DNA of 64,000 nt from Enterococcus silesiacus. Lineage in GTDB: Bacteria > Bacillota > Bacilli > Lactobacillales > Enterococcaceae. The notes beneath the pieces were generated by a model, which worked only from the letters and a program-made list of their open reading frames with translations, searched no databases and was not told where the DNA came from. Each line of letters starts with the position of its first letter. The stretch's first letter is position 1. Location of the stretch: contig CP013614.1 of assembly GCA_001465115.1 (NCBI GenBank), positions 620,001-684,000 of the forward strand. Reading direction: 5' to 3'. Shown here one piece after another: positions 1 through 64,000 of the stretch. The position numbers were made by a program, and so were the translations under genes.

Positions 1-1
1 G

Positions 2-619
2 GTGCTGCTTCAAGCGAGTCAATACCAGATAATATCTATGCTGTTAGTGATTGCCGCTTGTTTTCCAATTTATTATCGTTATGAAAGAAAACAGATTAAT
101 ATAAAAGAGCTAGTTTTGATTGCGGTATTAACGGCTGTTGCTGTGTTAGGTAGATTTTTGTTTTATATGATTCCAGCCATCACTCCAATGACAGCAATCA
201 TCATAATTTCAGGCATTTGCTTAGGGGCTGAAGTTGGGTTTTTAGTCGGGTCGCTATCAGCTGTTACATCAAATATATTATTTGGACAAGGCCCGTGGAC
301 ACCTTTTCAAATGTTTTCTTGGGGCATGATTGGTCTGGTAGCTGGATTGCCTTGGTTGCAGAAAAGGCTTAAAAAAAGTTATTGGTTTTTAGCACTCTAT
401 GGGATATTAGCCGGTTTTTTCTTTTCCTTTTTTATGGATCTATGGACGGTCTTTTCAATTGATCGGTCTTTTTCTTGGCAAAGATATCTAGCATTATTAT
501 TAAGTGCTGTACCCTATACAATGTCTTATTGTTTTTCAAATGCCTTTTTCTCATGCTTCCTGTTTCGAACCATACAAACAAAGCTTCAACGAATTTTAGT
601 CAAATATGATATAAAATAA
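2..619 (+). CDS. ECF transporter S component-like membrane protein (5' end uncertain)
   Basis: Very hydrophobic protein of up to 205 residues with about six membrane segments. The glycine-rich stretch with GPWTPFQMFSWG (about residues 97-108), followed by a positively charged loop, is typical of substrate-binding (S) components of energy-coupling-factor vitamin transporters, in particular the group linked to cobalamin-type uptake. The first in-frame start visible is a GTG at base 2, so the true start and ribosome binding site may lie outside the window. The stop is 23 bases before the next start, and the following gene encodes a DUF4430 lipoprotein; the two probably form one operon for capture and uptake of a vitamin. 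Substrate assignment to cobalamin is inference from this pairing; other vitamins are possible. No ATPase or T component is seen here. Confidence 0.7.
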   Translation: MLLQASQYQIISMLLVIAACFPIYYRYERKQINIKELVLIAVLTAVAVLGRFLFYMIPAITPMTAIIIISGICLGAEVGFLVGSLSAVTSNILFGQGPWTPFQMFSWGMIGLVAGLPWLQKRLKKSYWFLALYGILAGFFFSFFMDLWTVFSIDRSFSWQRYLALLLSAVPYTMSYCFSNAFFSCFLFRTIQTKLQRILVKYDIK

Positions 620-642
620 TTAAAATAAAGGTGGAACTAAAA

Positions 643-1026
643 ATGAAAAAAATTATAAATGCAGCGATGATCATGATGATGATCTTCATACTTGGTGCTT
701 GTGGTCAAGCAACGGATAAAAAAGATACAACGAAAGCAAGTGAAAACGCACTTAGTATTACGATCGTCTTGAAAGAAGATGGCAAAGAGTTTGATAAAAA
801 AGAATTGAACATTAAAAAAGACGAGTCACTTCAAACGGTTATGGAAACAAATTATAAAGTAGAAATGTCGAAAGATTTTATTAGTGGAATTGATGGTCGT
901 GTGCAAGATGAAAAATCTAGTAAATACTGGATGTACGATGTTAATGGGAAACAACCCGATGTAGGAGCCGTTGAATATTTTCTAAAAGATGGTGATACAG
1001 TTACTTGGACATTGAATAAATTATAG
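643..1026 (+). CDS. DUF4430 domain lipoprotein, probable vitamin-binding partner
   Basis: Protein of 127 residues with a lipoprotein signal peptide: MKK start, hydrophobic core and a lipobox LGAC, so it should be anchored outside the membrane. The rest matches the DUF4430 fold (KYWMYDVNGK followed by VGAVEYFLKDGDTVTWTL), a small domain related to the C-terminal domain of cobalamin carriers such as transcobalamin. The ATG at 643 is chosen over the in-frame GTG at 631 because AAAGGTGG at 628-635 is well placed for it, and the GTG lies inside that ribosome binding site. It follows the S component directly and is closed by a terminator, which supports a two-gene uptake operon. Binding of cobalamin or another ligand is inferred, not shown. 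Confidence 0.75.
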   Translation: MKKIINAAMIMMMIFILGACGQATDKKDTTKASENALSITIVLKEDGKEFDKKELNIKKDESLQTVMETNYKVEMSKDFISGIDGRVQDEKSSKYWMYDVNGKQPDVGAVEYFLKDGDTVTWTLNKL

Positions 1027-1052
1027 AATAAATCAGCTTCTGAAAAACATTT

Positions 1053-1090
1053 AACAAACCCTGACAATCAGTTGTCAGGGTTTGTTTGTT
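1053..1090 (+). terminator. Rho-independent terminator of the ECF/DUF4430 operon
   Basis: AACAAACCCTGACA pairs with TGTCAGGGTTTGTT around a short loop and ends in a T-rich run. Confidence 0.85.
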
Positions 1091-1140
1091 AGAATGAACT
1101 TGTCAGTCAGATAAGTGAAAAATAAAGGAGCAAAAAATTT

Positions 1141-1560
1141 ATGACAACAGCAGAAGCGTTTAAAAAAATAATGAATGAACAAACAGAAATCGCCTTAGCA
1201 ACAAGTGTTGAGGGAATACCCAATGTCCGAATCGTCAATTTCTTTTATGATGAAACGAAAAAATGTTTATTTTTCTCGACTTTTCAAGGAAATGAAAAAA
1301 TCGCTGAGTTCCAAAAAAATCCCAATGTCGCCTTTACAACGATTCCAAGTGAACAAACAAATCATGTCCGGGTGCATGAGGCACAAGTAACAAAGAGTGA
1401 GCTGACTGTTTATGATGTAGCCCAACAATGGATTCAAAAAATCCCTAGCTATGAAGAAAACATCAAACAGGCAGGTAAAATGCTAGAATTATACGAAATT
1501 CATTTTACCAAAGCAATTGTGATTTTAGGAATGGATAGTAGAGAAACCATTGTATTGTAA
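1141..1560 (+). CDS. Pyridoxamine 5'-phosphate oxidase-family protein
   Basis: Protein of 139 residues with the split-barrel flavin-binding fold pattern: an N-terminal helix, then ALATSVEGIPNVRIVNFFYD (about residues 20-39), then LFFSTFQGNEKIAEFQKNPNVAFT. This pattern is common to small FMN- or F420-like split-barrel proteins annotated as pyridoxamine-phosphate-oxidase-related; the substrate is not predictable and no true PdxH active-site set is evident. Start ATG has AAAGGAGC seven bases upstream. It is followed after 21 bases by the EVE-domain gene on the same strand and probably shares its transcript. Likely cytosolic; function unknown beyond probable flavin binding. Confidence 0.75.
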   Translation: MTTAEAFKKIMNEQTEIALATSVEGIPNVRIVNFFYDETKKCLFFSTFQGNEKIAEFQKNPNVAFTTIPSEQTNHVRVHEAQVTKSELTVYDVAQQWIQKIPSYEENIKQAGKMLELYEIHFTKAIVILGMDSRETIVL

Positions 1561-1581
1561 GACTGGAAGGGAGAGAATAAT

Positions 1582-1989
1582 ATGAATTATTGGATCGGGG
1601 TTGCTTCTAAAGATCACGTAGCGCTAGGTGTAGCAGGAGGCTTCTGCCAATTATGTCATGGTAAATCAGCACCGTTGAATAAAATGAAAGCAGGCGATTG
1701 GTTGATTTACTATGCACCGAAGCAGAGTTTGAAAATCAAAGAACCGTGTCAGGAGTTTATTGCACTGGGACAAGTGTTACCTGGGGAAACGTATTCGTTT
1801 GAAATGGCTCCAGGCTTTGTTCCCTTTAGAAAAAATATTGACTTCTTAAAAAAGATTCAACCAGTGCCATTACAAGCAGTTGCTCAGTTTCGACTATGGC
1901 AGGAATATCGATCACGATTGAGATTTGGCCATTTTCAAATTCCGGAAGAGCTATTTGATTTTATCGTTTCTGGAATGAAAAGAGCGTAA
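1582..1989 (+). CDS. EVE domain-containing protein (UPF0310 type)
   Basis: Protein of 135 residues that is a stand-alone EVE domain: MNYWIGVASKDHVALGVAGGFCQLCHG at the start, then a KAGDWLIYYAPK strand-turn-strand, and the LRFGHFQIPEELFDFI end typical of the family. EVE domains belong to the PUA-like fold and are thought to bind modified bases in DNA or RNA; in this UPF0310 subgroup the ligand is not known. Ribosome binding site AAGGGAGAG precedes the ATG. It probably shares a transcript with the preceding flavin-fold protein, and a bidirectional terminator separates it from the convergent efflux operon. Confidence 0.85.
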   Translation: MNYWIGVASKDHVALGVAGGFCQLCHGKSAPLNKMKAGDWLIYYAPKQSLKIKEPCQEFIALGQVLPGETYSFEMAPGFVPFRKNIDFLKKIQPVPLQAVAQFRLWQEYRSRLRFGHFQIPEELFDFIVSGMKRA

Positions 1990-1994
1990 TAAAT

Positions 1995-2038
1995 AAAAAA
2001 TCAGGACAGAAAAGCATTCTTCTCGTCCTGATTTTTTA
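1995..2038. terminator. Bidirectional terminator between convergent genes
   Basis: AAAAATCAGGACGAGAA-type stem: ATCAGGAC (2000-2007) pairs with GTCCTGAT (2025-2032), flanked by A-run on the left and T-run on the right, so it can serve both the EVE gene and the minus-strand efflux operon. Confidence 0.8.
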
Positions 2039-2056
2039 ATCTTCCATTTCGAATAA

Positions 2057-3280
2057 TTACTCGTAGCGTAATGCTTCAATTGGATCAAGTTTCGCAGCTT
2101 TTCTGGCTGGATAAACACCAAAGAAAATCCCGATAGCACTTGAAAAGACTAAGACGGCTACAATGGATGTCAACGTAAACTGTGCCGTGATATCTAAAGC
2201 ACTGGCAACTGTAACGGCCAAGATTGCGCCTAACGTCAGACCGATCAATCCGCCAATCAAACATAAAATCACTGATTCCGTTAAAAATTGGAATAGAATA
2301 TTACTGTCGGTTGCACCTAAGGCTTTTCTAGTTCCAATTTCTCTTGTTCGCTCGGTTACTGAAACGAGCATGATATTCATTACACCGATGCCACCTACAA
2401 GTAAGGCGATTGCTGCAACAGCTGCAATAAAGTTAATAAATAACCCTAAAACATTATTGACTTGATCAAGTGCTTGTAAAAAGTTGGTTGCAGTATAGAC
2501 TTTGTCACCGACTGCATTGTGACGGACTGAAAGAATGTTTACGATTTGTTTCGACACCGCATCGATATCATCTTTTGATTTAGCAATAACCGTCAAACTA
2601 GTGATTTTAGTTGCGTCAGGATTTAAGTTATTAGCTGTTGTTAGAGGGATTGAAATATACCCCATCATTTCTTCTTCATCAAATGAGCCGACCATTTTTT
2701 CTACAGTACTTTTGGTTACACCAATGATTCGGGGGCTAATTTGTCCTTTTTGCCCACGTAAGTTGATTTTTTCGCCAACTACATTTTCTCGTCCATTGAA
2801 AAAATAGCGGGCGGTATCAGCACTGATCACAGCGACTTTACTGCCTTCTGAATATTCAGTGGTATTGAAATAACGACCATAGATAATCTCTTTATCCATT
2901 GTTTGATTCGTATATTGTAAGTCAGGAGTCCCAGCCATGATCAAGGTGGCTTTTGATTTGTCATTTTCTGCCCCGACTGCTTGAATTGATACGGCAGGAG
3001 AAACATGATCGATTTGTGGAATTCCATCTTTTAACGCCTTGATATCTTTACTCGTGATTTTTTGACTCTCTGTGGCATCGCGATTAGTGGAAACAGAAAT
3101 CGTAGAAGCACCCAAATCGCTGAAGGTGCCAGTGATCTGACTCGTTGCGCCATTGCCAACAGCTAAAATCGCAATAACCGCTGCAATCCCGATGATAATC
3201 CCCAGCATAGTCAAAAACGAGCGCATTTTATTTGCTAAAATACTATCGATCGCCATTTTGAAACTTTCAATAATTCCCAT
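2057..3280 (-). CDS. MacB-like ABC transporter permease
   Basis: Protein of 407 residues: an N-terminal membrane segment (about residues 17-40, FLTMLGIIIGIAAVIAILAVG), a large extracytoplasmic MacB-type domain (about 45-270), and three further membrane segments in an FtsX domain (VGGIGVMNIMLVSVTERTR and the C-terminal PARKAAKLDPIEALRYE). This is the permease half of a MacAB-type exporter. It is the last gene of a three-gene minus-strand operon with an adaptor and an ATPase; 15 bases separate it from the ATPase gene. The ATG has AAAGGAG at good distance. In Gram-positive bacteria such systems export antimicrobial peptides or other amphiphiles; the substrate here is unknown. Confidence 0.9.
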   Translation of the reverse strand: MGIIESFKMAIDSILANKMRSFLTMLGIIIGIAAVIAILAVGNGATSQITGTFSDLGASTISVSTNRDATESQKITSKDIKALKDGIPQIDHVSPAVSIQAVGAENDKSKATLIMAGTPDLQYTNQTMDKEIIYGRYFNTTEYSEGSKVAVISADTARYFFNGRENVVGEKINLRGQKGQISPRIIGVTKSTVEKMVGSFDEEEMMGYISIPLTTANNLNPDATKITSLTVIAKSKDDIDAVSKQIVNILSVRHNAVGDKVYTATNFLQALDQVNNVLGLFINFIAAVAAIALLVGGIGVMNIMLVSVTERTREIGTRKALGATDSNILFQFLTESVILCLIGGLIGLTLGAILAVTVASALDITAQFTLTSIVAVLVFSSAIGIFFGVYPARKAAKLDPIEALRYE

Positions 3281-3295
3281 AGGAACGGCTCCTTT

Positions 3296-3988
3296 CTATA
3301 GTGTTTTTCGCTCAAGCACAGGCTGATCATCAATGATTTCACCATCTCGAAAAGACACGATTCGTTTTGTGTATTGTGCTACATCTGGTTCATGAGTGAC
3401 CATGACTACGGTTGTCCCAGCGTCGTTTAGATCCTGAAAGATTTTCATGATTTCCAGTGTTGTTTTTGAGTCTAAATTTCCTGTAGGTTCATCAGCCATT
3501 AAAACTGCTGGATCATTGACGATCGCCCGGGCAATTGCTACGCGTTGTTTTTGCCCGCCTGAGATGGCATTGGGTCTATGTGATACTCGATCGGCTAAAC
3601 CAACTTTTCTTAATGCTTCTAAAGCGCGTTCTTTTCGTTCTTTTGCCGAAATACCAGAGTAAACCATGGGAAGGGCGACATTATCTAAAAGAGACATGCG
3701 CGGCATCAAATTGAAGGATTGGAAGACAAAGCCGATTTCTTTGTTGCGAACATGTGCACTTTCATTACTTGTTAAATTGGATACATCTTGTCCATTCAAA
3801 TGATAGGTTCCTTCATCAAAACGATCCAATAAACCAAGGATGTTCATCATGGTTGACTTTCCTGATCCACTTGGGCCCATAATTGAAGTGAATTCTCCTT
3901 CTGCGATATGAAGAGAAACATGCTTTAAGGCTGCTAATGCTTCACCGCCAGTCCGATAGATTTTTACGACATCTTTTAAATCGATCAA
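3296..3988 (-). CDS. ABC transporter ATPase of the MacB/LolD type
   Basis: Protein of 230 residues with Walker [10 protein letters not shown] (residues 38-46), Q-loop in VFQSFNLMP, signature SGGQKQ (143-148) and Walker B VLMADEP (162-168), followed by the switch histidine in MVTHE. The sequence spacing is that of the LolD/MacB family ATPases that drive mechanotransmission rather than transmembrane passage. The start is a TTG with AAGGTG six bases upstream; no ATG in frame gives a better start. It lies between the adaptor gene (12 bases away) and the permease gene (15 bases away), all on the minus strand, so the three proteins should assemble into one membrane complex. Confidence 0.9.
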
Positions 3989-4000
3989 TTATTTCACCTT

Positions 4001-4861
4001 CTATTCTTTGGTTACTGCAACGTTGTTTTTTATATCAGAGCTTGGAGAAAGAATCACTGTCGCATTTTCACTTAAGCCACTTTTTACTTCAATCAATTTA
4101 TCTGACTGAATGCCAATTGCAATTTTTGTTTCTTTGGCAATCCCCTTGTTGACAACATAAACAATCGGTTCATTTTTATCGTTATAGGTTAGCGCTTCAA
4201 TTGGTAAGGCCAGAACATTTTCAACAGTATTTGTTTTGATCTCAACATCGACATCAAAACCAGCAAAAAGATTTTCTGGTGCGTGATCAAAGGTTACGAT
4301 TGCGGCTAAACTTGCTGTTGTGCCAGTTGTTGATTGAGTACTTTGTGCGACTGGATCTTTTTCAGCTACTTTTCCAAGGAAGGTTTGATTACCACTTGTA
4401 ATTTCAGCTTGTTGATCAACTTTAACGGCAGATGCTTCAGAATTAGATAATTCTAGTTGGACTTTCAAGGTGGAAAGATCATCTAATTGAATCGATGGTT
4501 TTCCTTGTTGAGCATTTGTGTCGGCTTGCTTGGCTTTGATATTGACTTGAGTCACTGTAGCATCGAAACCAGCCACTAATTGTAAACCATTATCGTACGT
4601 TGCTAAAACTTTATCTTTTGTTACCTTGTCGCCAATCTTAACGGACACATCAACCACATTTCCAGTACCCATAAGCGATTGGGTTTGATTTGGAATCAAA
4701 GTACCGGTTGTCGAAAGTTTTTCGACGATCGTTTCTTTTTTGACTTCACCTGTTCGAACAGTGACAGCCTCGGATGTTCTTGAATTCCCTCGAACAAATA
4801 AGAAAATAACAATCGCAATCACTAACACGGCAAGAATCCCGAAAATAGTTTTCTTTTTCAT
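4001..4861 (-). CDS. MacA/HlyD-like efflux adaptor protein (short form)
   Basis: Protein of 286 residues with one N-terminal membrane anchor (about residues 5-24) and an extracellular part. A biotinyl-lipoyl-like domain is seen as two halves (VVDVSVKIGDKVTKDKVLATY and AGFDATVTQVNIKAKQ, about residues 88-130) joined by only a few residues, so the long coiled-coil hairpin found in MacA of Gram-negative bacteria is absent. A beta-barrel domain and a membrane-proximal domain follow. It is the first gene of the adaptor-ATPase-permease operon. The lack of the hairpin fits a single-membrane cell with no outer-membrane channel to contact. The promoter region carries a perfect palindrome, suggesting dedicated control. 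Confidence 0.85.
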   Translation of the reverse strand: MKKKTIFGILAVLVIAIVIFLFVRGNSRTSEAVTVRTGEVKKETIVEKLSTTGTLIPNQTQSLMGTGNVVDVSVKIGDKVTKDKVLATYDNGLQLVAGFDATVTQVNIKAKQADTNAQQGKPSIQLDDLSTLKVQLELSNSEASAVKVDQQAEITSGNQTFLGKVAEKDPVAQSTQSTTGTTASLAAIVTFDHAPENLFAGFDVDVEIKTNTVENVLALPIEALTYNDKNEPIVYVVNKGIAKETKIAIGIQSDKLIEVKSGLSENATVILSPSSDIKNNVAVTKE

Positions 4862-4889
4862 AGATTTCAGCTCTTTTCTACTTATTTTT

Positions 4890-4940
4890 ATGACATAGTG
4901 TCATTTATGTAAGTTTACTCTCTTTTTCATGAAAAGTCTA
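4890..4940 (-). promoter_or_regulatory. Candidate promoter and palindromic operator of the MacAB-like operon
   Basis: On the minus strand a -35 like TAGACT (4935-4940) and a -10 like TAAACT (4912-4917) are 17 bases apart. Just downstream, at the expected transcription start, lies the perfect 15-base dyad ATGACA-TAG-TGTCAT (4890-4904). The promoter elements are weak matches; the dyad is exact. No regulator gene is adjacent, so the binding protein is unknown. Confidence 0.45.
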
Positions 4941-5007
4941 AGATTTATTTCAATTTTTAAATGATTACTAAATAAACGGAAGTTTGGGTTCTTTTTGATT
5001 AGTCATT

Positions 5008-5037
5008 TGAATTCTATTTTGTTTCTTGCGTTATAAT
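5008..5037 (+). promoter_or_regulatory. Candidate promoter of the metallophosphoesterase gene
   Basis: A consensus -10 TATAAT (5032-5037) is preceded by only a weak -35 (TGAATT, 5008-5013, spacing 18). The start codon lies 33 bases downstream. Confidence 0.45.
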
Positions 5038-5070
5038 AAAGGAAAAGAATGTTTAGGAGGGTTTGGTTCA

Positions 5071-5805
5071 ATGAAAAAATTTGTCTATGCAATCAGTGAT
5101 ATCCATGGAGAATATGAATTGTTTAAAGAGTTGATTCAATACTATGATCCGACGATGCATCAATTGGTATTGATTGGTGATCTAAATGATCGTGGACCTA
5201 AAACCAAAGAGAGCTTTTTGCTTGGAAAAAAATTAGTCGAGAAATATGATGGAATTTACCTAAGAGGAAATCATGAAGAGTATTTTTTGCAGTTTTTAAA
5301 CAGTCCAGAAGATTGGTTTACTAGCTATGTGCGTAATGGCGGTAAAGAAACTATGGAAAGTTTACTCCATAAGGGAGCGACAGAAGAATATTCTCCTACA
5401 GAAATCGCAATGATGATCCGTAGTCGTTATAAAGAGTTGATTGAATTTTTAATGAAACGTCCATTATATTTTGAATGGAACAACTATATCTTTGTCCATG
5501 CGGGTGTCGACTTAACTCAAAAGGATTGGCACGAAACCAGTCCTCATGATTTTATCTGGATTAGAGAGGCCTTTCATACAGGGCAGAATAAGACGGGGAA
5601 AACGATTGTCTTCGGTCATACGATTACGCCGATGCTTCATGGTGACATGGAAACGACTGATTTATGGTGTTCGGATCATAAAATTGGGATCGATGGCGGT
5701 GCCGTTTTTGGCGGTTCTGTTCACGGGGTGATTTTTGATTCCAAGGGGATCGTCCAGGATATTGAATATCAAAATTTAAAAGGACCCTGGCAACCAGATT
5801 TTTAG
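5071..5805 (+). CDS. Metallophosphoesterase family protein (PrpA/PrpE-like phosphatase)
   Basis: Protein of 244 residues with the full calcineurin-type metal-binding set: SDIHGE (D10, H12), GDLNDRG (D37, D40), GNHEE (N67, H68), then VHAG and FGHT histidines in the second half. The order and spacing match bacterial serine/threonine or diadenosine-tetraphosphate phosphatases of the PrpA/PrpE/ApaH-like group. Two metal ions are expected in the active site. The ATG at 5071 is chosen over the upstream in-frame start because TTAGGAGG lies ten bases before it and the conserved domain starts at once. It stands alone between the divergent efflux operon and tex. The in vivo substrate cannot be told from sequence. 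Confidence 0.85.
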   Translation: MKKFVYAISDIHGEYELFKELIQYYDPTMHQLVLIGDLNDRGPKTKESFLLGKKLVEKYDGIYLRGNHEEYFLQFLNSPEDWFTSYVRNGGKETMESLLHKGATEEYSPTEIAMMIRSRYKELIEFLMKRPLYFEWNNYIFVHAGVDLTQKDWHETSPHDFIWIREAFHTGQNKTGKTIVFGHTITPMLHGDMETTDLWCSDHKIGIDGGAVFGGSVHGVIFDSKGIVQDIEYQNLKGPWQPDF

Positions 5806-5929
5806 GAAAGCTGTCTTTTATTTTTGAAAGGATCGCTAAACTCTTTTTTAAGCTTTGTCCTCTTTCTATATTTCAAGTGGAAAATATGCTAGAATGAAAC
5901 AGTATGTTAATGAAAAGAGGTATGTAAAT

Positions 5930-8122
5930 ATGGCAGAAACTTATAACCAAGACGTAGTTGATTTACTTCAGAAAGAATTGACAGAATATCGTTCAAAACA
6001 ACTAACGACAGTGCTGACTTTATTGAGTGAAGGCAACACTGTTCCTTTTATTGCTCGCTACCGTAAAGAAATGACTGGTAGCTTAGACGAAGTTCAAATC
6101 CGTGAAATCGAAGAACGGTATACTTACTTAGGTAATTTGGAAAAACGTAAAGAAGAAGTCTTACGCTTAATCGAAGAACAGGGCAAACTGACAGAAGCGC
6201 TAGCCAAGTCTATTCAAAAAGCGACAAAAATGCAGCAAGTAGAAGATTTGTATCGCCCTTATAAACAAAAACGCCGAACTAAAGCGACGATCGCCAAAGA
6301 AAAAGGGCTAGAACCTTTGGCAGAATGGCTGTTGAGTTTCCCAGCCCAAGCAGATGTTATGGCAGAAGCTGAAACATTCGTAGATGTGGAAAAAGAAGTT
6401 GATTCTGCTGAAACAGCTTTACTTGGAGCACATGAAATCATCGCTGAACGAGTGAGTGATGAACCTAAGTTCCGAACGTGGATTCGTGATTTTACCTTTA
6501 AACATGGGCAATATGTCAGCACGGTCAAAGACAAGGAAAAAGATGAAAAATCAGTGTATGAAATGTACTATGATTTTTCAGAACCTCTGAGCAAAATGGT
6601 CTCCCATAGAGTGTTAGCGACAAATCGTGGAGAAAAAGAAGATATCCTAAAAGTGACACTGCTAGTTGAAGAAGATAAAATTGCTGCATATTTAGACCGT
6701 CAATTGATCGGCAACAACAAGCAGTCATCAACCGCTAGCTATGTTGAAACAGCTTATTTGGACAGCTACAAACGATTTATTGGTCCTGCAATCGAGCGGG
6801 AGATCCGCAACGAACTCACTGAAAAAGCAGACGAACAAGCAATTAACATTTTTGGTGAAAACCTTCGTAATTTGTTATTACAGCCGCCATTGAAAGGCAA
6901 AGTTGTGTTAGGTTTTGACCCGGCTTACCGTACGGGGTGTAAATTGGCAATCGTCGACGCAACCGGAAAAGTCTTAGCGATCCAAGTGATTTATCCGCAT
7001 AAACCTGCTTCTGGGGAAAAAAGAGCGGCCGCAGGACCTGCGTTTAACAAGTTGATTGAAGAGCATCAGGTTGAAATGGTGGCAATTGGTAATGGAACAG
7101 CTAGCCGTGAATCAGAATTATTTGTGGCGGAACAATTAAAACAAATCAAAAGAGATGTTTTTTATGTAATTGTTAATGAAGCAGGAGCCTCTGTTTATTC
7201 TGCCAGTGATGTAGCTAGAACTGAATTTCCAGACTTGCAAGTAGAAGAAAGAAGTGCAGTCAGCATTGCACGCCGTTTGCAAGATCCTTTAGCTGAATTG
7301 GTAAAAATCGATCCGAAAGCAGTCGGTGTGGGACAATACCAACATGATGTTTCACAAAAACGTTTAGCAGAACAATTGGACTTTGTTGTAGAAACCGCTG
7401 TTAACCAAGTCGGTGTTAATGTGAATACAGCCAGCCCGCAACTGTTACAACATATTTCAGGTTTAAATAAAACAACAGCTCAAAATTTAATGGCCTACCG
7501 CGATGAAAATGGTGCCTTCACTGCTAGAAATCAAGTGAAAAAAGTTCCTCGCTTAGGACCAAAAGCGTATGAACAAGCCATTGGTTTCTTACGAATTCCA
7601 AATGGAAAAAATATTTTGGATAATACAGGTATCCATCCAGAAAGTTATGATGTTGCCAAAGCCATTTTAGAACAAGCCAATGTAAAATTAGCAGAACTGG
7701 GCACACCAGATGCGGCGCAACGGATTAAAGGACTAGCATTGACACAATTAGAAACAGATTTGGCAGTTGGAAGTGAAACGTTAAAAGATATTATCGCAGC
7801 GTTAGTTCAACCAGGTAGAGATATGCGTGATGAAATGCCTGCACCTCTTTTAAGAAAAGATGTGTTATCAATGGAAGACTTAAAATCTGGGATGGAGCTA
7901 CAAGGAACAGTCCGTAACGTGATTGATTTCGGTGCATTCGTTGATATCGGTGTCAAGCAAGATGGTTTAGTGCATATTTCAAAACTCAGCTCAAAATTTG
8001 TGAAACATCCTACTGATATCGTAGCAGTAGGAGACGTTGTGACCGTTTGGGTGGAAGATGTTGATACGAAGAAAGGGCGCATCAGTTTAACGATGCTGCC
8101 GCAAGCTGAAAGGAAAGAATAG
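5930..8122 (+). CDS. tex: Tex family S1-domain RNA-binding transcription accessory protein
   Basis: Protein of 730 residues with the Tex architecture: N-terminal helical domain (FIARYRKEMTGSLDE), YqgF/RuvC-like domain (VLGFDPAYRTGCKLAIVD), helix-hairpin-helix motifs (VNTASPQLLQHISGLN and the repeat that follows), and a C-terminal S1 RNA-binding domain (GTVRNVIDFGAFVDIG). Tex binds nucleic acids and affects transcription; its exact role is not settled. The ATG at 5930 is favoured over an in-frame start 25 codons upstream because AAAAGAGG precedes it and the family starts here; an extended -10 (TGCTAGAAT, 5887-5895) lies upstream and would place the upstream start outside the mRNA. The SprT-like gene follows after two bases and is probably co-transcribed. 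Confidence 0.92.
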   Translation: MAETYNQDVVDLLQKELTEYRSKQLTTVLTLLSEGNTVPFIARYRKEMTGSLDEVQIREIEERYTYLGNLEKRKEEVLRLIEEQGKLTEALAKSIQKATKMQQVEDLYRPYKQKRRTKATIAKEKGLEPLAEWLLSFPAQADVMAEAETFVDVEKEVDSAETALLGAHEIIAERVSDEPKFRTWIRDFTFKHGQYVSTVKDKEKDEKSVYEMYYDFSEPLSKMVSHRVLATNRGEKEDILKVTLLVEEDKIAAYLDRQLIGNNKQSSTASYVETAYLDSYKRFIGPAIEREIRNELTEKADEQAINIFGENLRNLLLQPPLKGKVVLGFDPAYRTGCKLAIVDATGKVLAIQVIYPHKPASGEKRAAAGPAFNKLIEEHQVEMVAIGNGTASRESELFVAEQLKQIKRDVFYVIVNEAGASVYSASDVARTEFPDLQVEERSAVSIARRLQDPLAELVKIDPKAVGVGQYQHDVSQKRLAEQLDFVVETAVNQVGVNVNTASPQLLQHISGLNKTTAQNLMAYRDENGAFTARNQVKKVPRLGPKAYEQAIGFLRIPNGKNILDNTGIHPESYDVAKAILEQANVKLAELGTPDAAQRIKGLALTQLETDLAVGSETLKDIIAALVQPGRDMRDEMPAPLLRKDVLSMEDLKSGMELQGTVRNVIDFGAFVDIGVKQDGLVHISKLSSKFVKHPTDIVAVGDVVTVWVEDVDTKKGRISLTMLPQAERKE

Positions 8123-8124
8123 TC

Positions 8125-8622
8125 TTGAGTCCTTTTTCTAAAGAAGGAAAACCAATAAAGCAAGAATTAACGGATGACCAGCTACAAACAATGGTGGAAG
8201 ACATTTCACTGACTTTTTTTGCAAAGAGATTTCGACACAAAGCATTCTTCAATCGGCGCCTAAAAACAACTGGAGGACGCTACCATTTAGGTTCTCATAA
8301 TATTGATTTTAATCCCAAAGTATCTGAGTTATATGGTGAAAAAGAATTAATCAATGTAATTAAACATGAGCTGTGTCACTATCATCTTCATCTAGAAGAT
8401 AAAGGCTATCAGCATAAAGATGCGGAATTTAAATCCTTGTTGAAGCAAACAGGAGGCAGCCGCTATGTTCGGCCTTTAGTGGAACAAAAGCCTCAGTCGT
8501 ATCATCAATATCAATGCGAAAAATGCCAAACCTTGATTTTGCGAAAACGTAGAATTAATACACAACGTTATGTTTGCGGAAAATGTCACGGAAAGTTAGT
8601 GGAATGTGCCCCCGGTAAGTAA
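8125..8622 (+). CDS. SprT-like zinc-dependent protein
   Basis: Protein of 165 residues with the SprT pattern: HELCH (H81, E82, H85) as metalloprotease-like zinc site, and a C-terminal zinc ribbon with CEKC (131-134) and CGKC (151-154). Members of this family in Firmicutes are annotated SprT or YdcK-like; proteolytic activity is predicted from the HExxH motif but is not proven for the bacterial short form. The start is a TTG two bases after the tex stop, with GAAAGGAA as ribosome binding site inside the tex end, which indicates translational coupling with tex. Likely cytosolic. Confidence 0.85.
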   Translation: MSPFSKEGKPIKQELTDDQLQTMVEDISLTFFAKRFRHKAFFNRRLKTTGGRYHLGSHNIDFNPKVSELYGEKELINVIKHELCHYHLHLEDKGYQHKDAEFKSLLKQTGGSRYVRPLVEQKPQSYHQYQCEKCQTLILRKRRINTQRYVCGKCHGKLVECAPGK

Positions 8623-8708
8623 TAGGGTCAGAAATGAGTTTGTAAAAAGAGTCTGCAAAAAGTAGTCGGCGTGAATAATTTCTGATTTAAGTATATTTTC
8701 AGAAGTAA

Positions 8709-8745
8709 AATACGGGACAAGACCTAAAAAGTTTTGTCCCGTATT
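8709..8745. terminator. Strong hairpin after the tex-sprT operon
   Basis: A perfect 12-bp stem, AATACGGGACAA (8709-8720) with TTGTCCCGTATT (8734-8745). There is no clear T-run on the plus strand, so it may act as a weak terminator or as an mRNA-stabilising hairpin. Its loop side carries TAAAAAGTTTTG, shared with the terminator at 34435-34477. Confidence 0.6.
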
Positions 8746-8793
8746 CATGTATTAAAGATCGAAGTAATTAATGTAAAAGAAAAGAGGAATAGG

Positions 8794-9519
8794 ATGATTC
8801 AGGATTGGAACACAGTTATCGAGTTTTTAGCTGCAAAGGAGCAAATAGATGGAACCTATGATTTAGCTATATTAGCTGGCAACAGCCTTCCGTATCTAGC
8901 TGATGAATTGATCCGTTTGTACGAACAAGGTGTAGTATCGCAATTTATGTTAGTGGGTGGTATCGGTCACGCTACGGTATTTTTACAAAGAAACTTCAAA
9001 AAGATGGGCGTCGATGTCCATTATAAGAGTGAAACTGACATGTATCTGGACTATTTTAAATTAAAGTATGGTTTGGACAAAGAACGCTTCATCACTGAGA
9101 ATACGTCAACAAATTCTGGTGAAAATGCACGATTCTCACTAAAAGTAGTTGAAGCAGCGGGCCTAGCGCCTAAAAAGGTGTTATTATTAGAAGACCCAAT
9201 ATTGCAAAGAAGAATCAAAGCAACTTTTGAAAAGGAATGGCAAGAAACAGATACCGTTTTTACAAATTATGTACCAAGGATCCCTTTTGTTAAAGCTGTT
9301 GGTGAATCGGTTTTATTTGAAAATAGTCAACTGAATGGATTGTGGGATAAAGAGTATTTTCTCTCTTTAGTGTTAGGTGAAATTCCACGCCTTAGAGATG
9401 ATAAAAATGGTTATGGTCCTAATGGAAGCAATTATATTGGTACCGTGAATATTCCAGAATCTGTAGAGCAGTCTTATGAAAAGCTATCTCAATTATATGA
9501 GTATCAGCAAAAGCGCTGA
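8794..9519 (+). CDS. YdcF family (DUF218) protein
   Basis: Protein of 241 residues with the DUF218 pattern: YDLAILAGNSLPYLADE (about residues 22-38), MLVGGIGHAT, and TENTSTNSGENARFS (about residues 109-123). YdcF/ElyC/SanA relatives have a Rossmann-like fold; E. coli YdcF binds S-adenosylmethionine but no reaction is established. Unlike ElyC there is no membrane anchor, so this form is cytosolic. The ATG at 8794 is chosen because AAGAGGAATAGG lies just upstream; the ORF can be opened 20 codons further up but without a good ribosome binding site. The upstream hairpin at 8709-8745 isolates it from tex-sprT. Confidence 0.85.
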   Translation: MIQDWNTVIEFLAAKEQIDGTYDLAILAGNSLPYLADELIRLYEQGVVSQFMLVGGIGHATVFLQRNFKKMGVDVHYKSETDMYLDYFKLKYGLDKERFITENTSTNSGENARFSLKVVEAAGLAPKKVLLLEDPILQRRIKATFEKEWQETDTVFTNYVPRIPFVKAVGESVLFENSQLNGLWDKEYFLSLVLGEIPRLRDDKNGYGPNGSNYIGTVNIPESVEQSYEKLSQLYEYQQKR

Positions 9520-9554
9520 ACAAGACGGAGTGCTTGCTATGAAAAAATGAAATA

Positions 9555-9583
9555 TTGACAAAAATAACAGCGTATTTTATGAT
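9555..9583 (+). promoter_or_regulatory. Promoter of tRNA-Leu
   Basis: TTGACA (9555-9560), 17-base spacer, TATGAT (9578-9583). Near-consensus sigma-A promoter 28 bases before the tRNA. Confidence 0.85.
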
Positions 9584-9610
9584 AGATTGAGTGGTATTTT
9601 TCACTGAAAT

Positions 9611-9693
9611 GCGGTCATGGCGGAATGGCAGACGCGCCAGCTTGAGGGGCTGGTGGGGGCAACCCCGTGGAAGTTCGAGTCTTCTTGGCCGCA
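9611..9693 (+). tRNA. tRNA-Leu (anticodon GAG)
   Basis: An 83-base class II tRNA. The acceptor stem GCGGTCA pairs with TGGCCGC, A is the discriminator base, the anticodon stem CCAGC/GCTGG encloses TTGAGGG with anticodon GAG, a long variable arm (GGTGGGGGCAACCCCGT) follows, and the T arm has TTCGAGT. It decodes CUC and CUU. The 3' CCA is not encoded. It is a lone tRNA gene with its own promoter and terminator. Confidence 0.95.
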
Positions 9694-9702
9694 TAATTCA
9701 AC

Positions 9703-9737
9703 CCTAAACCTTGGTATCTATAGGTTTAGGTTTTTTT
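9703..9737 (+). terminator. Terminator of tRNA-Leu
   Basis: CCTAAACCT (9703-9711) pairs with AGGTTTAGG (9722-9730), followed by seven T. Confidence 0.9.
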
Positions 9738-9838
9738 GTTTATAAAAGTTCTGATACAGGAGAATGAGTCATTTTCTCTTATTTAATGTCCAAACTTTTA
9801 CTGATATAATTATATTATTAAACAAAGGAGCAAAAAGA

Positions 9839-10294
9839 ATGAATCAAGTAGAGTTTTACATAAAAAAATTTAAAAATGAACATCCAGAATACACGAATAA
9901 AGATATTCAAGCGTTTGCATTTGGTGGAGGAGAGGCAATGGCTAGCGAACTCGCTAGGCTTGTTGTTATGGGAGAGAAGTGTGGAACGACCAGCTTATAT
10001 CAATTATATAAGTTAGAAAATGTAGAGATTCCCGAAGTCGATGATATGAGTGTTGTTTTAGATGGTCGTGGAAATCCGACATCAATTATTAAAAATACAG
10101 TTGTAGAAGTATTAAAATTTAAAGATATCACAGAACATCATGCTCGAACTGAGGGAGAAGGGGATAAAACATTAGACTACTGGCGCAATGCACACATCAC
10201 TTTTTTTACAGAGGCGTACAAAGGCAGACAGGATATTAAATTTGATTGGGAGTCTCTAGTAGTATTTGAAACATTTAAAGTTATATATGAATAA
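9839..10294 (+). CDS. ASCH domain-containing protein
   Basis: Protein of 151 residues resembling stand-alone ASCH (PUA-like) proteins of Lactobacillales: an N-terminal helical part with ELARLVVMGEKCGTTSLYQLY (the G-K-T/S region at the edge of the nucleic-acid-binding cleft), VVLDGRGNPTSIIKNTVVEVLKFKDIT in the middle, and a C-terminal WRNAHITFFTE...LVVFETFKVIY. ASCH domains are predicted to bind RNA; E. coli YqfB, a distant member, hydrolyses acetylcytidine. The ATG at 9839 has AAAGGAG upstream; an extended -10 (TGATATAAT, 9802-9810) gives a start inside the longer reading frame, excluding the upstream codons. Function unknown in Enterococcus. Confidence 0.8.
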   Translation: MNQVEFYIKKFKNEHPEYTNKDIQAFAFGGGEAMASELARLVVMGEKCGTTSLYQLYKLENVEIPEVDDMSVVLDGRGNPTSIIKNTVVEVLKFKDITEHHARTEGEGDKTLDYWRNAHITFFTEAYKGRQDIKFDWESLVVFETFKVIYE

Positions 10295-10392
10295 TGGTTT
10301 AAATTAACAAAAAAGTGAGATAAAAAATAGAGGCTAACAATTGGTATATTGAAATAATGGCGATCATTTAGTCATAAAATTGAAAGGAGATT

Positions 10393-10898
10393 ATGGTGAG
10401 TAAAAATATCGTTAATCCAACCAGAAAAATTTTCCCGATAGTTTTAGGTACAATATTGTAGTTGGATGTCATTCAGCTAACGAACCAGAAAATAAAAGTA
10501 GTTCAAAAAATAGCGAAGTAACTGAAGAAAGTGTCTATAATATATTTTCTACTATGTCTAATTTAGGAGAAGGGACATTTAATATCTCAAGTGAGCAAGG
10601 AAATTCAGCGAATAATACTGAGGTTGTGATTAGGTATAATAAGAATAACAAAACAACTCCCCTAAAGGTTGAAACTAAAGGAATAAACGGTGAGATGACT
10701 TCATATATCTACGCGGACGGACAATTGATCGATCAACTAGATTTAACTGATTCTACAGAAATAATCGGTTTACAAAAAGTCCCTAGTGCAGTCACAGAAG
10801 GAATTCATGAACTTGAATTAGTCCAATATCAAGATGATAGCCGCCAAAATGGGATTCCTACCTTTAAAAAACAACATTACACAGTGGCTACAAAATGA
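10393..10898 (+). pseudogene. Frameshifted lipoprotein gene
   Basis: An ATG/GTG start (10393/10396) with GAAAGGAG upstream opens a signal peptide (basic KNIVNPTRK, then FPIVLGTIL) that stops at TAG about 22 codons in. In another frame the sequence continues as VGCHSANEPENKSSS and runs on to 10898. Restoring one T near base 10460 would join the two parts through a lipobox LVGC, so the break is a single-base deletion exactly at the lipoprotein cleavage site. The mature part (about 140 residues) is a Ser/Asn-rich linker plus a beta-rich domain (ADGQLIDQLDL, GIHELELVQYQDD) of unknown function. Either a real pseudogene, phase variation, or a sequencing error; the intact downstream frame points to a recent event. 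Confidence 0.7.
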
Positions 10899-10940
10899 AC
10901 TGAAGAGAAACGATGAGAATATAAAATATCGAACAAAAAT

Positions 10941-10968
10941 TGACACAGCTTTATGAGGTGTCTTTTTT
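10941..10968 (+). terminator. Weak terminator after the lipoprotein gene
   Basis: GACAC pairs with GTGTC over a 11-base loop and seven T follow. The stem is short. Confidence 0.5.
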
Positions 10969-11043
10969 TATAGAGAAGTAATCGAGTGAAACAAGCTCAT
11001 TTTTTTAAGGCTTTTTATTTTGTATTCTTTTGCGTAGGGATCA

Positions 11044-11088
11044 TTTACAAAACAAAATAAAGCGCTATAATGATTGTAAGCGTTTTAT
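11044..11088 (+). promoter_or_regulatory. Promoter of the SDR gene with candidate cre site
   Basis: TTTACA (11044-11049), 16-base spacer, TATAAT (11066-11071). At the expected transcription start lies TTGTAAGCGTTTTAT (11074-11088), one mismatch from the lactic-acid-bacterial cre consensus WTGNAANCGNWNNCW. A CcpA site at this position would repress during growth on good sugars. Inferred from pattern only. Confidence 0.5.
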
Positions 11089-11132
11089 GACGTTTTTAGT
11101 TTTATTCTAATTTAAGAGTGGAGGAATTATGT

Positions 11133-11873
11133 ATGAGATTAGCAGGAAAAATCGCATTAATTACTGGTGCTTCAATGGGGATGGGCAAAGAACATGCCTC
11201 TTTATTTATCAAAGAAGGTGCAACGGTATATATTGCTGATATCAATGATGCCAAAGGGCAGGAGACAGCAGATGATCTGGGAGACAAAGCTCACTTTATC
11301 CATTTAGACGTGACCAATGAGGACCAATGGCAAGCGGCGATTGAACAAATTGCTAAGGAAAGTGGAAGCTTGGATGTATTGGTCAATAATGCAGGGATCA
11401 GTATGTTTAATAGTCTAATTAATACTAGCCAGGAAGAGTTTATGAAAACCATCGAAATTAATCAGCTATCTGTTTTCTTAGGAATGAAAGCCTCGGTGCC
11501 ATTGATGGAAAAAAGTGATGCAGCCTCAATTATCAATATTTCTTCGATTGAAGGATTTGAAGGAAGTATTGGTGGCTATGGCTATGTCAGTTCCAAATTT
11601 GCAGTCAGAGGTTTGACTAAGTGTGCTGCTTTAGAATTTGCCGATAAAAATATACGTGTGAATTCAGTACATCCAGGTGGTGTTGTTACACCGATGGTAA
11701 CAGAGGCAACAGGTGAACAAAAAGCTGCGATTGAACAATTCCAACAAACGATCCCAATGAAACGAATGGCAGAGCCAAAGGAAATTTCAAAATTAGTTTT
11801 ATTTTTAGCGTCTGATGATTCATCGTATTCGACAGGAAGTGAATTTATTGCTGATGGGGGGATTTTAGCGTAA
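11133..11873 (+). CDS. Short-chain dehydrogenase/reductase (SDR)
   Basis: Protein of 246 residues, a classical SDR: cofactor motif TGASMGMG (11-18), acidic D36 after the second strand suggesting preference for NAD over NADP, NNAG (85-88), catalytic S138, Y151 and K155 (YVSSK), and HPGG after strand six. The C-terminal FIADGGILA is typical. Nearest familiar relatives are lactobacillar R-alcohol and 3-alpha/beta-hydroxysteroid-type dehydrogenases; the substrate is open. The ATG at 11133 has GTGGAGGA as ribosome binding site, which overlaps an in-frame GTG that is therefore not used. Monocistronic, with a candidate cre site over the start of the transcript. Confidence 0.88.
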   Translation: MRLAGKIALITGASMGMGKEHASLFIKEGATVYIADINDAKGQETADDLGDKAHFIHLDVTNEDQWQAAIEQIAKESGSLDVLVNNAGISMFNSLINTSQEEFMKTIEINQLSVFLGMKASVPLMEKSDAASIINISSIEGFEGSIGGYGYVSSKFAVRGLTKCAALEFADKNIRVNSVHPGGVVTPMVTEATGEQKAAIEQFQQTIPMKRMAEPKEISKLVLFLASDDSSYSTGSEFIADGGILA

Positions 11874-11964
11874 TGTTTTGTTTATCAATTTGATTGAATT
11901 CAATGGCGATAAATCAAACACCCATTAAAGTTGGCGCGCTTGCCTAATAATATGAAAATGAAAG

Positions 11965-12026
11965 TGATCGACTTACATGCTATTTCCGTCATACTAGAGA
12001 TGACCGAAGTGTTTGTAGGTCGATCA
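11965..12026. repeat. Compound inverted repeat upstream of the alpha-glucosidase gene
   Basis: Outer arms TGATCGACTTACA (11965-11977) and TGTAGGTCGATCA (12014-12026) pair over 13 bases with one G-T; inner arms TTCCGTCAT (11984-11992) and ATGACCGAA (12000-12008) pair with one mismatch. It may be a terminator for the SDR gene (no clean T-run), a structured leader, or a small repeat element; no second copy was recognised in the window. Confidence 0.6.
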
Positions 12027-12160
12027 TTTAATGTATGATCGTTACTTTTTTTCTTAGCCATTTAAATTTATCTAAAGCCGAGGAGGATACATGCGTTTTA
12101 GATACGCTTTTTGCTTGTATCTTATATAATAGGAAAAAAGATACTTTAAGGGGTGGGCAT

Positions 12161-13816
12161 ATGGTCATTAAGAGAGCTTGGTGGAAAGAGGCAGTTGGTT
12201 ATCAGATCTATCCAGCTAGTTTCATGGATACAAATAGCGATGGCATTGGAGATATCAATGGTATCCGCTCAAAACTTCATTATCTCAAAGAGCTAGGGAT
12301 CGGTTTCATCTGGATCACGCCAATTTATGAGTCGCCTAATGTTGATAATGGGTACGATATCAGTGACTATCAAAACATCTTAGCAACGTTTGGAACGATG
12401 GAAGAATTTGATTTACTATTGAAAGAAGCGCATGAGTATGGCATTAAAATAATTATGGATTTAGTGATCAATCATACATCAAATCAGCATCCTTGGTTTA
12501 TTGAATCTAGGTCATCTGTAAAAGACGATTTTAGAGACTACTATATTTGGGCAGATGGTTCGATCGATGGACCGCCCAATGACTGGGTATCTATTTTTGG
12601 TGGCTCTGCTTGGGAATACGATGAATTGACGGATCAATATTATCTTCATGTTTTTGCCAAGGAGCAGCCAGATCTAAATTGGGAAAATCCGCAGGTAAAG
12701 CGGGCACTTTTTTCAATGATCGATTGGTGGCTTGATAAAGGAATCGATGGTTTTCGTGTGGATGCTATTTCTCATATAAAAAAAGCACCGTTAGAAACTT
12801 CCTCAATCAATGATCCGTTTGCTTCATTTAAAAATGTTCCAGGAATTGAGGCTCATTTGGAAGAGTTGAGGGATATCTTTAAAAAGCGGGATATTTTGAC
12901 TGTTGGCGAAGCCAATGGTGTCAGTGCAGCTGAAGCAGATCAGTGGGTTGGAGAAACAGAAGGCTATTTCAATATGTTGTTTGAGTTTGACCATATTGCT
13001 TTGTGGAATAAGGGCGAGCAAGAAGGGTTCGATGTTGTTCAATTTAAACAGGCAATCACTATATGGCAGGAGGCTTTAGCAGAAGGCAAAGGCTGGAATG
13101 CTCTTTATATGGAGAATCACGACCTGCCTCGTTCAGTCTCTAGTTTTGGTAGTGAAGAGATCGTTTTTTGGCAAGCATCTGCTAAGGCTTTGGCGTTAAC
13201 ATTTCTCTTATTGCAAGGTACTCCTTTTATCTATCAGGGACAAGAGATTGGGATGACCAATATGCCATTTGCCTCGATTGCTGAGATTGATGCAGTGGAT
13301 ACTAAAAATTTTTACTATGAAATGCTTAATACTGGACTTGCCCCGGAAAAAGCGATGGATGTGATTCGCCGAACAGCTAGAGATAATTCAAGAACACCGA
13401 TGCAGTGGACCGCAGAAGAATATGCTGGTTTTTCAAGAAAGAAACCTTGGATGGTGATTAATCCTAATAAAAGGAGAATCAATGTGCTAGATGAACTAGC
13501 TGATCCAGACTCTGTGTTGAACTTCTACAAAGCGGTTATTCAATTGAGAAATGAAAATGAGGCATTGATTTATGGGAGCTATAAGCTATACTTACCTGAG
13601 CATCCTCAGTTATTTGTATATGGACGGCGTTTAGGCGAAAAACGATTTGTCATTATCATCAACCTATCAAAAGAGTTTGCTTCTGCAGATTTACCAGAAA
13701 ATGTTCAGATCGAGGACTGGGACTTAAAAGTTTGTAATCTGAATAATCATGTTATCCACCAACACACGATTTTTGCTCCCTATGAGGCTAGAGTCTATCA
13801 GTACAAAAATAAATAA
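12161..13816 (+). CDS. GH13 alpha-glucosidase (oligoglucosidase family)
   Basis: Protein of 551 residues with the GH13 (beta/alpha)8 barrel: YQIYPASFMDTNSDGIGD at the start, INHTS (103-107), GFRVDAIS with nucleophile D201, VGEANG with acid/base E250, and ENHD with D321. The residue after the nucleophile is Ala, as in alpha-1,4-active members, while alpha-1,6-specific members usually have Val; this leans to maltose-type substrates but is not decisive. No signal peptide, so it acts on imported oligosaccharides. The ATG at 12161 is preceded by AAGGGGTGG and follows a TATAAT (12125-12130); the longer reading frame upstream is unlikely. No transporter is adjacent. It is flanked on both sides by compound hairpins. 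Confidence 0.88.
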   Translation: MVIKRAWWKEAVGYQIYPASFMDTNSDGIGDINGIRSKLHYLKELGIGFIWITPIYESPNVDNGYDISDYQNILATFGTMEEFDLLLKEAHEYGIKIIMDLVINHTSNQHPWFIESRSSVKDDFRDYYIWADGSIDGPPNDWVSIFGGSAWEYDELTDQYYLHVFAKEQPDLNWENPQVKRALFSMIDWWLDKGIDGFRVDAISHIKKAPLETSSINDPFASFKNVPGIEAHLEELRDIFKKRDILTVGEANGVSAAEADQWVGETEGYFNMLFEFDHIALWNKGEQEGFDVVQFKQAITIWQEALAEGKGWNALYMENHDLPRSVSSFGSEEIVFWQASAKALALTFLLLQGTPFIYQGQEIGMTNMPFASIAEIDAVDTKNFYYEMLNTGLAPEKAMDVIRRTARDNSRTPMQWTAEEYAGFSRKKPWMVINPNKRRINVLDELADPDSVLNFYKAVIQLRNENEALIYGSYKLYLPEHPQLFVYGRRLGEKRFVIIINLSKEFASADLPENVQIEDWDLKVCNLNNHVIHQHTIFAPYEARVYQYKNK

Positions 13817-13834
13817 TACAGGCAGTATGAGGGC

Positions 13835-13878
13835 GTGATAAACAGTCATCGTGGGCGGTTCCCGCGGATGTTTGTCAC
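13835..13878. terminator. Compound hairpin downstream of the alpha-glucosidase gene
   Basis: Outer arms GTGATAAACA (13835-13844) and TGTTTGTCAC (13869-13878), inner arms CGTGGG and CCCGCG (with a wobble pair), loop CGGTT. GC-rich and stable; only a weak T-rich tail follows, so termination is likely but not certain. Confidence 0.55.
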
Positions 13879-14031
13879 AGCTCTCTTGTTTTAGTCCAGC
13901 AGGTACGCACCTATAAAATAAGAATAGTAAGAATTTTTTGTTTTTTTTCGGAAATTGCCAACTTTTCATTGCTTTTTTTTTCTAGGTGGCGTAACTTTAA
14001 AGATATAAATTTTGAAAATGAGGGATACAGT

Positions 14032-15249
14032 ATGAGAAATTTTGAGAAATCTAGCAAGCTTGATGGTGTAAGTTATGACGTGCGCGGCCCAGTCTTAGAA
14101 GAAGCCGACAGAATGCATGAAGAAGGCATTCGTATTTTGAAACTTAATACTGGCAATCCCGCTCCCTTTGGTTTTGATGCCCCGAATGAAGTTGTTCGCG
14201 ATATGATCATGAATGTTCGTAATTCAGAAGGTTATTCTGATTCAAAAGGTATTTTTTCAGCTCGAAAAGCAATTGAACAATACTGCCAAGTCAAAGGCTT
14301 TCCTAATGTGACGATCAATGATATTTACACTGGTAATGGCGTCAGTGAACTGATTTCAATGTGCATGCAAGGATTATTGAATAATGGTGATGAAGTTTTA
14401 GTACCAATGCCGGATTATCCATTATGGACAGCCTCAATTTCATTGGCTGGTGGAAATCCTGTTCATTATATTTGTGATGAACAAGCAGAATGGTATCCAG
14501 ACATTGATGATATCAAAGCGAAAGTAACAACGAATACAAAAGCGATTGTATTGATCAATCCGAATAATCCGACAGGAGCGTTGTATCCAAAGGAAATTCT
14601 TGAACAGATCGTTGAAATAGCAAGACAAAACGATTTGATCATCTTCTCTGATGAAATCTATGATCGTCTGGTTATGGACGGATTAACCCATATTCCAATT
14701 GCCACTCTGGCACCAGATTTGTTTGTTGTCACTTTAAACGGATTATCTAAATCACATAGAGTTGCAGGATTCCGTTGCGGTTGGATGGTGCTTAGTGGAA
14801 ACAAAAAACATGTGAAAGGCTACATTGAAGGATTGAATATGCTGGCATCCATGCGTTTATGTTCAAACGTCTTATCACAACAAATTATCCAAACAGCTTT
14901 AGGCGGTTATCAAAGTGTTGATGATTTATTATTGCCAGGCGGAAGAATCTATGAGCAACGGGAATATATTTACAATGCAATCAATGATATTCCTGGACTT
15001 TCAGCTGTTAAGCCTAAAGCGGCTTTTTATATATTTCCTAAAATCGATACCGCGCGTTTTAATATCTACGATGATGAAAAATTCGTTTTAGATTTCTTGC
15101 ATGAGCATCATATATTACTTGTCCACGGTGGCGGCTTTAATTGGACACAACCGGATCATTTTAGAATCGTTTATCTGCCTAAAATGGAAGACTTGAAATT
15201 TACCACTGAAAAAATGCGCCAATTTTTAAGTACCTACAAACAAAAATAA
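14032..15249 (+). CDS. alaA: AlaA-like glutamate-pyruvate aminotransferase
   Basis: Protein of 405 residues, the same length as E. coli AlaA and closely similar to it in many blocks: the start FEKSSKLDGVSYDVRGPVL, NPAPFGFDAP, YTGNGVSELI, DYPLWTA, LINPNNPTGA, and LNGLSKSHRVAGFR with the PLP-binding lysine K240. It should convert pyruvate and glutamate to alanine and 2-oxoglutarate in the cytosol. The ATG at 14032 is chosen because the conserved N-terminus begins there; the ribosome binding site (GAGGG) is modest. It is monocistronic, closed by a strong terminator shared with the convergent small gene. Confidence 0.88.
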   Translation: MRNFEKSSKLDGVSYDVRGPVLEEADRMHEEGIRILKLNTGNPAPFGFDAPNEVVRDMIMNVRNSEGYSDSKGIFSARKAIEQYCQVKGFPNVTINDIYTGNGVSELISMCMQGLLNNGDEVLVPMPDYPLWTASISLAGGNPVHYICDEQAEWYPDIDDIKAKVTTNTKAIVLINPNNPTGALYPKEILEQIVEIARQNDLIIFSDEIYDRLVMDGLTHIPIATLAPDLFVVTLNGLSKSHRVAGFRCGWMVLSGNKKHVKGYIEGLNMLASMRLCSNVLSQQIIQTALGGYQSVDDLLLPGGRIYEQREYIYNAINDIPGLSAVKPKAAFYIFPKIDTARFNIYDDEKFVLDFLHEHHILLVHGGGFNWTQPDHFRIVYLPKMEDLKFTTEKMRQFLSTYKQK

Positions 15250-15269
15250 GCAAAGCACTTTTAAATAAA

Positions 15270-15313
15270 AAGAGTGACTCAAAACGAAAAAGTTTTGGGT
15301 CACTCTCATTTTA
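15270..15313. terminator. Bidirectional terminator
   Basis: GAGTGACTCAAAAC pairs with GTTTTGGGTCACTC; T-rich to the right and A-rich to the left, serving alaA and the convergent small gene. Confidence 0.85.
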
Positions 15314-15331
15314 AGAAAGTAGCGTCAGAAA

Positions 15332-15508
15332 TTATTCTGAGGCTTGACAATCTTTTTTACTAATTACCATACGATTTGTATATTTTTCTTCCATGTCCGG
15401 ACTTGGATCCGAAACAACTACTAAATAAGCATTTTCATATTCTTTTTCAACGTAGCCGCTATAACTACTTTTGTCCCAACTAAAACTAATTCGTTTCTCC
15501 TGTGTCAT
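15332..15508 (-). CDS. Small hypothetical protein (58 residues)
   Basis: A 58-residue acidic protein with a beta-strand-like pattern (KRISFSWDKSSYSGYVEKEYENAYLVVVSD), ending in CQASE. The ATG at 15508 is preceded by AAGGGGTG seven bases upstream, which supports translation; an in-frame GTG three codons earlier lies inside that site. It is framed by a shared terminator on one side and the divergent regulator gene on the other. No known domain is recognised, no membrane segment or signal peptide is present. Probably a real, conserved Enterococcus gene of unknown role. Confidence 0.65.
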   Translation of the reverse strand: MTQEKRISFSWDKSSYSGYVEKEYENAYLVVVSDPSPDMEEKYTNRMVISKKDCQASE

Positions 15509-15576
15509 GAATAACACCCCTTATTTGCAAAGCAAAATTATTTTCAATCGTCTCGGTTTAGTAATAGGTAATGTTC

Positions 15577-15628
15577 TTGCAGTATATTATGCAATAAAGT
15601 ACAATAAATGCATAATGCGAATTCGCAT
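15577..15628 (+). promoter_or_regulatory. Promoter and palindrome of the HTH-TPR regulator gene
   Basis: TTGCAG (15577-15582), 17-base spacer, TACAAT (15600-15605). A perfect 14-base palindrome ATGCGAATTCGCAT (15615-15628) sits right after the expected transcription start, suggesting autorepression by the regulator encoded 69 bases downstream. The regulator assignment is inference from position. Confidence 0.55.
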
Positions 15629-15696
15629 ATTTTGAGTTGTTTATAAAATAAAAATCATTTTTAATAGATTATTGAAATAGGCTTAGGAGTGAAGGC

Positions 15697-16524
15697 ATGG
15701 ATTCTTTTGGAGCGGTTATTAAAGAAATTCGTAAGAATAGAAAATTAACACAAAAAATGTTATCAGAAGATATCTGCTCACAAAGTGTCTTGAGTAGGAT
15801 CGAAAACAATGAAGAGTTGCCCAATGTGGTAGTGATGCAGCAAATTTGTCAGCGTTTAGGCGTAACGATGGATCAAATCATGCAGTTTAAGTCAGAAGAA
15901 GTCCGTCTGATCACTCAAATATTTGAAAAAATAGCTGATTACTTTCGCCATAAAGAATATCTTAAAATAATGCATTACATGAGAGATACCCAAATTGAAG
16001 AACGATTACATTTGGATACGGATTGGCAGCGCTATTATTATTATCTAGGTAGTTGTAAATTTTATTTATGTAGTGATTATGAACAGGCAATACTTGACTT
16101 GAAAAAGGGGCTTTCCTATACTTATCAGGCAAATAAAGAGAACTTATCTGACTTTGAAATACAAGTCATCAGTTGTATCGGTAGTACCTATAGTAGTATT
16201 GGGAAAATTGTCGAAGCGGAGAAATATCTGAAATTAAGTATTCATTATTTTCATAAATTACCCAATGAACGCGTCACTGCTGAGTTAACAAAGATTTTTT
16301 ATAATTATTCTAAATTTTTGACGGATCAAAAACGGCTGGAAGAAGCGCAAATCTATATTGACCAAGGGATTGTTTGGTCAAGACATAGAAATAGCTATTA
16401 TTATCTAAGTGAATTATTTCAATTGAAGAGTCAATTGTTGGTCGTCAAAGGATGTTCAGAGAAAGCTGCTGAATATCTAATTTTATCTGAACAAATCCAG
16501 CGTATCGAAACGATTAAAATTTAA
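15697..16524 (+). CDS. XRE-family regulator with TPR-like C-terminal domain (Rgg/PlcR-like layout)
   Basis: Protein of 275 residues: an N-terminal helix-turn-helix (about residues 5-60; LTQKMLSEDICSQSVLSRIENNEELP is the recognition region) followed by about 200 residues of paired helices with TPR-like repeats (AEKYLKLSIHYFHKL, EEAQIYIDQGIVWSR, AAEYLILSEQIQ). This layout is that of the RRNPP group, whose members bind small peptides, but no peptide gene is evident next to it. Start ATG has TAGGAGTGAAGG upstream. A palindrome at 15615-15628 may be its operator. The nearest downstream gene is nagA, 98 bases away; no functional link is shown. Confidence 0.8.
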   Translation: MDSFGAVIKEIRKNRKLTQKMLSEDICSQSVLSRIENNEELPNVVVMQQICQRLGVTMDQIMQFKSEEVRLITQIFEKIADYFRHKEYLKIMHYMRDTQIEERLHLDTDWQRYYYYLGSCKFYLCSDYEQAILDLKKGLSYTYQANKENLSDFEIQVISCIGSTYSSIGKIVEAEKYLKLSIHYFHKLPNERVTAELTKIFYNYSKFLTDQKRLEEAQIYIDQGIVWSRHRNSYYYLSELFQLKSQLLVVKGCSEKAAEYLILSEQIQRIETIKI

Positions 16525-16622
16525 AGAAAGTTCAGTAAATATTTTTTAGAAAAGGTCTACACCATTCTTGACTTTAACTGATTTTAAGAGTAGGTTTAAA
16601 GTAGAAAATTAAAGAAAGAAGG

Positions 16623-17777
16623 ATGAAGATGAGAACGTTTATCTTTGCAGAAAAGTTCTTTTTAAAAAGCGATGTAAAAGGACCGGGATATTTAGAAATT
16701 ACAGATGGCTTATTTGGAGACTTTTATAAAGAAGTACCAGCAAGTGATGCTAAAGTGATTAATGAAGAAGGAAAATGGATTGCGCCGGGCTTGGTAGATA
16801 CTCATATTCATGGCTATATGAACCATGATGTGATGGATAGTGATGCAGAAGGCTTGAAAGTTATGTCAGAAGGCTTGTTATCTTGCGGTGTTACATCATT
16901 TTTACCTACAACATTGACTTCAAGTAAAGAGCGCTTAAAAGATGTTGCAAAAACAATCGGTGAGGTATATCAAGAAGTTCCAGGTGCTAAAGTGCAAGGG
17001 ATTTACTTTGAAGGACCATTTTTCACGGAAGAACATAAAGGTGCTCAAAATCCAAGTTATTTCAGCGATCCAGATCTTGCGACATTCAATGAATGGCAGG
17101 AAGCTTCAGGTGGTTTGATCAAAAAAATTGCCTTAGCTCCAGAGCGTAAAGGAGTTAAAGACTTTGTCAAAGCTGTTACGGATGAAGGTGTGGTTGTGGC
17201 TTTAGGGCATAGTGATGCAACGCTAGAACAAGCGACAGATGCAGTAGAAGCCGGGGCGAGTGTTTTTGTTCATGCATACAACGGCATGCGCGGACTTAAC
17301 CACCGTGAACCTGGGATGGTTGGTGCATTGATGTCATTAAACCATGTGTTCTCTGAATTGATTTGTGATGGTCATCATGTACATCCAAATGCTGCAGATA
17401 TTTTAATGGAAAAAGCTGGACATGATCATGTAGCATTGATTACTGACTGTATGATGGCCGGCGGCATGCCGGACGGAAATTACAACTTAGGTGAATTCCC
17501 AGTTGTCGTAAAAGATGGAACGGCTCGCTTAGAGTCTGGTAATTTAGCTGGCAGTATCTTGAAATTAAAAGAAGCAATCAAAAATGTTGTTGACTGGGAA
17601 ATCGCGACACCAGAACAAGCTATTATGATGGCAACTTTAGTTCCAGCTGTTAGTTGTAAAATCGAAGATAAATGCGGTATGATCGCAAACGGACGTGATG
17701 CTGACTTTATCGTATTGAACCCTAGCATGGAATTAGAAGCAACGTATCTTGACGGAGTAGAACGTTACCGTGCATAA
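16623..17777 (+). CDS. nagA: N-acetylglucosamine-6-phosphate deacetylase NagA
   Basis: Protein of 384 residues that removes acetate from GlcNAc-6-phosphate, giving glucosamine-6-phosphate in amino-sugar use and cell-wall recycling. All expected active-site blocks are present: DTHIHGY (H61, H63), FEGPFF (E130), LGHSDA (H196), HAYNGM (H217), CDGHHVHP, and catalytic D275 in LITDCM. The start at 16623 has AAGAAAGG directly upstream; the ATG two codons later is an alternative. A possible promoter TTGACT (16568-16573) lies upstream but its -10 is poor. No nagB or regulator is adjacent. A bidirectional terminator follows. Confidence 0.95.
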   Translation: MKMRTFIFAEKFFLKSDVKGPGYLEITDGLFGDFYKEVPASDAKVINEEGKWIAPGLVDTHIHGYMNHDVMDSDAEGLKVMSEGLLSCGVTSFLPTTLTSSKERLKDVAKTIGEVYQEVPGAKVQGIYFEGPFFTEEHKGAQNPSYFSDPDLATFNEWQEASGGLIKKIALAPERKGVKDFVKAVTDEGVVVALGHSDATLEQATDAVEAGASVFVHAYNGMRGLNHREPGMVGALMSLNHVFSELICDGHHVHPNAADILMEKAGHDHVALITDCMMAGGMPDGNYNLGEFPVVVKDGTARLESGNLAGSILKLKEAIKNVVDWEIATPEQAIMMATLVPAVSCKIEDKCGMIANGRDADFIVLNPSMELEATYLDGVERYRA

Positions 17778-17780
17778 ATA

Positions 17781-17826
17781 AAAAAACAGATTTTGGCTGA
17801 TTTAAGCGCCAAAATCTGTTTTTTTA
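17781..17826. terminator. Bidirectional terminator after nagA
   Basis: AACAGATTTTGGC pairs with GCCAAAATCTGTT, flanked by A-run and T-run. Confidence 0.9.
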
Positions 17827-17827
17827 T

Positions 17828-18214
17828 TTATGGATTTTTAGGTAAAATTGATGAGACAATTGTATGGTTTGTGTAGGCAATAAAAAAGTCTGGTAAAGAC
17901 AGGTGATAGGTTTCAATATCTGTTTTGTAGAGTGAAACAGGAATCACAAATGTTTGCTCAGCTGTCCCCGCAATATAGTCGCCATCAATCGTTTGAGCTA
18001 CGACTAGAAACCCGTGATTTTTCCAACTCGAAAGGTCATTTAAGGAAATCGTATCATCAGATGTAAGGTACTGAATCGTTTGTTCAAATTGTTCTTCAAG
18101 CGATTGACTGAAAATAATCATACTGTCTTCGGCTTGTTCATATGCTAAGACAGCTGTTAAAAAGCTTTGTGGATCAGTTTCGATCAGTTCTTCTTTGATT
18201 TTTTGAAAATCCAT
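17828..18214 (-). CDS. Hypothetical protein (128 residues)
   Basis: Protein of 128 residues without membrane segment or signal peptide. Several features (an N-terminal acidic helical part, then WKNHGFLVVAQTIDGDYIAGT and VIPVSLYKTDIETYHLSLPDFFIAY) recall SMI1/KNR4 (SUKH)-like proteins, which end in a helix after an IA/G-D motif, but the match is too weak to name. The ATG is preceded by the strong ribosome binding site AGGAGGTG. It is followed on the same strand, in gene order, by nothing, and preceded by the nuclease gene 90 bases upstream. If it is SUKH-like, it might be an immunity protein for the nearby nuclease; that is speculation. Confidence 0.6.
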   Translation of the reverse strand: MDFQKIKEELIETDPQSFLTAVLAYEQAEDSMIIFSQSLEEQFEQTIQYLTSDDTISLNDLSSWKNHGFLVVAQTIDGDYIAGTAEQTFVIPVSLYKTDIETYHLSLPDFFIAYTNHTIVSSILPKNP

Positions 18215-18304
18215 ATATACACCTCCTGATTTAAAAGCTAAGTGAGCTTATTCGATCTTAATTAACTACCTGCTCAGCTGATTGCAAAATAATGCCGTAA
18301 GAGT

Positions 18305-18973
18305 TTATCGTTCATTTAAAATCGTAACACGAAAATCAACGGTTGTGTGTTTATTTAGTCCTTTTGCCTCAATGTCAATTTGCTTACATAACAATGCAGT
18401 TCCTTCATAAACAGGAATTACGCGATAACGGATGGTTTCACCGTTATCTAGTGCTTGTCGAACCTGGTTTTCATATTTAGTCATATAAGGCGTGTTGACA
18501 GGTGTTTGATACAGTGTAGTGAGATTTCGAGGATCATCACCTGAACCACCGAGTTGGCGCCCAATCAAATGACCTCTGGAATGAAGTGTCGGCTCTAAGC
18601 CAGAAACAAAGCCGGGAGGACGAATATCTTTGTTAGCAGAGGTACCAGTATTGACCATAGCTGGTTTTAATAAGGCATCTGCTCCCGTTGCACGGCTAAG
18701 TGAATCCAATGTGTGATAATCAATCCAGCCCTTTTTACTATCCGCTAATTCATCCGATAAAAAAGTCGCAGCACCTAATTCCTTAGGTCCGGTATTTGTC
18801 GAACTGACAGGTTTGGTTGTACTTGGCTTGGTTTGTTGTTGTGTGTGAAGTCCAAACATTTCTTGAATGTTATCTGGAACTTGAACGCCAAAGACGCCTA
18901 AAACTAAAATAATTAAAACGGCCACAAGCATAACTGCAGGACTGAAAGGCGGTTTTTGTTTTTTTCTTGCCAT
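18305..18973 (-). CDS. Membrane-anchored DNA/RNA non-specific endonuclease (EndA/Sda family)
   Basis: Protein of 222 residues: a basic start (MARKKQK), one membrane anchor (about residues 13-29, AVMLVAVLIILVLGVFG), a Thr/Ser/Gln-rich linker, then a nuclease domain with the DRGH-type motif seen here as SRGHLIGRQLGG and an NLTTLYQTPVNTPYM segment, the beta-beta-alpha-metal active site with general-base His and metal-binding Asn. Such enzymes degrade extracellular DNA, or act in DNA uptake (EndA of pneumococcus). The domain should face outside. Start ATG has TTAGGAG upstream. The Asp of DRGH is replaced by Ser, as in several lactic acid bacterial members. Confidence 0.82.
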   Translation of the reverse strand: MARKKQKPPFSPAVMLVAVLIILVLGVFGVQVPDNIQEMFGLHTQQQTKPSTTKPVSSTNTGPKELGAATFLSDELADSKKGWIDYHTLDSLSRATGADALLKPAMVNTGTSANKDIRPPGFVSGLEPTLHSRGHLIGRQLGGSGDDPRNLTTLYQTPVNTPYMTKYENQVRQALDNGETIRYRVIPVYEGTALLCKQIDIEAKGLNKHTTVDFRVTILNER

Positions 18974-19060
18974 GTTTTTTCTCCTAACTTAAATAAAGCT
19001 GACTTTTATAGAGAATTCTTTATAAGTCATCTTTCTATTATACGAAAAAAAATCAAAAAA

Positions 19061-19076
19061 TCAAAAAGCTTTTTGA
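19061..19076. promoter_or_regulatory. Perfect 16-base palindrome upstream of an ABC exporter operon
   Basis: TCAAAAAGCTTTTTGA, 62 bases before the ATPase start. It is close to weak promoter elements (TTGCGA 19078-19083, TATGAT 19103-19108). Could be an operator; AT-rich palindromes also occur by chance. Confidence 0.35.
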
Positions 19077-19138
19077 GTTGCGAGAGGACTTGTTTGCCTT
19101 CTTATGATAAAATTCTTTTGAGAGGGGATTGAAAAGTC

Positions 19139-19840
19139 ATGGCTTATATCGATGTAATTAATGAATATAAAAGATATCATATGGGAGATACAACAATTGC
19201 TGCAAATGATGGGATTACTTTTTCTGTAGAGCAAGGGGAAGTTGCGGTTATTTTAGGTCCAAGTGGTGCAGGGAAATCGACGGTGCTCAATATTTTAGGT
19301 GGAATGGATTCTTGTGATGAAGGGCAAATCGTCATCGACGGAACTGATATTGCAACATTCAATGAAAAACAATTAACGACCTATCGTAGAAATGATGTAG
19401 GGTTTGTTTTTCAATTTTATAATTTAGTACCTAATTTAACGACAAAAGAAAACGTCGAGTTGGCTTCTCAAATTGTTTCAGATGCTTTAAATCCAGAAGA
19501 AGTCTTAAAATCTGTTGGCTTAGGGGAGCGTTTGGACAATTTTCCAGCACAATTATCCGGAGGCGAACAGCAACGTGTAACGATTGCTAGAGCGATTGCT
19601 AAACGCCCTAAATTATTGTTATGTGATGAACCTACAGGTGCACTAGATTATGAAACAGGAAAACAAATACTAACGATCTTGCAAGAAACAGCTCGTAATA
19701 CGGGTACGACTGTGATCATCATTACGCACAATTCTGCGATTGCGCCAATGGCTGATCGTGTGATTCGGATTAACGATGCCAAGGTTCGTAGTGTGGTGAT
19801 TAACGAGGAACCAAAACCTGTATCAGAGATAGAATGGTAG
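19139..19840 (+). CDS. ABC transporter ATPase (MacB/LolD-like)
   Basis: Protein of 233 residues with Walker [10 protein letters not shown] (about residues 41-49), [12 protein letters not shown], signature SGGEQQ and Walker [13 protein letters not shown], then the switch histidine in IITHN. The family matches ATPases that energise FtsX/MacB-type permeases. The ATG is preceded by GAGAGGGG. The gene ends nine bases before the best start of the permease gene, so the two are translationally linked and form a two-gene exporter. No adaptor protein gene accompanies them; the permease itself has a long extracytoplasmic coiled coil. Confidence 0.9.
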
Positions 19841-19849
19841 GTGGTAGTG

Positions 19850-22800
19850 GTGAAAAAATCAGCCTTAATTAAAACAAGTTTTCGCGAAATCAAGCAGTCG
19901 AAAACACGGTTTATATCGATCATGGGCATTATTTTTCTTGGAGTCATGGTATTTGTTGGTTTAAAAGCTACAGGACCTGATATGACTCAGACAGCATCCA
20001 ACTATTATCAAAAACAAAAATTACCAGATGCCCGAATTGTTTCCACCTTAGGATTAACAGATAAAGATCTTGATACGGTCAAACAAGTAAAAGATGTAAA
20101 AACAGTTTTCCCAAGATATACAAAAGATTTGGCAATCAGTCAGCGCAATGTCGCGGTAAAATTTATCAGTTATGATTTGAAACAACAACAACCATTAATT
20201 GATTATAAAATAGTGAACGGCCGTATGCCTGAAAAAAGTGGCGAAATTGTTTTAGATGATCTTGCACAATTACGAGGTCACTATAAATTGGGAGAAACAC
20301 TGACTGTTTCAAAAGAAGATAACAAAGATGACGCGTTGAAAAAAGAGCAGTTTAAAATCGTCGGTTTTGTTCAGTCGCCTGAATATATTGAGAACACGTC
20401 AAGAGGGAATACGACGATTGGCAAAGGCTCATTAGATTTTTTTGCGGTCGTTCCTAAAGAAGATATGGAGCTTTCGACGTATACAGAAATTCTAGTATCC
20501 TTTAAAGGTCTAAGCAAAATTGATAGCTATTCAACAGAATACAAAGACAAACGTGAAAAAGCTGTTGCGTCGGTCAAAAAAGGAATGAAAAAACGACCTG
20601 AACAACGTGTGGAAGAAATCCGTGCAGAATCAAAAGCAGCTTTTGAAAAAGCGCAAAAAGAGATTACAGACGGTGAAAATGCGTTAAAAGATGCTGAAGC
20701 AAAACTACAAACAAGTGAGCAGGAATTAGCATCAGGTAAGCAAGAATTAGCTCAAGCACAAGCTGACTATACACAGCAAATCAACGCTGCAGAAAACGAG
20801 CTTGTAGTGAATCAAACGACAATTACAAACAGCGAAGATGAGCTTATAGCGCAAAAAAATCTCCTTGCAACAAAGCAAAACGAATTAGCACAAGCAGCAA
20901 ATCAAGTGACTGAGGGACAAAATGCCTTACCTGGTTTACAACAACAACGAAACGAACTAGCTGCGTCAAACGAATCACTGAGTCAATTAGTGAATGGTTA
21001 CCAAAGCTTAGGTTCTTCAGTTGCTATTTTAGATCGTGTACCAGACGAATCATTAGCAGAAAGTATTGCAGAGGCTGCGCCTCAACTGCAGGCTAGCATT
21101 CAATCATTAGGCGCTCCTGCCGAGGTTTCGGCTGCGGTTGATCAATTGATTGCTCAACCGGAACGAGGAAATATTGGGGTCGTTATGGGTGCAATCAACG
21201 GCGCTTTAACTAATTTATCAGCGCAACAAGCTGAAATTGCACAAGGGTTACAAACACTTGACCAAACGATCGGTACAATCAATCAGTCGATTGCACAATA
21301 TACACAAGGACAACAACAATTAGCCCAAGCTGAGGCTCAAATTGTGCAAGCAGAAGCTCAATTAACTTCTGGAAAAGAGCAACTAGCGGCGGGTCAAGCA
21401 CAATTGGAGCAGTCAAGACTAGAAGGGCAAGCGAAGTTAAACGAAGCTCAGGCGAAAATTGATGAAGGTCAAGCCGCCTACGATCAAGGCTTAGCTGAAT
21501 TTCAAAAGAAAAAAACAGAAACAATCCCTGAACTGAATGATGCTAAACAACAATTAGAAAAGAAACAAAATGAATTAGCAGATCTAAAAGCGGCGGATTA
21601 TTATTACTTCACACGAGATGACAATCCTGGTTATTCAGAATATGAAGACAATGCCAATCGGATTTCTTCTCTTTCAACCGTTTTTCCAATCTTCTTTTTC
21701 TTAATCGCGGCCTTAGTGAGTTTAACGACGATGACGCGTATGGTTGAGGAAAAACGTATGGAAATCGGCAGTCTAAAAGCATTAGGTTATCGAAACGGTG
21801 AGATTGCCTTTAAATTTTTAGTGTATGCGGCGATTGCCAGTGTCTGTGGGGCAGTTTTAGGCTTATTCGTGGGCTATTACTTATTCCCAACAATTATCTT
21901 TGATGCGTATGGGCAGTTATACAATATTCCTAATTTTGTTACACCTTGGTACTTAAGCTACAGCTTGATTGGGCTATTAGTAGCTGTACTATGTACGGCA
22001 GGGGCTGCTATGGTGGTTTTACGAATCGATTTATTTAGTACACCGTCAAGTCTTTTGCGTCCCAAAGCACCTAAAGCAGGCCAAAGAATTTGGCTGGAGC
22101 GGATAAAACCAATTTGGAATCGATTAAGCTTTATTCAAAAAGTCACAGCACGAAATTTATTCCGTTACAAACAACGCATGTTGATGACTGTTTTGGGAAT
22201 TGCTGGCTGTATGGCGTTGATCATTACAGGATTTGGCTTAAAAGATTCGATTTCGGATATCGTAGAAGTGCAGTTCAATAAAATCTGGCACTATCAAGCA
22301 GTGGTCACTTTCAAAGAGGATCCATCTAAAGAAGAGGCACAGAACTATCAAGCAGTGTTGGACAAAGTTGCTGACTTGAAAGAAACGATGCCGCTGTATG
22401 TAGAAACGTTAAAAACGACGAAAGAGTCGAATGCTAAACAAGATGTTTCAGTCTATGTTCCTGAAAAACCAAAAGCAATCGATCAGTTTATTCTGTTTAA
22501 TGATCGACAATCTGGTAAAAAATATCAGCTAACAGATGATGGTGTGATCATCAATGAAAAGTTAGCCAATCTATTCCACTACAAAGCAGGAGACACACTT
22601 GTTTTGAAAAATAGTGATAATCAAGAATACAAATTCAAAATCAGTGCAATCGCTGAAAATTATACTGGTCATTTTGCGTATATGTCACCAACGTATTATA
22701 AAAAAATAACCCAAAAAGCACCGCTCTATAATACAGAATTTTTACTCTTTAATAAGGCACTAAGTGAAAAAGTAGAGGCTACGATCGGTAAAGAATTAAT

Positions 22801-23275
22801 GGAAAATCAAAACGTATTAAATGTTTCTTTCTTGTCGATTTCAAGTGATGCCTTAGATGATACGATTCATAGTTTGAATATCGTAGTGTGGGTCTTGATT
22901 ACCGTTTCTGGTTTATTGGCGTTTATCGTTTTATATAATTTGACGAATATCAATATTTCAGAACGAATCAGAGAGCTCTCAACCATAAAAGTATTAGGAT
23001 TCTACGACAAAGAAGTCACGATGTATGTGTATCGGGAAAATATTATTTTAACGTTTATCGGTATTTTCTTTGGTTGCTTCTTTGGAAAACTCGTTCATAG
23101 TTATGTATTGACAACAGTCGAGGTTGATATGCTGATGTTCTCGCCGACCATCCATTGGTTGAGTTACTTATATTCAGCGCTGATCACCTTATTCTTTACT
23201 TTACTGGTCATGTTTTTCATGCACAGAAAATTGAAAAAAGTTGATATGATCGAAGCTTTAAAATCAAATGAATAG
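19850..23275 (+). CDS. Large FtsX-like ABC permease with extracellular coiled coil
   Basis: Protein of 1141 residues with two FtsX-type membrane blocks. Order: first membrane segment (about 20-42), MacB-like extracytoplasmic part (about 45-245), a Gln/Ala/Glu-rich coiled coil of about 340 residues (about 245-590, with recurrent AQAEAQ, QAQLEQ and EELA-type heptads), a first FtsX block with three segments (about 610-735, FFLIAALVSLTTMTRMVEEKRMEIGSLKALGY), then a second unit starting at about 785 with its own external domain and a closing FtsX block (ISERIRELSTIKVLGFYDKE to IEALKSNE). The start is a GTG at 19850; GTG codons at 19841 and 19847 are alternatives. The coiled coil may replace the adaptor of MacAB systems. 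Substrate unknown. Confidence 0.87.
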   Translation: MKKSALIKTSFREIKQSKTRFISIMGIIFLGVMVFVGLKATGPDMTQTASNYYQKQKLPDARIVSTLGLTDKDLDTVKQVKDVKTVFPRYTKDLAISQRNVAVKFISYDLKQQQPLIDYKIVNGRMPEKSGEIVLDDLAQLRGHYKLGETLTVSKEDNKDDALKKEQFKIVGFVQSPEYIENTSRGNTTIGKGSLDFFAVVPKEDMELSTYTEILVSFKGLSKIDSYSTEYKDKREKAVASVKKGMKKRPEQRVEEIRAESKAAFEKAQKEITDGENALKDAEAKLQTSEQELASGKQELAQAQADYTQQINAAENELVVNQTTITNSEDELIAQKNLLATKQNELAQAANQVTEGQNALPGLQQQRNELAASNESLSQLVNGYQSLGSSVAILDRVPDESLAESIAEAAPQLQASIQSLGAPAEVSAAVDQLIAQPERGNIGVVMGAINGALTNLSAQQAEIAQGLQTLDQTIGTINQSIAQYTQGQQQLAQAEAQIVQAEAQLTSGKEQLAAGQAQLEQSRLEGQAKLNEAQAKIDEGQAAYDQGLAEFQKKKTETIPELNDAKQQLEKKQNELADLKAADYYYFTRDDNPGYSEYEDNANRISSLSTVFPIFFFLIAALVSLTTMTRMVEEKRMEIGSLKALGYRNGEIAFKFLVYAAIASVCGAVLGLFVGYYLFPTIIFDAYGQLYNIPNFVTPWYLSYSLIGLLVAVLCTAGAAMVVLRIDLFSTPSSLLRPKAPKAGQRIWLERIKPIWNRLSFIQKVTARNLFRYKQRMLMTVLGIAGCMALIITGFGLKDSISDIVEVQFNKIWHYQAVVTFKEDPSKEEAQNYQAVLDKVADLKETMPLYVETLKTTKESNAKQDVSVYVPEKPKAIDQFILFNDRQSGKKYQLTDDGVIINEKLANLFHYKAGDTLVLKNSDNQEYKFKISAIAENYTGHFAYMSPTYYKKITQKAPLYNTEFLLFNKALSEKVEATIGKELMENQNVLNVSFLSISSDALDDTIHSLNIVVWVLITVSGLLAFIVLYNLTNINISERIRELSTIKVLGFYDKEVTMYVYRENIILTFIGIFFGCFFGKLVHSYVLTTVEVDMLMFSPTIHWLSYLYSALITLFFTLLVMFFMHRKLKKVDMIEALKSNE

Positions 23276-23279
23276 AATG

Positions 23280-23328
23280 AATGAAACGAATGATCTTTTT
23301 GTTAAGATTTATTCGTTTCATTTTTTTA
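23280..23328 (+). terminator. Terminator of the ABC exporter operon
   Basis: AATGAAACGAAT (23280-23291) pairs with ATTCGTTTCATT (23311-23322), then a T-run. Confidence 0.88.
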
Positions 23329-23496
23329 ACGCATACACTTTAATGATGATTTTTCAAGATTAGCTATCCTTTTGTACAAAATATTGGTAAAATATAAGTA
23401 TCTTCGGGAGAACGTCGAATGAGAATGGATCGTTGCTTAAACATTGGGACAGTAGGGAGTTTTAAGATTCTTAGGTAGGAGAAAGGATGTGAGAAC

Positions 23497-24021
23497 GTGA
23501 TACAAGGTATTCCACTTGAAACGATTTATCTATATACATTGATTGTTTGTGCGGGGATTGCCGTTTTACTGGTGATTTTTGGTGATGTTTTTGATTTTGA
23601 TGGACCAATCGATCCTATGTTGGCGGTTCCGTGGTTGGCTTTTACTTCATTATTCGGTTATTTGGGAGAGCGTTTGCTAGGCTGGAATCATCTGATGCTG
23701 TTTCTAGTCAGTGGAGCAATTGCTTCGATTCTTGTTTTTTTGCTGAATTTTTATGTATTGATGCCAATGAAAAACGCAGAATCAACCATTTCAATCTCTG
23801 AAAAGGATATGGAAGGAAACACCGCAACCGTTGTGACGCCGATTCCAGTCGGTGGGATGGGTGAAATACAGTTGAAAAGTGTCACAGGATCTATCAGCCG
23901 ACCAGCTGCTTTCTATGCGCCTCAAGAGCAAACAATCGAACGAGGAGCACAAGTGCTGATCATTGAGATCAGAGAACGTGTCTGTTATGTGGTTCCTTAT
24001 GAAGGAAGTTTACAATTATAA
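23497..24021 (+). CDS. NfeD-like membrane protein, partner of flotillin (YuaF-like)
   Basis: Protein of 174 residues, the length of Bacillus YuaF. Three membrane segments (about residues 10-30, 40-60, 68-92) are followed by a C-terminal OB-fold domain (MEGNTATVVTPIPVGGMGEIQLKS...VLIIEIRERVCYVVPY). NfeD proteins act with flotillins in membrane microdomains. It precedes the flotillin gene by 20 bases, the same order as yuaF-floT in Bacillus. The start is a GTG with AAAGGATGTGA upstream. An extended -10 (TGGTAAAAT, 23385-23393) is a possible promoter about 100 bases upstream. Confidence 0.88.
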   Translation: MIQGIPLETIYLYTLIVCAGIAVLLVIFGDVFDFDGPIDPMLAVPWLAFTSLFGYLGERLLGWNHLMLFLVSGAIASILVFLLNFYVLMPMKNAESTISISEKDMEGNTATVVTPIPVGGMGEIQLKSVTGSISRPAAFYAPQEQTIERGAQVLIIEIRERVCYVVPYEGSLQL

Positions 24022-24041
24022 AAGAGAAGGGGTAGAAGAAA

Positions 24042-25520
24042 ATGGATTTAGGGATTTTAGGACCGATTGTTCTGGTTGTGTTTATTTTGTTGATGATGTT
24101 GATCGTGTTTATTTCAAAATATCAAACAGCTAAACCAGATGAAGCATTGATTATTAGTGGGAGTTACTTAGGAAGTAAAAATGTACATGCTGATGAAAGC
24201 GGTAATAAAATAAAAATCGTTCGCGGCGGAGGTGCATTTGTTCTGCCTGTATTCCAACGCTCAAACAGAATCAGTTTATTATCAAGTAAACTAGATGTAT
24301 CGACTCCAGAAGTTTATACAGAACAAGGGGTTCCAGTAATGTGTGATGGAACGTCGATCATCAAAATCGGCTCATCTGTCGAAGAAATTGCCACAGCTGC
24401 AGAGCAATTCTTAGGTAAAACCCGTGAAGAGCTTGAAAATGAAGCGCGAGAAGTGTTAGAGGGACATCTACGTTCGATCTTAGGCTCAATGACAGTCGAA
24501 GAAATCTATCAAAATCGTGATAAATTCAGCCAAAGTGTGCAAGAAGTTGCCAGTGTGGATTTAGCAAAAATGGGTTTGATCATCGTATCATTCACAATTA
24601 AAGAAGTTCGCGACAAAAATGGCTACTTAGATTCTTTAGGTAAGCCAAGAATTGCCCAAGTAAAACGTGATGCAGATATCGCAGAAGCCGAAGCGTGGAA
24701 AGAAACACGTATCAAAAAAGCTGAAGCTGAAAAAGAATCGCAACAAGCAGAACTACAACGTCAAACAGAAATTGCTGAAGCCTCAAAAGAAAAAGAATTG
24801 AAACTTGCAACGTATAAAGAAGCGCAAGATATTGCAAAAGCCAAAGCTGACCAAGCCTACAATTTGGAAACAGCCAAAGCTCAACAAGAAGTTATTGCTC
24901 AAGAGATGGAAGTTAAAGTTATTGAGCGTCAAAAACAAATCGAGTTAGAAGAAAAAGAAATCGTTCGTCGAGAAAAACAATACGATTCAGAAGTGAAGAA
25001 AAAAGCAGATGCTGATCGTTATGCTAAAGAACAAGAAGCTTTAGCACAAAAAGCACGTGAAGTGGCCGAAGCCGAAGCAGAACGTTTCCGTGTAGAATCT
25101 TTAGCTGAAGCTGAAGCTAATCAAACACGTCTTGCAGGTCAAGCCGAAGCTGAATCTATTTTAGCTCGTGGAGCTGCCGAAGCCGAAGCAAAACAAAAAA
25201 TCGCCGATGCTTTCAAGGAATATGGCGAAGCTGCTGTCTTAAGCATGGTAATAGAAATGTTACCGCAATTAATGAAAGAAGCGGCTCAACCCCTTAGCAA
25301 CATTGATAAAATCTCTGTTGTCGATACAGGCGGCGGTGGTGAAAATGCTGGCGCTAACCGTATTACCAACTATGCGACGAATTTATTAGCAGGAACACAA
25401 GAAACATTAAAAGAAACAACCGGATTAGATGTCAAAGAATTGATTGAAAACTTCTCTAAAAAAGGCACCAACAGTAATGTGAATTTCTATGGAGAAGAAC
25501 AATCTAGCGACAACGAGTAA
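24042..25520 (+). CDS. floT: Flotillin-like protein FloT
   Basis: Protein of 492 residues: an N-terminal membrane hairpin (about residues 5-25), an SPFH/PHB domain (about 30-200) and a long Ala/Glu-rich coiled coil (about 210-400) with repeated EAEA and AEA motifs, typical of flotillins, then a Gly-rich tail. Flotillins organise membrane microdomains that gather signalling and secretion proteins and influence membrane fluidity. It is the second gene of the NfeD-flotillin operon with a clear ribosome binding site (AGAAGGGG). A strong bidirectional terminator follows. Confidence 0.93.
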   Translation: MDLGILGPIVLVVFILLMMLIVFISKYQTAKPDEALIISGSYLGSKNVHADESGNKIKIVRGGGAFVLPVFQRSNRISLLSSKLDVSTPEVYTEQGVPVMCDGTSIIKIGSSVEEIATAAEQFLGKTREELENEAREVLEGHLRSILGSMTVEEIYQNRDKFSQSVQEVASVDLAKMGLIIVSFTIKEVRDKNGYLDSLGKPRIAQVKRDADIAEAEAWKETRIKKAEAEKESQQAELQRQTEIAEASKEKELKLATYKEAQDIAKAKADQAYNLETAKAQQEVIAQEMEVKVIERQKQIELEEKEIVRREKQYDSEVKKKADADRYAKEQEALAQKAREVAEAEAERFRVESLAEAEANQTRLAGQAEAESILARGAAEAEAKQKIADAFKEYGEAAVLSMVIEMLPQLMKEAAQPLSNIDKISVVDTGGGGENAGANRITNYATNLLAGTQETLKETTGLDVKELIENFSKKGTNSNVNFYGEEQSSDNE

Positions 25521-25525
25521 TAAAG

Positions 25526-25565
25526 TAGCGGCTAAAATCAAGTAAGATTTTAGCCGCTATTTCTA
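25526..25565. terminator. Bidirectional terminator after floT
   Basis: TAGCGGCTAAAATC (25526-25539) pairs with GATTTTAGCCGCTA (25546-25559), then TTTCTATTTTT. It also overlaps the end of the convergent gene. Confidence 0.9.
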
Positions 25566-26174
25566 TTTTTTGATTTCATCATCACGATTGTTTTCAGCTT
25601 CAACACGTTTTTGTACTTTCAGCTTCAGTTCTTCCAGTTCTTTTTCTTTCTTTGCTAGCTCAGCTAAGTCTTCCTCAATTTCATGCTTTTCCTCAATTGG
25701 TTTTGGTTTGAAAAAGAAATTCAGCCCGATTCCAATAAACGTTCCAATAAACGTATCAATCACTCTAGATAAAGCAAAATAAAACGACTCTCCCTGAGGG
25801 ATACTCAATGAAATCAGTAATAATGTGGCAATGGCTGAGATGATCCCAGAATTATTATTCATGCCATCAGAAATCACGATTACAATCATCACTAGCAAAG
25901 GCAGTAAAAATAATTCAACTAAGAAATCATTGGAAAAAAGATCTTTCACTAAAAAATATACAATCGCCAAACCGCCGCCTAAAGTGTTCCCAAGAATTCT
26001 GGATTTCCCGAAAGTAAGACTGGTCGTTAAATCCTGCCGCAATGAAAAAACGGCAGCTAAAGCCGCAATCATCGGTGCACCTCGATCGAATACTTTAAAT
26101 AAAATAATACACAACATAACAGCTAAGGCCGTTTTTAATGTGCGCATACCTAAACGAAAAGGACCGATTTCCAT
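25563..26174 (-). CDS. Aromatic acid exporter family (FUSC-like) membrane protein
   Basis: Protein of 203 residues with about five membrane segments, beginning GPFRLGMRTLKTALAVMLCIILF and including the RILGNTLGGGLAI motif of the ArAE/FUSC-type N-terminal membrane domain, followed by a charged coiled-coil tail (EEDLAELAKKEKELEELKLKV). Relatives include E. coli AaeB and Bacillus YgaE-like proteins; most are proposed to export aromatic or weak acids but few are tested. ATG is preceded by AGGAGAG. It is divergent from a second, longer protein of the same superfamily, with 116 bases between the two starts. Confidence 0.8.
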   Translation of the reverse strand: MEIGPFRLGMRTLKTALAVMLCIILFKVFDRGAPMIAALAAVFSLRQDLTTSLTFGKSRILGNTLGGGLAIVYFLVKDLFSNDFLVELFLLPLLVMIVIVISDGMNNNSGIISAIATLLLISLSIPQGESFYFALSRVIDTFIGTFIGIGLNFFFKPKPIEEKHEIEEDLAELAKKEKELEELKLKVQKRVEAENNRDDEIKK

Positions 26175-26290
26175 GAGCTTTCTCTCCTATAATCAACATT
26201 TAATCAGTTTTCTATTTAATGATAACCGAAATAGAGGTAAAATTACTAGTATTAAAACAAAAGATTAATCATTTTGTGAGGAGCTGTCAA

Positions 26291-27250
26291 ATGAAAATTG
26301 GATTACGAACGATCAAAACTGCCGTAAGTGCGACGTTATCGATGATCGTTGCAGGAAGTTTAGGGTTATTATATCCAGCGTCTGCTGGAATCATCTCGGT
26401 ATTGAGTGTCACCAACACGAAGAAAACCTCATTATTAACTGGACTTTACCGACTCCTTTCTTTAGCGTTAGCTACGGCTATTGCTTACCTGTGTTTTTCT
26501 ATTTTAGGATTCAATGCAATTGCATTCGGGGTCTATTTACTCTTATTTATTCCAGGAGCAGTTTACTTTAAGCTTTCAGATGGGATCGTCGTTAGTTCAG
26601 TTTTGGTGACGCAGTATTTAGTTGAGCAAGACTTATCTTGGACGATTATCGGCAATGAATTTTTATTGATGACCATCGGTGTTGGTTTTGCGTTACTGAT
26701 GAATCTCTATATGCCGGATACTGAAAAACGTTTAAAAGAAGATCAAGAAACCATTGAAACGATGTTCCGTAAAATCCTGAATAATATGGCGGCTTATCTG
26801 AACCAACATGTTAAAGAACGAGACCTATTTGAAAAATGTAATGACTTAAAAGCGTTTATACGAACGGGTGAAAATTGGGCAAAAAATCATGCAGAGAATC
26901 AGCTGATTTCTTCCAATCATTATTACATTGAATATTTTACAATGAGACGGCTTCAAAGCAATAACTTGAAAGACATGTTACGGACTCTCGAAAAGATCAC
27001 GGTCGAACCCGAACAAGTAGGGAATATTCAAGAACTGTTGCTTTATACTGCTGAAACCTTTGCGGAAAATAATGATGGGCAAGAAATTTTAGATCGCATC
27101 GATCAGGTATACGAAGCGTATCGTAAAAAAGAATTGCCGAAAACAAGAGAAGAATTTGAAAATAGAGCTCAATTATTTCAATTTTTACAAGTATTTCAAT
27201 CATTTATAGAAATCAAAGCTGAATTTGCAAAACATCAAATTGAAAAATAA
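26291..27250 (+). CDS. Aromatic acid exporter family protein with C-terminal ArAE domain
   Basis: Protein of 319 residues: an N-terminal membrane domain with about five segments that starts MKIGLRTIKTAVSATLSMIVAG, closely parallel to the divergent neighbour, and a C-terminal cytosolic helical domain (about residues 160-319) as in the DUF939_C part of Gram-positive ArAE proteins. The ATG at 26291 is chosen since GTGAGGAGCTG precedes it and the common N-terminus begins there; the longer frame upstream overlaps the divergent promoter region. The divergent pair may form a heteromeric or co-regulated export system; this is inference from sequence similarity and arrangement. Confidence 0.82.
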   Translation: MKIGLRTIKTAVSATLSMIVAGSLGLLYPASAGIISVLSVTNTKKTSLLTGLYRLLSLALATAIAYLCFSILGFNAIAFGVYLLLFIPGAVYFKLSDGIVVSSVLVTQYLVEQDLSWTIIGNEFLLMTIGVGFALLMNLYMPDTEKRLKEDQETIETMFRKILNNMAAYLNQHVKERDLFEKCNDLKAFIRTGENWAKNHAENQLISSNHYYIEYFTMRRLQSNNLKDMLRTLEKITVEPEQVGNIQELLLYTAETFAENNDGQEILDRIDQVYEAYRKKELPKTREEFENRAQLFQFLQVFQSFIEIKAEFAKHQIEK

Positions 27251-27267
27251 GCTTGAGCGAAGACTAG

Positions 27268-27306
27268 TTAAAAGCCTGATAAAATCAACCGATTTCTCAG
27301 GCTTTT
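27268..27306 (+). terminator. Terminator of the ArAE gene
   Basis: AAAGCCTGA (27271-27279) pairs with TCAGGCTTT (27297-27305), followed by a short T-run. Confidence 0.8.
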
Positions 27307-27323
27307 TATCGGTTTGCTAAAGA

Positions 27324-27416
27324 TCAGTCATGTTTTTTATTCATAAGATAGAAGGCTACGTTTAGGAAGAAGCCCATACCGAATAGGAAAAATAAACTTT
27401 CTTGAATCTCATTCAT
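27324..27416 (-). CDS. Possible 30-residue single-span membrane peptide
   Basis: A short frame encodes an acidic N-terminus (MNEIQES), a hydrophobic stretch of about 16 residues (LFFLFGMGFFLNVAFYL) and a basic tail (MNKKHD), the pattern of a small bitopic membrane protein. The ribosome binding site is poor (GAGTTA about 8 bases upstream), so translation is uncertain. The region is otherwise empty. Confidence 0.4.
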   Translation of the reverse strand: MNEIQESLFFLFGMGFFLNVAFYLMNKKHD

Positions 27417-27729
27417 TTTTGGTAACTCATTTTATGTTAGACTAAGCAACTGTTTTTTTTGGTCTTTGATTAATTGTATGGATTTTTATTGCTTGGGTAT
27501 TATTTGTATAAATATGCTTAACTCGAATTGTTTCATTGATGAACTGATCTGTCGGATTTCCTTGGCTAGTCTAAATATAAAGCAAATATTAAAGTTTAGT
27601 TACGGAATTCAAAAATCCTAGTATTTAGAAATACGAGGTGCTATACTTTCATCAAGTTCAAAAAAGACTTTTTCTTAAAATCAGAATAAATAGAAACTTT
27701 AAATCTCTAAAAAGGTGGAACCAGAATTA
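27417..27729. other. Intergenic region upstream of the HD-domain gene
   Basis: About 310 AT-rich bases with no convincing gene. A dyad GTATTT-AG-AAATAC (27622-27635) lies just before a -10-like TATACT (27643-27648) and could be an operator for the HD-domain gene. Nothing else was recognised. Confidence 0.4.
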
Positions 27730-28236
27730 ATGACTGAAAAATGGCGTGAAGATCAAGAATATATGTCTTATGTGGAAGATTTGTTGGAAACGGAAGAAGT
27801 ACAGCGTTTAGGTAATTACACGCAGCATGTTCACTCAACTCGTTTAGATCATTCAATCAGTGTTTCGTACAATAGTTATAAACTAGCTAAAAAATGGAAT
27901 GGTGATGCCAGAGCAACGGCTCGTGCTGGACTGCTACATGATTTATTCTACTATGATTGGCGTACAACAAAATTTGATGAAGGAACGCATGCGTATATGC
28001 ATCCTAGAATCGCTGTGAAAAATGCTGAGAAGCTAACAGAGCTTTCAGATTTAGAACGAGATATCATCATTAAGCACATGTGGGGAGCGACAATTGCTCC
28101 GCCAAAATATAAAGAAAGCTATATTGTTACAATGGTAGATAAATATTGTGCAGTGAAAGAAGCCTCTGAACCGATGACGAACTCGGTAAAAGCAAAATGG
28201 CGCCAATATTTCGGCAGAAAAGAATCTGTACAATAA
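27730..28236 (+). CDS. HD domain-containing protein
   Basis: Protein of 168 residues with HD-type metal-binding positions: HSTRLDHSISV, GLLHDLFYYD (the HD pair), HPRIA and the later KHMWG. HD proteins are usually phosphohydrolases acting on nucleotides or related phosphates; this one has no extra domain and its substrate is unknown. The ATG at 27730 is preferred because AAAGGTGGAA precedes it, and an in-frame GTG at 27715 sits inside that site. It stands alone, with a terminator shared with the convergent MATE gene. Confidence 0.82.
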   Translation: MTEKWREDQEYMSYVEDLLETEEVQRLGNYTQHVHSTRLDHSISVSYNSYKLAKKWNGDARATARAGLLHDLFYYDWRTTKFDEGTHAYMHPRIAVKNAEKLTELSDLERDIIIKHMWGATIAPPKYKESYIVTMVDKYCAVKEASEPMTNSVKAKWRQYFGRKESVQ

Positions 28237-28276
28237 AAAAACAACCGATTTTCTTTTGAGAATCGGTTGTTTTTTG
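28237..28276. terminator. Bidirectional terminator
   Basis: ACAACCGATT (28241-28250) pairs with AATCGGTTGT (28261-28270), with A-run before and T-run after. Confidence 0.9.
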
Positions 28277-28279
28277 ATA

Positions 28280-29644
28280 TTATCGTGCTGATTGAGCTTC
28301 ATATGTTTGTTCCTGATCTAACTTTTTCAAGCGTTTAATTGCTTTGAAGTAGGAAGCAAGCAAGACCATTACAGAACCCGCCCAAGCAAGTGGAGAAGCG
28401 AGAGCTGCACCAACAAAACCTAAGGATGCTGTTAAAATAATGGCGGCAAACGAGCGCATGATCAACTCCATGATCCCAGCTAAAGTAGGAATCACGCTTT
28501 GACCTAAGCCTTGCAGCGTGTAGCGGAGGATGAATAAGATTGCGAGCAGCCAGTACATACTGCCGTTGACATTAAAATAAGTTTGAGAAAGGTTGAGGAC
28601 TTCTGTTTCTTTTCCGCTGACAAACAGCATTACCAGATTTTGCCCAAACAAAATCACAATACCACCAGCTAAAAGGCTGAAACCAATACTCATTAGTAGA
28701 CATTGATTGACGCCTTGCAAAATCCGTTTATATTTTTTTGCACCGTAATTTTGAGCAGTGAAGGTTGCCATTGCAATACCAAAAGACATCATTGGTTGGG
28801 TCGCAAATTGTTCGATCTTACCAGAAGCTGCCTGAGCTGCGACAACATCTGTGCCTAAACTGTTTAAAGCTGCTTGTAAAATAATCGCGCCGATTGCAAT
28901 GATCGATGATTGAAAGGCCATCGGTAAAGCAATATTCAAATGAGCACGAAACTCACGCTTATCGATCGAAAAGTCTTTTTTACGTAACTGTAGATTAGGG
29001 ATTTTCCGACGAATATAAATCACACATAAAAGACTAGATACTAGTTGGGCAGTAACAGTTGCAATTCCAGCTCCAGCAACGCCCATATGGAAATTGATGA
29101 TCAACACTAAATCAAGCACAACATTGATGATACTGGCAATGATCAAAAATAAAAGAGGCGTTCTGCTATCTCCTAAGGCCCGAATTATATTTGAGAGTAG
29201 ATTAAAGGCCATTGCCGCAAAAATTCCCACAAAAATAATGGAGATGAATGTTTGTGCATCTTCAATTATTTCTTTAGGCGTCTGCATGAGTTGTAACATA
29301 GGACGAACAAAAATCAAACTTAAAACAGTCAAGACAATTGTCACAACTGCGCTAATGATGATTCCTGTAGCAAAACTTTTTTTCACACCGCGATAATCTT
29401 GTCCGCCGAAGCGCTGTGACGTCAGAATGGATAGACCTGCTGTTAAGCCTTGAGCAAAACCAATAATCAAAAAAGTAATACTGCCAGTCGAACCAACTGC
29501 TGCTAGAGCATCTTTTCCGAGAGTTTGTCCAACGATAATCATATCAGCCATATTATAGAACTGTTGGAAAATATTGCCAATCAATAAAGGAATCGTAAAG
29601 AGAAAAATCAATTTTGCAGGATTGCCATGTGTTAATTCTTTCAA
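28280..29644 (-). CDS. MATE family multidrug efflux transporter
   Basis: Protein of 454 residues with 12 membrane segments and the MATE signature near the start (IGNIFQQFYNMADMIIVGQ) and in the second half (QPMMSFGIAMATFTAQNYGA). It exchanges cations for toxic organic cations or drugs across the membrane. The start is probably the TTG at 29644: the protein then begins MKELTHGNPAKLIFLFTIPLL as family members do, and GAAAGGA is eight bases upstream. An ATG three codons earlier overlaps that ribosome binding site, so it is rejected. Monocistronic. Confidence 0.9.
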   Translation of the reverse strand: MKELTHGNPAKLIFLFTIPLLIGNIFQQFYNMADMIIVGQTLGKDALAAVGSTGSITFLIIGFAQGLTAGLSILTSQRFGGQDYRGVKKSFATGIIISAVVTIVLTVLSLIFVRPMLQLMQTPKEIIEDAQTFISIIFVGIFAAMAFNLLSNIIRALGDSRTPLLFLIIASIINVVLDLVLIINFHMGVAGAGIATVTAQLVSSLLCVIYIRRKIPNLQLRKKDFSIDKREFRAHLNIALPMAFQSSIIAIGAIILQAALNSLGTDVVAAQAASGKIEQFATQPMMSFGIAMATFTAQNYGAKKYKRILQGVNQCLLMSIGFSLLAGGIVILFGQNLVMLFVSGKETEVLNLSQTYFNVNGSMYWLLAILFILRYTLQGLGQSVIPTLAGIMELIMRSFAAIILTASLGFVGAALASPLAWAGSVMVLLASYFKAIKRLKKLDQEQTYEAQSAR

Positions 29645-29889
29645 TGAAAACATCCTTTCATTCCAAGTACATAATTTGTGGGAAATTACCTCTACAATTT
29701 CAATGAAAATAACAGTCAAATAAGATGTAATAAATACCGTAAAATAATTGAAAATTTCCTATTTATAGTAGCACAATATTAAGCTTTTGCAAGTGCTTTA
29801 TTAAGCCGAATTTATTTTTAATTTAAATGAGGATTCTTTCTATAAAATAATTGGGCTTTTATTTATTTCTCGTTTCTTTCAATAAAAAT

Positions 29890-29898
29890 TGCTATAAT
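29890..29898 (+). promoter_or_regulatory. Extended -10 promoter of the CLC gene
   Basis: TGCTATAAT with TATAAT at 29893-29898; no clear -35. No fluoride riboswitch is seen between it and the start. Confidence 0.5.
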
Positions 29899-29963
29899 TG
29901 ATCAGCTTAGATTTAAGAAGTGGTATCATAGAATAGTTGATGTATTTTTAAGGAGATGACTGC

Positions 29964-31232
29964 GTGGAAAATGAATTAAGTAGGCCAATAAAAATCAGCA
30001 TCTATATGGTCAAGTGGTTCAGCATTACTTTGTTGATTGGGTTAATAATGGGGACGTTGTCTGCTTTTTTTCTGAAAAGTTTAGATTTAGTAACGCAAAT
30101 TAGAATGGATAACCCGTGGCTTTTATTTATTCTGCCGATCAGCGGTGGTGTTTTTGCCTTCTTATATAAAAAGTATGGTGGAAATGCTATCAGAGGAAAT
30201 AATCTTGTCATCGATCAAGCGAATGGTGAACGAGAGAATATTCCATTGCGACTTATTCCACTGACCTTATTTGGGACAATCACTACCCATTTATTTGGCG
30301 GTTCAGTTGGTCGTGAAGGGACCGCTGTTCAAATGGGAGGAACAGTAGCTAATGCTGTGGGGCGCATGTTTCGACTTGATAAAATTGAACGAGAAATCGT
30401 GATTATCTGTGGAATCAGCGCCGGGTTTAGTTCTGTTTTCGGAACTCCATTGGCGGGAACAATTTTTGGTTTGGAAGTCTTAATGATCGGTCGTTTGAGA
30501 TCTGATGGTCTTTTTCCAAGTTTTTTTGCCGCTTTTTTTGCAAACGTCGTGACAGAGTCCTTTGGCATAACGCATACACATTATGGGATGGGGCCAATAC
30601 CGGATTGGTCTGTACTCTTGTTTTTCAAAATAATGATTGCCGGGATTTGTTTTGGTTTAGTGGGCTGGTTATTCAGTCGTTCGATCGTCTTAATCAAAAA
30701 AGTCTATGCTAACTGGGTTGGAAATGTCGTTTTACGGAATTTTATCGGTGGAGTCATTGTGGTGGCAGCTGTTTTTATTTTACAGACTCAACGTTATCTG
30801 GGACTAAGTTTACCTTTATTAAAAGATGCGTTTAATGGGGATAATCACTGGTTCGATTTTCTGGGGAAACTCTTTTTCACAGCTCTTTCATTAGGTGCCG
30901 GCTATCAAGGTGGCGAGGTGACACCTTTATTTGAAATTGGTGCAACATTAGGTAGTAGTTTAGCCGTGATTCTTCATTTATCGATTCCCTTTTTAGCGGG
31001 ACTAGGATTTATTGGTGTTTTTTCAGGAGCGACGAATACACCAATTGCTTGTTTTATTATGGGGATTGAACTATTTGGAGGCGAAGCAGCCTTATTTTTC
31101 TTTATGATTTGTTTGATCAGCTACATGTGTTCAGGGAATACTGGGATTTATTCGGCTCAAAAAGTGGAAGTAGAAAAAGGGGTTTTATTTTTACCGCTGG
31201 TGACGAACTGGACAAATAAAAAGAGAAATTAG
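29964..31232 (+). CDS. CLC family antiporter, probably of the fluoride (CLC-F) type
   Basis: Protein of 422 residues with about ten membrane helices. The gating-glutamate motif is present as GREGTAVQMGG. In place of the GSGIP chloride-binding motif of typical CLC proteins it has RGNNLV, as in the CLC-F group that exchanges fluoride for protons; a member from Enterococcus casseliflavus is the structurally known example. This makes fluoride resistance the likely role, though annotation tools usually call it a voltage-gated chloride channel. Start GTG with AAGGAG eight bases upstream. It stands alone; two conserved cytosolic genes follow after 55 bases. Assignment to fluoride is from motif memory, so moderately sure. 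Confidence 0.75.
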   Translation: MENELSRPIKISIYMVKWFSITLLIGLIMGTLSAFFLKSLDLVTQIRMDNPWLLFILPISGGVFAFLYKKYGGNAIRGNNLVIDQANGERENIPLRLIPLTLFGTITTHLFGGSVGREGTAVQMGGTVANAVGRMFRLDKIEREIVIICGISAGFSSVFGTPLAGTIFGLEVLMIGRLRSDGLFPSFFAAFFANVVTESFGITHTHYGMGPIPDWSVLLFFKIMIAGICFGLVGWLFSRSIVLIKKVYANWVGNVVLRNFIGGVIVVAAVFILQTQRYLGLSLPLLKDAFNGDNHWFDFLGKLFFTALSLGAGYQGGEVTPLFEIGATLGSSLAVILHLSIPFLAGLGFIGVFSGATNTPIACFIMGIELFGGEAALFFFMICLISYMCSGNTGIYSAQKVEVEKGVLFLPLVTNWTNKKRN

Positions 31233-31287
31233 CATATTATAGAAAAATATTCTTAGCCTATGATAAACTAGGAAATGAGGTGAAAGC

Positions 31288-31566
31288 ATGAAAGACTATC
31301 AATACCCTTTAGATTTAGACTGGACAACTGCTGAAATGGTAATTGTTACCAATTTGTGGTCGGCAGTAGAACAAGCAAATGAAACTGGAATTGATACCAA
31401 TGTTTTTTTGAATACGTATAAAGAATTTAAGACTGTTGTTAAAAGTATTGGTGAAGAAAAACGTTTAGGCAATGAATTTCAAAAAGCATCTGGTTACTCT
31501 TTGTATCGAACACTACAACAAGCAAAAAAACAAGAGTCAGGCAGATTGAAACTAGGAGCTGATTAA
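31288..31566 (+). CDS. UPF0223 family protein
   Basis: Protein of 92 residues matching the small UPF0223 family (YktA of Bacillus): start YQYPLDLDWTTAEMVIVTNLWSAVE and the ASGYSLYRTLQQAK end. Mostly helical, cytosolic, function unknown. It is one base from the inositol-phosphatase-family gene, the same pair as in Bacillus and other Firmicutes, so the two are probably linked in function as well as in transcription. Ribosome binding site GAGGTGAAAG. Confidence 0.9.
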   Translation: MKDYQYPLDLDWTTAEMVIVTNLWSAVEQANETGIDTNVFLNTYKEFKTVVKSIGEEKRLGNEFQKASGYSLYRTLQQAKKQESGRLKLGAD

Positions 31567-31567
31567 A

Positions 31568-32341
31568 ATGACAAAAGAAAAAATGATCATTGAAATCAAA
31601 GAATGGTTAAAAGAAGCGGCAGGGTACATTCGTGTTAGCTTAACCGATGAATTGAGTGTTTCACAAAAGTCTGGCAGAACAGATCTGGTTACAAATATTG
31701 ATGAAGAAACGCAAACCTTTTTGATTAAAAGAATAAATCAATACTATCCCGATGATCGGATTTTGGCTGAGGAAAAAGGTTTTGACACGCTCGATTCTTT
31801 AGCTGGACGAGTTTGGATCATTGATCCGATCGATGGCACGATGAATTTTGTGATGGAACAAGAGAATTTTTGTATCATGATCGCTGTGTTTGAAGAAGGA
31901 ATCGGGCAACTAGGCTTTATCTATGATGTGATGAAAGATGAATTATACTGGGGCGGCAAAGGGTACGGCGTTTTTTTGAATGATCAAAAATTATTACAGC
32001 CAAAAGATACCTCTTTATCAGAAGGCTTGTTAGGTATGAATGCATATATGTATGGTAAAAATATTTATTCTGCTGGAGAAATTGGTCACGCAAGTATGGG
32101 CATCAGAGTTAGCGGATGTGCAGGAGTCGAGTTGATCGCTATGCTAAAAGGGAATCATATTGGTTATATTTCTAATCTAAGTCCATGGGATTATGCAGCT
32201 GGTTTGGTTTTGTTAGATGAGTTTGGATTTAAGTACTCTAATATAGAAGGAAAACCATTAGCATTTGCTAAACGTGAATATTTTTTAGCAGCAACACCTA
32301 CAACTTATACAGAAATTCAGGAAAATTTTATTCAGAAATAG
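31568..32341 (+). CDS. Inositol monophosphatase family protein (YktC-like)
   Basis: Protein of 257 residues with the metal-dependent phosphatase signature: EEKG (about residues 70-73), WIIDPIDGTMNF (about 90-101) and the C-terminal SPWDYAAGLVLLDE. It hydrolyses a phosphate monoester (inositol-1-phosphate, NADP or another small phosphate) with Mg2+; in Firmicutes the physiological substrate is unclear. Overlapping layout with the UPF0223 gene (one-base gap) indicates coupled translation. Cytosolic. Confidence 0.88.
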   Translation: MTKEKMIIEIKEWLKEAAGYIRVSLTDELSVSQKSGRTDLVTNIDEETQTFLIKRINQYYPDDRILAEEKGFDTLDSLAGRVWIIDPIDGTMNFVMEQENFCIMIAVFEEGIGQLGFIYDVMKDELYWGGKGYGVFLNDQKLLQPKDTSLSEGLLGMNAYMYGKNIYSAGEIGHASMGIRVSGCAGVELIAMLKGNHIGYISNLSPWDYAAGLVLLDEFGFKYSNIEGKPLAFAKREYFLAATPTTYTEIQENFIQK

Positions 32342-32519
32342 TGACCGTTTCCTTGATACACATGGAAAAACAATTAAATAGATGTTGAAATCAGTAATGC
32401 TACCTTGAAAGAAAACATTGCTTTTTTTCAGGAAATGTGTTATTTTTCAAAAAAAGGCAATAAAATATGAAGTTTTCACAACTTTTGAAAGCTTTAGACT
32501 ATATTTCATGAAAAAAATT

Positions 32520-32528
32520 TGGTATAAT
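32520..32528 (+). promoter_or_regulatory. Extended -10 promoter of typA
   Basis: TGGTATAAT with TATAAT at 32523-32528, 57 bases before the start; no clear -35. Confidence 0.55.
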
Positions 32529-32585
32529 AAAAAGTCGGATTTAATGAACAAGTGACGTAAGGCAAAAGGATAAGGAGCAATTACA

Positions 32586-34421
32586 TTGAAATACAGAGAA
32601 GATATTAGAAACGTGGCAATCATCGCCCACGTCGATCACGGTAAAACAACATTAGTAGATGAACTATTAAAACAATCAGATACTTTAGATGGCCACACGC
32701 AATTACAAGAACGCGCGATGGATTCAAACGCTATTGAAAGCGAACGTGGAATCACGATCTTAGCTAAAAATACAGCGGTTGATTACAAAGGCACTCGTAT
32801 TAACATTTTGGATACACCTGGACACGCGGACTTCGGTGGTGAAGTTGAGCGTATCATGAAAATGGTCGATGGTGTCGTTTTAGTTGTTGATGCTTATGAA
32901 GGAACGATGCCTCAAACGCGTTTCGTATTGAAAAAAGCATTGGAACAAAAAGTAACACCAATCGTTGTTGTTAATAAAATTGACAAACCCTCAGCGCGTC
33001 CTGAACACGTTGTTGATGAAGTCTTAGAATTATTTATCGAATTAGGTGCCGATGATGATCAATTGGATTTCCCAGTTATTTATGCATCAGCTCTAAATGG
33101 AACATCAAGCAACTCTGATAATCCAGAAGACCAAGAACCAACAATGGCACCAATCTTTGACCAAATTATTGAACACGTGCCAGCACCAGTGGATAATTCA
33201 GATGAACCATTACAATTCCAAGTATCATTATTAGACTACAATGATTACGTTGGACGTATCGGTATCGGCCGTGTGTTCCGTGGGACAATGAAAGTTGGCG
33301 ACCAAGTTGCCTTGATGAAATTGGATGGTAGCGTGAAAAACTTCCGTGTAACTAAAATCTTTGGTTTCTTTGGACTTCAACGTGTTGAAATCAATGAAGC
33401 AAAAGCAGGCGATTTGATTGCCGTTTCAGGTATGGAAGATATCTTCGTTGGTGAAACTGTTGCTGACGTAGCACACCAAGAAGCTTTGCCAATTCTACAC
33501 ATTGATGAACCAACATTACAAATGACATTCTTAGTAAATAACTCTCCATTTGCTGGTCGTGAAGGTAAATACGTCACTTCTCGTAAAATTGAAGAGCGCT
33601 TAATGGCAGAACTACAAACAGATGTATCCTTACTTGTAGAACCAATTGGTCCCGATTCTTGGACTGTATCTGGTCGTGGTGAGTTGCATTTATCAATCTT
33701 GATTGAAAATATGCGTCGTGAAGGCTACGAATTACAAGTTTCACGTCCTGAAGTTATCGAACGTGAAATTGAAGGCGTAAAATGTGAACCGTTTGAACGC
33801 GTTCAAATCGATACTCCTGAAGAATACATGGGTAGTGTTATCGAATCATTAAGCCTGCGTAAAGGTGAAATGCAAGATATGATCCACACTGGTAATGGTC
33901 AAATTCGTTTGATCTTCTTAGCACCAGCTCGTGGTCTGATCGGTTATACAACTGAATTCTTATCAATGACCCGTGGCTATGGTATTATGCATCACACGTT
34001 TGATCAATATCTACCAATGATTCAAGGAACAATTGGCGGACGCCGTCAAGGAGCACTTGTTTCAATCGATACAGGTAAAGCAACGACTTATAGTATCATG
34101 AGTATTGAAGAACGTGGAACAGTCTTTGTAGAGCCTACAACTGACGTTTATGAAGGAATGATCATCGGTGAAAACAACCGTGACAATGACTTGACTGTAA
34201 ACATCACAAGAGCAAAACAAATGACAAATGTTCGTTCAGCCAACAAAGACCAAACATCAGTAATCAAAAAAGCAAAAATCCTTACATTAGAAGAGTCGTT
34301 AGAATTCTTGAATGAAGATGAGTATTGTGAAGTAACACCAGAAAGCATTCGTTTAAGAAAACAAATTCTTAATAAAAACGAACGTGAAAAAGCTAGTAAA
34401 AAGAAAAAAGTAGCTGAATAA
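32586..34421 (+). CDS. typA: Translational GTPase TypA/BipA
   Basis: Protein of 611 residues, the usual length. G-domain motifs: AHVDHGKTT (G1), RGITI (G2), DTPGH (G3), NKID (G4); then EF-G-like domains II, III and V and the BipA-specific C-terminal domain ([27 protein letters not shown]). It binds ribosomes and supports 50S assembly and growth under stress such as cold. The start is a TTG ([13 protein letters not shown]) with ATAAGGAG nine bases upstream; no ATG is available before the conserved N-terminus. Monocistronic with own promoter and terminator. Confidence 0.95.
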
Positions 34422-34434
34422 AAAAGAAGCTAAG

Positions 34435-34477
34435 TAGGTGGAACGAGACTTAAAAAGTTTTGTTCCATCTTTTTTTG
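34435..34477 (+). terminator. Terminator of typA
   Basis: AGGTGGAAC (34436-34444) pairs with GTTCCATCT (34462-34470), one wobble, then seven T. The loop has TTAAAAAGTTTTG, shared with the hairpin at 8709-8745. Confidence 0.88.
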
Positions 34478-34614
34478 TGGATAACTTTGATGGATAATTA
34501 AAAAAACTGCGTACCTTAGTTATAGAAACCTTGATAAATAAGGGATTTGTTTTTTTACAAAAAATACTAGTGTTTCACAAAAGGCGAATTGTTTCACGCC
34601 GGCTTAATCCTCTC

Positions 34615-34643
34615 TTGAATTGCACTATAACGCATGCTAAAAT
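34615..34643 (+). promoter_or_regulatory. Promoter of recQ
   Basis: TTGAAT (34615-34620), 17-base spacer ending TGC, TAAAAT (34638-34643). Start codon 32 bases downstream. Confidence 0.65.
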
Positions 34644-34675
34644 AACAACCAGACACAAAGAACGGAGAGAATTTC

Positions 34676-36460
34676 ATGATTGACATCAAAGACTTACTAA
34701 AAGAAAAATTTGGATACGACGAATTTCGTCATGGACAAGAAGAAATTATCAATCATGTTTTACATAAAGAAAATGTTTTAGGAATCATGCCTACAGGGGG
34801 CGGTAAATCAATTTGTTATCAATTACCCGCACTTATGCTGGAGAATCTTACTTTGGTTATTTCGCCGTTAATCTCTTTGATGAAAGACCAAGTTGATGCA
34901 CTAAATATGATGGGAATCCCAGCGACATTTATCAACAGCACTATTTCCCAACAAGAGATGAACACACGCGTTCAAATGGCAGTTAACCGCGAGGTCAAGC
35001 TATTATATGTGGCACCTGAGCGTTTAGAATCCTTTGATTTTCAACAATTATTATTACATGTGCCAATTGATTTATTAGCAGTCGATGAGGCACATTGTAT
35101 CTCGCAATGGGGGCACGATTTTCGTCCTAGTTATCTGCGCCTAGCTGAAATTATCGAACAATTCCAGCAACAGCCAGCGGTGATTGCATTAACTGCTACA
35201 GCAACACCCCAAGTGGCAGAAGATATCCTGCAACAATTACATATTCCAAAAGAGAACCATGTGCAAACTGGCTTTGCTCGTGAGAATCTATCATTCCAAG
35301 TGGTCAAGGATCAAAATCGAGATGTTTTCCTTTTAGAATATCTAAAGCTGAATCAGGGACAATCAGGTATTGTTTATGCCAGTACAAGAAAAGAAGTAGA
35401 ACGAATCTATCATTTGCTTCAAAGTAAGAAAATAACCGTTGGCATGTATCACGGTGGGATGAATGAAAAAGAAAGAAATCATAACCAAGAGCAGTTTTTA
35501 TTCGATAAGTTACAAGTGATGGTTGCAACGAATGCATTTGGTATGGGAATCAATAAAAGTAATGTTCGTTTTGTTATCCATGCCCAGATCCCTGGGAATA
35601 TCGAGTCTTATTACCAAGAAGCTGGGCGCGCTGGACGTGATGGACTTCCTAGTGATGCTGTTTTACTATATGCACCACAAGATCTTCAAATCCAGCAATT
35701 TTTTATCGACCAATCCGAAATGACGATCGATTATAAACAAAAAGAATATATGAAATTAAGAGAAATGTCCCAATATGCAAATGCTCAAATGTGTCTACAA
35801 AAGTTTATTTTGCGCTACTTTGGAGAGAAAGGACATGATTGTGGGCGCTGTTCCAATTGTTTAGATGAAAGGGAATTAGTGGATATCACTGTAGATGTTC
35901 AAAAAGTTTTATCTTGTGTAAAACGCATGGGAGAAAAATTTGGTAAGGGGCTAGTTGGAAAAGTTTTGACAGGTTCAAAAGATCAAAAAATCGATCAGTG
36001 GCATTTTAATCGTCTACCTACCTATGGATTGATGAAAGATCGAACGCAAAAAGAAGTCAATCAACTAATAGATTATTTGACAGCTGAAAGATATTTAAAC
36101 CCATCAGATGGTCAATATCCATTATTGTCGGTTTCGCCAACAGGGGTTCAAGTTCTTTTAGGCCAGCAAACAGTATTTAGAAAAGAAGATCAGCGTGTTC
36201 GGAAAGTTGTAGTCAATGACGGCCTCTTCGAAACATTAAGAGAATTACGGATGGACTTAGCACAAGAAGCAGGTGTACCGCCATATCTGATTTTCTCAGA
36301 TAGTACCTTGAAAGAGATGTGTGAAAAACTCCCTAAAAATTCAATTCAATTATTGCAGGTAAAAGGTGTAGGACAAAATAAATTAGACAAATATGGCGAG
36401 AAATTCTTGGCAGCAATTGAACTATTTAAACAATCAGAAGAAAAAGATGCTAGTAACTAG
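34676..36460 (+). CDS. recQ: ATP-dependent DNA helicase RecQ
   Basis: Protein of 594 residues. Helicase motifs: MPTGGGKS (motif I), DEAHCISQWGHDFRPSY (II plus the RecQ aromatic loop), TATA (III), NAFGMGINKSNVRFVIH (V) and YYQEAGRAGRDG (VI). A zinc-binding RQC region has the four cysteines in MCLQK and CGRCSNC, and a C-terminal HRDC domain is present (about residues 515-585). It unwinds DNA 3'-5' and works in recombination repair with RecJ-like nucleases. ATG has AACGGAGAG upstream. A strong hairpin terminator follows. Confidence 0.95.
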   Translation: MIDIKDLLKEKFGYDEFRHGQEEIINHVLHKENVLGIMPTGGGKSICYQLPALMLENLTLVISPLISLMKDQVDALNMMGIPATFINSTISQQEMNTRVQMAVNREVKLLYVAPERLESFDFQQLLLHVPIDLLAVDEAHCISQWGHDFRPSYLRLAEIIEQFQQQPAVIALTATATPQVAEDILQQLHIPKENHVQTGFARENLSFQVVKDQNRDVFLLEYLKLNQGQSGIVYASTRKEVERIYHLLQSKKITVGMYHGGMNEKERNHNQEQFLFDKLQVMVATNAFGMGINKSNVRFVIHAQIPGNIESYYQEAGRAGRDGLPSDAVLLYAPQDLQIQQFFIDQSEMTIDYKQKEYMKLREMSQYANAQMCLQKFILRYFGEKGHDCGRCSNCLDERELVDITVDVQKVLSCVKRMGEKFGKGLVGKVLTGSKDQKIDQWHFNRLPTYGLMKDRTQKEVNQLIDYLTAERYLNPSDGQYPLLSVSPTGVQVLLGQQTVFRKEDQRVRKVVVNDGLFETLRELRMDLAQEAGVPPYLIFSDSTLKEMCEKLPKNSIQLLQVKGVGQNKLDKYGEKFLAAIELFKQSEEKDASN

Positions 36461-36482
36461 CGGGCGCTTAGCATTGATTAAC

Positions 36483-36514
36483 AAAAAAGTTAGAGGAAGA
36501 CTCTAACTTTTTTG
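36483..36514. terminator. Bidirectional terminator after recQ
   Basis: AAAAAAGTTAGAG pairs with CTCTAACTTTTTT around GAAGA. Confidence 0.92.
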
Positions 36515-36523
36515 TATTAACCT

Positions 36524-37303
36524 TTATTTAGGATAAACAGCCAATCGTTCATCTTTTAACGGAATGATTTGGATTGGTTCGGCGTAAAAATCTGTGAATG
36601 TTTCTTCATTGAATAGTTCGGCTTGTGTTCCTTTTGCAAAAATGTTTCCGGCTTTGAGCAACATCAAGTGATTAAAACAAGGCAGAATTTCTTCTGTATG
36701 GTGAGTAACATACAGAAGCGTCGGATGATTCTTTTGCTCAGCGATCTGCTGGATTTGAGACAAGAGTTTTTCTCTAGCAAATAAATCCAAGCCATTGCAC
36801 GGTTCATCTAAAATCAATAACTCCGGTTCAGTCATCAAAGCTCTGGAGATCAAGACTAACTGTCGTTCACCTTGAGAAAGAACAGTGTATTTTTTCCCGA
36901 TAAGCGATTCACCGCCTGCATTGCTCAAAATAGTTTTTGCCTGCTCAAGTTCTTCAGGGGTATAGTGTTGATAAATCCCGATGCTAGCGAATTTCCCAGA
37001 TAGAACAATTTTTTCAGCAGTTTCTCCATCTTTCATACGATACTGTAGAGCTGTGCTGACCCAGCCAATTCGGCGTTGTAACTCAGGTATCGAGGCGTGA
37101 CCAAATACTTGGGTTAAAACTTCTAGCCGTCCTTTAGAAGGCCAGAGATACCCGCAAATCAATTGTAAAAGCAGTGTTTTACCAGCGCCATTCAATCCGA
37201 GGATTGCCCAGTTTTCCGATGCTTGAACTGTCCAATTCACGTTATTTAACAGTATCTTTTTATCCCGAATAAAAGATACATTTTTAAACTCAAATGCTTT
37301 CAT
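36524..37303 (-). CDS. Lone ABC ATPase (YlmA/ModF-like)
   Basis: Protein of 259 residues with Walker A GLNGAGKT (about residues 36-43), signature LSQGERQ and Walker B LLILDEPCNGLD, then VTHH. No permease gene is adjacent. The layout and the AILGLNGAGKTLLLQLICGYLWP and VSTALQYRM segments resemble YlmA of Bacillus, a single-domain ATPase of unknown partner. ATG is preceded by AAAGGAGGAG, a very strong ribosome binding site. It is divergent from the YceD-rpmF operon. Confidence 0.82.
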   Translation of the reverse strand: MKAFEFKNVSFIRDKKILLNNVNWTVQASENWAILGLNGAGKTLLLQLICGYLWPSKGRLEVLTQVFGHASIPELQRRIGWVSTALQYRMKDGETAEKIVLSGKFASIGIYQHYTPEELEQAKTILSNAGGESLIGKKYTVLSQGERQLVLISRALMTEPELLILDEPCNGLDLFAREKLLSQIQQIAEQKNHPTLLYVTHHTEEILPCFNHLMLLKAGNIFAKGTQAELFNEETFTDFYAEPIQIIPLKDERLAVYPK

Positions 37304-37403
37304 ACTAACTCCTCCTTTGTTTTATTTTACCATTAAAGAAGGAGGATAGAACAGCGGTATATGAAAAAAGTTGAAAGAAGAAAACACTGTCAAGAAAATT
37401 TCA

Positions 37404-37432
37404 TTGACAAAGCTTTCAAACCCTTGTATAAT
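37404..37432 (+). promoter_or_regulatory. Consensus promoter of yceD-rpmF
   Basis: TTGACA (37404-37409), 17-base spacer, TATAAT (37427-37432): a perfect sigma-A match with optimal spacing, fitting a ribosomal protein operon. Confidence 0.92.
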
Positions 37433-37461
37433 TGCTTTTGTTGCGTTATGAGGTGATGAAT

Positions 37462-38031
37462 ATGAAATGGTCTTTACTAGAACTAAACAAATACAAAGAC
37501 AAGCCATGTGAATTTTCAGAGACACTAGATTTAAAAGCGTCCCTGATGAAAAGAGATAGTCTAATTCTTGATGTTAGTCCTGTTAAAGCAACCGGGATCT
37601 TGGCAGTAGGAAAAGAAGAGTATTTGCTTCATTATAGAATTGATGTTATTGTAACAGTTCCATCTTCACGTTCTTTAACACCTGTTCCTCTTACACTTGC
37701 GATTGATGTGGATGAGGTCTTTATGACCCCAGAGCAGTATCAGCAAAGAGATGAACGTTTGGCAGATGAAGAAATCATTTTGTTGGAAAAACCAACGATC
37801 GATTTAGATGAGTCAGTCGAAGATAACATTCTTTTGTCTATTCCAATTCAAGTATTATCAGAAGAAGAACAAGTAAGCCAAGAGATGCCAAAGGGCAATG
37901 ACTGGGAAGTTCTTTCAGAAGAAGAGTACGCACAGAAAAGACAAGAAGAAGCACAACAAACAATGGATCCTCGTCTTGCTAAATTATCCGAATTGTTCAG
38001 TGAAACATCTGATGAGGACGATAAGCAGTAG
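37462..38031 (+). CDS. DUF177 (YceD) family protein
   Basis: Protein of 189 residues of the YceD family, almost always found next to rpmF. A beta-rich N-terminal part ([44 protein letters not shown]) is followed by an acidic C-terminal part. Its link to 23S rRNA and L32 handling is known in plants and supposed in bacteria. The ATG at 37462 is six bases after GAGGTG; ATG codons further upstream overlap that site or precede the predicted transcript start. A small dyad (38046-38060) lies between it and rpmF. Confidence 0.88.
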
Positions 38032-38045
38032 GATTGGAATATATC

Positions 38046-38060
38046 GTGCATTTTATGCAC
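38046..38060 (+). other. Small dyad between yceD and rpmF
   Basis: GTGCAT-TTT-ATGCAC, a perfect 6-bp stem with a 3-base loop, 11 bases before the rpmF ribosome binding site. May form an mRNA hairpin; role unknown. Confidence 0.5.
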
Positions 38061-38087
38061 ACATCTTTACAAGGAGGTGGAACACCA

Positions 38088-38267
38088 ATGGCAGTACCAG
38101 CTAGAAGAACTTCAAAAGCTAAAAAGGGCAAACGCCGTACTCATTACAAATTAACTATTAAAGGTTTGAATGCATGTTCAAACTGTGGTGAAATGAGAAA
38201 AAGCCATCACGTATGTCCAGCATGTGGTCATTACGATGGAAAAGACGTAATCTCTAAAGAAGCATAA
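38088..38267 (+). CDS. rpmF: Large ribosomal subunit protein bL32, zinc form
   Basis: Protein of 59 residues starting [17 protein letters not shown]. The zinc-binding form is shown by CSNC and CPAC. It is a structural part of the 50S subunit. The ATG at 38088 is six bases after the near-perfect AAGGAGGTGG; a longer in-frame start upstream lies in the dyad region and is not used. It is co-transcribed with yceD from a consensus promoter and closed by a very stable hairpin. Confidence 0.97.
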
Positions 38268-38289
38268 AACATTTTTTTGAAAATGTTAA

Positions 38290-38330
38290 AATCCCCTAGG
38301 CTAACCATGGAGCCTAGGGGATTTATTTTG
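38290..38330 (+). terminator. Terminator of yceD-rpmF
   Basis: AATCCCCTAGGCT pairs with AGCCTAGGGGATT, loop AACCATGG; tail TTATTTTG is T-rich but broken. Confidence 0.85.
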
Positions 38331-38422
38331 AGCAAAAATAATCGAGTGGTCGGACAATTCTCTTCAATTGTCCGATTTCCAAACAATAAAGCGGATTAAA
38401 TTAAATTAATCGAACTATTTTG

Positions 38423-38451
38423 TTTTCATATCAAGCATTCTACGTTATAAT
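38423..38451 (+). promoter_or_regulatory. Candidate promoter of gndA
   Basis: TTTTCA (38423-38428), 17-base spacer, TATAAT (38446-38451). Confidence 0.6.
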
Positions 38452-38511
38452 GATGTAGATTATAAGAAAGTTCTAATGAAGTTCTTTTCAAAGATAGTGG
38501 GAGGATACAAG

Positions 38512-39933
38512 ATGACAAAACAACAATTTGGCGTAGTCGGAATGGCCGTAATGGGAAAAAATTTAGCCTTGAATATCGAAAGTAGAGGATATACAGTCGC
38601 TCTATTTAATCGTACAGGTTCAAAAACAACAGATGTCGTTGAGGAACATCCAGATAAAAATTTTAAAGCGACGTATACAATCGAAGAGTTTGTAGACTCT
38701 ATTGAAAAACCGCGCCGTATTATGTTGATGGTTCAAGCAGGTTTTGCAACAGATGCAACGATTCAAGAGTTGCTGCCTCATTTAGATAAAGGAGATATTT
38801 TGATTGACGGAGGGAATACGTTCTTCAAAGATACAATCCGTAGAAATGAAGAATTGGCTAATTCTGGTATTAACTTTATTGGAACAGGTGTTTCTGGTGG
38901 AGAAGAAGGTGCGTTAAAAGGCCCTTCAATCATGCCAGGTGGACAAAAAGAAGCCTATGAATTAGTTGCTCCAATTTTAGAAAAGATTTCTGCTAAAGCA
39001 GAAGATGGCGAACCATGTGTAACATACATTGGTCCAAATGGTGCGGGTCACTATGTTAAAATGGTCCATAACGGAATCGAGTATGGTGATATGCAATTGA
39101 TTGCTGAATCTTACGACCTAATGAAAAATATTCTTGGTGTTTCTGTGGATGAAATGGCTGAGATCTTTAAAGAGTGGAATCAAGGGGAGTTAGATAGTTA
39201 CCTTGTAGAAATCACAGCAGATATTTTAACACGTAAAGACGATGAAGGAACGGGTAAACCAATCGTTGATGTCATCATGGATGCTGCTGGTAATAAAGGA
39301 ACTGGAAAATGGACAAGCCAAAGTGCTTTAGACCTAGGTGTTCCATTGCCGTTGATTACTGAATCTGTTTTCGCTCGTTTCATTTCTGCTTATAAAGATG
39401 AACGTGTAAAAGCAAGTAAAGTCTTATCAAAACCAGAAGCGCCTGCTTATCAAGGGGATAAAAAAGAATTGATCGAAAAAATTCGCGAAGCTCTTTACTT
39501 CAGTAAAATCATGAGTTACGCACAAGGTTTTGCTCAATTACGTGTCGCTTCAGAAGATTATGAGTGGGACTTACCATTCGGTGATATCGCTAAAATCTGG
39601 CGTGCAGGTTGTATCATCCGTGCTCAGTTCTTACAAAAAATCACGGATGCATATGACAAAAATCCAACGATCGAAAACTTACTATTAGATGAGTACTTTA
39701 TTGATATTACAAAAAAATATCAACAATCTGTTCGTGATGTTGTATCAATCGCTGTTCAAGCGGGTGTACCTGTTCCAACATTTGCTTCAGCAATTGCGTA
39801 TTATGATTCTTATCGTTCAGAACGTTTACCAGCAAATCTTATCCAAGCACAAAGAGATTATTTTGGTGCACATACGTATCAACGCGTTGATAAAGAAGGC
39901 ACTTACCACTATAGTTGGTATAACGAAGAATAA
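38512..39933 (+). CDS. gndA: 6-phosphogluconate dehydrogenase, decarboxylating (NADP+)
   Basis: Protein of 473 residues. NADP-binding [13 protein letters not shown] (about residues 9-21) with the NRT motif after strand two, the catalytic [13 protein letters not shown] (about 184-196), and the [16 protein letters not shown] block. It oxidises 6-phosphogluconate to ribulose-5-phosphate in the pentose phosphate pathway, giving NADPH. The ATG at 38512 follows GGGAGGATAC and gives the normal N-terminus; the longer frame is not needed. The next genes are the EtaRS-like two-component system, an arrangement known in E. faecalis. Confidence 0.95.
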
Positions 39934-39940
39934 TATGTTG

Positions 39941-39977
39941 GAAACCATGGGATTCAAAAAGTTCTCATGGTTTTCTC
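39941..39977 (+). terminator. Probable terminator of gndA
   Basis: GAAACCATGGGA pairs with TCTCATGGTTT (wobbles) followed by TTCTCTCT; moderate strength. Confidence 0.6.
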
Positions 39978-40080
39978 TCTGTTGTGTGGAAAATATGGGT
40001 TGTTGCTAGCTTTTTAAGACAAAAGTGGGTATAATGGGTAAGCTTTAAGATAGCTTTTAAAGAGAAAGGACAAATAACCA

Positions 40081-40767
40081 ATGAGTAATATTCTAATTAT
40101 TGAAGATGAAAAAAACTTAGCACGTTTTGTAGAACTGGAGCTGAAACATGAGGGTTATACTGCAGAAGTTCACTACAACGGACGTACTGGTTTAGAAGCG
40201 GCTTTAAATAATGATTGGGATGCTATCCTTTTAGATTTGATGTTGCCTGAATTGAACGGGCTTGAAGTTTGTCGCCGTATACGCCAAGTGAAAAATACGC
40301 CGATCATCATGATGACGGCAAGAGACTCTGTGATTGATCGAGTATCTGGTTTAGATCATGGAGCGGACGACTATATTGTAAAACCTTTTGCTATAGAAGA
40401 ATTATTAGCGCGTTTGCGTGCATTACTTCGCCGTATTGATATTGAAGGTGACAAAAACGTGGCTAAACAAACAACGATTACTTATCGTGACTTAACGATC
40501 GAAAAAGAAAATCGTGTTGTACGCCGCAACTCTGAAATGATCGAATTAACAAAACGTGAGTATGAATTATTATTAACTTTAATGGAAAATGTAAATGTTG
40601 TATTAGCTCGCGACGTCCTATTAAATAAAGTCTGGGGCTATGAAACAGAAGTGGAAACGAATGTTGTTGATGTTTATATTCGCTATCTACGTAACAAAAT
40701 AGATGTTCCTGGCGAGGAGAGTTATATCCAAACTGTTCGTGGAACAGGTTATGTGATGCGCTCGTGA
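40081..40767 (+). CDS. etaR: OmpR-family response regulator (EtaR/LisR-like)
   Basis: Protein of 228 residues: receiver domain with acidic pair E8-D9, phosphoacceptor D52 (LLDLMLP), MTAR threonine and K103-P (VKPF), then a winged-helix DNA-binding domain ([25 protein letters not shown] and TVRGTGYVM). It is the output of the kinase encoded by the next gene, which overlaps it by four bases. Position after gndA and similarity to LisR/CsrR match EtaR of E. faecalis, involved in acid and heat stress and virulence there. The symbol is from synteny and is moderately sure. A TATAAT (40030-40035) lies 46 bases upstream. Confidence 0.88.
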
Positions 40768-42281
40768 AATCAATAAAAATGAAAAAAGCAGCAAAAAAAG
40801 AACTGAAGGGGCCTTCTTTGACAATCAAGTGGGCTTCTGCAAGTTCTTTCTTCATATTCGTTGTATTCACTATCTTCGCAGTGATTACCTATAAATCTTC
40901 TGTGAATCTTATTGTTGAAAAAGAACGTGAAAATGTAGAAAGAACAGTTGCTGAAGTTGGCAATCGTTTGGCAAATGCAAAAGAAAATTTAACCATATCT
41001 GAAGTCTATGAAAAGTTAAAAACACCTAGTGTTGATGAAAATGATTTGAATAACAAGAAAGTTTCTGTAGAAGGATCTTTGATGGAAATGGATACTATGC
41101 TTTCAGAGTTAGGGCAACCATCTTTGTTCTTATCTGTTTATGATACAAATGGAACACTTGTATTCGAAACGCAGAAAGTAAAAAGCCGACTCCTGAAAAA
41201 AGAAAAACAAGCAGCTGAAATTAAAACCTTGGAGGATAAAACGGGCTTTTTGATCATCCAACCAATTCATTCTAAAGAAAATAGAGAACAAATTGGGTAC
41301 ATTCAGGCGTTTTATGAACTCTCTTCATTTTATGATATCAGAAATCGGTTATTACTAACGTTGGTTGCTTTGGAAATTATTTCATTGATTTTAAGCAGTA
41401 TTCTTGGCTTTATTTTGTCTTCATACTTCCTGAAGCCGCTAAAAGTGCTAAGAGATACGATGGATACAATCAGAAAGGACCCGCAGTCTGATATTCATAT
41501 GCCAGATATTCATTCTAACGATGAGCTAGCAGATCTGGCGGAGATCTTTAATGAGATGCTGGATCGTATGCGACGTTATATTGAACAGCAGGAGCAATTT
41601 GTAGAAGATGTTTCTCACGAATTACGTACACCGGTTGCAATAATTGAAGGGCATTTGAACTTATTGAATCGCTGGGGGAAAGAGGACCCGGAAGTTTTAG
41701 ATGAATCCTTAGAAGCCAGTCTGCAAGAAATTGTTCGTATGAAGAGTTTGGTTCAAGAAATGCTAGATCTGTCACGTGCAGAGCAAGTCGATGTTCAATA
41801 CTCAAATCATACATCAAATGCTAAACAAGTCGTTTATCAAGTGTTTAATAATTTCAAAATTCTATATCCAGATTTTGTTATTACATTAGATGATGACCTA
41901 TTACATGAGGTGACTTTAGGAATCTATCGTAATCATTTTGAACAGCTTTTGATCATTATCTTGGATAATGCCGTGAAATATTCAACAACGCGCAAAGAAG
42001 TTCATATTTCTATTTCTAAAACATTGAGTGAATTTGAAATTGCTATTCAAGATTTCGGTGAAGGGGTCCCAGAAGAAGATCTGGATAAAATATTTAATCG
42101 TTTCTATCGAGTAGATAAAGCTCGAGCACGTAATAAAGGCGGTAACGGACTAGGTCTATCAATTGCCAGACAGTTAGTAGAAAACTATAAAGGAAGAATA
42201 GATGCTGAAAGTGTTGTTCATCAAGGAACCATCTTTAGAATTTACATTCCGATAGTAGATAAAGGTGAAACAGTAGAGTAG
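40764..42281 (+). CDS. etaS: Sensor histidine kinase (EtaS/LisK-like)
   Basis: Protein of 505 residues: membrane segment (about 25-46), an extracellular sensor region (about 47-190), second membrane segment (about 195-220), HAMP domain, phosphoacceptor H in [16 protein letters not shown]-box ([13 protein letters not shown]), G1 ([16 protein letters not shown]) and G2 ([13 protein letters not shown]). The GTG at 40764 overlaps the etaR stop, indicating translational coupling; an ATG at 40779 is an alternative start. It should sense envelope or acid stress and phosphorylate EtaR. A terminator begins inside its stop codon. Confidence 0.88.
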
Positions 42282-42309
42282 GAGCTGAAGCTCCTACTTC
42301 TTTTTTTTA
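42277..42309 (+). terminator. Terminator of etaRS
   Basis: GTAGGAGC pairs with GCTCCTAC, then a long T-run. The stem overlaps the etaS stop codon. Confidence 0.85.
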
Positions 42310-42521
42310 TAAATGACGAATGATAGAGTTGTTTTGTCGAGTTAACGCTACAGAAAAAGCGAATGCTTGGGTGAGTATCAGAGGATTTGTTCGTCAACGA
42401 AAAAAACAAACAAAAATAGATATTTTCTAGTTGCTTTTTATGATAAGTATTGTTATATTTATACATGTTCTACTGAGTGTTCGTCACTTGAAAACAGACA
42501 GAAAAAAATATTTTTTTCCTC

Positions 42522-42551
42522 TTGACGAGTGTTAGACATTCATGATAGAAT
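42522..42551 (+). promoter_or_regulatory. rRNA operon promoter 1
   Basis: TTGACG (42522-42527), 18-base spacer, TAGAAT (42546-42551). About 360 bases before 16S. The region 42310-42521 before it holds no gene that could be seen. Confidence 0.7.
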
Positions 42552-42609
42552 AACAAAGTTGTTAAGTAAGAAACAGCTGAAAAAACTTGAAAAATCAGGA
42601 AGAAAGTTG

Positions 42610-42638
42610 TTGACAAATAACAAACAACCTGATAAACT
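42610..42638 (+). promoter_or_regulatory. rRNA operon promoter 2
   Basis: TTGACA (42610-42615), 17-base spacer, TAAACT (42633-42638). Confidence 0.7.
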
Positions 42639-42708
42639 AATGAAGTTGTCGCGAAACATTCGATAACATCAAGCAGAAAAAAACTTTGAAACTTTTTTTA
42701 AAAAAGTG

Positions 42709-42737
42709 TTGACATCAAATCGAAGATTTGATATGAT
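42709..42737 (+). promoter_or_regulatory. rRNA operon promoter 3
   Basis: TTGACA (42709-42714), 17-base spacer, TATGAT (42732-42737). Strongest of the three tandem promoters and closest to 16S. Confidence 0.8.
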
Positions 42738-42765
42738 ATAAAAGTTGCTGCGAGGTAACACAGTA

Positions 42766-42796
42766 GACCTTTGAAAACTGAACAAAGTAAGACGAA
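42766..42796 (+). other. 5' half of the 16S processing stalk
   Basis: GACCTTTGAAAACTGAACAAAG (first part of this segment) is complementary to the region at 44497-44528 downstream of 16S (CTTTGTTCAGTTTT core). The pair forms the long helix that RNase III cuts in pre-rRNA. Confidence 0.8.
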
Positions 42797-42908
42797 CCAA
42801 ATGTGTAGGTTGTTTTTACAACGGTAAAAACAAACAACAATTTTTAACAAGCAAGCAATATGCTAGCAACCAAATGAGCTTAACAATCTTCGGATTGTGT
42901 TCAACTTT

Positions 42909-47665
<4,757 letters not shown>

Positions 47666-47761
47666 AAGAAACGAAATAAAAAAGTATTTCGGAATGTTTG
47701 ATTACTACTTCAATCCAGTTTTGAGTGAATAATCACTCAACTAAATAGTTACAACACCCAG

Positions 47762-47877
47762 TGTGGTGGCGATAGCGAGAAGGATACACCTGTTCCCATG
47801 CCGAACACAGAAGTTAAGCTTCTTAGCGCCGATTGTAGTGAAGGGTTTCCCTTTGTGAGAGTAGGACGTCGCCACGC
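47762..47877 (+). rRNA. rrf: 5S ribosomal RNA
   Basis: About 116 bases; ends GTGGTGGC and GTCGCCAC pair, and the CCCATGCCGAACACAGAAGT loop is present. No tRNA genes follow. Confidence 0.95.
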
Positions 47878-48013
47878 TAATCGAACTAAAAAGTAGAATG
47901 TATAATTAAACATTCTTTGATTGTCTTGGAGTTTTTAGAAGAAATTACCTTTTCATCATGAATACTACTGTGGCAGTACGATAAGGAATAAGGTTTGAAC
48001 AATAATTTTTCTT

Positions 48014-48067
48014 AAAAAAACAAGCTTGATTTTGACGTTCTTTGTCAAAATCGAGCTTGTTTTTTTG
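48014..48067 (+). terminator. Terminator of the rRNA operon
   Basis: CAAGCTTGATTTTGAC pairs with GTCAAAATCGAGCTTG, with A7 before and T7 after; very strong. Confidence 0.95.
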
Positions 48068-48106
48068 TCATAGGTTTACCTGTATTTTTTAGCTATAGCC
48101 TTATCG

Positions 48107-49732
48107 ATGTTTCTACTCTTACTTTTTTATTTCGTATTAATGTTACTAATAGCTCTATTAGTAACATTAAGTTTTAATCTAGATTACATAGAGCTAAGAT
48201 TGGATTATAAGCGCTTACTTAATGCATTAAAAGTAGGCAAGGATGGAATCAAAATATTAATATGGTTAGGGAGTGGCTCTGTGTTATTTCAAGATTTAAG
48301 CTGCGTGGCAAATAATACTTTAGAACGAGGAAAAATTACTGGATTTTATGATATGTTGGCACTCGATTGGTTGGGTTTAGTATCGTTGGGAAGAAATTCT
48401 AAAGTAAAAGTAGATGGAACGTTAGATTTTAAAGGAATTGGTGATGAACTGGGGTTAAAATTTATTGAGGAAAAAAAAGCTGACTTACTATTAGAGAATT
48501 CAAACTTCAATGTATTCGAGTATAAGGGGTATTTTTTTGCGAAGTTACATATTCGCAAAACAGAACGTTATGAGGTTTTCTATTTATTTTGTAGGGAAAA
48601 CAATAGTTTTGAAGCAAAAGAATTGAAATGGGCACAGCTTTATATTGAAAAATCATATGATTTAGTGCTGACAAATAACGAATTGATCCAAAGTAATAAT
48701 TATATTTCTAATGTATTTGACAGTACAGATTCGTTGATTTTGGTTTTTGATAGTCAGTTGAATATTGTAACACACAATAAAGCTTTAGGCGATTTAAATA
48801 AATTGTATGAACAACAGGATACGTTATCACTTTCAACAATTAACTTAGAAAATGAAAAAGAATTTGAAGATAGTTTAAATCAGGTATTGAGTAGAGATGA
48901 GAAGGTTTCTCTGGGCTCTGTGAATGTCACGAAAGGAAAGCAAAAGAGGAAGTATTCATTTTCCTTATCGCCGTTTAAAAATAGTAAGGAGCAAGTTGTA
49001 GGTGTTGTTGCAGTAGGATCAGATATAACCAAACTGCAGATGATAAATCATGAACTTGAACAACTAAGTAACTATGGTTTGATGGGTCAAATCGCTTTAG
49101 GACTATCTCATGATGTAAAAAACCCTCTTTCAAATATTCGAAGCTGTGCTCATCTAGTCGGAAAACCTAATATAGAAGCGATTCAAAGAGTTGAATTGGT
49201 TTCCATTATTCAACAAGAAGTCGACCGAATCAATCAAATAATAGAAGAGATGATGTCTTTTAATGTGATTTCTAAAGAGAGTGATTTTAAGTTTTTAGAT
49301 TTGAATAAAATTTTATTGAACTGCAAACATATTATTGAAAGACAAAAATTATTTAAGCAAATAGAAATTAAGGGTGATCTAGAAGAATATCTTCCGCCAT
49401 TTGAAGGGCAAAAAAGTGATATGCAGCAGCTATTTTTAAATATTATGCTAAACGCCATGCAGTCTATTGAAGATCATGGAGTGATAACGATTAAAAGTCG
49501 TTTTCTAAAAGAGCATGATCAAATTGAGATTTCTATTTCTGACACGGGTAAAGGGATGTTAAAAGAAGAACTTGATAATATAGGAACGCCTTATTATACG
49601 ACAAAGCCACGTGGAACTGGGTTAGGATTATATACAGCCAAGCGTATTGCAAGAAAATATGATGCCAAGTTGGATATTCAATCGATCGTAGAAAAAGGAA
49701 CGACCTGTTGTATTTATTTTTCGTGTATTTAA
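48107..49732 (+). CDS. NtrB/AtoS-like sensor histidine kinase
   Basis: Protein of 541 residues: one N-terminal membrane segment (residues 2-22), a region of about 170 residues with no recognised domain, a PAS domain (about 200-310, DSTDSLILVFDSQLNIVTHNKA...DITKL), H-box LSHDVKNPLSNIRS with H335, N-box LFLNIMLNAMQSI, and ATP-binding G1 SDTGKGM and G2 GTGLGLYTAKRIARK. The H-box and the PAS-HisKA layout are those of kinases that pair with sigma-54 activators. The partner is encoded 45 bases downstream. No good ribosome binding site precedes the ATG at 48107 or the ATG at 48140, and no clear promoter is seen after the rRNA terminator, so the start is uncertain. Confidence 0.85.
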   Translation: MFLLLLFYFVLMLLIALLVTLSFNLDYIELRLDYKRLLNALKVGKDGIKILIWLGSGSVLFQDLSCVANNTLERGKITGFYDMLALDWLGLVSLGRNSKVKVDGTLDFKGIGDELGLKFIEEKKADLLLENSNFNVFEYKGYFFAKLHIRKTERYEVFYLFCRENNSFEAKELKWAQLYIEKSYDLVLTNNELIQSNNYISNVFDSTDSLILVFDSQLNIVTHNKALGDLNKLYEQQDTLSLSTINLENEKEFEDSLNQVLSRDEKVSLGSVNVTKGKQKRKYSFSLSPFKNSKEQVVGVVAVGSDITKLQMINHELEQLSNYGLMGQIALGLSHDVKNPLSNIRSCAHLVGKPNIEAIQRVELVSIIQQEVDRINQIIEEMMSFNVISKESDFKFLDLNKILLNCKHIIERQKLFKQIEIKGDLEEYLPPFEGQKSDMQQLFLNIMLNAMQSIEDHGVITIKSRFLKEHDQIEISISDTGKGMLKEELDNIGTPYYTTKPRGTGLGLYTAKRIARKYDAKLDIQSIVEKGTTCCIYFSCI

Positions 49733-49777
49733 GCGTGAACAGGTGGTCGTTGATAGTTAGGGTACAGGAGGAGCAAT

Positions 49778-51121
49778 ATGTACAAAATTCTTGTGGCTGA
49801 TGATGAAAAGGTAGCTCTATTGGTTCTAGAAAGAGAATTATCCGATGCGGGTTACGATGTTTATACAGCAAATGATGGAAAAGCAGCCAGCCAGCTTATC
49901 CAAGATCAACATTTTGACATTGTCATATTGGATGTTTATATGCCATACAAAAATGGTTTTGAATTAGTGAAAGAAATCAAAAAAAAATCAACTAATACAA
50001 TCATTTTATTAGTAACGGCCTATGCGTCGATTGAAAATGCAGTAGATGCGATTAAATTAGGTGCGGAGGATTACCTGGATAAACCATATGATCTTTCTCA
50101 GTTATTACAAAAAATAGCGCAGTTACTTCAGATTCGCTTACAAAAGTCTAAAGATCATAAAATTAAAGTAACTAAAAATAGTAATTTGATTGGTGAAAGT
50201 CCTTTGATGAAAAAAATCCAATCAACGCTAGAAAAAGTTAAGGAGTTAACAACAACCGTTTTGATCACCGGTGAGAGTGGGACGGGAAAAGGGGTAGTTG
50301 CTAGAGAGCTACATTCGTTAGGAAAGTTTAAAGAGCTGCCGTTTATTCATGTTGATTGCGCTTCTTTGTCTCAAAACTTGATTGAAAGTGAACTATTTGG
50401 CTATGAAAAAGGTGCATTTACCGGAGCAAATTCTCTAAAGCAAGGAAAATTTGAAATTGCAAAAAATGGAATCATATTTTTAGATGAGGTCGGGACACTT
50501 CCACTAAATTTGCAATCCAAATTGCTTACAGTATTACAAGATAAACAATTCTATCGCATCGGCGGTGTTGAAAGTATTTCCATGCATGCTCGAGTAATCG
50601 CGGCAACAAATGAAAATATTGAAAAGAATGTTGAAACAGGACTATTTAGAGAAGATCTTTTTTATCGCTTAAATGTGATTAGAATAGAAATTCCTCCGCT
50701 ACGTTTACGAAAAGAGGATATTCCGCACTTGGCAGAAAAATTTATAGAAGAATTTTCCTTGTCGATGAATCACGATGAACTTATCATTGCGCCATATTTT
50801 CTAGAATGTTTACAAAAATATGAATGGCCAGGGAATATTCGAGAATTAGAGAACGCAATCGAAAGCTCGGTTGCGTTATGTGATGGACGAACACTTAAAG
50901 AGACCGATTTGCCAATCAATATTGCAAAAAAAGCGATACAAGCCAGTAATAGCCAAGAAAATTATTTTAAACAATCGATCAAAAATCAAGAAATTATAAC
51001 GATTTTGGAGTCATTAGAGAAGTTTGATGGACATAGAGAAAAAACAGCAAATTATTTAGGTATCACTAGGCGATCCCTTCAATATAAACTTAAAAAATAT
51101 AATCTATTGTCTAAATCGTAA
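49778..51121 (+). CDS. Sigma-54-dependent response regulator (NtrC/AtoC family)
   Basis: Protein of 447 residues with three domains. Receiver (1-120): D8, D9, phosphoacceptor D52, T80-A, K103. AAA+ domain (about 140-375): Walker A GESGTGKG, the sigma-54 contact loop GAFTGA intact, Walker B FLDEVGTL, arginine-finger region FREDLFYRL. C-terminal Fis-type helix-turn-helix (about 405-447, EKTANYLGITRRSLQYKLKKY). It should bind upstream sites and open RpoN promoters when phosphorylated by the neighbouring kinase. Start ATG has ACAGGAGGAG. The only sigma-54 promoter seen in the window is at 53577-53592, upstream of the CoA-transferase gene, making that operon the likely target. Confidence 0.93.
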   Translation: MYKILVADDEKVALLVLERELSDAGYDVYTANDGKAASQLIQDQHFDIVILDVYMPYKNGFELVKEIKKKSTNTIILLVTAYASIENAVDAIKLGAEDYLDKPYDLSQLLQKIAQLLQIRLQKSKDHKIKVTKNSNLIGESPLMKKIQSTLEKVKELTTTVLITGESGTGKGVVARELHSLGKFKELPFIHVDCASLSQNLIESELFGYEKGAFTGANSLKQGKFEIAKNGIIFLDEVGTLPLNLQSKLLTVLQDKQFYRIGGVESISMHARVIAATNENIEKNVETGLFREDLFYRLNVIRIEIPPLRLRKEDIPHLAEKFIEEFSLSMNHDELIIAPYFLECLQKYEWPGNIRELENAIESSVALCDGRTLKETDLPINIAKKAIQASNSQENYFKQSIKNQEIITILESLEKFDGHREKTANYLGITRRSLQYKLKKYNLLSKS

Positions 51122-51156
51122 GAAGGCTCAAAGTGAGTAGCAAAGGATAATTGTAT

Positions 51157-52062
51157 TCATTTCATGATCCCACTATTAAAAAAATCGATGAGTGCGCCAT
51201 GTAAAATGATTTCAGCTGGATTATAAAAACTTTTTAGAGGTCTATAAAGACCAATATCAAAAGAAAGAGACTCTTTGAATTTTTTTTGTAAAAAGTAGTT
51301 TTGCTTAGCAGATTTTTTAGGCATTATAGGCATGATAACGATCTTATTAGAATCTTTAGTCGTTTCTAATAAATACTCCCATGAAGTTGAAGTAAATTGA
51401 ATTTTTGCTTTAGGAAACGCGTGCTTCAGTTTTTTTAGAACAATATGGTAAGATGTTAAACTTTTTTGAAACGTCCCTACAGGGTAACCTTTTAAATCAG
51501 ACCAATCGATTTTATCCAGTTCAGCCAAATCGTGGTGAATACTCATATAAGCAGCGTATTCGCCTAGGCGAATAGAATACTCTTCGAACTGATTTTTATT
51601 AAGAGCTGCAGGCTGTACTAACACAGCGATATCTAGAGCATTGTCTAGTAATAATGCTTTTAATTCATTGGCACTTTGCTCAATGATTTCTATACCTATA
51701 TTCTTATGATGGGAAATAAATTCTGGTAGAAAGGGTATAAAATAGCTTCTGAGTAAGGTAGGCGGAATACCAATACGGACACTGCCAACCAATTTATTCG
51801 CTTCGTTTTTGATGGCTTTGAGCATTTCTTGATGCTTTTGAACGATCTCTAAAGCGTATCTATATAAAACATGACCTGCGGGCGTCAATTCGTTAAGCCG
51901 GCCATTTTTTCTAGTGAATAACAAAATCCCCTCACCATTTTCAAAGTTTGAAACGACTTGGCTTAATGCTGATTGCGTAATATGTACTTTTTCAGCTGCC
52001 AGCGTCAAGTTAAAGTCACATTCTACTATTTTGATGAAGTAGACTAGTTGTGTAATATCCAT
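51157..52062 (-). CDS. LysR family transcriptional regulator
   Basis: Protein of 301 residues: winged helix-turn-helix at the N-terminus (MDITQLVYFIKIVECDFNLTLAAEKVHITQSALSQVV region) and a substrate-binding domain beginning near residue 90 (GSVRIGIPPTLLRSYFIPFLPEFI). The ATG at 52062 is chosen because CGAGGGA precedes it and the helix-turn-helix starts there; an in-frame start 19 codons upstream would only add a non-conserved tail. It follows the FabK-like gene on the minus strand and lies between the two-component genes and the CoA pathway. It may sense a pathway acid or its CoA ester. No terminator was seen between it and the convergent response-regulator gene. Confidence 0.88.
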   Translation of the reverse strand: MDITQLVYFIKIVECDFNLTLAAEKVHITQSALSQVVSNFENGEGILLFTRKNGRLNELTPAGHVLYRYALEIVQKHQEMLKAIKNEANKLVGSVRIGIPPTLLRSYFIPFLPEFISHHKNIGIEIIEQSANELKALLLDNALDIAVLVQPAALNKNQFEEYSIRLGEYAAYMSIHHDLAELDKIDWSDLKGYPVGTFQKSLTSYHIVLKKLKHAFPKAKIQFTSTSWEYLLETTKDSNKIVIMPIMPKKSAKQNYFLQKKFKESLSFDIGLYRPLKSFYNPAEIILHGALIDFFNSGIMK

Positions 52063-52112
52063 AAGTATTCCCTCGTTTTCATTTTTTAGCCAAGATAAGA
52101 CTAATATGTAAA

Positions 52113-52149
52113 TGTGCATACCAGAGAATTAACTTCGCTGATATGCACA
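52113..52149. other. Inverted repeat between the FabK-like and LysR genes
   Basis: TGTGCATA (52113-52120) and TATGCACA (52142-52149), with a further CAG/CTG match inside. Could be an mRNA hairpin that weakens read-through from the FabK-like gene, or a LysR binding site. No T-run follows on the minus strand. Confidence 0.5.
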
Positions 52150-52162
52150 AAACTGATTATTT

Positions 52163-53125
52163 TTATCCGTGGTGGGGTGCGTTTGAAAAGGTAAAATCAA
52201 CAGCAGATAGTTTGTTTTTCAAGTTTTCTGCTTCGTTAAACATTTCTTTAATCATATCAGAAACAGACTCTTCTTTGTTTAACATACCTGAAATTTCTCC
52301 AGCCATAACAGAACCGTTGATAACGTCATCTTCAAAAACGGCTTTTTTTAAGGCACCTTGGCTAATCGAATTCAACTCTTCGTCAGTAGCATTTTGCTTT
52401 TCAAGTTCTGCATATTTTGTAGAGAGAGGATTGGCAATTGTTCTAACTGGGGCACCATGTGAACTTCCAGTAATCAGAGTCGAAGTGTCAGTCGCCTCAA
52501 GTACTAATTGTTTAAACTTTTCACGTACAGGACATTCTTTGGCAAGTAAAAAACGCGTACCAACTTGAACACCAGAAGCACCGAGCGCAAATGCTGCTAA
52601 AACACCTCTGCCGTCACCGATGCCACCAGCTGCAATTACAGGAATTGAGACTGCATCTACGACCTGAGGCCAAAGCGGAAGCGAGCTAAGTGAGCCAATA
52701 TGCCCACCAGCTTCCATTCCTTCCGCTACCACAGCATCTGCACCAAGTGCTTCCATTTTTTTTGCTATTTTTACATTTGGTATAACTGGAATCACTATTA
52801 TACCAGCTGCTTTCCACTTTTCAATAAATTTTTTGGGTGAGCCAGCTCCAGTAGTGACAATTGGAACATTATACTTGATTACAAGTTCGGAGATTGCCTC
52901 AGAATTTTGATCCATAAGCATAATATTTACTGCAAATGGTCTGCTTGTATTTGCTTGGATCAGTTTGATTTCGGCTTCGATTTCAGCAGGTGTTCTACCA
53001 CCAGCAGCTAAGATACCTAATCCACCAGCATTTGAGACAGCAGATATTAGCGGTTCACGGGATATTTGTGCCATTGCGCCTTGGAAAATTGGATAGTCAA
53101 TGCCTAACATTTTTGTTACATTCAT
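52163..53125 (-). CDS. FabK-like FMN enoyl reductase / nitronate monooxygenase family
   Basis: Protein of 320 residues with the FabK/NMO TIM-barrel pattern: start MLGIDYPIFQGAMAQIS, GGLGILAAGG, PFAVNIMLM, VTTGAG, GADAVVAEGMEAGGHIG, IPVIAAGGIGDGRG and GVQVGTRF. It is much closer to FabK (enoyl-ACP reductase II of pneumococcus, including the EGMEAGGHIG block) than to classical nitronate monooxygenases. A stand-alone copy outside any fatty-acid-synthesis cluster, divergent from the CoA-transferase gene, suggests a reductase acting on enoyl-CoA or enoyl acids in this pathway; that is inference. AAAGGAG precedes the ATG by 11 bases. Confidence 0.85.
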   Translation of the reverse strand: MNVTKMLGIDYPIFQGAMAQISREPLISAVSNAGGLGILAAGGRTPAEIEAEIKLIQANTSRPFAVNIMLMDQNSEAISELVIKYNVPIVTTGAGSPKKFIEKWKAAGIIVIPVIPNVKIAKKMEALGADAVVAEGMEAGGHIGSLSSLPLWPQVVDAVSIPVIAAGGIGDGRGVLAAFALGASGVQVGTRFLLAKECPVREKFKQLVLEATDTSTLITGSSHGAPVRTIANPLSTKYAELEKQNATDEELNSISQGALKKAVFEDDVINGSVMAGEISGMLNKEESVSDMIKEMFNEAENLKNKLSAVDFTFSNAPHHG

Positions 53126-53431
53126 AAAATGATCTACTCCTTTGTATTTGTTGTATAAGATAAATGTTCAGATAAGATGAAACCTCATATATAGAAAACA
53201 TACATCGTTGATTGGGGTGTAGCTACTATTCTGTTTTCATTGCCTTTAGTTTATTTTAGGGCTTGAAACACACGTTCATTATAAATTCCCCTTTCTTTGT
53301 GTACGTGAACAGAAGCTTAATAAGCAAACGATCTATCTTATAGTTATTTATTAAGCAATTTAGATACCAATTTATTCAAGCTAGAGCTAGGAGCGCTTTT
53401 TTAAGCGTTTTATACAAATTTGATCGAGTTA

Positions 53432-53461
53432 TTGTGAAAAAATGTGAATATTCTTTCACAA
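53432..53461. promoter_or_regulatory. Candidate enhancer dyad 1 for the sigma-54 activator
   Basis: Perfect arms TTGTGAAA (53432-53439) and TTTCACAA (53454-53461), 14 bases apart, about 115-145 bases upstream of the -24/-12 promoter, a usual distance for NtrC-type enhancer sites. Binding protein inferred only. Confidence 0.5.
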
Positions 53462-53474
53462 CAAAAAAGCTACC

Positions 53475-53493
53475 TTGTACTAAAAATGTACAA
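53475..53493. promoter_or_regulatory. Candidate enhancer dyad 2
   Basis: Arms TTGTAC (53475-53480) and GTACAA (53488-53493), 7 bases apart, about 85-100 bases upstream of the sigma-54 promoter. Confidence 0.4.
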
Positions 53494-53576
53494 AAATAAA
53501 ACAAAACAGTTTATAAATCCAGCTAGAAATCATACAGGAAGGCGGAAGAGGTCAATTTTTGCTTATTTGTAATAAT

Positions 53577-53592
53577 TGGCATGGCTTTTGCT
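53577..53592 (+). promoter_or_regulatory. Sigma-54 (RpoN) -24/-12 promoter of the CoA operon
   Basis: TGGCATGGCTTTTGCT matches the consensus TGGCACG-N4-TTGCT with one difference (C to T) and exact spacing: GG at 53578-53579 and GC at 53590-53591. Transcription should start near 53603, 27 bases before the CoA-transferase ATG. Confidence 0.85.
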
Positions 53593-53629
53593 TTTATTGT
53601 TTTGAAACTAAAAAAGAAAGGATTTGAAA

Positions 53630-54847
53630 ATGATGGAGAGAAAACTTCCTCTAGAAGGAATCAAAGTTGTTGAATTAGGTACTCACGTAGCTGTTCCAAA
53701 TGCTACTCGATTCATGGCAGATTGGGGAGCAGAGGTGATTAAGGTAGAAGGGGTACGTGGAGAAGAATGGCGTGTCATTGGAAATTCTTACTATACACCT
53801 GTTGCGGATGATGAGAATCCCATTTTTACTGTTCAAAATGCGAATAAAGAATTTATCGCAATTGATTTAAAAAATCCAGATGGAATGGAAATAATGAAAA
53901 AACTAATTCGTGAAGCAGATATATTTATCAGTAATGTTCGCTTAAATTCATTGAAGAAAATGAAGTTAGATTATGAGGCGGTCAAACCATTAAATCCGCA
54001 AATTATTTATTGTCATTTTACTGGCTTTGGGTATGAAGGACCAGATAGAAATCGACCAGGATTCGATATGGCTGCTTATTGGGCAAGATCTGGTGCTATG
54101 AGTGATTGGGTCAGTAAAGGGGACTATCCAATCAAACCGCCAGGTGGTTTCGGAGATGCTACTGTTAGTGCGAATATCTGCTCTGGAATCTTAGCTGCAT
54201 TGTATGCAAGAACCCAGTCAGGTAAAGGAACCTTTTTAACTAGTTCATTATATTCAAGTGCAATTTGGTACAATTCAACCGGAATTGTTTCTACGCAGGA
54301 GAAATATGGAAACGTTTACCCTAAAGATAAAAATCAACCAGTAAATCCTTTTTCTCATATTTATAAATGCAAGGATGAAGAATACGTGATTATTACCGTT
54401 CTTGATTACAATAACAGCTGGGAGAAAATGGTTACGATGCTTGGCTTTAGTGAGTATCTTAATGATGAGCGCTTTAATACGATTCTGGCGGTTCGGGAAA
54501 ATATGGATGAATTCATTAAAATTATCAATCATGCCTTCTTGAAAAAAGATCGTGAAGAGTGGTGTCAATTGTTTGATCAAGCGGATATCGTTTACGAAAA
54601 ATTAGCTCATATGAGTGAGGTTACTAAAGATCCTCAAGCTTGGGAAAATAATTTCTTAACAGAAGTTACCTTTCCAAATAATAATACAGCAATTTTACCA
54701 ACGGTACCAATTCAGTTTTCAGAATATGAGGTAACTAAGTACATTCCTTCTGGAAAAGTTGGAAGAGACTCACTAGAAATTTTACAAAAATTAGGCTATT
54801 CAGAAGCAGAATTTGCTGAATTGGTAGAGAAAAAAGCCATCAAATAA
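53630..54847 (+). CDS. Type III CoA-transferase (CaiB/BaiF family; FldA/HadA-like)
   Basis: Protein of 405 residues. Family blocks: LEGIKVVELGTHVAVPNATRF, DWGAEVIKVEG, the FTVQNANKEFIAIDLKNPDG segment, and GFGYEGPDRNRPGFD with the catalytic Asp at about residue 146, which forms an anhydride with the acid during transfer. The DWGAEVIKVEGVRGEEWR and FDMAAYWARSGAMSD wording resembles clostridial FldA/HadA enzymes that charge aryl-lactates, cinnamates or 2-hydroxyisocaproate; this hint is from memory. It should be the pathway entry, moving CoA from an acyl-CoA to the imported acid. The ATG at 53630 follows AGAAAGGA; the next codon is also ATG. First gene after the sigma-54 promoter. Confidence 0.9.
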   Translation: MMERKLPLEGIKVVELGTHVAVPNATRFMADWGAEVIKVEGVRGEEWRVIGNSYYTPVADDENPIFTVQNANKEFIAIDLKNPDGMEIMKKLIREADIFISNVRLNSLKKMKLDYEAVKPLNPQIIYCHFTGFGYEGPDRNRPGFDMAAYWARSGAMSDWVSKGDYPIKPPGGFGDATVSANICSGILAALYARTQSGKGTFLTSSLYSSAIWYNSTGIVSTQEKYGNVYPKDKNQPVNPFSHIYKCKDEEYVIITVLDYNNSWEKMVTMLGFSEYLNDERFNTILAVRENMDEFIKIINHAFLKKDREEWCQLFDQADIVYEKLAHMSEVTKDPQAWENNFLTEVTFPNNNTAILPTVPIQFSEYEVTKYIPSGKVGRDSLEILQKLGYSEAEFAELVEKKAIK

Positions 54848-54892
54848 GCAAGATGGAACCGTTTAAGATTCTATTGAAAAAGGAGAGTAAAT

Positions 54893-55672
54893 ATGCCAAC
54901 ATTTGATCATTTTATATGCGAAGTCACAGGTGCAACAGCAGTGTTGACAATTAATCGTCCAGAAGTTCGAAATGCTTTAAATCAAGCATGTTGGAAGGAA
55001 ATATTAGAGTTTGTAACTTGGGTCGATCAAGAAGCAAGCGTCAAAACAGTCATTATTACAGGAGCGGGTGAGAAAGCTTTTGTTGCTGGAGCTGATTTAA
55101 AGTCAGTCTCAGAGCTAAATAGTGTTTCTGCAGTAAATTCAAACTCAATGAGTGCGTTAAAAGCAATTACCAATAGCTCCAAAGTATTTATTGCAGCGGT
55201 CAATGGTTATGCATTTGGTGGAGGCTGTGAATTAAGTTTAGCATGTGATTTACGCCTTGCCTCTGAAAATGCTCGCTTTGGTTTACCGGAAACGGGTTTG
55301 GGGTTGATTCCAGGCGCGGGTGGCACACAGCGACTTCCAAGAATCGTCGGAATCGGTGTGGCCAATGAAATGATTCTTGGAGGGCGCATTTTAACTGGGG
55401 AACAGGCAGTCAATTATGGTTTAGCAATGAAATGTGTTCCCTTGGGCCAACTGCTAAAAGAGGCCAATGAGCTAGCAGATACGATTAATAAAAAAGCTCC
55501 CTTGGCTATCAGCTATGCAAAAAAATGTGTGCGGCAGGCTTTATCAATCGACGAAAACAGTGGGCTTGCACTTGAAAACCAATCGTTTGCTATTTTAATG
55601 TCTAGTGAAGATAAAAAAGAAGGAATTGCAGCATTCTTTGAGAAGCGTCAAGCAGATTTTAAAAATAAATAA
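54893..55672 (+). CDS. Enoyl-CoA hydratase (crotonase family)
   Basis: Protein of 259 residues. Oxyanion-hole segments AFVAGADLK (62-70) and NGYAFGGGCEL (104-114); both catalytic glutamates are present, E113 (GGGCELSL) and E133 (LPETGLGLIPGAGGTQR). It should add water to a trans-2-enoyl-CoA to give the 3-hydroxyacyl-CoA. It is second in the operon, 45 bases after the CoA-transferase, with AAAGGAG before the ATG. Chain length and side group of the substrate are not visible from sequence. Confidence 0.92.
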   Translation: MPTFDHFICEVTGATAVLTINRPEVRNALNQACWKEILEFVTWVDQEASVKTVIITGAGEKAFVAGADLKSVSELNSVSAVNSNSMSALKAITNSSKVFIAAVNGYAFGGGCELSLACDLRLASENARFGLPETGLGLIPGAGGTQRLPRIVGIGVANEMILGGRILTGEQAVNYGLAMKCVPLGQLLKEANELADTINKKAPLAISYAKKCVRQALSIDENSGLALENQSFAILMSSEDKKEGIAAFFEKRQADFKNK

Positions 55673-55717
55673 TCAGCTACTTAAGCTCTTTCAGCTGTTA
55701 AAACAGGAGGAATGTAT

Positions 55718-56503
55718 ATGTATGAAACGATTATCTATGAAGTGAAAAATAACGTAGCAACAATTACAATCAATCGTCCAGATGTTAGTAATGCTTTTTC
55801 GCTCAAAACGTATTCAGAGGTCAAAATAGCCTTAGAGCTTTCAGGAAAAGATGCAGAGGTTCGTGCAGTCGTGATTACAGGAAGCGGAAAAAATTTTTCA
55901 GCAGGTGGAGATGTCAATCGCTTTAAGACGTTAATTGAAACAGAAGAATTTTTACCGCCAGAAGGAGTGATTGCAGCCGGTGCGATGACTCGAGCTGTAA
56001 AATTGTGTCCAAAGCCTGTTGTTGCCAAAATCAATGGAGTGGCAGCAGGTGCCGGTTGTTCATTAGCGTTAGCTTGTGATTTTAGAGTGATGGATGAAAA
56101 AAGTAAATTGGCGATGGCCTTTATTAATATGGGTTTTAGCGGTGATACAGGTGGGATTTATTTTTTGAATCGAATGGTAGGAACAGCAAAAACCACTGAA
56201 ATGTTAGTACTTGCAGAACCAGTCAAAGCCCAAGAAGCACATGCTTTGGGGTTGACCACTAAACTTGGAAAAGAAGGCGAGCTTGATACAACAACAACTG
56301 AATTAATTGAAAAGTTACTGCAAAAACCGACACAGGCGATCGCTAAACAAAAAGCCTTGAATTACGAATTTTTCTTCTCTGATTTAGAACAGTTCAACGA
56401 AAGAGAAGCGCAATATATGGTGGAATGTGGCAAAACAAAAGACCACCAAGAAGCGGTTTATGCTTTTTTAGAAAAGAGAAAACCGAATTTTACTGGAAAA
56501 TAA
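55718..56503 (+). CDS. Enoyl-CoA isomerase-like crotonase (PaaG-like, lacks hydratase glutamates)
   Basis: Protein of 261 residues with crotonase fold segments NFSAGGDVNRF and NGVAAGAGCSLALACD. The first hydratase Glu is replaced by Ser115, the second by Phe136, while an Asp (D143, in MGFSGDTGG) sits where isomerases of the PaaG type have their catalytic Asp. It is therefore more likely to move a double bond (delta3 to delta2, or a related shift) than to hydrate. The ATG at 55718 is seven bases after AGGAGG; the ATG at 55712 is too close. It lies between the hydratase and the dehydrogenase, as expected for a pathway that must bring an unsaturated acid into the 2-enoyl form. Confidence 0.85.
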   Translation: MYETIIYEVKNNVATITINRPDVSNAFSLKTYSEVKIALELSGKDAEVRAVVITGSGKNFSAGGDVNRFKTLIETEEFLPPEGVIAAGAMTRAVKLCPKPVVAKINGVAAGAGCSLALACDFRVMDEKSKLAMAFINMGFSGDTGGIYFLNRMVGTAKTTEMLVLAEPVKAQEAHALGLTTKLGKEGELDTTTTELIEKLLQKPTQAIAKQKALNYEFFFSDLEQFNEREAQYMVECGKTKDHQEAVYAFLEKRKPNFTGK

Positions 56504-56525
56504 TAAATAATATGGAGGAAGTAAA

Positions 56526-57395
56526 ATGAAAATCAATGATCTGAAAAAAGTAGCTGTCATCGGTGGTGGCTTGATGGGGCGTCAAATCGCCTTAAATACA
56601 GCAATATATGGTGTTGATACCTATGTTGCTGATGCAAACCCAGAGATTTTACCCGTTATCAAGGAATGGGAGGAAACCTATTTAGAAGGTCGAATCAACA
56701 AAGGAAAATTAACTGCAGAACAAGTAGCAACAACAAAACAACATTTTCATATTGCAAATTCAATCGAGGAAGCAGTAACCGATGCAGATTTAGTTATTGA
56801 AGCAATTATCGAAAATAAAGAAATCAAGCAAGAATTTTTTACTAATTTAAACAAACTTGTTAGAAAAGATACCATCATTGCAACCAATTCCAGCTTTTTA
56901 TATTCCTCTATGTTTGAAGACTGTGTTGATAATCCTACCCGATTAGCTAATTTACATTTCTTTAACCCTGCGTTAGTCATGAAGCTGACAGAAGTTGTGC
57001 AAGGACCTCAGACAAGTGATGAAACAGTACAATTTCTCCTCGATTTTTCCAGGAAAACAGGGAAAGATCCAGTTTGGGTTAAAAAGGAAATAGAAGGCTT
57101 TATCGCTAATCGTATCCTACGGGCAGTCGCTAATGAAGCACTTTATTTAGTAGAAGAAGGAGTCGCAACGCCAGAAGAAATCGATATTGCAGCAGAAAAA
57201 GGCTTGAATTATCCGATGGGACCTTTCAAATTAATGGATTTGACAGGTGTCGATCTAAGCTATTTCAATTTAAAACGAGTGTACGATGAAACGGGAGAAA
57301 AGCGAGCGGGCTTTGATCTTCTTAAAAAGAAATATGAAGCAAATGAATGGGGCAGAAAGACTGGCAAAGGCTGGTATGAGTATCCTAAAAAATAA
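56526..57395 (+). CDS. 3-hydroxyacyl-CoA dehydrogenase (3-hydroxybutyryl-CoA dehydrogenase family)
   Basis: Protein of 289 residues: NAD-binding GGGLMG (13-18) with acidic residue after the second strand (ADAN), the ATNSSFL segment, catalytic His in NLHFFNPALVMKLTEVV paired with Glu, and the C-terminal helical domain (EGFIANRILRAVANEALYLVEEGVATPEEIDIA). Stand-alone short form, not fused to a hydratase. It oxidises the 3-hydroxyacyl-CoA to the 3-oxoacyl-CoA. ATG follows ATGGAGGAAG; the gene starts 22 bases after the isomerase. Confidence 0.93.
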   Translation: MKINDLKKVAVIGGGLMGRQIALNTAIYGVDTYVADANPEILPVIKEWEETYLEGRINKGKLTAEQVATTKQHFHIANSIEEAVTDADLVIEAIIENKEIKQEFFTNLNKLVRKDTIIATNSSFLYSSMFEDCVDNPTRLANLHFFNPALVMKLTEVVQGPQTSDETVQFLLDFSRKTGKDPVWVKKEIEGFIANRILRAVANEALYLVEEGVATPEEIDIAAEKGLNYPMGPFKLMDLTGVDLSYFNLKRVYDETGEKRAGFDLLKKKYEANEWGRKTGKGWYEYPKK

Positions 57396-57426
57396 TCACA
57401 GGGCAAAATGACGAAGGAGATATCTT

Positions 57427-58599
57427 ATGAGTAAAAATGTTAGAGATGTAGTAATCGTGGCATATGGAAGAAGCGCTATTAGCAAAACTGGGAAAAAAGG
57501 AGCGCTCAGAGAGGCGAATCCAGTTGATTTTGCTGGTGAAGTATTAAAGGGTGTTTTGGCAAAAATACCTGAGTTAGAAACCGAAGCGATTGATGATTTG
57601 ATTGTGGGTTGCGCTAAACCAGAATATGTTCAAGGGTACAATGTTGCTCGTATCATCGGCCTAAGAGCTGGTTTACCGTGGAGTGTTGCTGGGCAAACGG
57701 TAAATCGTTTTTGTTCCTCCGGACTGCAAACAATTTCTATTGGTGCCAATGCAATTGCTGTTGGTCAAGCGGAAGTAATCGTTGCAGGAGGGGTAGAATC
57801 AATGTCTGCTATTCCGATGGGGAGTGATCCAAAAACATGGAATCCATGGGTCGCAGAACATGAAAAAGGTGCCTATATGCCAATGGGACTTACTGCTGAA
57901 AACGTAGCAGAAAAATATAATATTTCAAGAGAAGCGATGGATGCCTTTGCGGTTGAAAGTCACTTAAAAGCTACTGTTGCACAAGAATCAGGTGTTTTCA
58001 ATAAGGAAATTATACCAGTTTCTGGAATCGATGAAGCAGGTCAGCCAATCATTTTTGATCAAGATCAAGGCATACGCAAAAATAGCAGTATGGAAAGTCT
58101 TGGAAAATTACCCACTGTGTTTAAAGAAGATGGCAAAGTTACCGCAGGAACTGCTTCACAAACAAGCAATGGTGCGTCCTTTGTCGTATTGATGACTAGA
58201 GAAAAAGCTGGAAATCTTGGCATCAAACCGATCGCTGTTTTTAAAGGATTTTCTGTAGCAGGTGTTGATCCATCATTGATGGGGATCGGACCTATTTATG
58301 CGGTACCTAGAGTTTTGAAACAAACTGGTTTAACTGTTGACGAAATGGATGTTATCGAATTGAATGAAGCTTTTGCAGCACAAGCATTGCCTTGTATAAA
58401 AGAATTGAATTTTGATAAGGAAAAAGTAAATCCAAATGGTGGAGCCATAGCTTTAGGCCATCCGTTAGGTGCAACGGGCAGTATTCTTGTCAGTAAAGCG
58501 TTGAATCAATTGGAAAGAATACAGGGCAAATACGGTTTGGTAACAATGTGTATTGGCGGCGGTATGGGTGCTGCAGCAGTATTGGAAATGTGTGACTAA
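57427..58599 (+). CDS. Acetyl-CoA C-acyltransferase (thiolase, FadA/PaaJ-like)
   Basis: Protein of 390 residues with all thiolase active-site parts: nucleophile C96 in NRFCSSGLQT, HAF-like ELNEAFAAQ (Asn-Glu-Ala), GGAIALGHPLGATG with the catalytic His, and the second Cys in CIGGGMGAA. It cleaves a 3-oxoacyl-CoA with CoA to give acetyl-CoA and a shortened acyl-CoA. It is the degradative 3-ketoacyl type rather than AtoB, judged from the CSSG motif and NRF wording, but this is not certain. A hairpin terminator after it divides enzyme genes from transporter genes. Confidence 0.92.
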   Translation: MSKNVRDVVIVAYGRSAISKTGKKGALREANPVDFAGEVLKGVLAKIPELETEAIDDLIVGCAKPEYVQGYNVARIIGLRAGLPWSVAGQTVNRFCSSGLQTISIGANAIAVGQAEVIVAGGVESMSAIPMGSDPKTWNPWVAEHEKGAYMPMGLTAENVAEKYNISREAMDAFAVESHLKATVAQESGVFNKEIIPVSGIDEAGQPIIFDQDQGIRKNSSMESLGKLPTVFKEDGKVTAGTASQTSNGASFVVLMTREKAGNLGIKPIAVFKGFSVAGVDPSLMGIGPIYAVPRVLKQTGLTVDEMDVIELNEAFAAQALPCIKELNFDKEKVNPNGGAIALGHPLGATGSILVSKALNQLERIQGKYGLVTMCIGGGMGAAAVLEMCD

Positions 58600-58622
58600 A
58601 TCAGTATAAAGACACTGATTTT

Positions 58623-58668
58623 GGATCTGGAATAAAACGAGAAAGAAGTGAGATTCCAGATCCTTTTT
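58623..58668 (+). terminator. Terminator or attenuator inside the CoA operon
   Basis: GGATCTGGAAT (58623-58633) pairs with ATTCCAGATCC (58653-58663), then TTTTT. Good intrinsic terminator form; the transporter genes downstream may get less transcript. Confidence 0.8.
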
Positions 58669-58699
58669 GCTAAATAATAATAAAGGAGAAGTTTGAAGA

Positions 58700-60109
58700 A
58701 TGTTTGATAAAAAGACAATAAAGAAAATTATTTTTGAACTTATTTCGATTATCGCAGCGCTAATTATTGCTAATCTTCCGATTCCAGATGGTTTGGATAA
58801 AAATGGGATGCTGGCTTTGGCGATTTTGATCTGGGCTGTTTTAAATTGGATTTTGAATACGATGAATGATTTTATTGTCGTGATGATCATGTGCTGTGCT
58901 TTTGTGATCTTTAAAGTCGTACCCTTTGAAATTGCTTTTAGTGCTTTTTCTGGAACAACTTATTGGTTGTTACTGGGAGCGTTAGGTTTAGGGTGCGGTA
59001 TTGTGAAAAGCGGATTGATCACTCGACTATCTTTATACTGCATGAAAATAATGCCGCCAACCTTTTTTGGTCAAACCTTGGCGATGTTTATCTCAAGTAT
59101 TTTTGTTGGTCCATTGATTCCTTCTACATCAGCGAAAGTTGCAATACTAGCCCCAATGACGATTTCAATTGGTGAAAAGCTAGGGTATGAAAAAAAGTCT
59201 AAAGGGATGTTTGGAATCTGGAGTGCCATGTATTTTGCTTTCAATCAAATGGCGCCATTTTTTATCAGTAGTTCATTTTTAGGCTATGTCACACTAAGTT
59301 TTTTGCCAAAAGAAATCAGTGCAGAGTTTACGTATCCAAAATGGATTATTTCCATGCTTGTATGGGGAATTGTAATGTATGTACTTGGGTTTGTCGCAAT
59401 CAATCTGTTATATAAACCAAAGGAATCACAAAAACTTGATAAAACGGATATTGCAATGATGCTAAAAGAAATGGGGCCAATCAATAAACAAGAAAAATCT
59501 GTGTTAGCTGTTATTTTAGTTTGTTTAGTTTTCTGGATGTTGGAAAGAACACTTGGAATCAGTGCGTCAGTCACATCAGTCATGGGATTTTCGGTCCTTT
59601 TAGCAACGGGAATCGTAACGCCTCAAGATTTTAATACGAAGATCAATTGGTCTTTTTTAACATTCGTAGGTGGGGCAGTTAGCTTGGCTTCTGTGCTTAG
59701 TAAGGTAGGCGTAGATAAATGGATTGGCAGCATTCTTGAACCGATCATGAGTGGTGTAACCTCAAACAAGTTGTTGTTTATCATGACGATTGCAGTGATC
59801 ACTATTTTGACAAGAATCGTTATTGCAAGCGTTACTGCAACAATGACGTTGTTGAATATTATTGTGATTCCATTGTGTCTTGCAGCTGGGATCAATCCTT
59901 GGATTGGCTCGATTGTAATTTACACGTTTTGCCATCAATTTTTCTTTAAATATCAAAGTCCAACAACTGTTGGTGCATTTGCTGCGGCAAATGGTGATGA
60001 CACGATTGGCTGGAATTATGTAAGTAAGTTTAACTTTGTCGTTCTAGGGGTTGAAATGATCGCTATTTTGGCCAGTATTCCATTTTGGCATTTGCTGGGT
60101 CTAATGTAA
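58700..60109 (+). CDS. DASS (SLC13)-family organic anion transporter
   Basis: Protein of 469 residues with about 12 membrane segments and the internal repeat of the DASS/CitT family (GTTYWLLLGALGLGCGIVKSGL; FLTFVGGAVSLASVLSKVG). The Ser-Asn-Thr motifs that bind sodium and the carboxylate in typical members are altered to PSTSAK and ASVTAT. It probably imports a mono- or dicarboxylate, or exchanges it for a product. AAGGAG precedes the ATG. It follows the thiolase behind a terminator, and a second carrier of another family follows it, so import and exchange or two substrates are both possible. Confidence 0.85.
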   Translation: MFDKKTIKKIIFELISIIAALIIANLPIPDGLDKNGMLALAILIWAVLNWILNTMNDFIVVMIMCCAFVIFKVVPFEIAFSAFSGTTYWLLLGALGLGCGIVKSGLITRLSLYCMKIMPPTFFGQTLAMFISSIFVGPLIPSTSAKVAILAPMTISIGEKLGYEKKSKGMFGIWSAMYFAFNQMAPFFISSSFLGYVTLSFLPKEISAEFTYPKWIISMLVWGIVMYVLGFVAINLLYKPKESQKLDKTDIAMMLKEMGPINKQEKSVLAVILVCLVFWMLERTLGISASVTSVMGFSVLLATGIVTPQDFNTKINWSFLTFVGGAVSLASVLSKVGVDKWIGSILEPIMSGVTSNKLLFIMTIAVITILTRIVIASVTATMTLLNIIVIPLCLAAGINPWIGSIVIYTFCHQFFFKYQSPTTVGAFAAANGDDTIGWNYVSKFNFVVLGVEMIAILASIPFWHLLGLM

Positions 60110-60139
60110 AAGCAAACAATTTAAGTTGGAGGAAGTGAA

Positions 60140-61468
60140 ATGAGTGTTGAATTAATCAGTTTGGCTGGAATTCTGCTGGGGGTTTGTACGTTGATATTTT
60201 TAGCCTTTCGAGGCTATCCGATTTTTGTAATAGGAAGTGTAGCTTCCGTGATTGTATTGCTTTTTTCTGGTATGAATGTGCTAGATGCATTATTGGGGAC
60301 TTACATGGATTCTTTCTCAGAGTATATTAGTAATTATTTTTTCATTTTTCTACTGAGCTCGATTTTTGGCAGAATGATGGGGAAAACAGGAGCTGCTCAA
60401 TCGATCGCATATAAAACCTCACGTTTAATTAGGAAAAAAAGCAATGAAAAGAACCATAAATTTCTTGTCGTGATGTCTTTGGTCATCATCAATATGGTTT
60501 TAACTTTAGGTGGTGTCAGTCTTTTTGTTGTTGTTTTTACAGTTGTCGAAATTGCGAAAGAGTTATTCGAGGAGTTTGATGTTCCTTGGAAGATGTATAC
60601 TTGCGGTGTGTTAGGATCATCTTCTTTTACAAGTACGATGGTACCTGGAAATCCTGCGATCATTAATATAATTCCGACGAATTATTTAGGTACAAATACA
60701 ATGGCAGCGCCCCTTTTAGGAATGATTTGTGCTGTAGTTACATTCCTGTTAGGTTCACTATACATTCTGTTGGAAACGAAGAAAAACACTAAAAATCAGG
60801 AAGGATTCTATCCTACTGGTCAAAAAATAAAAGAAGCGGCACTTGAAAAAGTTACATTTGCTGAACAGCCTTTAGTAAAGTGTTTGATCCCATCGATTGT
60901 GTTGATTCTTGTGTTGAATGTCTTTAGTGCTTCTGCTGTAATAGCGTTGACGGCTGCTTGCTTCGTTAAGATTGTATTGTTTTATAAAGAGTTGTTTCCG
61001 AATTTAGCTGAAGTATTTAAAATGGGTGGAGAGAATGCTATGTCCGCAATTGTTTCTATTTGTGCGGCGGTAGGATTTGGTAGTGTGGTTGCTTCTGTAC
61101 CAGGGTATCAGCTAGTCATTAATAGTCTAGATAGTATTCCAGGACCCGCAATTTTACAATTAGTACTATCGTTTAATGTGATTTCAGCTGTAACTGGTTC
61201 ATCCAGTGGCGGAGCATCGATCGCGTTTTCAACGTTAGGGGATCATTTTACGGACTTAGGATTATCTCCGCAAGTGATTCATCGTGTAGGTGTCATGTCT
61301 TCAAATGGCTTGGATTCTTTACCGCACAGCGGGGCCATCTTTAACACATTAAACATAACTAGATTGACACATAAACAAGCGTATAAGAATTATTTTATGT
61401 TAACAGTTGTATTAGAGACAGGGATGTCATTATTTGCTGGAATTTTAACGCTCTTCGGAATTGTATAG
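60140..61468 (+). CDS. GntP-family permease
   Basis: Protein of 442 residues with about 12 membrane segments. GntP features: start LAFRGYPIFVIGSVASVIVLLFSG, VMSLVIINMVLTLGGVSLFVVVFTVVEIAKELFEEFDVPW, and the SSSGGASIAFSTLGDHF and SNGLDSLPHSGAI blocks. Family members carry gluconate and related hydroxy acids; in several bacteria GntP-like permeases lie with short-chain CoA-transferase genes and carry 3-hydroxybutyrate or acetoacetate. That makes a hydroxy acid a plausible substrate here. ATG is preceded by TTGGAGGAAG, 30 bases after the DASS gene. Confidence 0.88.
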   Translation: MSVELISLAGILLGVCTLIFLAFRGYPIFVIGSVASVIVLLFSGMNVLDALLGTYMDSFSEYISNYFFIFLLSSIFGRMMGKTGAAQSIAYKTSRLIRKKSNEKNHKFLVVMSLVIINMVLTLGGVSLFVVVFTVVEIAKELFEEFDVPWKMYTCGVLGSSSFTSTMVPGNPAIINIIPTNYLGTNTMAAPLLGMICAVVTFLLGSLYILLETKKNTKNQEGFYPTGQKIKEAALEKVTFAEQPLVKCLIPSIVLILVLNVFSASAVIALTAACFVKIVLFYKELFPNLAEVFKMGGENAMSAIVSICAAVGFGSVVASVPGYQLVINSLDSIPGPAILQLVLSFNVISAVTGSSSGGASIAFSTLGDHFTDLGLSPQVIHRVGVMSSNGLDSLPHSGAIFNTLNITRLTHKQAYKNYFMLTVVLETGMSLFAGILTLFGIV

Positions 61469-61487
61469 TAGGTTGGGGTGAGCTATT

Positions 61488-62246
61488 TTGACGTGTGTAA
61501 ATAAAACTAAAATGAATAGTGAAGCAGCATTTGAGTCAATTTCGATCGATGCATTTACTGCTAGACTGGATCATTTAGTTGAAACAACAAATGATAAGAA
61601 AGTCAAGATTATTTCCGTAAATGGAAGCGTTGCGGCTGGAAAAACAACCTTCACAGAGCAGTTAAAAGCCTATTTTTTAGAGAAACACAAATCAGTACAG
61701 GTTATTCATACAGATAGTTTTCTACTTTCAAATAAAGAGCTGGCTGAAAGAAATTTGATGGATAAAAAGGGATTTCCAGTAACGTATCAACAAGCAAAAA
61801 TAAGAAGTGTCTTAAAGCAAATAGCAATGGGGGATGTCCCAATTATTGTTCCTCAATATTCTCATGCTGCATATAATATAGTGGAAGAGTATCAGTTTAT
61901 TGAAGCGGCAGATATTTATATCATTGAAGGAATTGGGTTTAAATCAAAAGAGTATTCAAACTGGATCGATTTATCATTATTTTTAGATGCTAAAATTGAA
62001 AATATAGGAAAATGGTACCGTCGTCGTTTCATCAAAAATATTTCATTAGCAAAACCCGATTCAATTTTGAAAAAATATGAAAAATATCCCGAAAATAGGC
62101 TTAAAAAGGTCATGGATCATAATTGGAATGAAGTCAATTTGATCAACTATTATGAAAATATTTTACCAGAAAAAAGCCAAAGTGATATTATTTTGGAAAA
62201 AAATGAAGTTCATAAAATCGTAAATATTTATTCTAGAAAACGATAG
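61488..62246 (+). CDS. Pantothenate kinase-like P-loop kinase (CoaA family)
   Basis: Protein of 252 residues with P-loop GSVAAGKTT (46-54), the THTDSFLLSNKELAERNLMDKKGFPVTY-type block that is close to the CoaA TTDGFL...GLMKKKGFPESYD region, VPQYSHAAYNIV (compare VYSHLIYD of CoaA) and IIEGIG. It is shorter than CoaA of E. coli (316) at both ends. It should phosphorylate pantothenate or a related alcohol. Placed last in the operon, it may raise CoA supply during growth on the acid. The start is a TTG with GGGGTGAG upstream. A terminator shared with padR follows. Confidence 0.8.
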   Translation: MTCVNKTKMNSEAAFESISIDAFTARLDHLVETTNDKKVKIISVNGSVAAGKTTFTEQLKAYFLEKHKSVQVIHTDSFLLSNKELAERNLMDKKGFPVTYQQAKIRSVLKQIAMGDVPIIVPQYSHAAYNIVEEYQFIEAADIYIIEGIGFKSKEYSNWIDLSLFLDAKIENIGKWYRRRFIKNISLAKPDSILKKYEKYPENRLKKVMDHNWNEVNLINYYENILPEKSQSDIILEKNEVHKIVNIYSRKR

Positions 62247-62253
62247 TTTACAA

Positions 62254-62306
62254 CACAAAACTAAGAGGATGATATGGAATTTTCCATCCTCTTAGTTTTG
62301 TTTCTA
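62254..62306. terminator. Bidirectional terminator closing the CoA operon
   Basis: CAAAACTAAGAGGATG (62255-62270) pairs with CATCCTCTTAGTTTTG (62285-62300): a 16-bp perfect stem, with T-rich tail. Confidence 0.92.
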
Positions 62307-62840
62307 TTTACTTGAAAATAACTGTTCAACTTGTTCTTCAGCCCATTGACACCAGCGCAGTTCTTCTTCACATATACGTATTTTTCTTTGGATAACAAGA
62401 AATCGTCCAAAGTTTTTTTGTTGTTCTTCTGGATCTGATAATTGATCAATTTGAGCTTGTTTAGTTTGATTTTGTTTCAATAGTTTTAATTGATGCTGTT
62501 TTCTTTCGAAAAGTAGTCCCTTTACAGTATCTTTATCTAGAATCGATGCAACATAAATCTTTGCAAGAAATTCATCTTTTTGTGAAGGTTCTTTCGTTTC
62601 TTCTTGAATCCAAGTATTGACGATATTTTCGCCCTTTTTAGTTAAATGATAGATTTTTTTCTGTGAATGTTTTTCGTCATTTTCAACTGAAACATATTCT
62701 TCTTTTAACAGTTTCCCTAAGGAAGTGTAGATCTGACTATGATGAGCTTCCCAAAAAAGCGCAAGATATTGCTTCAGCTCATAGCCAGTACAGGGTTTTC
62801 TAACTAACATACAAAGCAAAATATAACTAAGAGTATTCAT
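62304..62840 (-). CDS. PadR family transcriptional regulator
   Basis: Protein of 178 residues: N-terminal winged helix of the PadR type (LSYILLCMLVRKPCTGYELKQYL and HHSQIYTSLGKLLKEEYVS), then a C-terminal helical dimerisation domain (about 95-178) as in two-domain PadR/VirR-like proteins. PadR proteins repress genes for phenolic acid decarboxylase or drug pumps and are released by a small ligand. ATG is preceded by AGAAGGAG. It is divergent from the MFS gene, and a textbook PadR dyad lies between them. Confidence 0.9.
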   Translation of the reverse strand: MNTLSYILLCMLVRKPCTGYELKQYLALFWEAHHSQIYTSLGKLLKEEYVSVENDEKHSQKKIYHLTKKGENIVNTWIQEETKEPSQKDEFLAKIYVASILDKDTVKGLLFERKQHQLKLLKQNQTKQAQIDQLSDPEEQQKNFGRFLVIQRKIRICEEELRWCQWAEEQVEQLFSSK

Positions 62841-62911
62841 CCCGACGATTCTCCTTCTCTTTTTGAATCCGCTTATTTTTTATTATATCATAAAATAAAT
62901 GAAAATATTAT

Positions 62912-62947
62912 AAATAAATACATGTAAATATTGACATGTATTTATTT
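62912..62947. promoter_or_regulatory. PadR-type operator
   Basis: Perfect inverted repeat with 14-base arms (62912-62925 and 62934-62947) and an 8-base spacer, containing ATACATGT-N8-ACATGTAT, which fits the PadR consensus ATGT-N8-ACAT. It overlaps the -35 of the MFS promoter. On the minus strand a TATAAT (62907-62912) for padR overlaps its edge, so autoregulation is likely. Confidence 0.85.
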
Positions 62948-62959
62948 TTGTAGTATTTT
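62931..62959 (+). promoter_or_regulatory. Promoter of the MFS gene
   Basis: TTGACA (62931-62936), 17-base spacer, TATTTT (62954-62959); the -35 lies inside the PadR-type operator. Confidence 0.75.
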
Positions 62960-62983
62960 TTTATACAGAGAGAAGGTAATAAA

Positions 62984-64000
62984 GTGGAAGAATCAAACTA
63001 TTTAGAAGAACATTTAGAAGTAGTCAAAGTGGAGAAGAGTGGCTTACGCTCAGCCTATGCGGTGGCCTTTACTTGTATGATCGCATTTATGGGAATTGGG
63101 TTAGTTGACCCCATTTTAAAAACGATCGCAAAGCAGTTGGATGCGACACCTGCGCAAACGACGCTGTTATTTACAAGCTATATGCTAGTAACGGGTGTCA
63201 TGATGTTATTTACCGGTTTTATTTCTAGTCGAATCGGCGCGAAAAAAACTTTGATTTATGGATTAGTTATTATTATTGGATTTTCATGTTTAGCTGGTTT
63301 TTCAGAAACGATTGAAGGGCTGATCTATTTACGAGCAGGTTGGGGATTAGGTAATGCTTTATTTATCTCAACAGCTTTATCAGCTATTGTGGGTGTTTTA
63401 GCTGGACAAACAGAGAAAGCGATTATTATGTATGAAGCATCTATGGGGTTAGGTATGGCCATTGGTCCTTTACTTGGTGGTGTGTTAGGTAGCATGTCTT
63501 GGCGGATGCCGTTTTTTGGTGTAGCCACATTGATGCTGATTGCAACCTTCGCCATTGCTTTTCTGTTGACACCGATTGCTAAACCTAAGAAAAAAATTGC
63601 TTTATTTGCTGGAATCAAAGCTTTGAGCAATCATAAATTACGTTCAATTGGAATCATCGCATTACTTTATAACTTTGGCTTTTTTACATTATTGGCTTAC
63701 GCACCATTTTTACTTGAAGGATTTACGGAAATGCAAGTTGGATTTGTTTTTTTTGGTTGGGGCGCATTATTAGCTGTGGCTTCAGTATTTATTGCACCAA
63801 TCTTAGAAAAACGAATCAATACGTACCGAACTATTTTACTGGCGCTATTCTTTTTCTTGGCTTGTTTGAGCTTTATTGGATTTAACGCAAAAACACCAGA
63901 ATTAGTCGCTGTAGGTGTGATCATGGCTGGGCTATTTCAAGGGCTGATCAATACACTCTTAACCACGATTGCGATGGAAATACCAGATATTGAAAGAAGT
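62984..64000 (+). CDS. MFS transporter, drug/metabolite efflux type (3' end outside window)
   Basis: An open frame of 339 codons from a GTG at 62984 to the window edge, with AGAAGGTAA upstream. After a short acidic N-terminus come membrane segments in MFS order: MIAFMGIGLVDPILKTIAKQ (TM1), LLFTSYMLVTGVMMLFTG (TM2) followed by the loop motif RIGAKKTLIYG, LRAGWGLGNALF (TM4 motif RxGxG-like) and GLGMAIGPLLGGVLG (TM5 motif C of drug-proton antiporters). Motif C points to export. Divergent from padR and controlled by its operator, it is probably a pump induced by the PadR ligand, maybe a phenolic compound. The end is cut off. Confidence 0.85.
   Translation, partial: MEESNYLEEHLEVVKVEKSGLRSAYAVAFTCMIAFMGIGLVDPILKTIAKQLDATPAQTTLLFTSYMLVTGVMMLFTGFISSRIGAKKTLIYGLVIIIGFSCLAGFSETIEGLIYLRAGWGLGNALFISTALSAIVGVLAGQTEKAIIMYEASMGLGMAIGPLLGGVLGSMSWRMPFFGVATLMLIATFAIAFLLTPIAKPKKKIALFAGIKALSNHKLRSIGIIALLYNFGFFTLLAYAPFLLEGFTEMQVGFVFFGWGALLAVASVFIAPILEKRINTYRTILLALFFFLACLSFIGFNAKTPELVAVGVIMAGLFQGLINTLLTTIAMEIPDIERS

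Follow-up and report, generated by a model that had tools for sequence, protein, structure and literature searches.

The analyzed window is a 64,000-nucleotide stretch of the Enterococcus silesiacus chromosome (contig CP013614.1, positions 620,001 to 684,000) that carries a putative catabolic module directly downstream of an rRNA operon (Table 1). In keeping with the genus, the 16S sequence showed 97.6% identity to a record labeled Enterococcus faecalis, which ranked first among 535 matching records in the plasmid collection searched. An earlier note on this DNA had listed 12 genes, and all of them were recovered as open frames on the strands and in the families given there, using Pfam and NCBIfam models. 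They comprise a sensor kinase and response regulator, a LysR regulator and flavoprotein on the opposite strand, and eight genes for enzymes, carriers, and a kinase-like protein.

Table 1. Features of the module and its surroundings (positions within the window)
Feature	Coordinates	Strand	Remarks
16S-23S-5S rRNA operon	42909..47877	+	Context, directly upstream of the module
Intrinsic terminator-like hairpin	48017..48063	+	Between rRNA operon and kinase gene
Sensor histidine kinase, PAS-HisKA-HATPase	48107..49732	+	Top curated model AtoS, below cutoff
Response regulator, sigma-54 activator ATPase (GAFTGA) and Fis-type HTH	49778..51121	+	Top curated model AtoC, below cutoff
LysR-family regulator	51157..52062	-	Start 52062 matches family models and is likelier than 52119, to which the open frame reaches
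FabK-like/NMO-family flavoprotein	52163..53125	-	Gln at motif I position; proposed enoyl-CoA reductase
Palindrome TTGTGAAA-N14-TTTCACAA	53432..53461	+	Candidate upstream activator site
Sigma-54 promoter -24/-12, TGGCAT-GGCTT-TTGCT	53577..53592	+	
Class III CoA-transferase	53630..54847	+	Family Asp at 176; ATG start 53630 likelier than TTG 53624
Enoyl-CoA hydratase	54893..55672	+	Glu at E113 and E133
PaaG-like crotonase (isomerase-like)	55712..56503	+	Lacks both Glu, has Asp143; alternative start 55718 possible
3-Hydroxyacyl-CoA dehydrogenase	56526..57395	+	3HCDH family
Thiolase (acyltransferase/FadA side)	57427..58599	+	Cys and His motifs kept
11-bp hairpin followed by five T	58623..58668	+	In the operon's longest gap; possible partial terminator
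DASS-family carrier	58700..60109	+	Top PDB matches are plant dicarboxylate translocators
GntP-type carrier	60140..61468	+	Ion-transporter fold
Short type I pantothenate-kinase-like protein	61488..62246	+	Extra to full-length CoaA elsewhere in the genome
17-bp hairpin past the last gene	62255..62301	+	Terminator-like

Control of the operon by sigma-54 through the adjacent two-component pair is well supported at the sequence level. As expected of a sigma-54-dependent operon, a -24/-12 promoter precedes the first gene, the response regulator has a GAFTGA-bearing activator ATPase (Pfam Sigma54_activat, E = 1.4e-64; GAFTGA at residue 212), and rpoN is encoded in the same genome (C1:53079). Because rpoN lies outside the window, sigma-54 itself is an exception to the earlier description of the system as self-contained, which otherwise fits the sensor, activator, promoter, enzymes, and carriers. 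The genome encodes five strong sigma-54 ATPase domains, of which only the one in the window sits on a response regulator. Three others (L123, L124, and L125) are PRD and EIIA-man proteins of the LevR type, and the last (L126) is a short frame beside an EIIA-man frame and looks broken. Four weak matches were also retrieved, three of them Clp-type proteins and the fourth sharing a frame with one of these. In E. faecalis, the published sigma-54 activators serve PTS operons; four are described beside sugar PTS genes along with a disrupted fifth, and MptR is LevR-like (PMC8262876). Such enterococcal LevR-type systems have the sigma factor and promoter type in common with the module but, as described there, use PRD/EIIA activators beside PTS genes, without a response regulator.

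The exact -24/-12 site ends 38 bp before the CoA-transferase ATG. This lone match (1 observed in the window versus 0.25 expected) is weak by itself, as 23 of 100 shuffled windows also contain one. Genome-wide, the exact pattern occurs at 15 sites and its reversed form at 3. All five strong ATPase domains have an exact match at a distance of 425-2888 bp; random placement of 15 sites brought all five activators within even 7.5 kb in 0/20000 trials. The palindrome has perfect arms, and 116 bp separate its edge from the -24 box downstream of it, a distance inside the 80-150 bp quoted in PMC8262876. It occurs once in the window versus 0.01 expected, for a pattern that was chosen after being seen. 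The 17-bp hairpin ending the operon has a z score of -6.95. The prediction of sigma-54 control, already made in the earlier note, thus draws on the exact promoter, the sole response-regulator-type activator among the five strong domains, and the candidate enhancer palindrome, and it is further strengthened by the operon-end hairpin and by rpoN elsewhere in the genome. On the other strand, a promoter-like site with two mismatches is found at 53354-53369; such matches number 24 versus 15.6 expected, little above chance.

The predicted enzymes fit a beta-oxidation pathway that is opened by a CoA-transferase and acts on a short (di)carboxylic acid of the unsaturated or 3-hydroxy kind. The CoA-transferase matches CoA_transf_3 (E = 1.1e-86) as its only Pfam family, and its Asp176, which we take to be the catalytic residue of the family, is invariant in 30/30 aligned rows. 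The hydratase retains Glu at both catalytic positions; it reaches no equivalog cutoff, and its nearest match is a short-chain-enoyl-CoA hydratase. In the second crotonase, S115 and F138 replace the Glu pair, and Asp143 aligns by eye with an Asp of chain 6slb, which we take to be a PaaG. E113 and E133 of the hydratase and Asp143 of the second crotonase are presumably catalytic. Together with the dehydrogenase and thiolase, these genes recall the PaaFGHJ layout of the lower phenylacetate pathway, which likewise combines a hydratase, a PaaG-like isomerase, a dehydrogenase, and a thiolase. In contrast, none of the curated PaaF, PaaG, and PaaH models reached its cutoff (178.6 of 345.15 bits for PaaG against the second crotonase), and the thiolase scored higher with FadA (310 bits) than with beta-ketoadipyl-CoA thiolase (262 bits). 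The thiolase alone reached an NCBIfam cutoff among the matches listed (broad model TIGR01930); it ranks with acyltransferase/FadA types ahead of biosynthetic ones. Queries for acyl-CoA dehydrogenase (Acd) and Etf gave no match within the window. From this and from the carrier families, we infer that the substrate is more likely a small hydrophilic acid, unsaturated or 3-hydroxy, than a saturated or aromatic one. The carrier and the PaaF/G/H-like genes would be compatible with a C6 dicarboxylic acid, but the thiolase and hydratase rankings may point to other chain lengths; conversion of such an acid to succinyl-CoA, with succinate exchanged via the DASS carrier, is not favored by the thiolase ranking and is retained as a candidate only.

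Of the two proposed organic-acid carriers, the putative DASS protein exceeds the Pfam threshold (PF00939, 157.3 versus 27 bits) but misses that of TIGR00785 (152.6 versus 198.6). For the second carrier itself, Pfam gave no significant match; its tentative GntP-type assignment comes from GntP_permease matches in 16/31 alignment members and from a fold search, run for this operon protein only, which gave an ion-transporter fold for the predicted structure. Near related CoA-transferases elsewhere, a GntP-type carrier was found in the overlapping loci L105 and L121 (42%) and weakly in L118, and a DASS carrier in L117 (32%). The pantothenate-kinase-like protein retains the P-loop and other aligned motifs and scores 168.4 of the 235 bits at which the curated type I model sets its cutoff.

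The AtoSC-atoDAEB system of E. coli similarly brings together a PAS-type kinase, a GAFTGA response regulator, a sigma-54 promoter, a CoA-transferase, a thiolase, and an organic-acid carrier. That system has the class I CoA-transferase AtoDA and is not known to carry the two crotonases or the dehydrogenase, whereas the module described here has a class III CoA-transferase, DASS and GntP-type carriers, and an additional hydratase, isomerase, dehydrogenase, FabK-like protein, LysR regulator, and pantothenate kinase-like protein. The kinase reaches 205.5 of 646 bits with AtoS, and the response regulator reaches 429.1 of 714 bits with AtoC. Because both regulators fall below the ato cutoffs and the CoA-transferase is of another class, the module, as predicted from its genes, is a broader beta-oxidation module and not an ato system by membership. 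Thus, of the earlier suggestion of a functional counterpart of the ato regulon, the layout stands, while the regulators and enzymes depart from it.

Other loci share parts of the module. Those with Acd and EtfAB (L003, L091, L119, and L155-L163) have a related class III CoA-transferase, plus a crotonase in L003, but differ in Acd and Etf, often with an AMP ligase, and show no match to the 3-hydroxyacyl-CoA dehydrogenase or thiolase within 5 kb. In genome G413, a LysR regulator, a CoA-transferase, a FabK-like protein (57%), and a pantothenate-kinase-like protein (32%) are grouped (L094), along with a MaoC-type hydratase and an ECF S component; neither the dehydrogenase, the thiolase, nor the sigma-54 activator had a match in these 19.9 kb. 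A 21-kb locus of Clostridium transplantifaecale (L008) has a sigma-54 activator, two CoA-transferases, a 3-hydroxyacyl-CoA dehydrogenase (48%), a thiolase (40%), and a hydratase (42%). Its activator differs in consisting of an ATPase and Fis HTH, with no receiver domain found, and the locus also carries genes that we take to encode a 2-hydroxyacyl-CoA dehydratase.

Within the genus, the CoA-transferase was found in 1 of 22 genomes, that of E. silesiacus itself; the module is thus sporadic, and this distribution suggests that it was probably acquired horizontally. The nearest relatives (P0002-P0005) are at 59-89%. No mobile element or empty insertion site was found, and a blind search through 0.8 Mb of G010, a relative from the genus, revealed no syntenic flank. 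Plasmids yielded neither near-identical DNA nor any match of at least 60% to the kinase or dehydrogenase. Whole-operon synteny in named genomes was assessed by one scan with two short patterns, in which at least 80 loci were listed (best 49%, most near 30%); absence from such a scan is weak evidence. As far as the literature search shows, and in line with this count, few such systems have been described for lactic acid bacteria, as the earlier note had remarked.

Our preferred reading, to which we assign a probability of about 0.62, is a horizontally acquired, sigma-54-switched catabolic island that beta-oxidizes a small unsaturated or 3-hydroxy (di)carboxylic acid to acetyl-CoA. The PAS kinase would sense the organic acid or a state caused by it, and the response regulator, once phosphorylated, would bind at a site preceding 53577 that may be the palindrome, so that sigma-54 transcribes a single eight-gene operon (53630-62246). 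The two carriers would import the small hydrophilic acid, and the CoA-transferase would charge it with CoA from a pathway-made CoA-ester, no ATP being spent. The PaaG-like isomerase may move a 3-double bond to position 2, after which the hydratase would add water, the dehydrogenase would oxidize the product (yielding NADH), and the thiolase would free acetyl-CoA, from which phosphotransacetylase and acetate kinase could derive ATP. The LysR/FabK-like pair may form a divergent accessory unit, and the short pantothenate kinase may contribute to CoA supply. The gene set looks designed to import a small organic acid, unsaturated or hydroxylated, and cleave it to acetyl-CoA, which lactic acid bacteria would not be expected to do; enterococci are generally regarded as users of sugars, citrate, and some amino acids. 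If this reading is true, the genus would gain a carbon source, an ATP-making route, and a new branch of its sigma-54 network, and the operon would show cleanly whether FabK-like flavoproteins can serve catabolism.

A sharper form of this explanation, and not an exclusive alternative, casts the flavoprotein as an NADH-dependent enoyl-CoA reductase replacing Acd and Etf. Half of the acid would go to acetyl-CoA and half to the saturated acid, with the CoA-transferase swapping CoA, in a redox-balanced dismutation (for crotonate, to acetate and butyrate). We consider this possible but doubtful. It is consistent with the unmatched Acd/Etf queries in the window, and a FabK has been assayed with crotonyl-CoA and NADH (PMC11091888). 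In other Lactobacillales, too, related CoA-transferases have FabK-family flavoproteins in their vicinity (G413, 57%; G184, 40%; an Aerococcus tenax plasmid, 45%), and P0246 (flavoprotein, 58%) and P0017 (CoA-transferase, 57%) probably share one contig of 23739 bases. The window flavoprotein groups with metagenome proteins and G413-type copies (SH-aLRT 98), apart from host FabK; this separate branch and an identity of about 52-54% rule out a recent duplicate of host FabK. However, its motif I has Gln where host FabK has Trp. This position is given as Trp in FabK and Gly in NMO in PMC13311796, and the window protein can therefore be credited with neither activity in advance. In G413, the only matches were two near-identical flavoprotein copies, one of them distant from the CoA-transferase, and the G413-type protein may therefore serve fatty acid synthesis there. 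Judging by their sequences, the CoA-transferase-linked flavoproteins are not a single subfamily: those of G184 and A. tenax have Gly in motif I, and those of Pseudoflavonifractor are only 32-33% identical to the window protein. Among 27 related CoA-transferase copies (the gene in the overlapping L105 and L121 counted once; L006 and short repeat-place loci left out), 15 have only Acd/Etf nearby, in line with the scheme, and 4 have only the flavoprotein, but 2 have both and 6 neither. The flavoprotein and Acd/Etf are thus not strict alternatives, and that idea was dropped. The full picture appears slightly less probable still: fermentation of an unsaturated carboxylic acid by a lactic acid bacterium through CoA-transferase dismutation, with a FabK-derived flavoenzyme instead of Acd and Etf balancing redox, under a two-component sigma-54 switch, all other sigma-54 activators of the genome being of the PTS (PRD) type.

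It is improbable that the flavoprotein is instead a nitronate monooxygenase-like detoxifier in an operon directed at a reactive acid, for example 3-nitropropionate, or an unrelated protein that merely shares the intergenic region. The Pfam NMO match (E = 3.7e-73) and the motif I Gly of the G184 and A. tenax copies favor detoxification, but the window protein has Gln at this diagnostic position and is closer to FabK structures (three with 291-302 bits and others, titled enoyl-ACP reductase, with 220-236) than to nitronate monooxygenase structures (at most 153). It misses the curated FabK cutoff (389.9 of 453.1 bits). We likewise give little credence to a biosynthetic direction, in which a short-chain acid would be made from acetyl-CoA as an electron sink and exported by the carriers. 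Butyrate synthesis does use a thiolase, a dehydrogenase, a hydratase, and a reductase, all of which the module may offer, and the nearest match of the hydratase points the same way. The preferred catabolic direction accounts better for the thiolase ranking and for the isomerase and two carriers, which synthesis would leave superfluous, and an AtoSC-like pair would suit the induced use of an external acid.

The analysis bore out the earlier note's observation of a sigma-54-type CoA module for putative organic-acid degradation in the Enterococcus silesiacus window, and its regulatory half proved stronger than first stated. A separate domain scan of the genome's sigma-54 activators strengthened the regulatory reading and left the odds as they were. 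The Pfam family PF00158 gave nine matches in the genome, all above the Pfam cutoff, of which five exceeded 120 bits. The remaining four lie in three frames (two share one), which are Clp-type ATPases. Three of the strong frames bear PRD and EIIA-man domains and are of the LevR type by that scan, while another spans 285 residues, contains a partial ATPase domain, and adjoins an EIIA-man frame. Among the five strong proteins, a receiver domain was found only in the window's activator. In E. faecalis, four activators are described beside sugar PTS genes together with a fifth, disrupted one, and MptR is termed LevR-like (PMC8262876); the main text of that paper contains neither "two-component" nor "response regulator."

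Genome-wide, the strict -24/-12 pattern occurred 15 times, versus 3 for a reversed control pattern. Every one of the five strong activators has an exact site at a distance of 425 to 2,888 bp, and when 15 sites were placed at random, all five activators had one within 7.5 kb in 0 of 20,000 trials. The module itself neighbors a LevR-type activator with PRD and EIIA-man domains, which has an exact site 425 bp away. At a second locus (L126), the activator gene looks broken, and an exact site lies 2.1 kb from it.

The window's own exact site precedes the CoA-transferase gene (see the table). A single exact site in a window is in itself not unusual, because the pattern was present in 23 of 100 shuffled windows. 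A palindrome whose 8-bp arms match perfectly lies 116 bp 5' of the -24 box and is a candidate activator site, the usual distance being quoted as 80 to 150 bp (PMC8262876). Because this palindrome was spotted before it was tested, the chance value of 0.01 obtained for it is optimistic.

Positions of features in the window and, where prefixed C1, elsewhere on the contig
Feature	Position	Remark
MacB/FtsX-type permease gene	2057-3280	
MacB/FtsX-type permease gene	19841-23275	
rRNA operon	42909-47877	upstream of histidine kinase gene
Terminator-like hairpin	48017-48063	between rRNA operon and kinase gene
Exact -24/-12 site	53577-53592	38 bp 5' of likely CoA-transferase ATG
Thiolase/DASS carrier hairpin	58623-58668	perfect 11-bp hairpin, then five T; z -4.7
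PadR-type regulator	62304-62840	oriented toward operon end
LevR-type activator	C1:686245-686754	2.2 kb beyond window end
Short sigma-54 ATPase frame (L126)	C1:1869511-1869918	overlaps a second frame with EIIA-man domain
Third, weak PanK-like match	C1:3545539-3545997	33.7 bits; two in-frame TGA codons

The genome is a single contig of 3.93 Mb, with the window at its bases 620001 to 684000. Downstream of the terminator-like hairpin come the histidine kinase gene and then that of the response regulator with its sigma-54 ATPase domain, followed on the opposite strand by the LysR regulator and FabK-like flavoprotein genes. Eight plus-strand genes come next, the first encoding a class III CoA-transferase and the last a short pantothenate-kinase-like protein. 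By gene coordinates, the gaps among these eight are 19 to 45 bp, with the single exception of 100 bp between the thiolase and DASS carrier genes. The hairpin within that gap, between enzyme and carrier genes, may lower carrier expression. A strong hairpin (z -6.95) lies 3' of the last operon gene. Beyond it, an apparent MFS transporter gene, read by eye, follows the PadR-type gene and extends past the window. G+C content per kilobase ranges from 0.29 to 0.41 across positions 48000 to 62999, compared with 0.34 to 0.39 in four adjacent non-rRNA kilobases (40000 to 42999 and 63000 to 63999), and thus gives no clear compositional sign of foreign origin.

The CoA-transferase was present in 1 of 22 genomes of the genus, that of E. 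silesiacus itself. Counting this genome each time, matches occurred in 4/105 genomes of the family (E 0.001; the other three at 27 to 33% identity), 4/395 of the order (E 1e-60), and 5/398 of the phylum (E 1e-80). In the family of G413, a Bombilactobacillus-like genome, 11/397 had a match at E 1e-60, all at 34 to 36% identity. Among the 8,000 protein database candidates sharing the most words, the only ones scored, the closest CoA-transferases had 89, 75, and 68% identity, and a Streptococcus suis protein had 57%. This distribution is that of a mobile or often-lost module, and no mobile element was identified for it. Beyond the searched genomes, the module probably has close relatives, since database relatives reach 95, 89, and 80% identity for the second, GntP-type carrier and 95 and 85% for the flavoprotein.

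By sequence, this flavoprotein is a FabK relative that may or may not share the function of FabK. It scored 390 bits against the FabK model (cutoff, 453), compared with 522 for the host FabK. Two residues past the motif I methionine, 2-NMOs are reported to have Gly and FabK to have Trp (PMC13311796). The residue at this position is Trp in the host FabK and Gln in the window protein, as in 119 of 136 compared sequences (window counted), 120 of which are the window protein's own nearest database relatives. In a tree built by a quick method, the protein groups with five metagenome proteins (support, 95) and then with G413-type copies (98). The use of crotonyl-CoA and NADH to assay a FabK (PMC11091888) makes an enoyl-CoA reductase role possible; other points count against that role.

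Gene neighborhoods were examined at 99 loci around related CoA-transferases, and 27 distinct copies of at least 250 bits were counted (a gene in both L105 and L121 once). Acyl-CoA dehydrogenase or electron-transfer flavoprotein genes (Acd/Etf) lay within 5 kb of 15/27 copies that lacked a FabK-family flavoprotein there, 10 of these 15 being from a single Lactobacillales family (L093 and L155 to L163). A FabK-family protein occurred without Acd/Etf in 4/27, both in 2/27, and neither in 6/27. This recount bears only on a side argument already discounted and leaves the odds unaffected.

The nearest parallel, in G413, is one run of LysR, CoA-transferase, MaoC hydratase, flavoprotein, and PanK-like kinase genes. 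In a clostridium (L008), CoA-transferases, a dehydrogenase, a thiolase, and a hydratase lie beside a sigma-54 activator without a receiver domain; therefore, sigma-54 and CoA-transferase genes co-occur elsewhere too. Likening the module to the ato regulon of E. coli, as was originally proposed, is a fair analogy but does not amount to membership in the ato system. Among candidate substrate classes for the operon, small unsaturated or 3-hydroxy acids have the best support. G413 also carries a near-identical pair of FabK-like genes (L168 and L174), one adjoining the CoA-transferase, and on a 592-kb plasmid record of Aerococcus tenax (L090), a gene annotated as nitronate monooxygenase lies directly 3' of the CoA-transferase.
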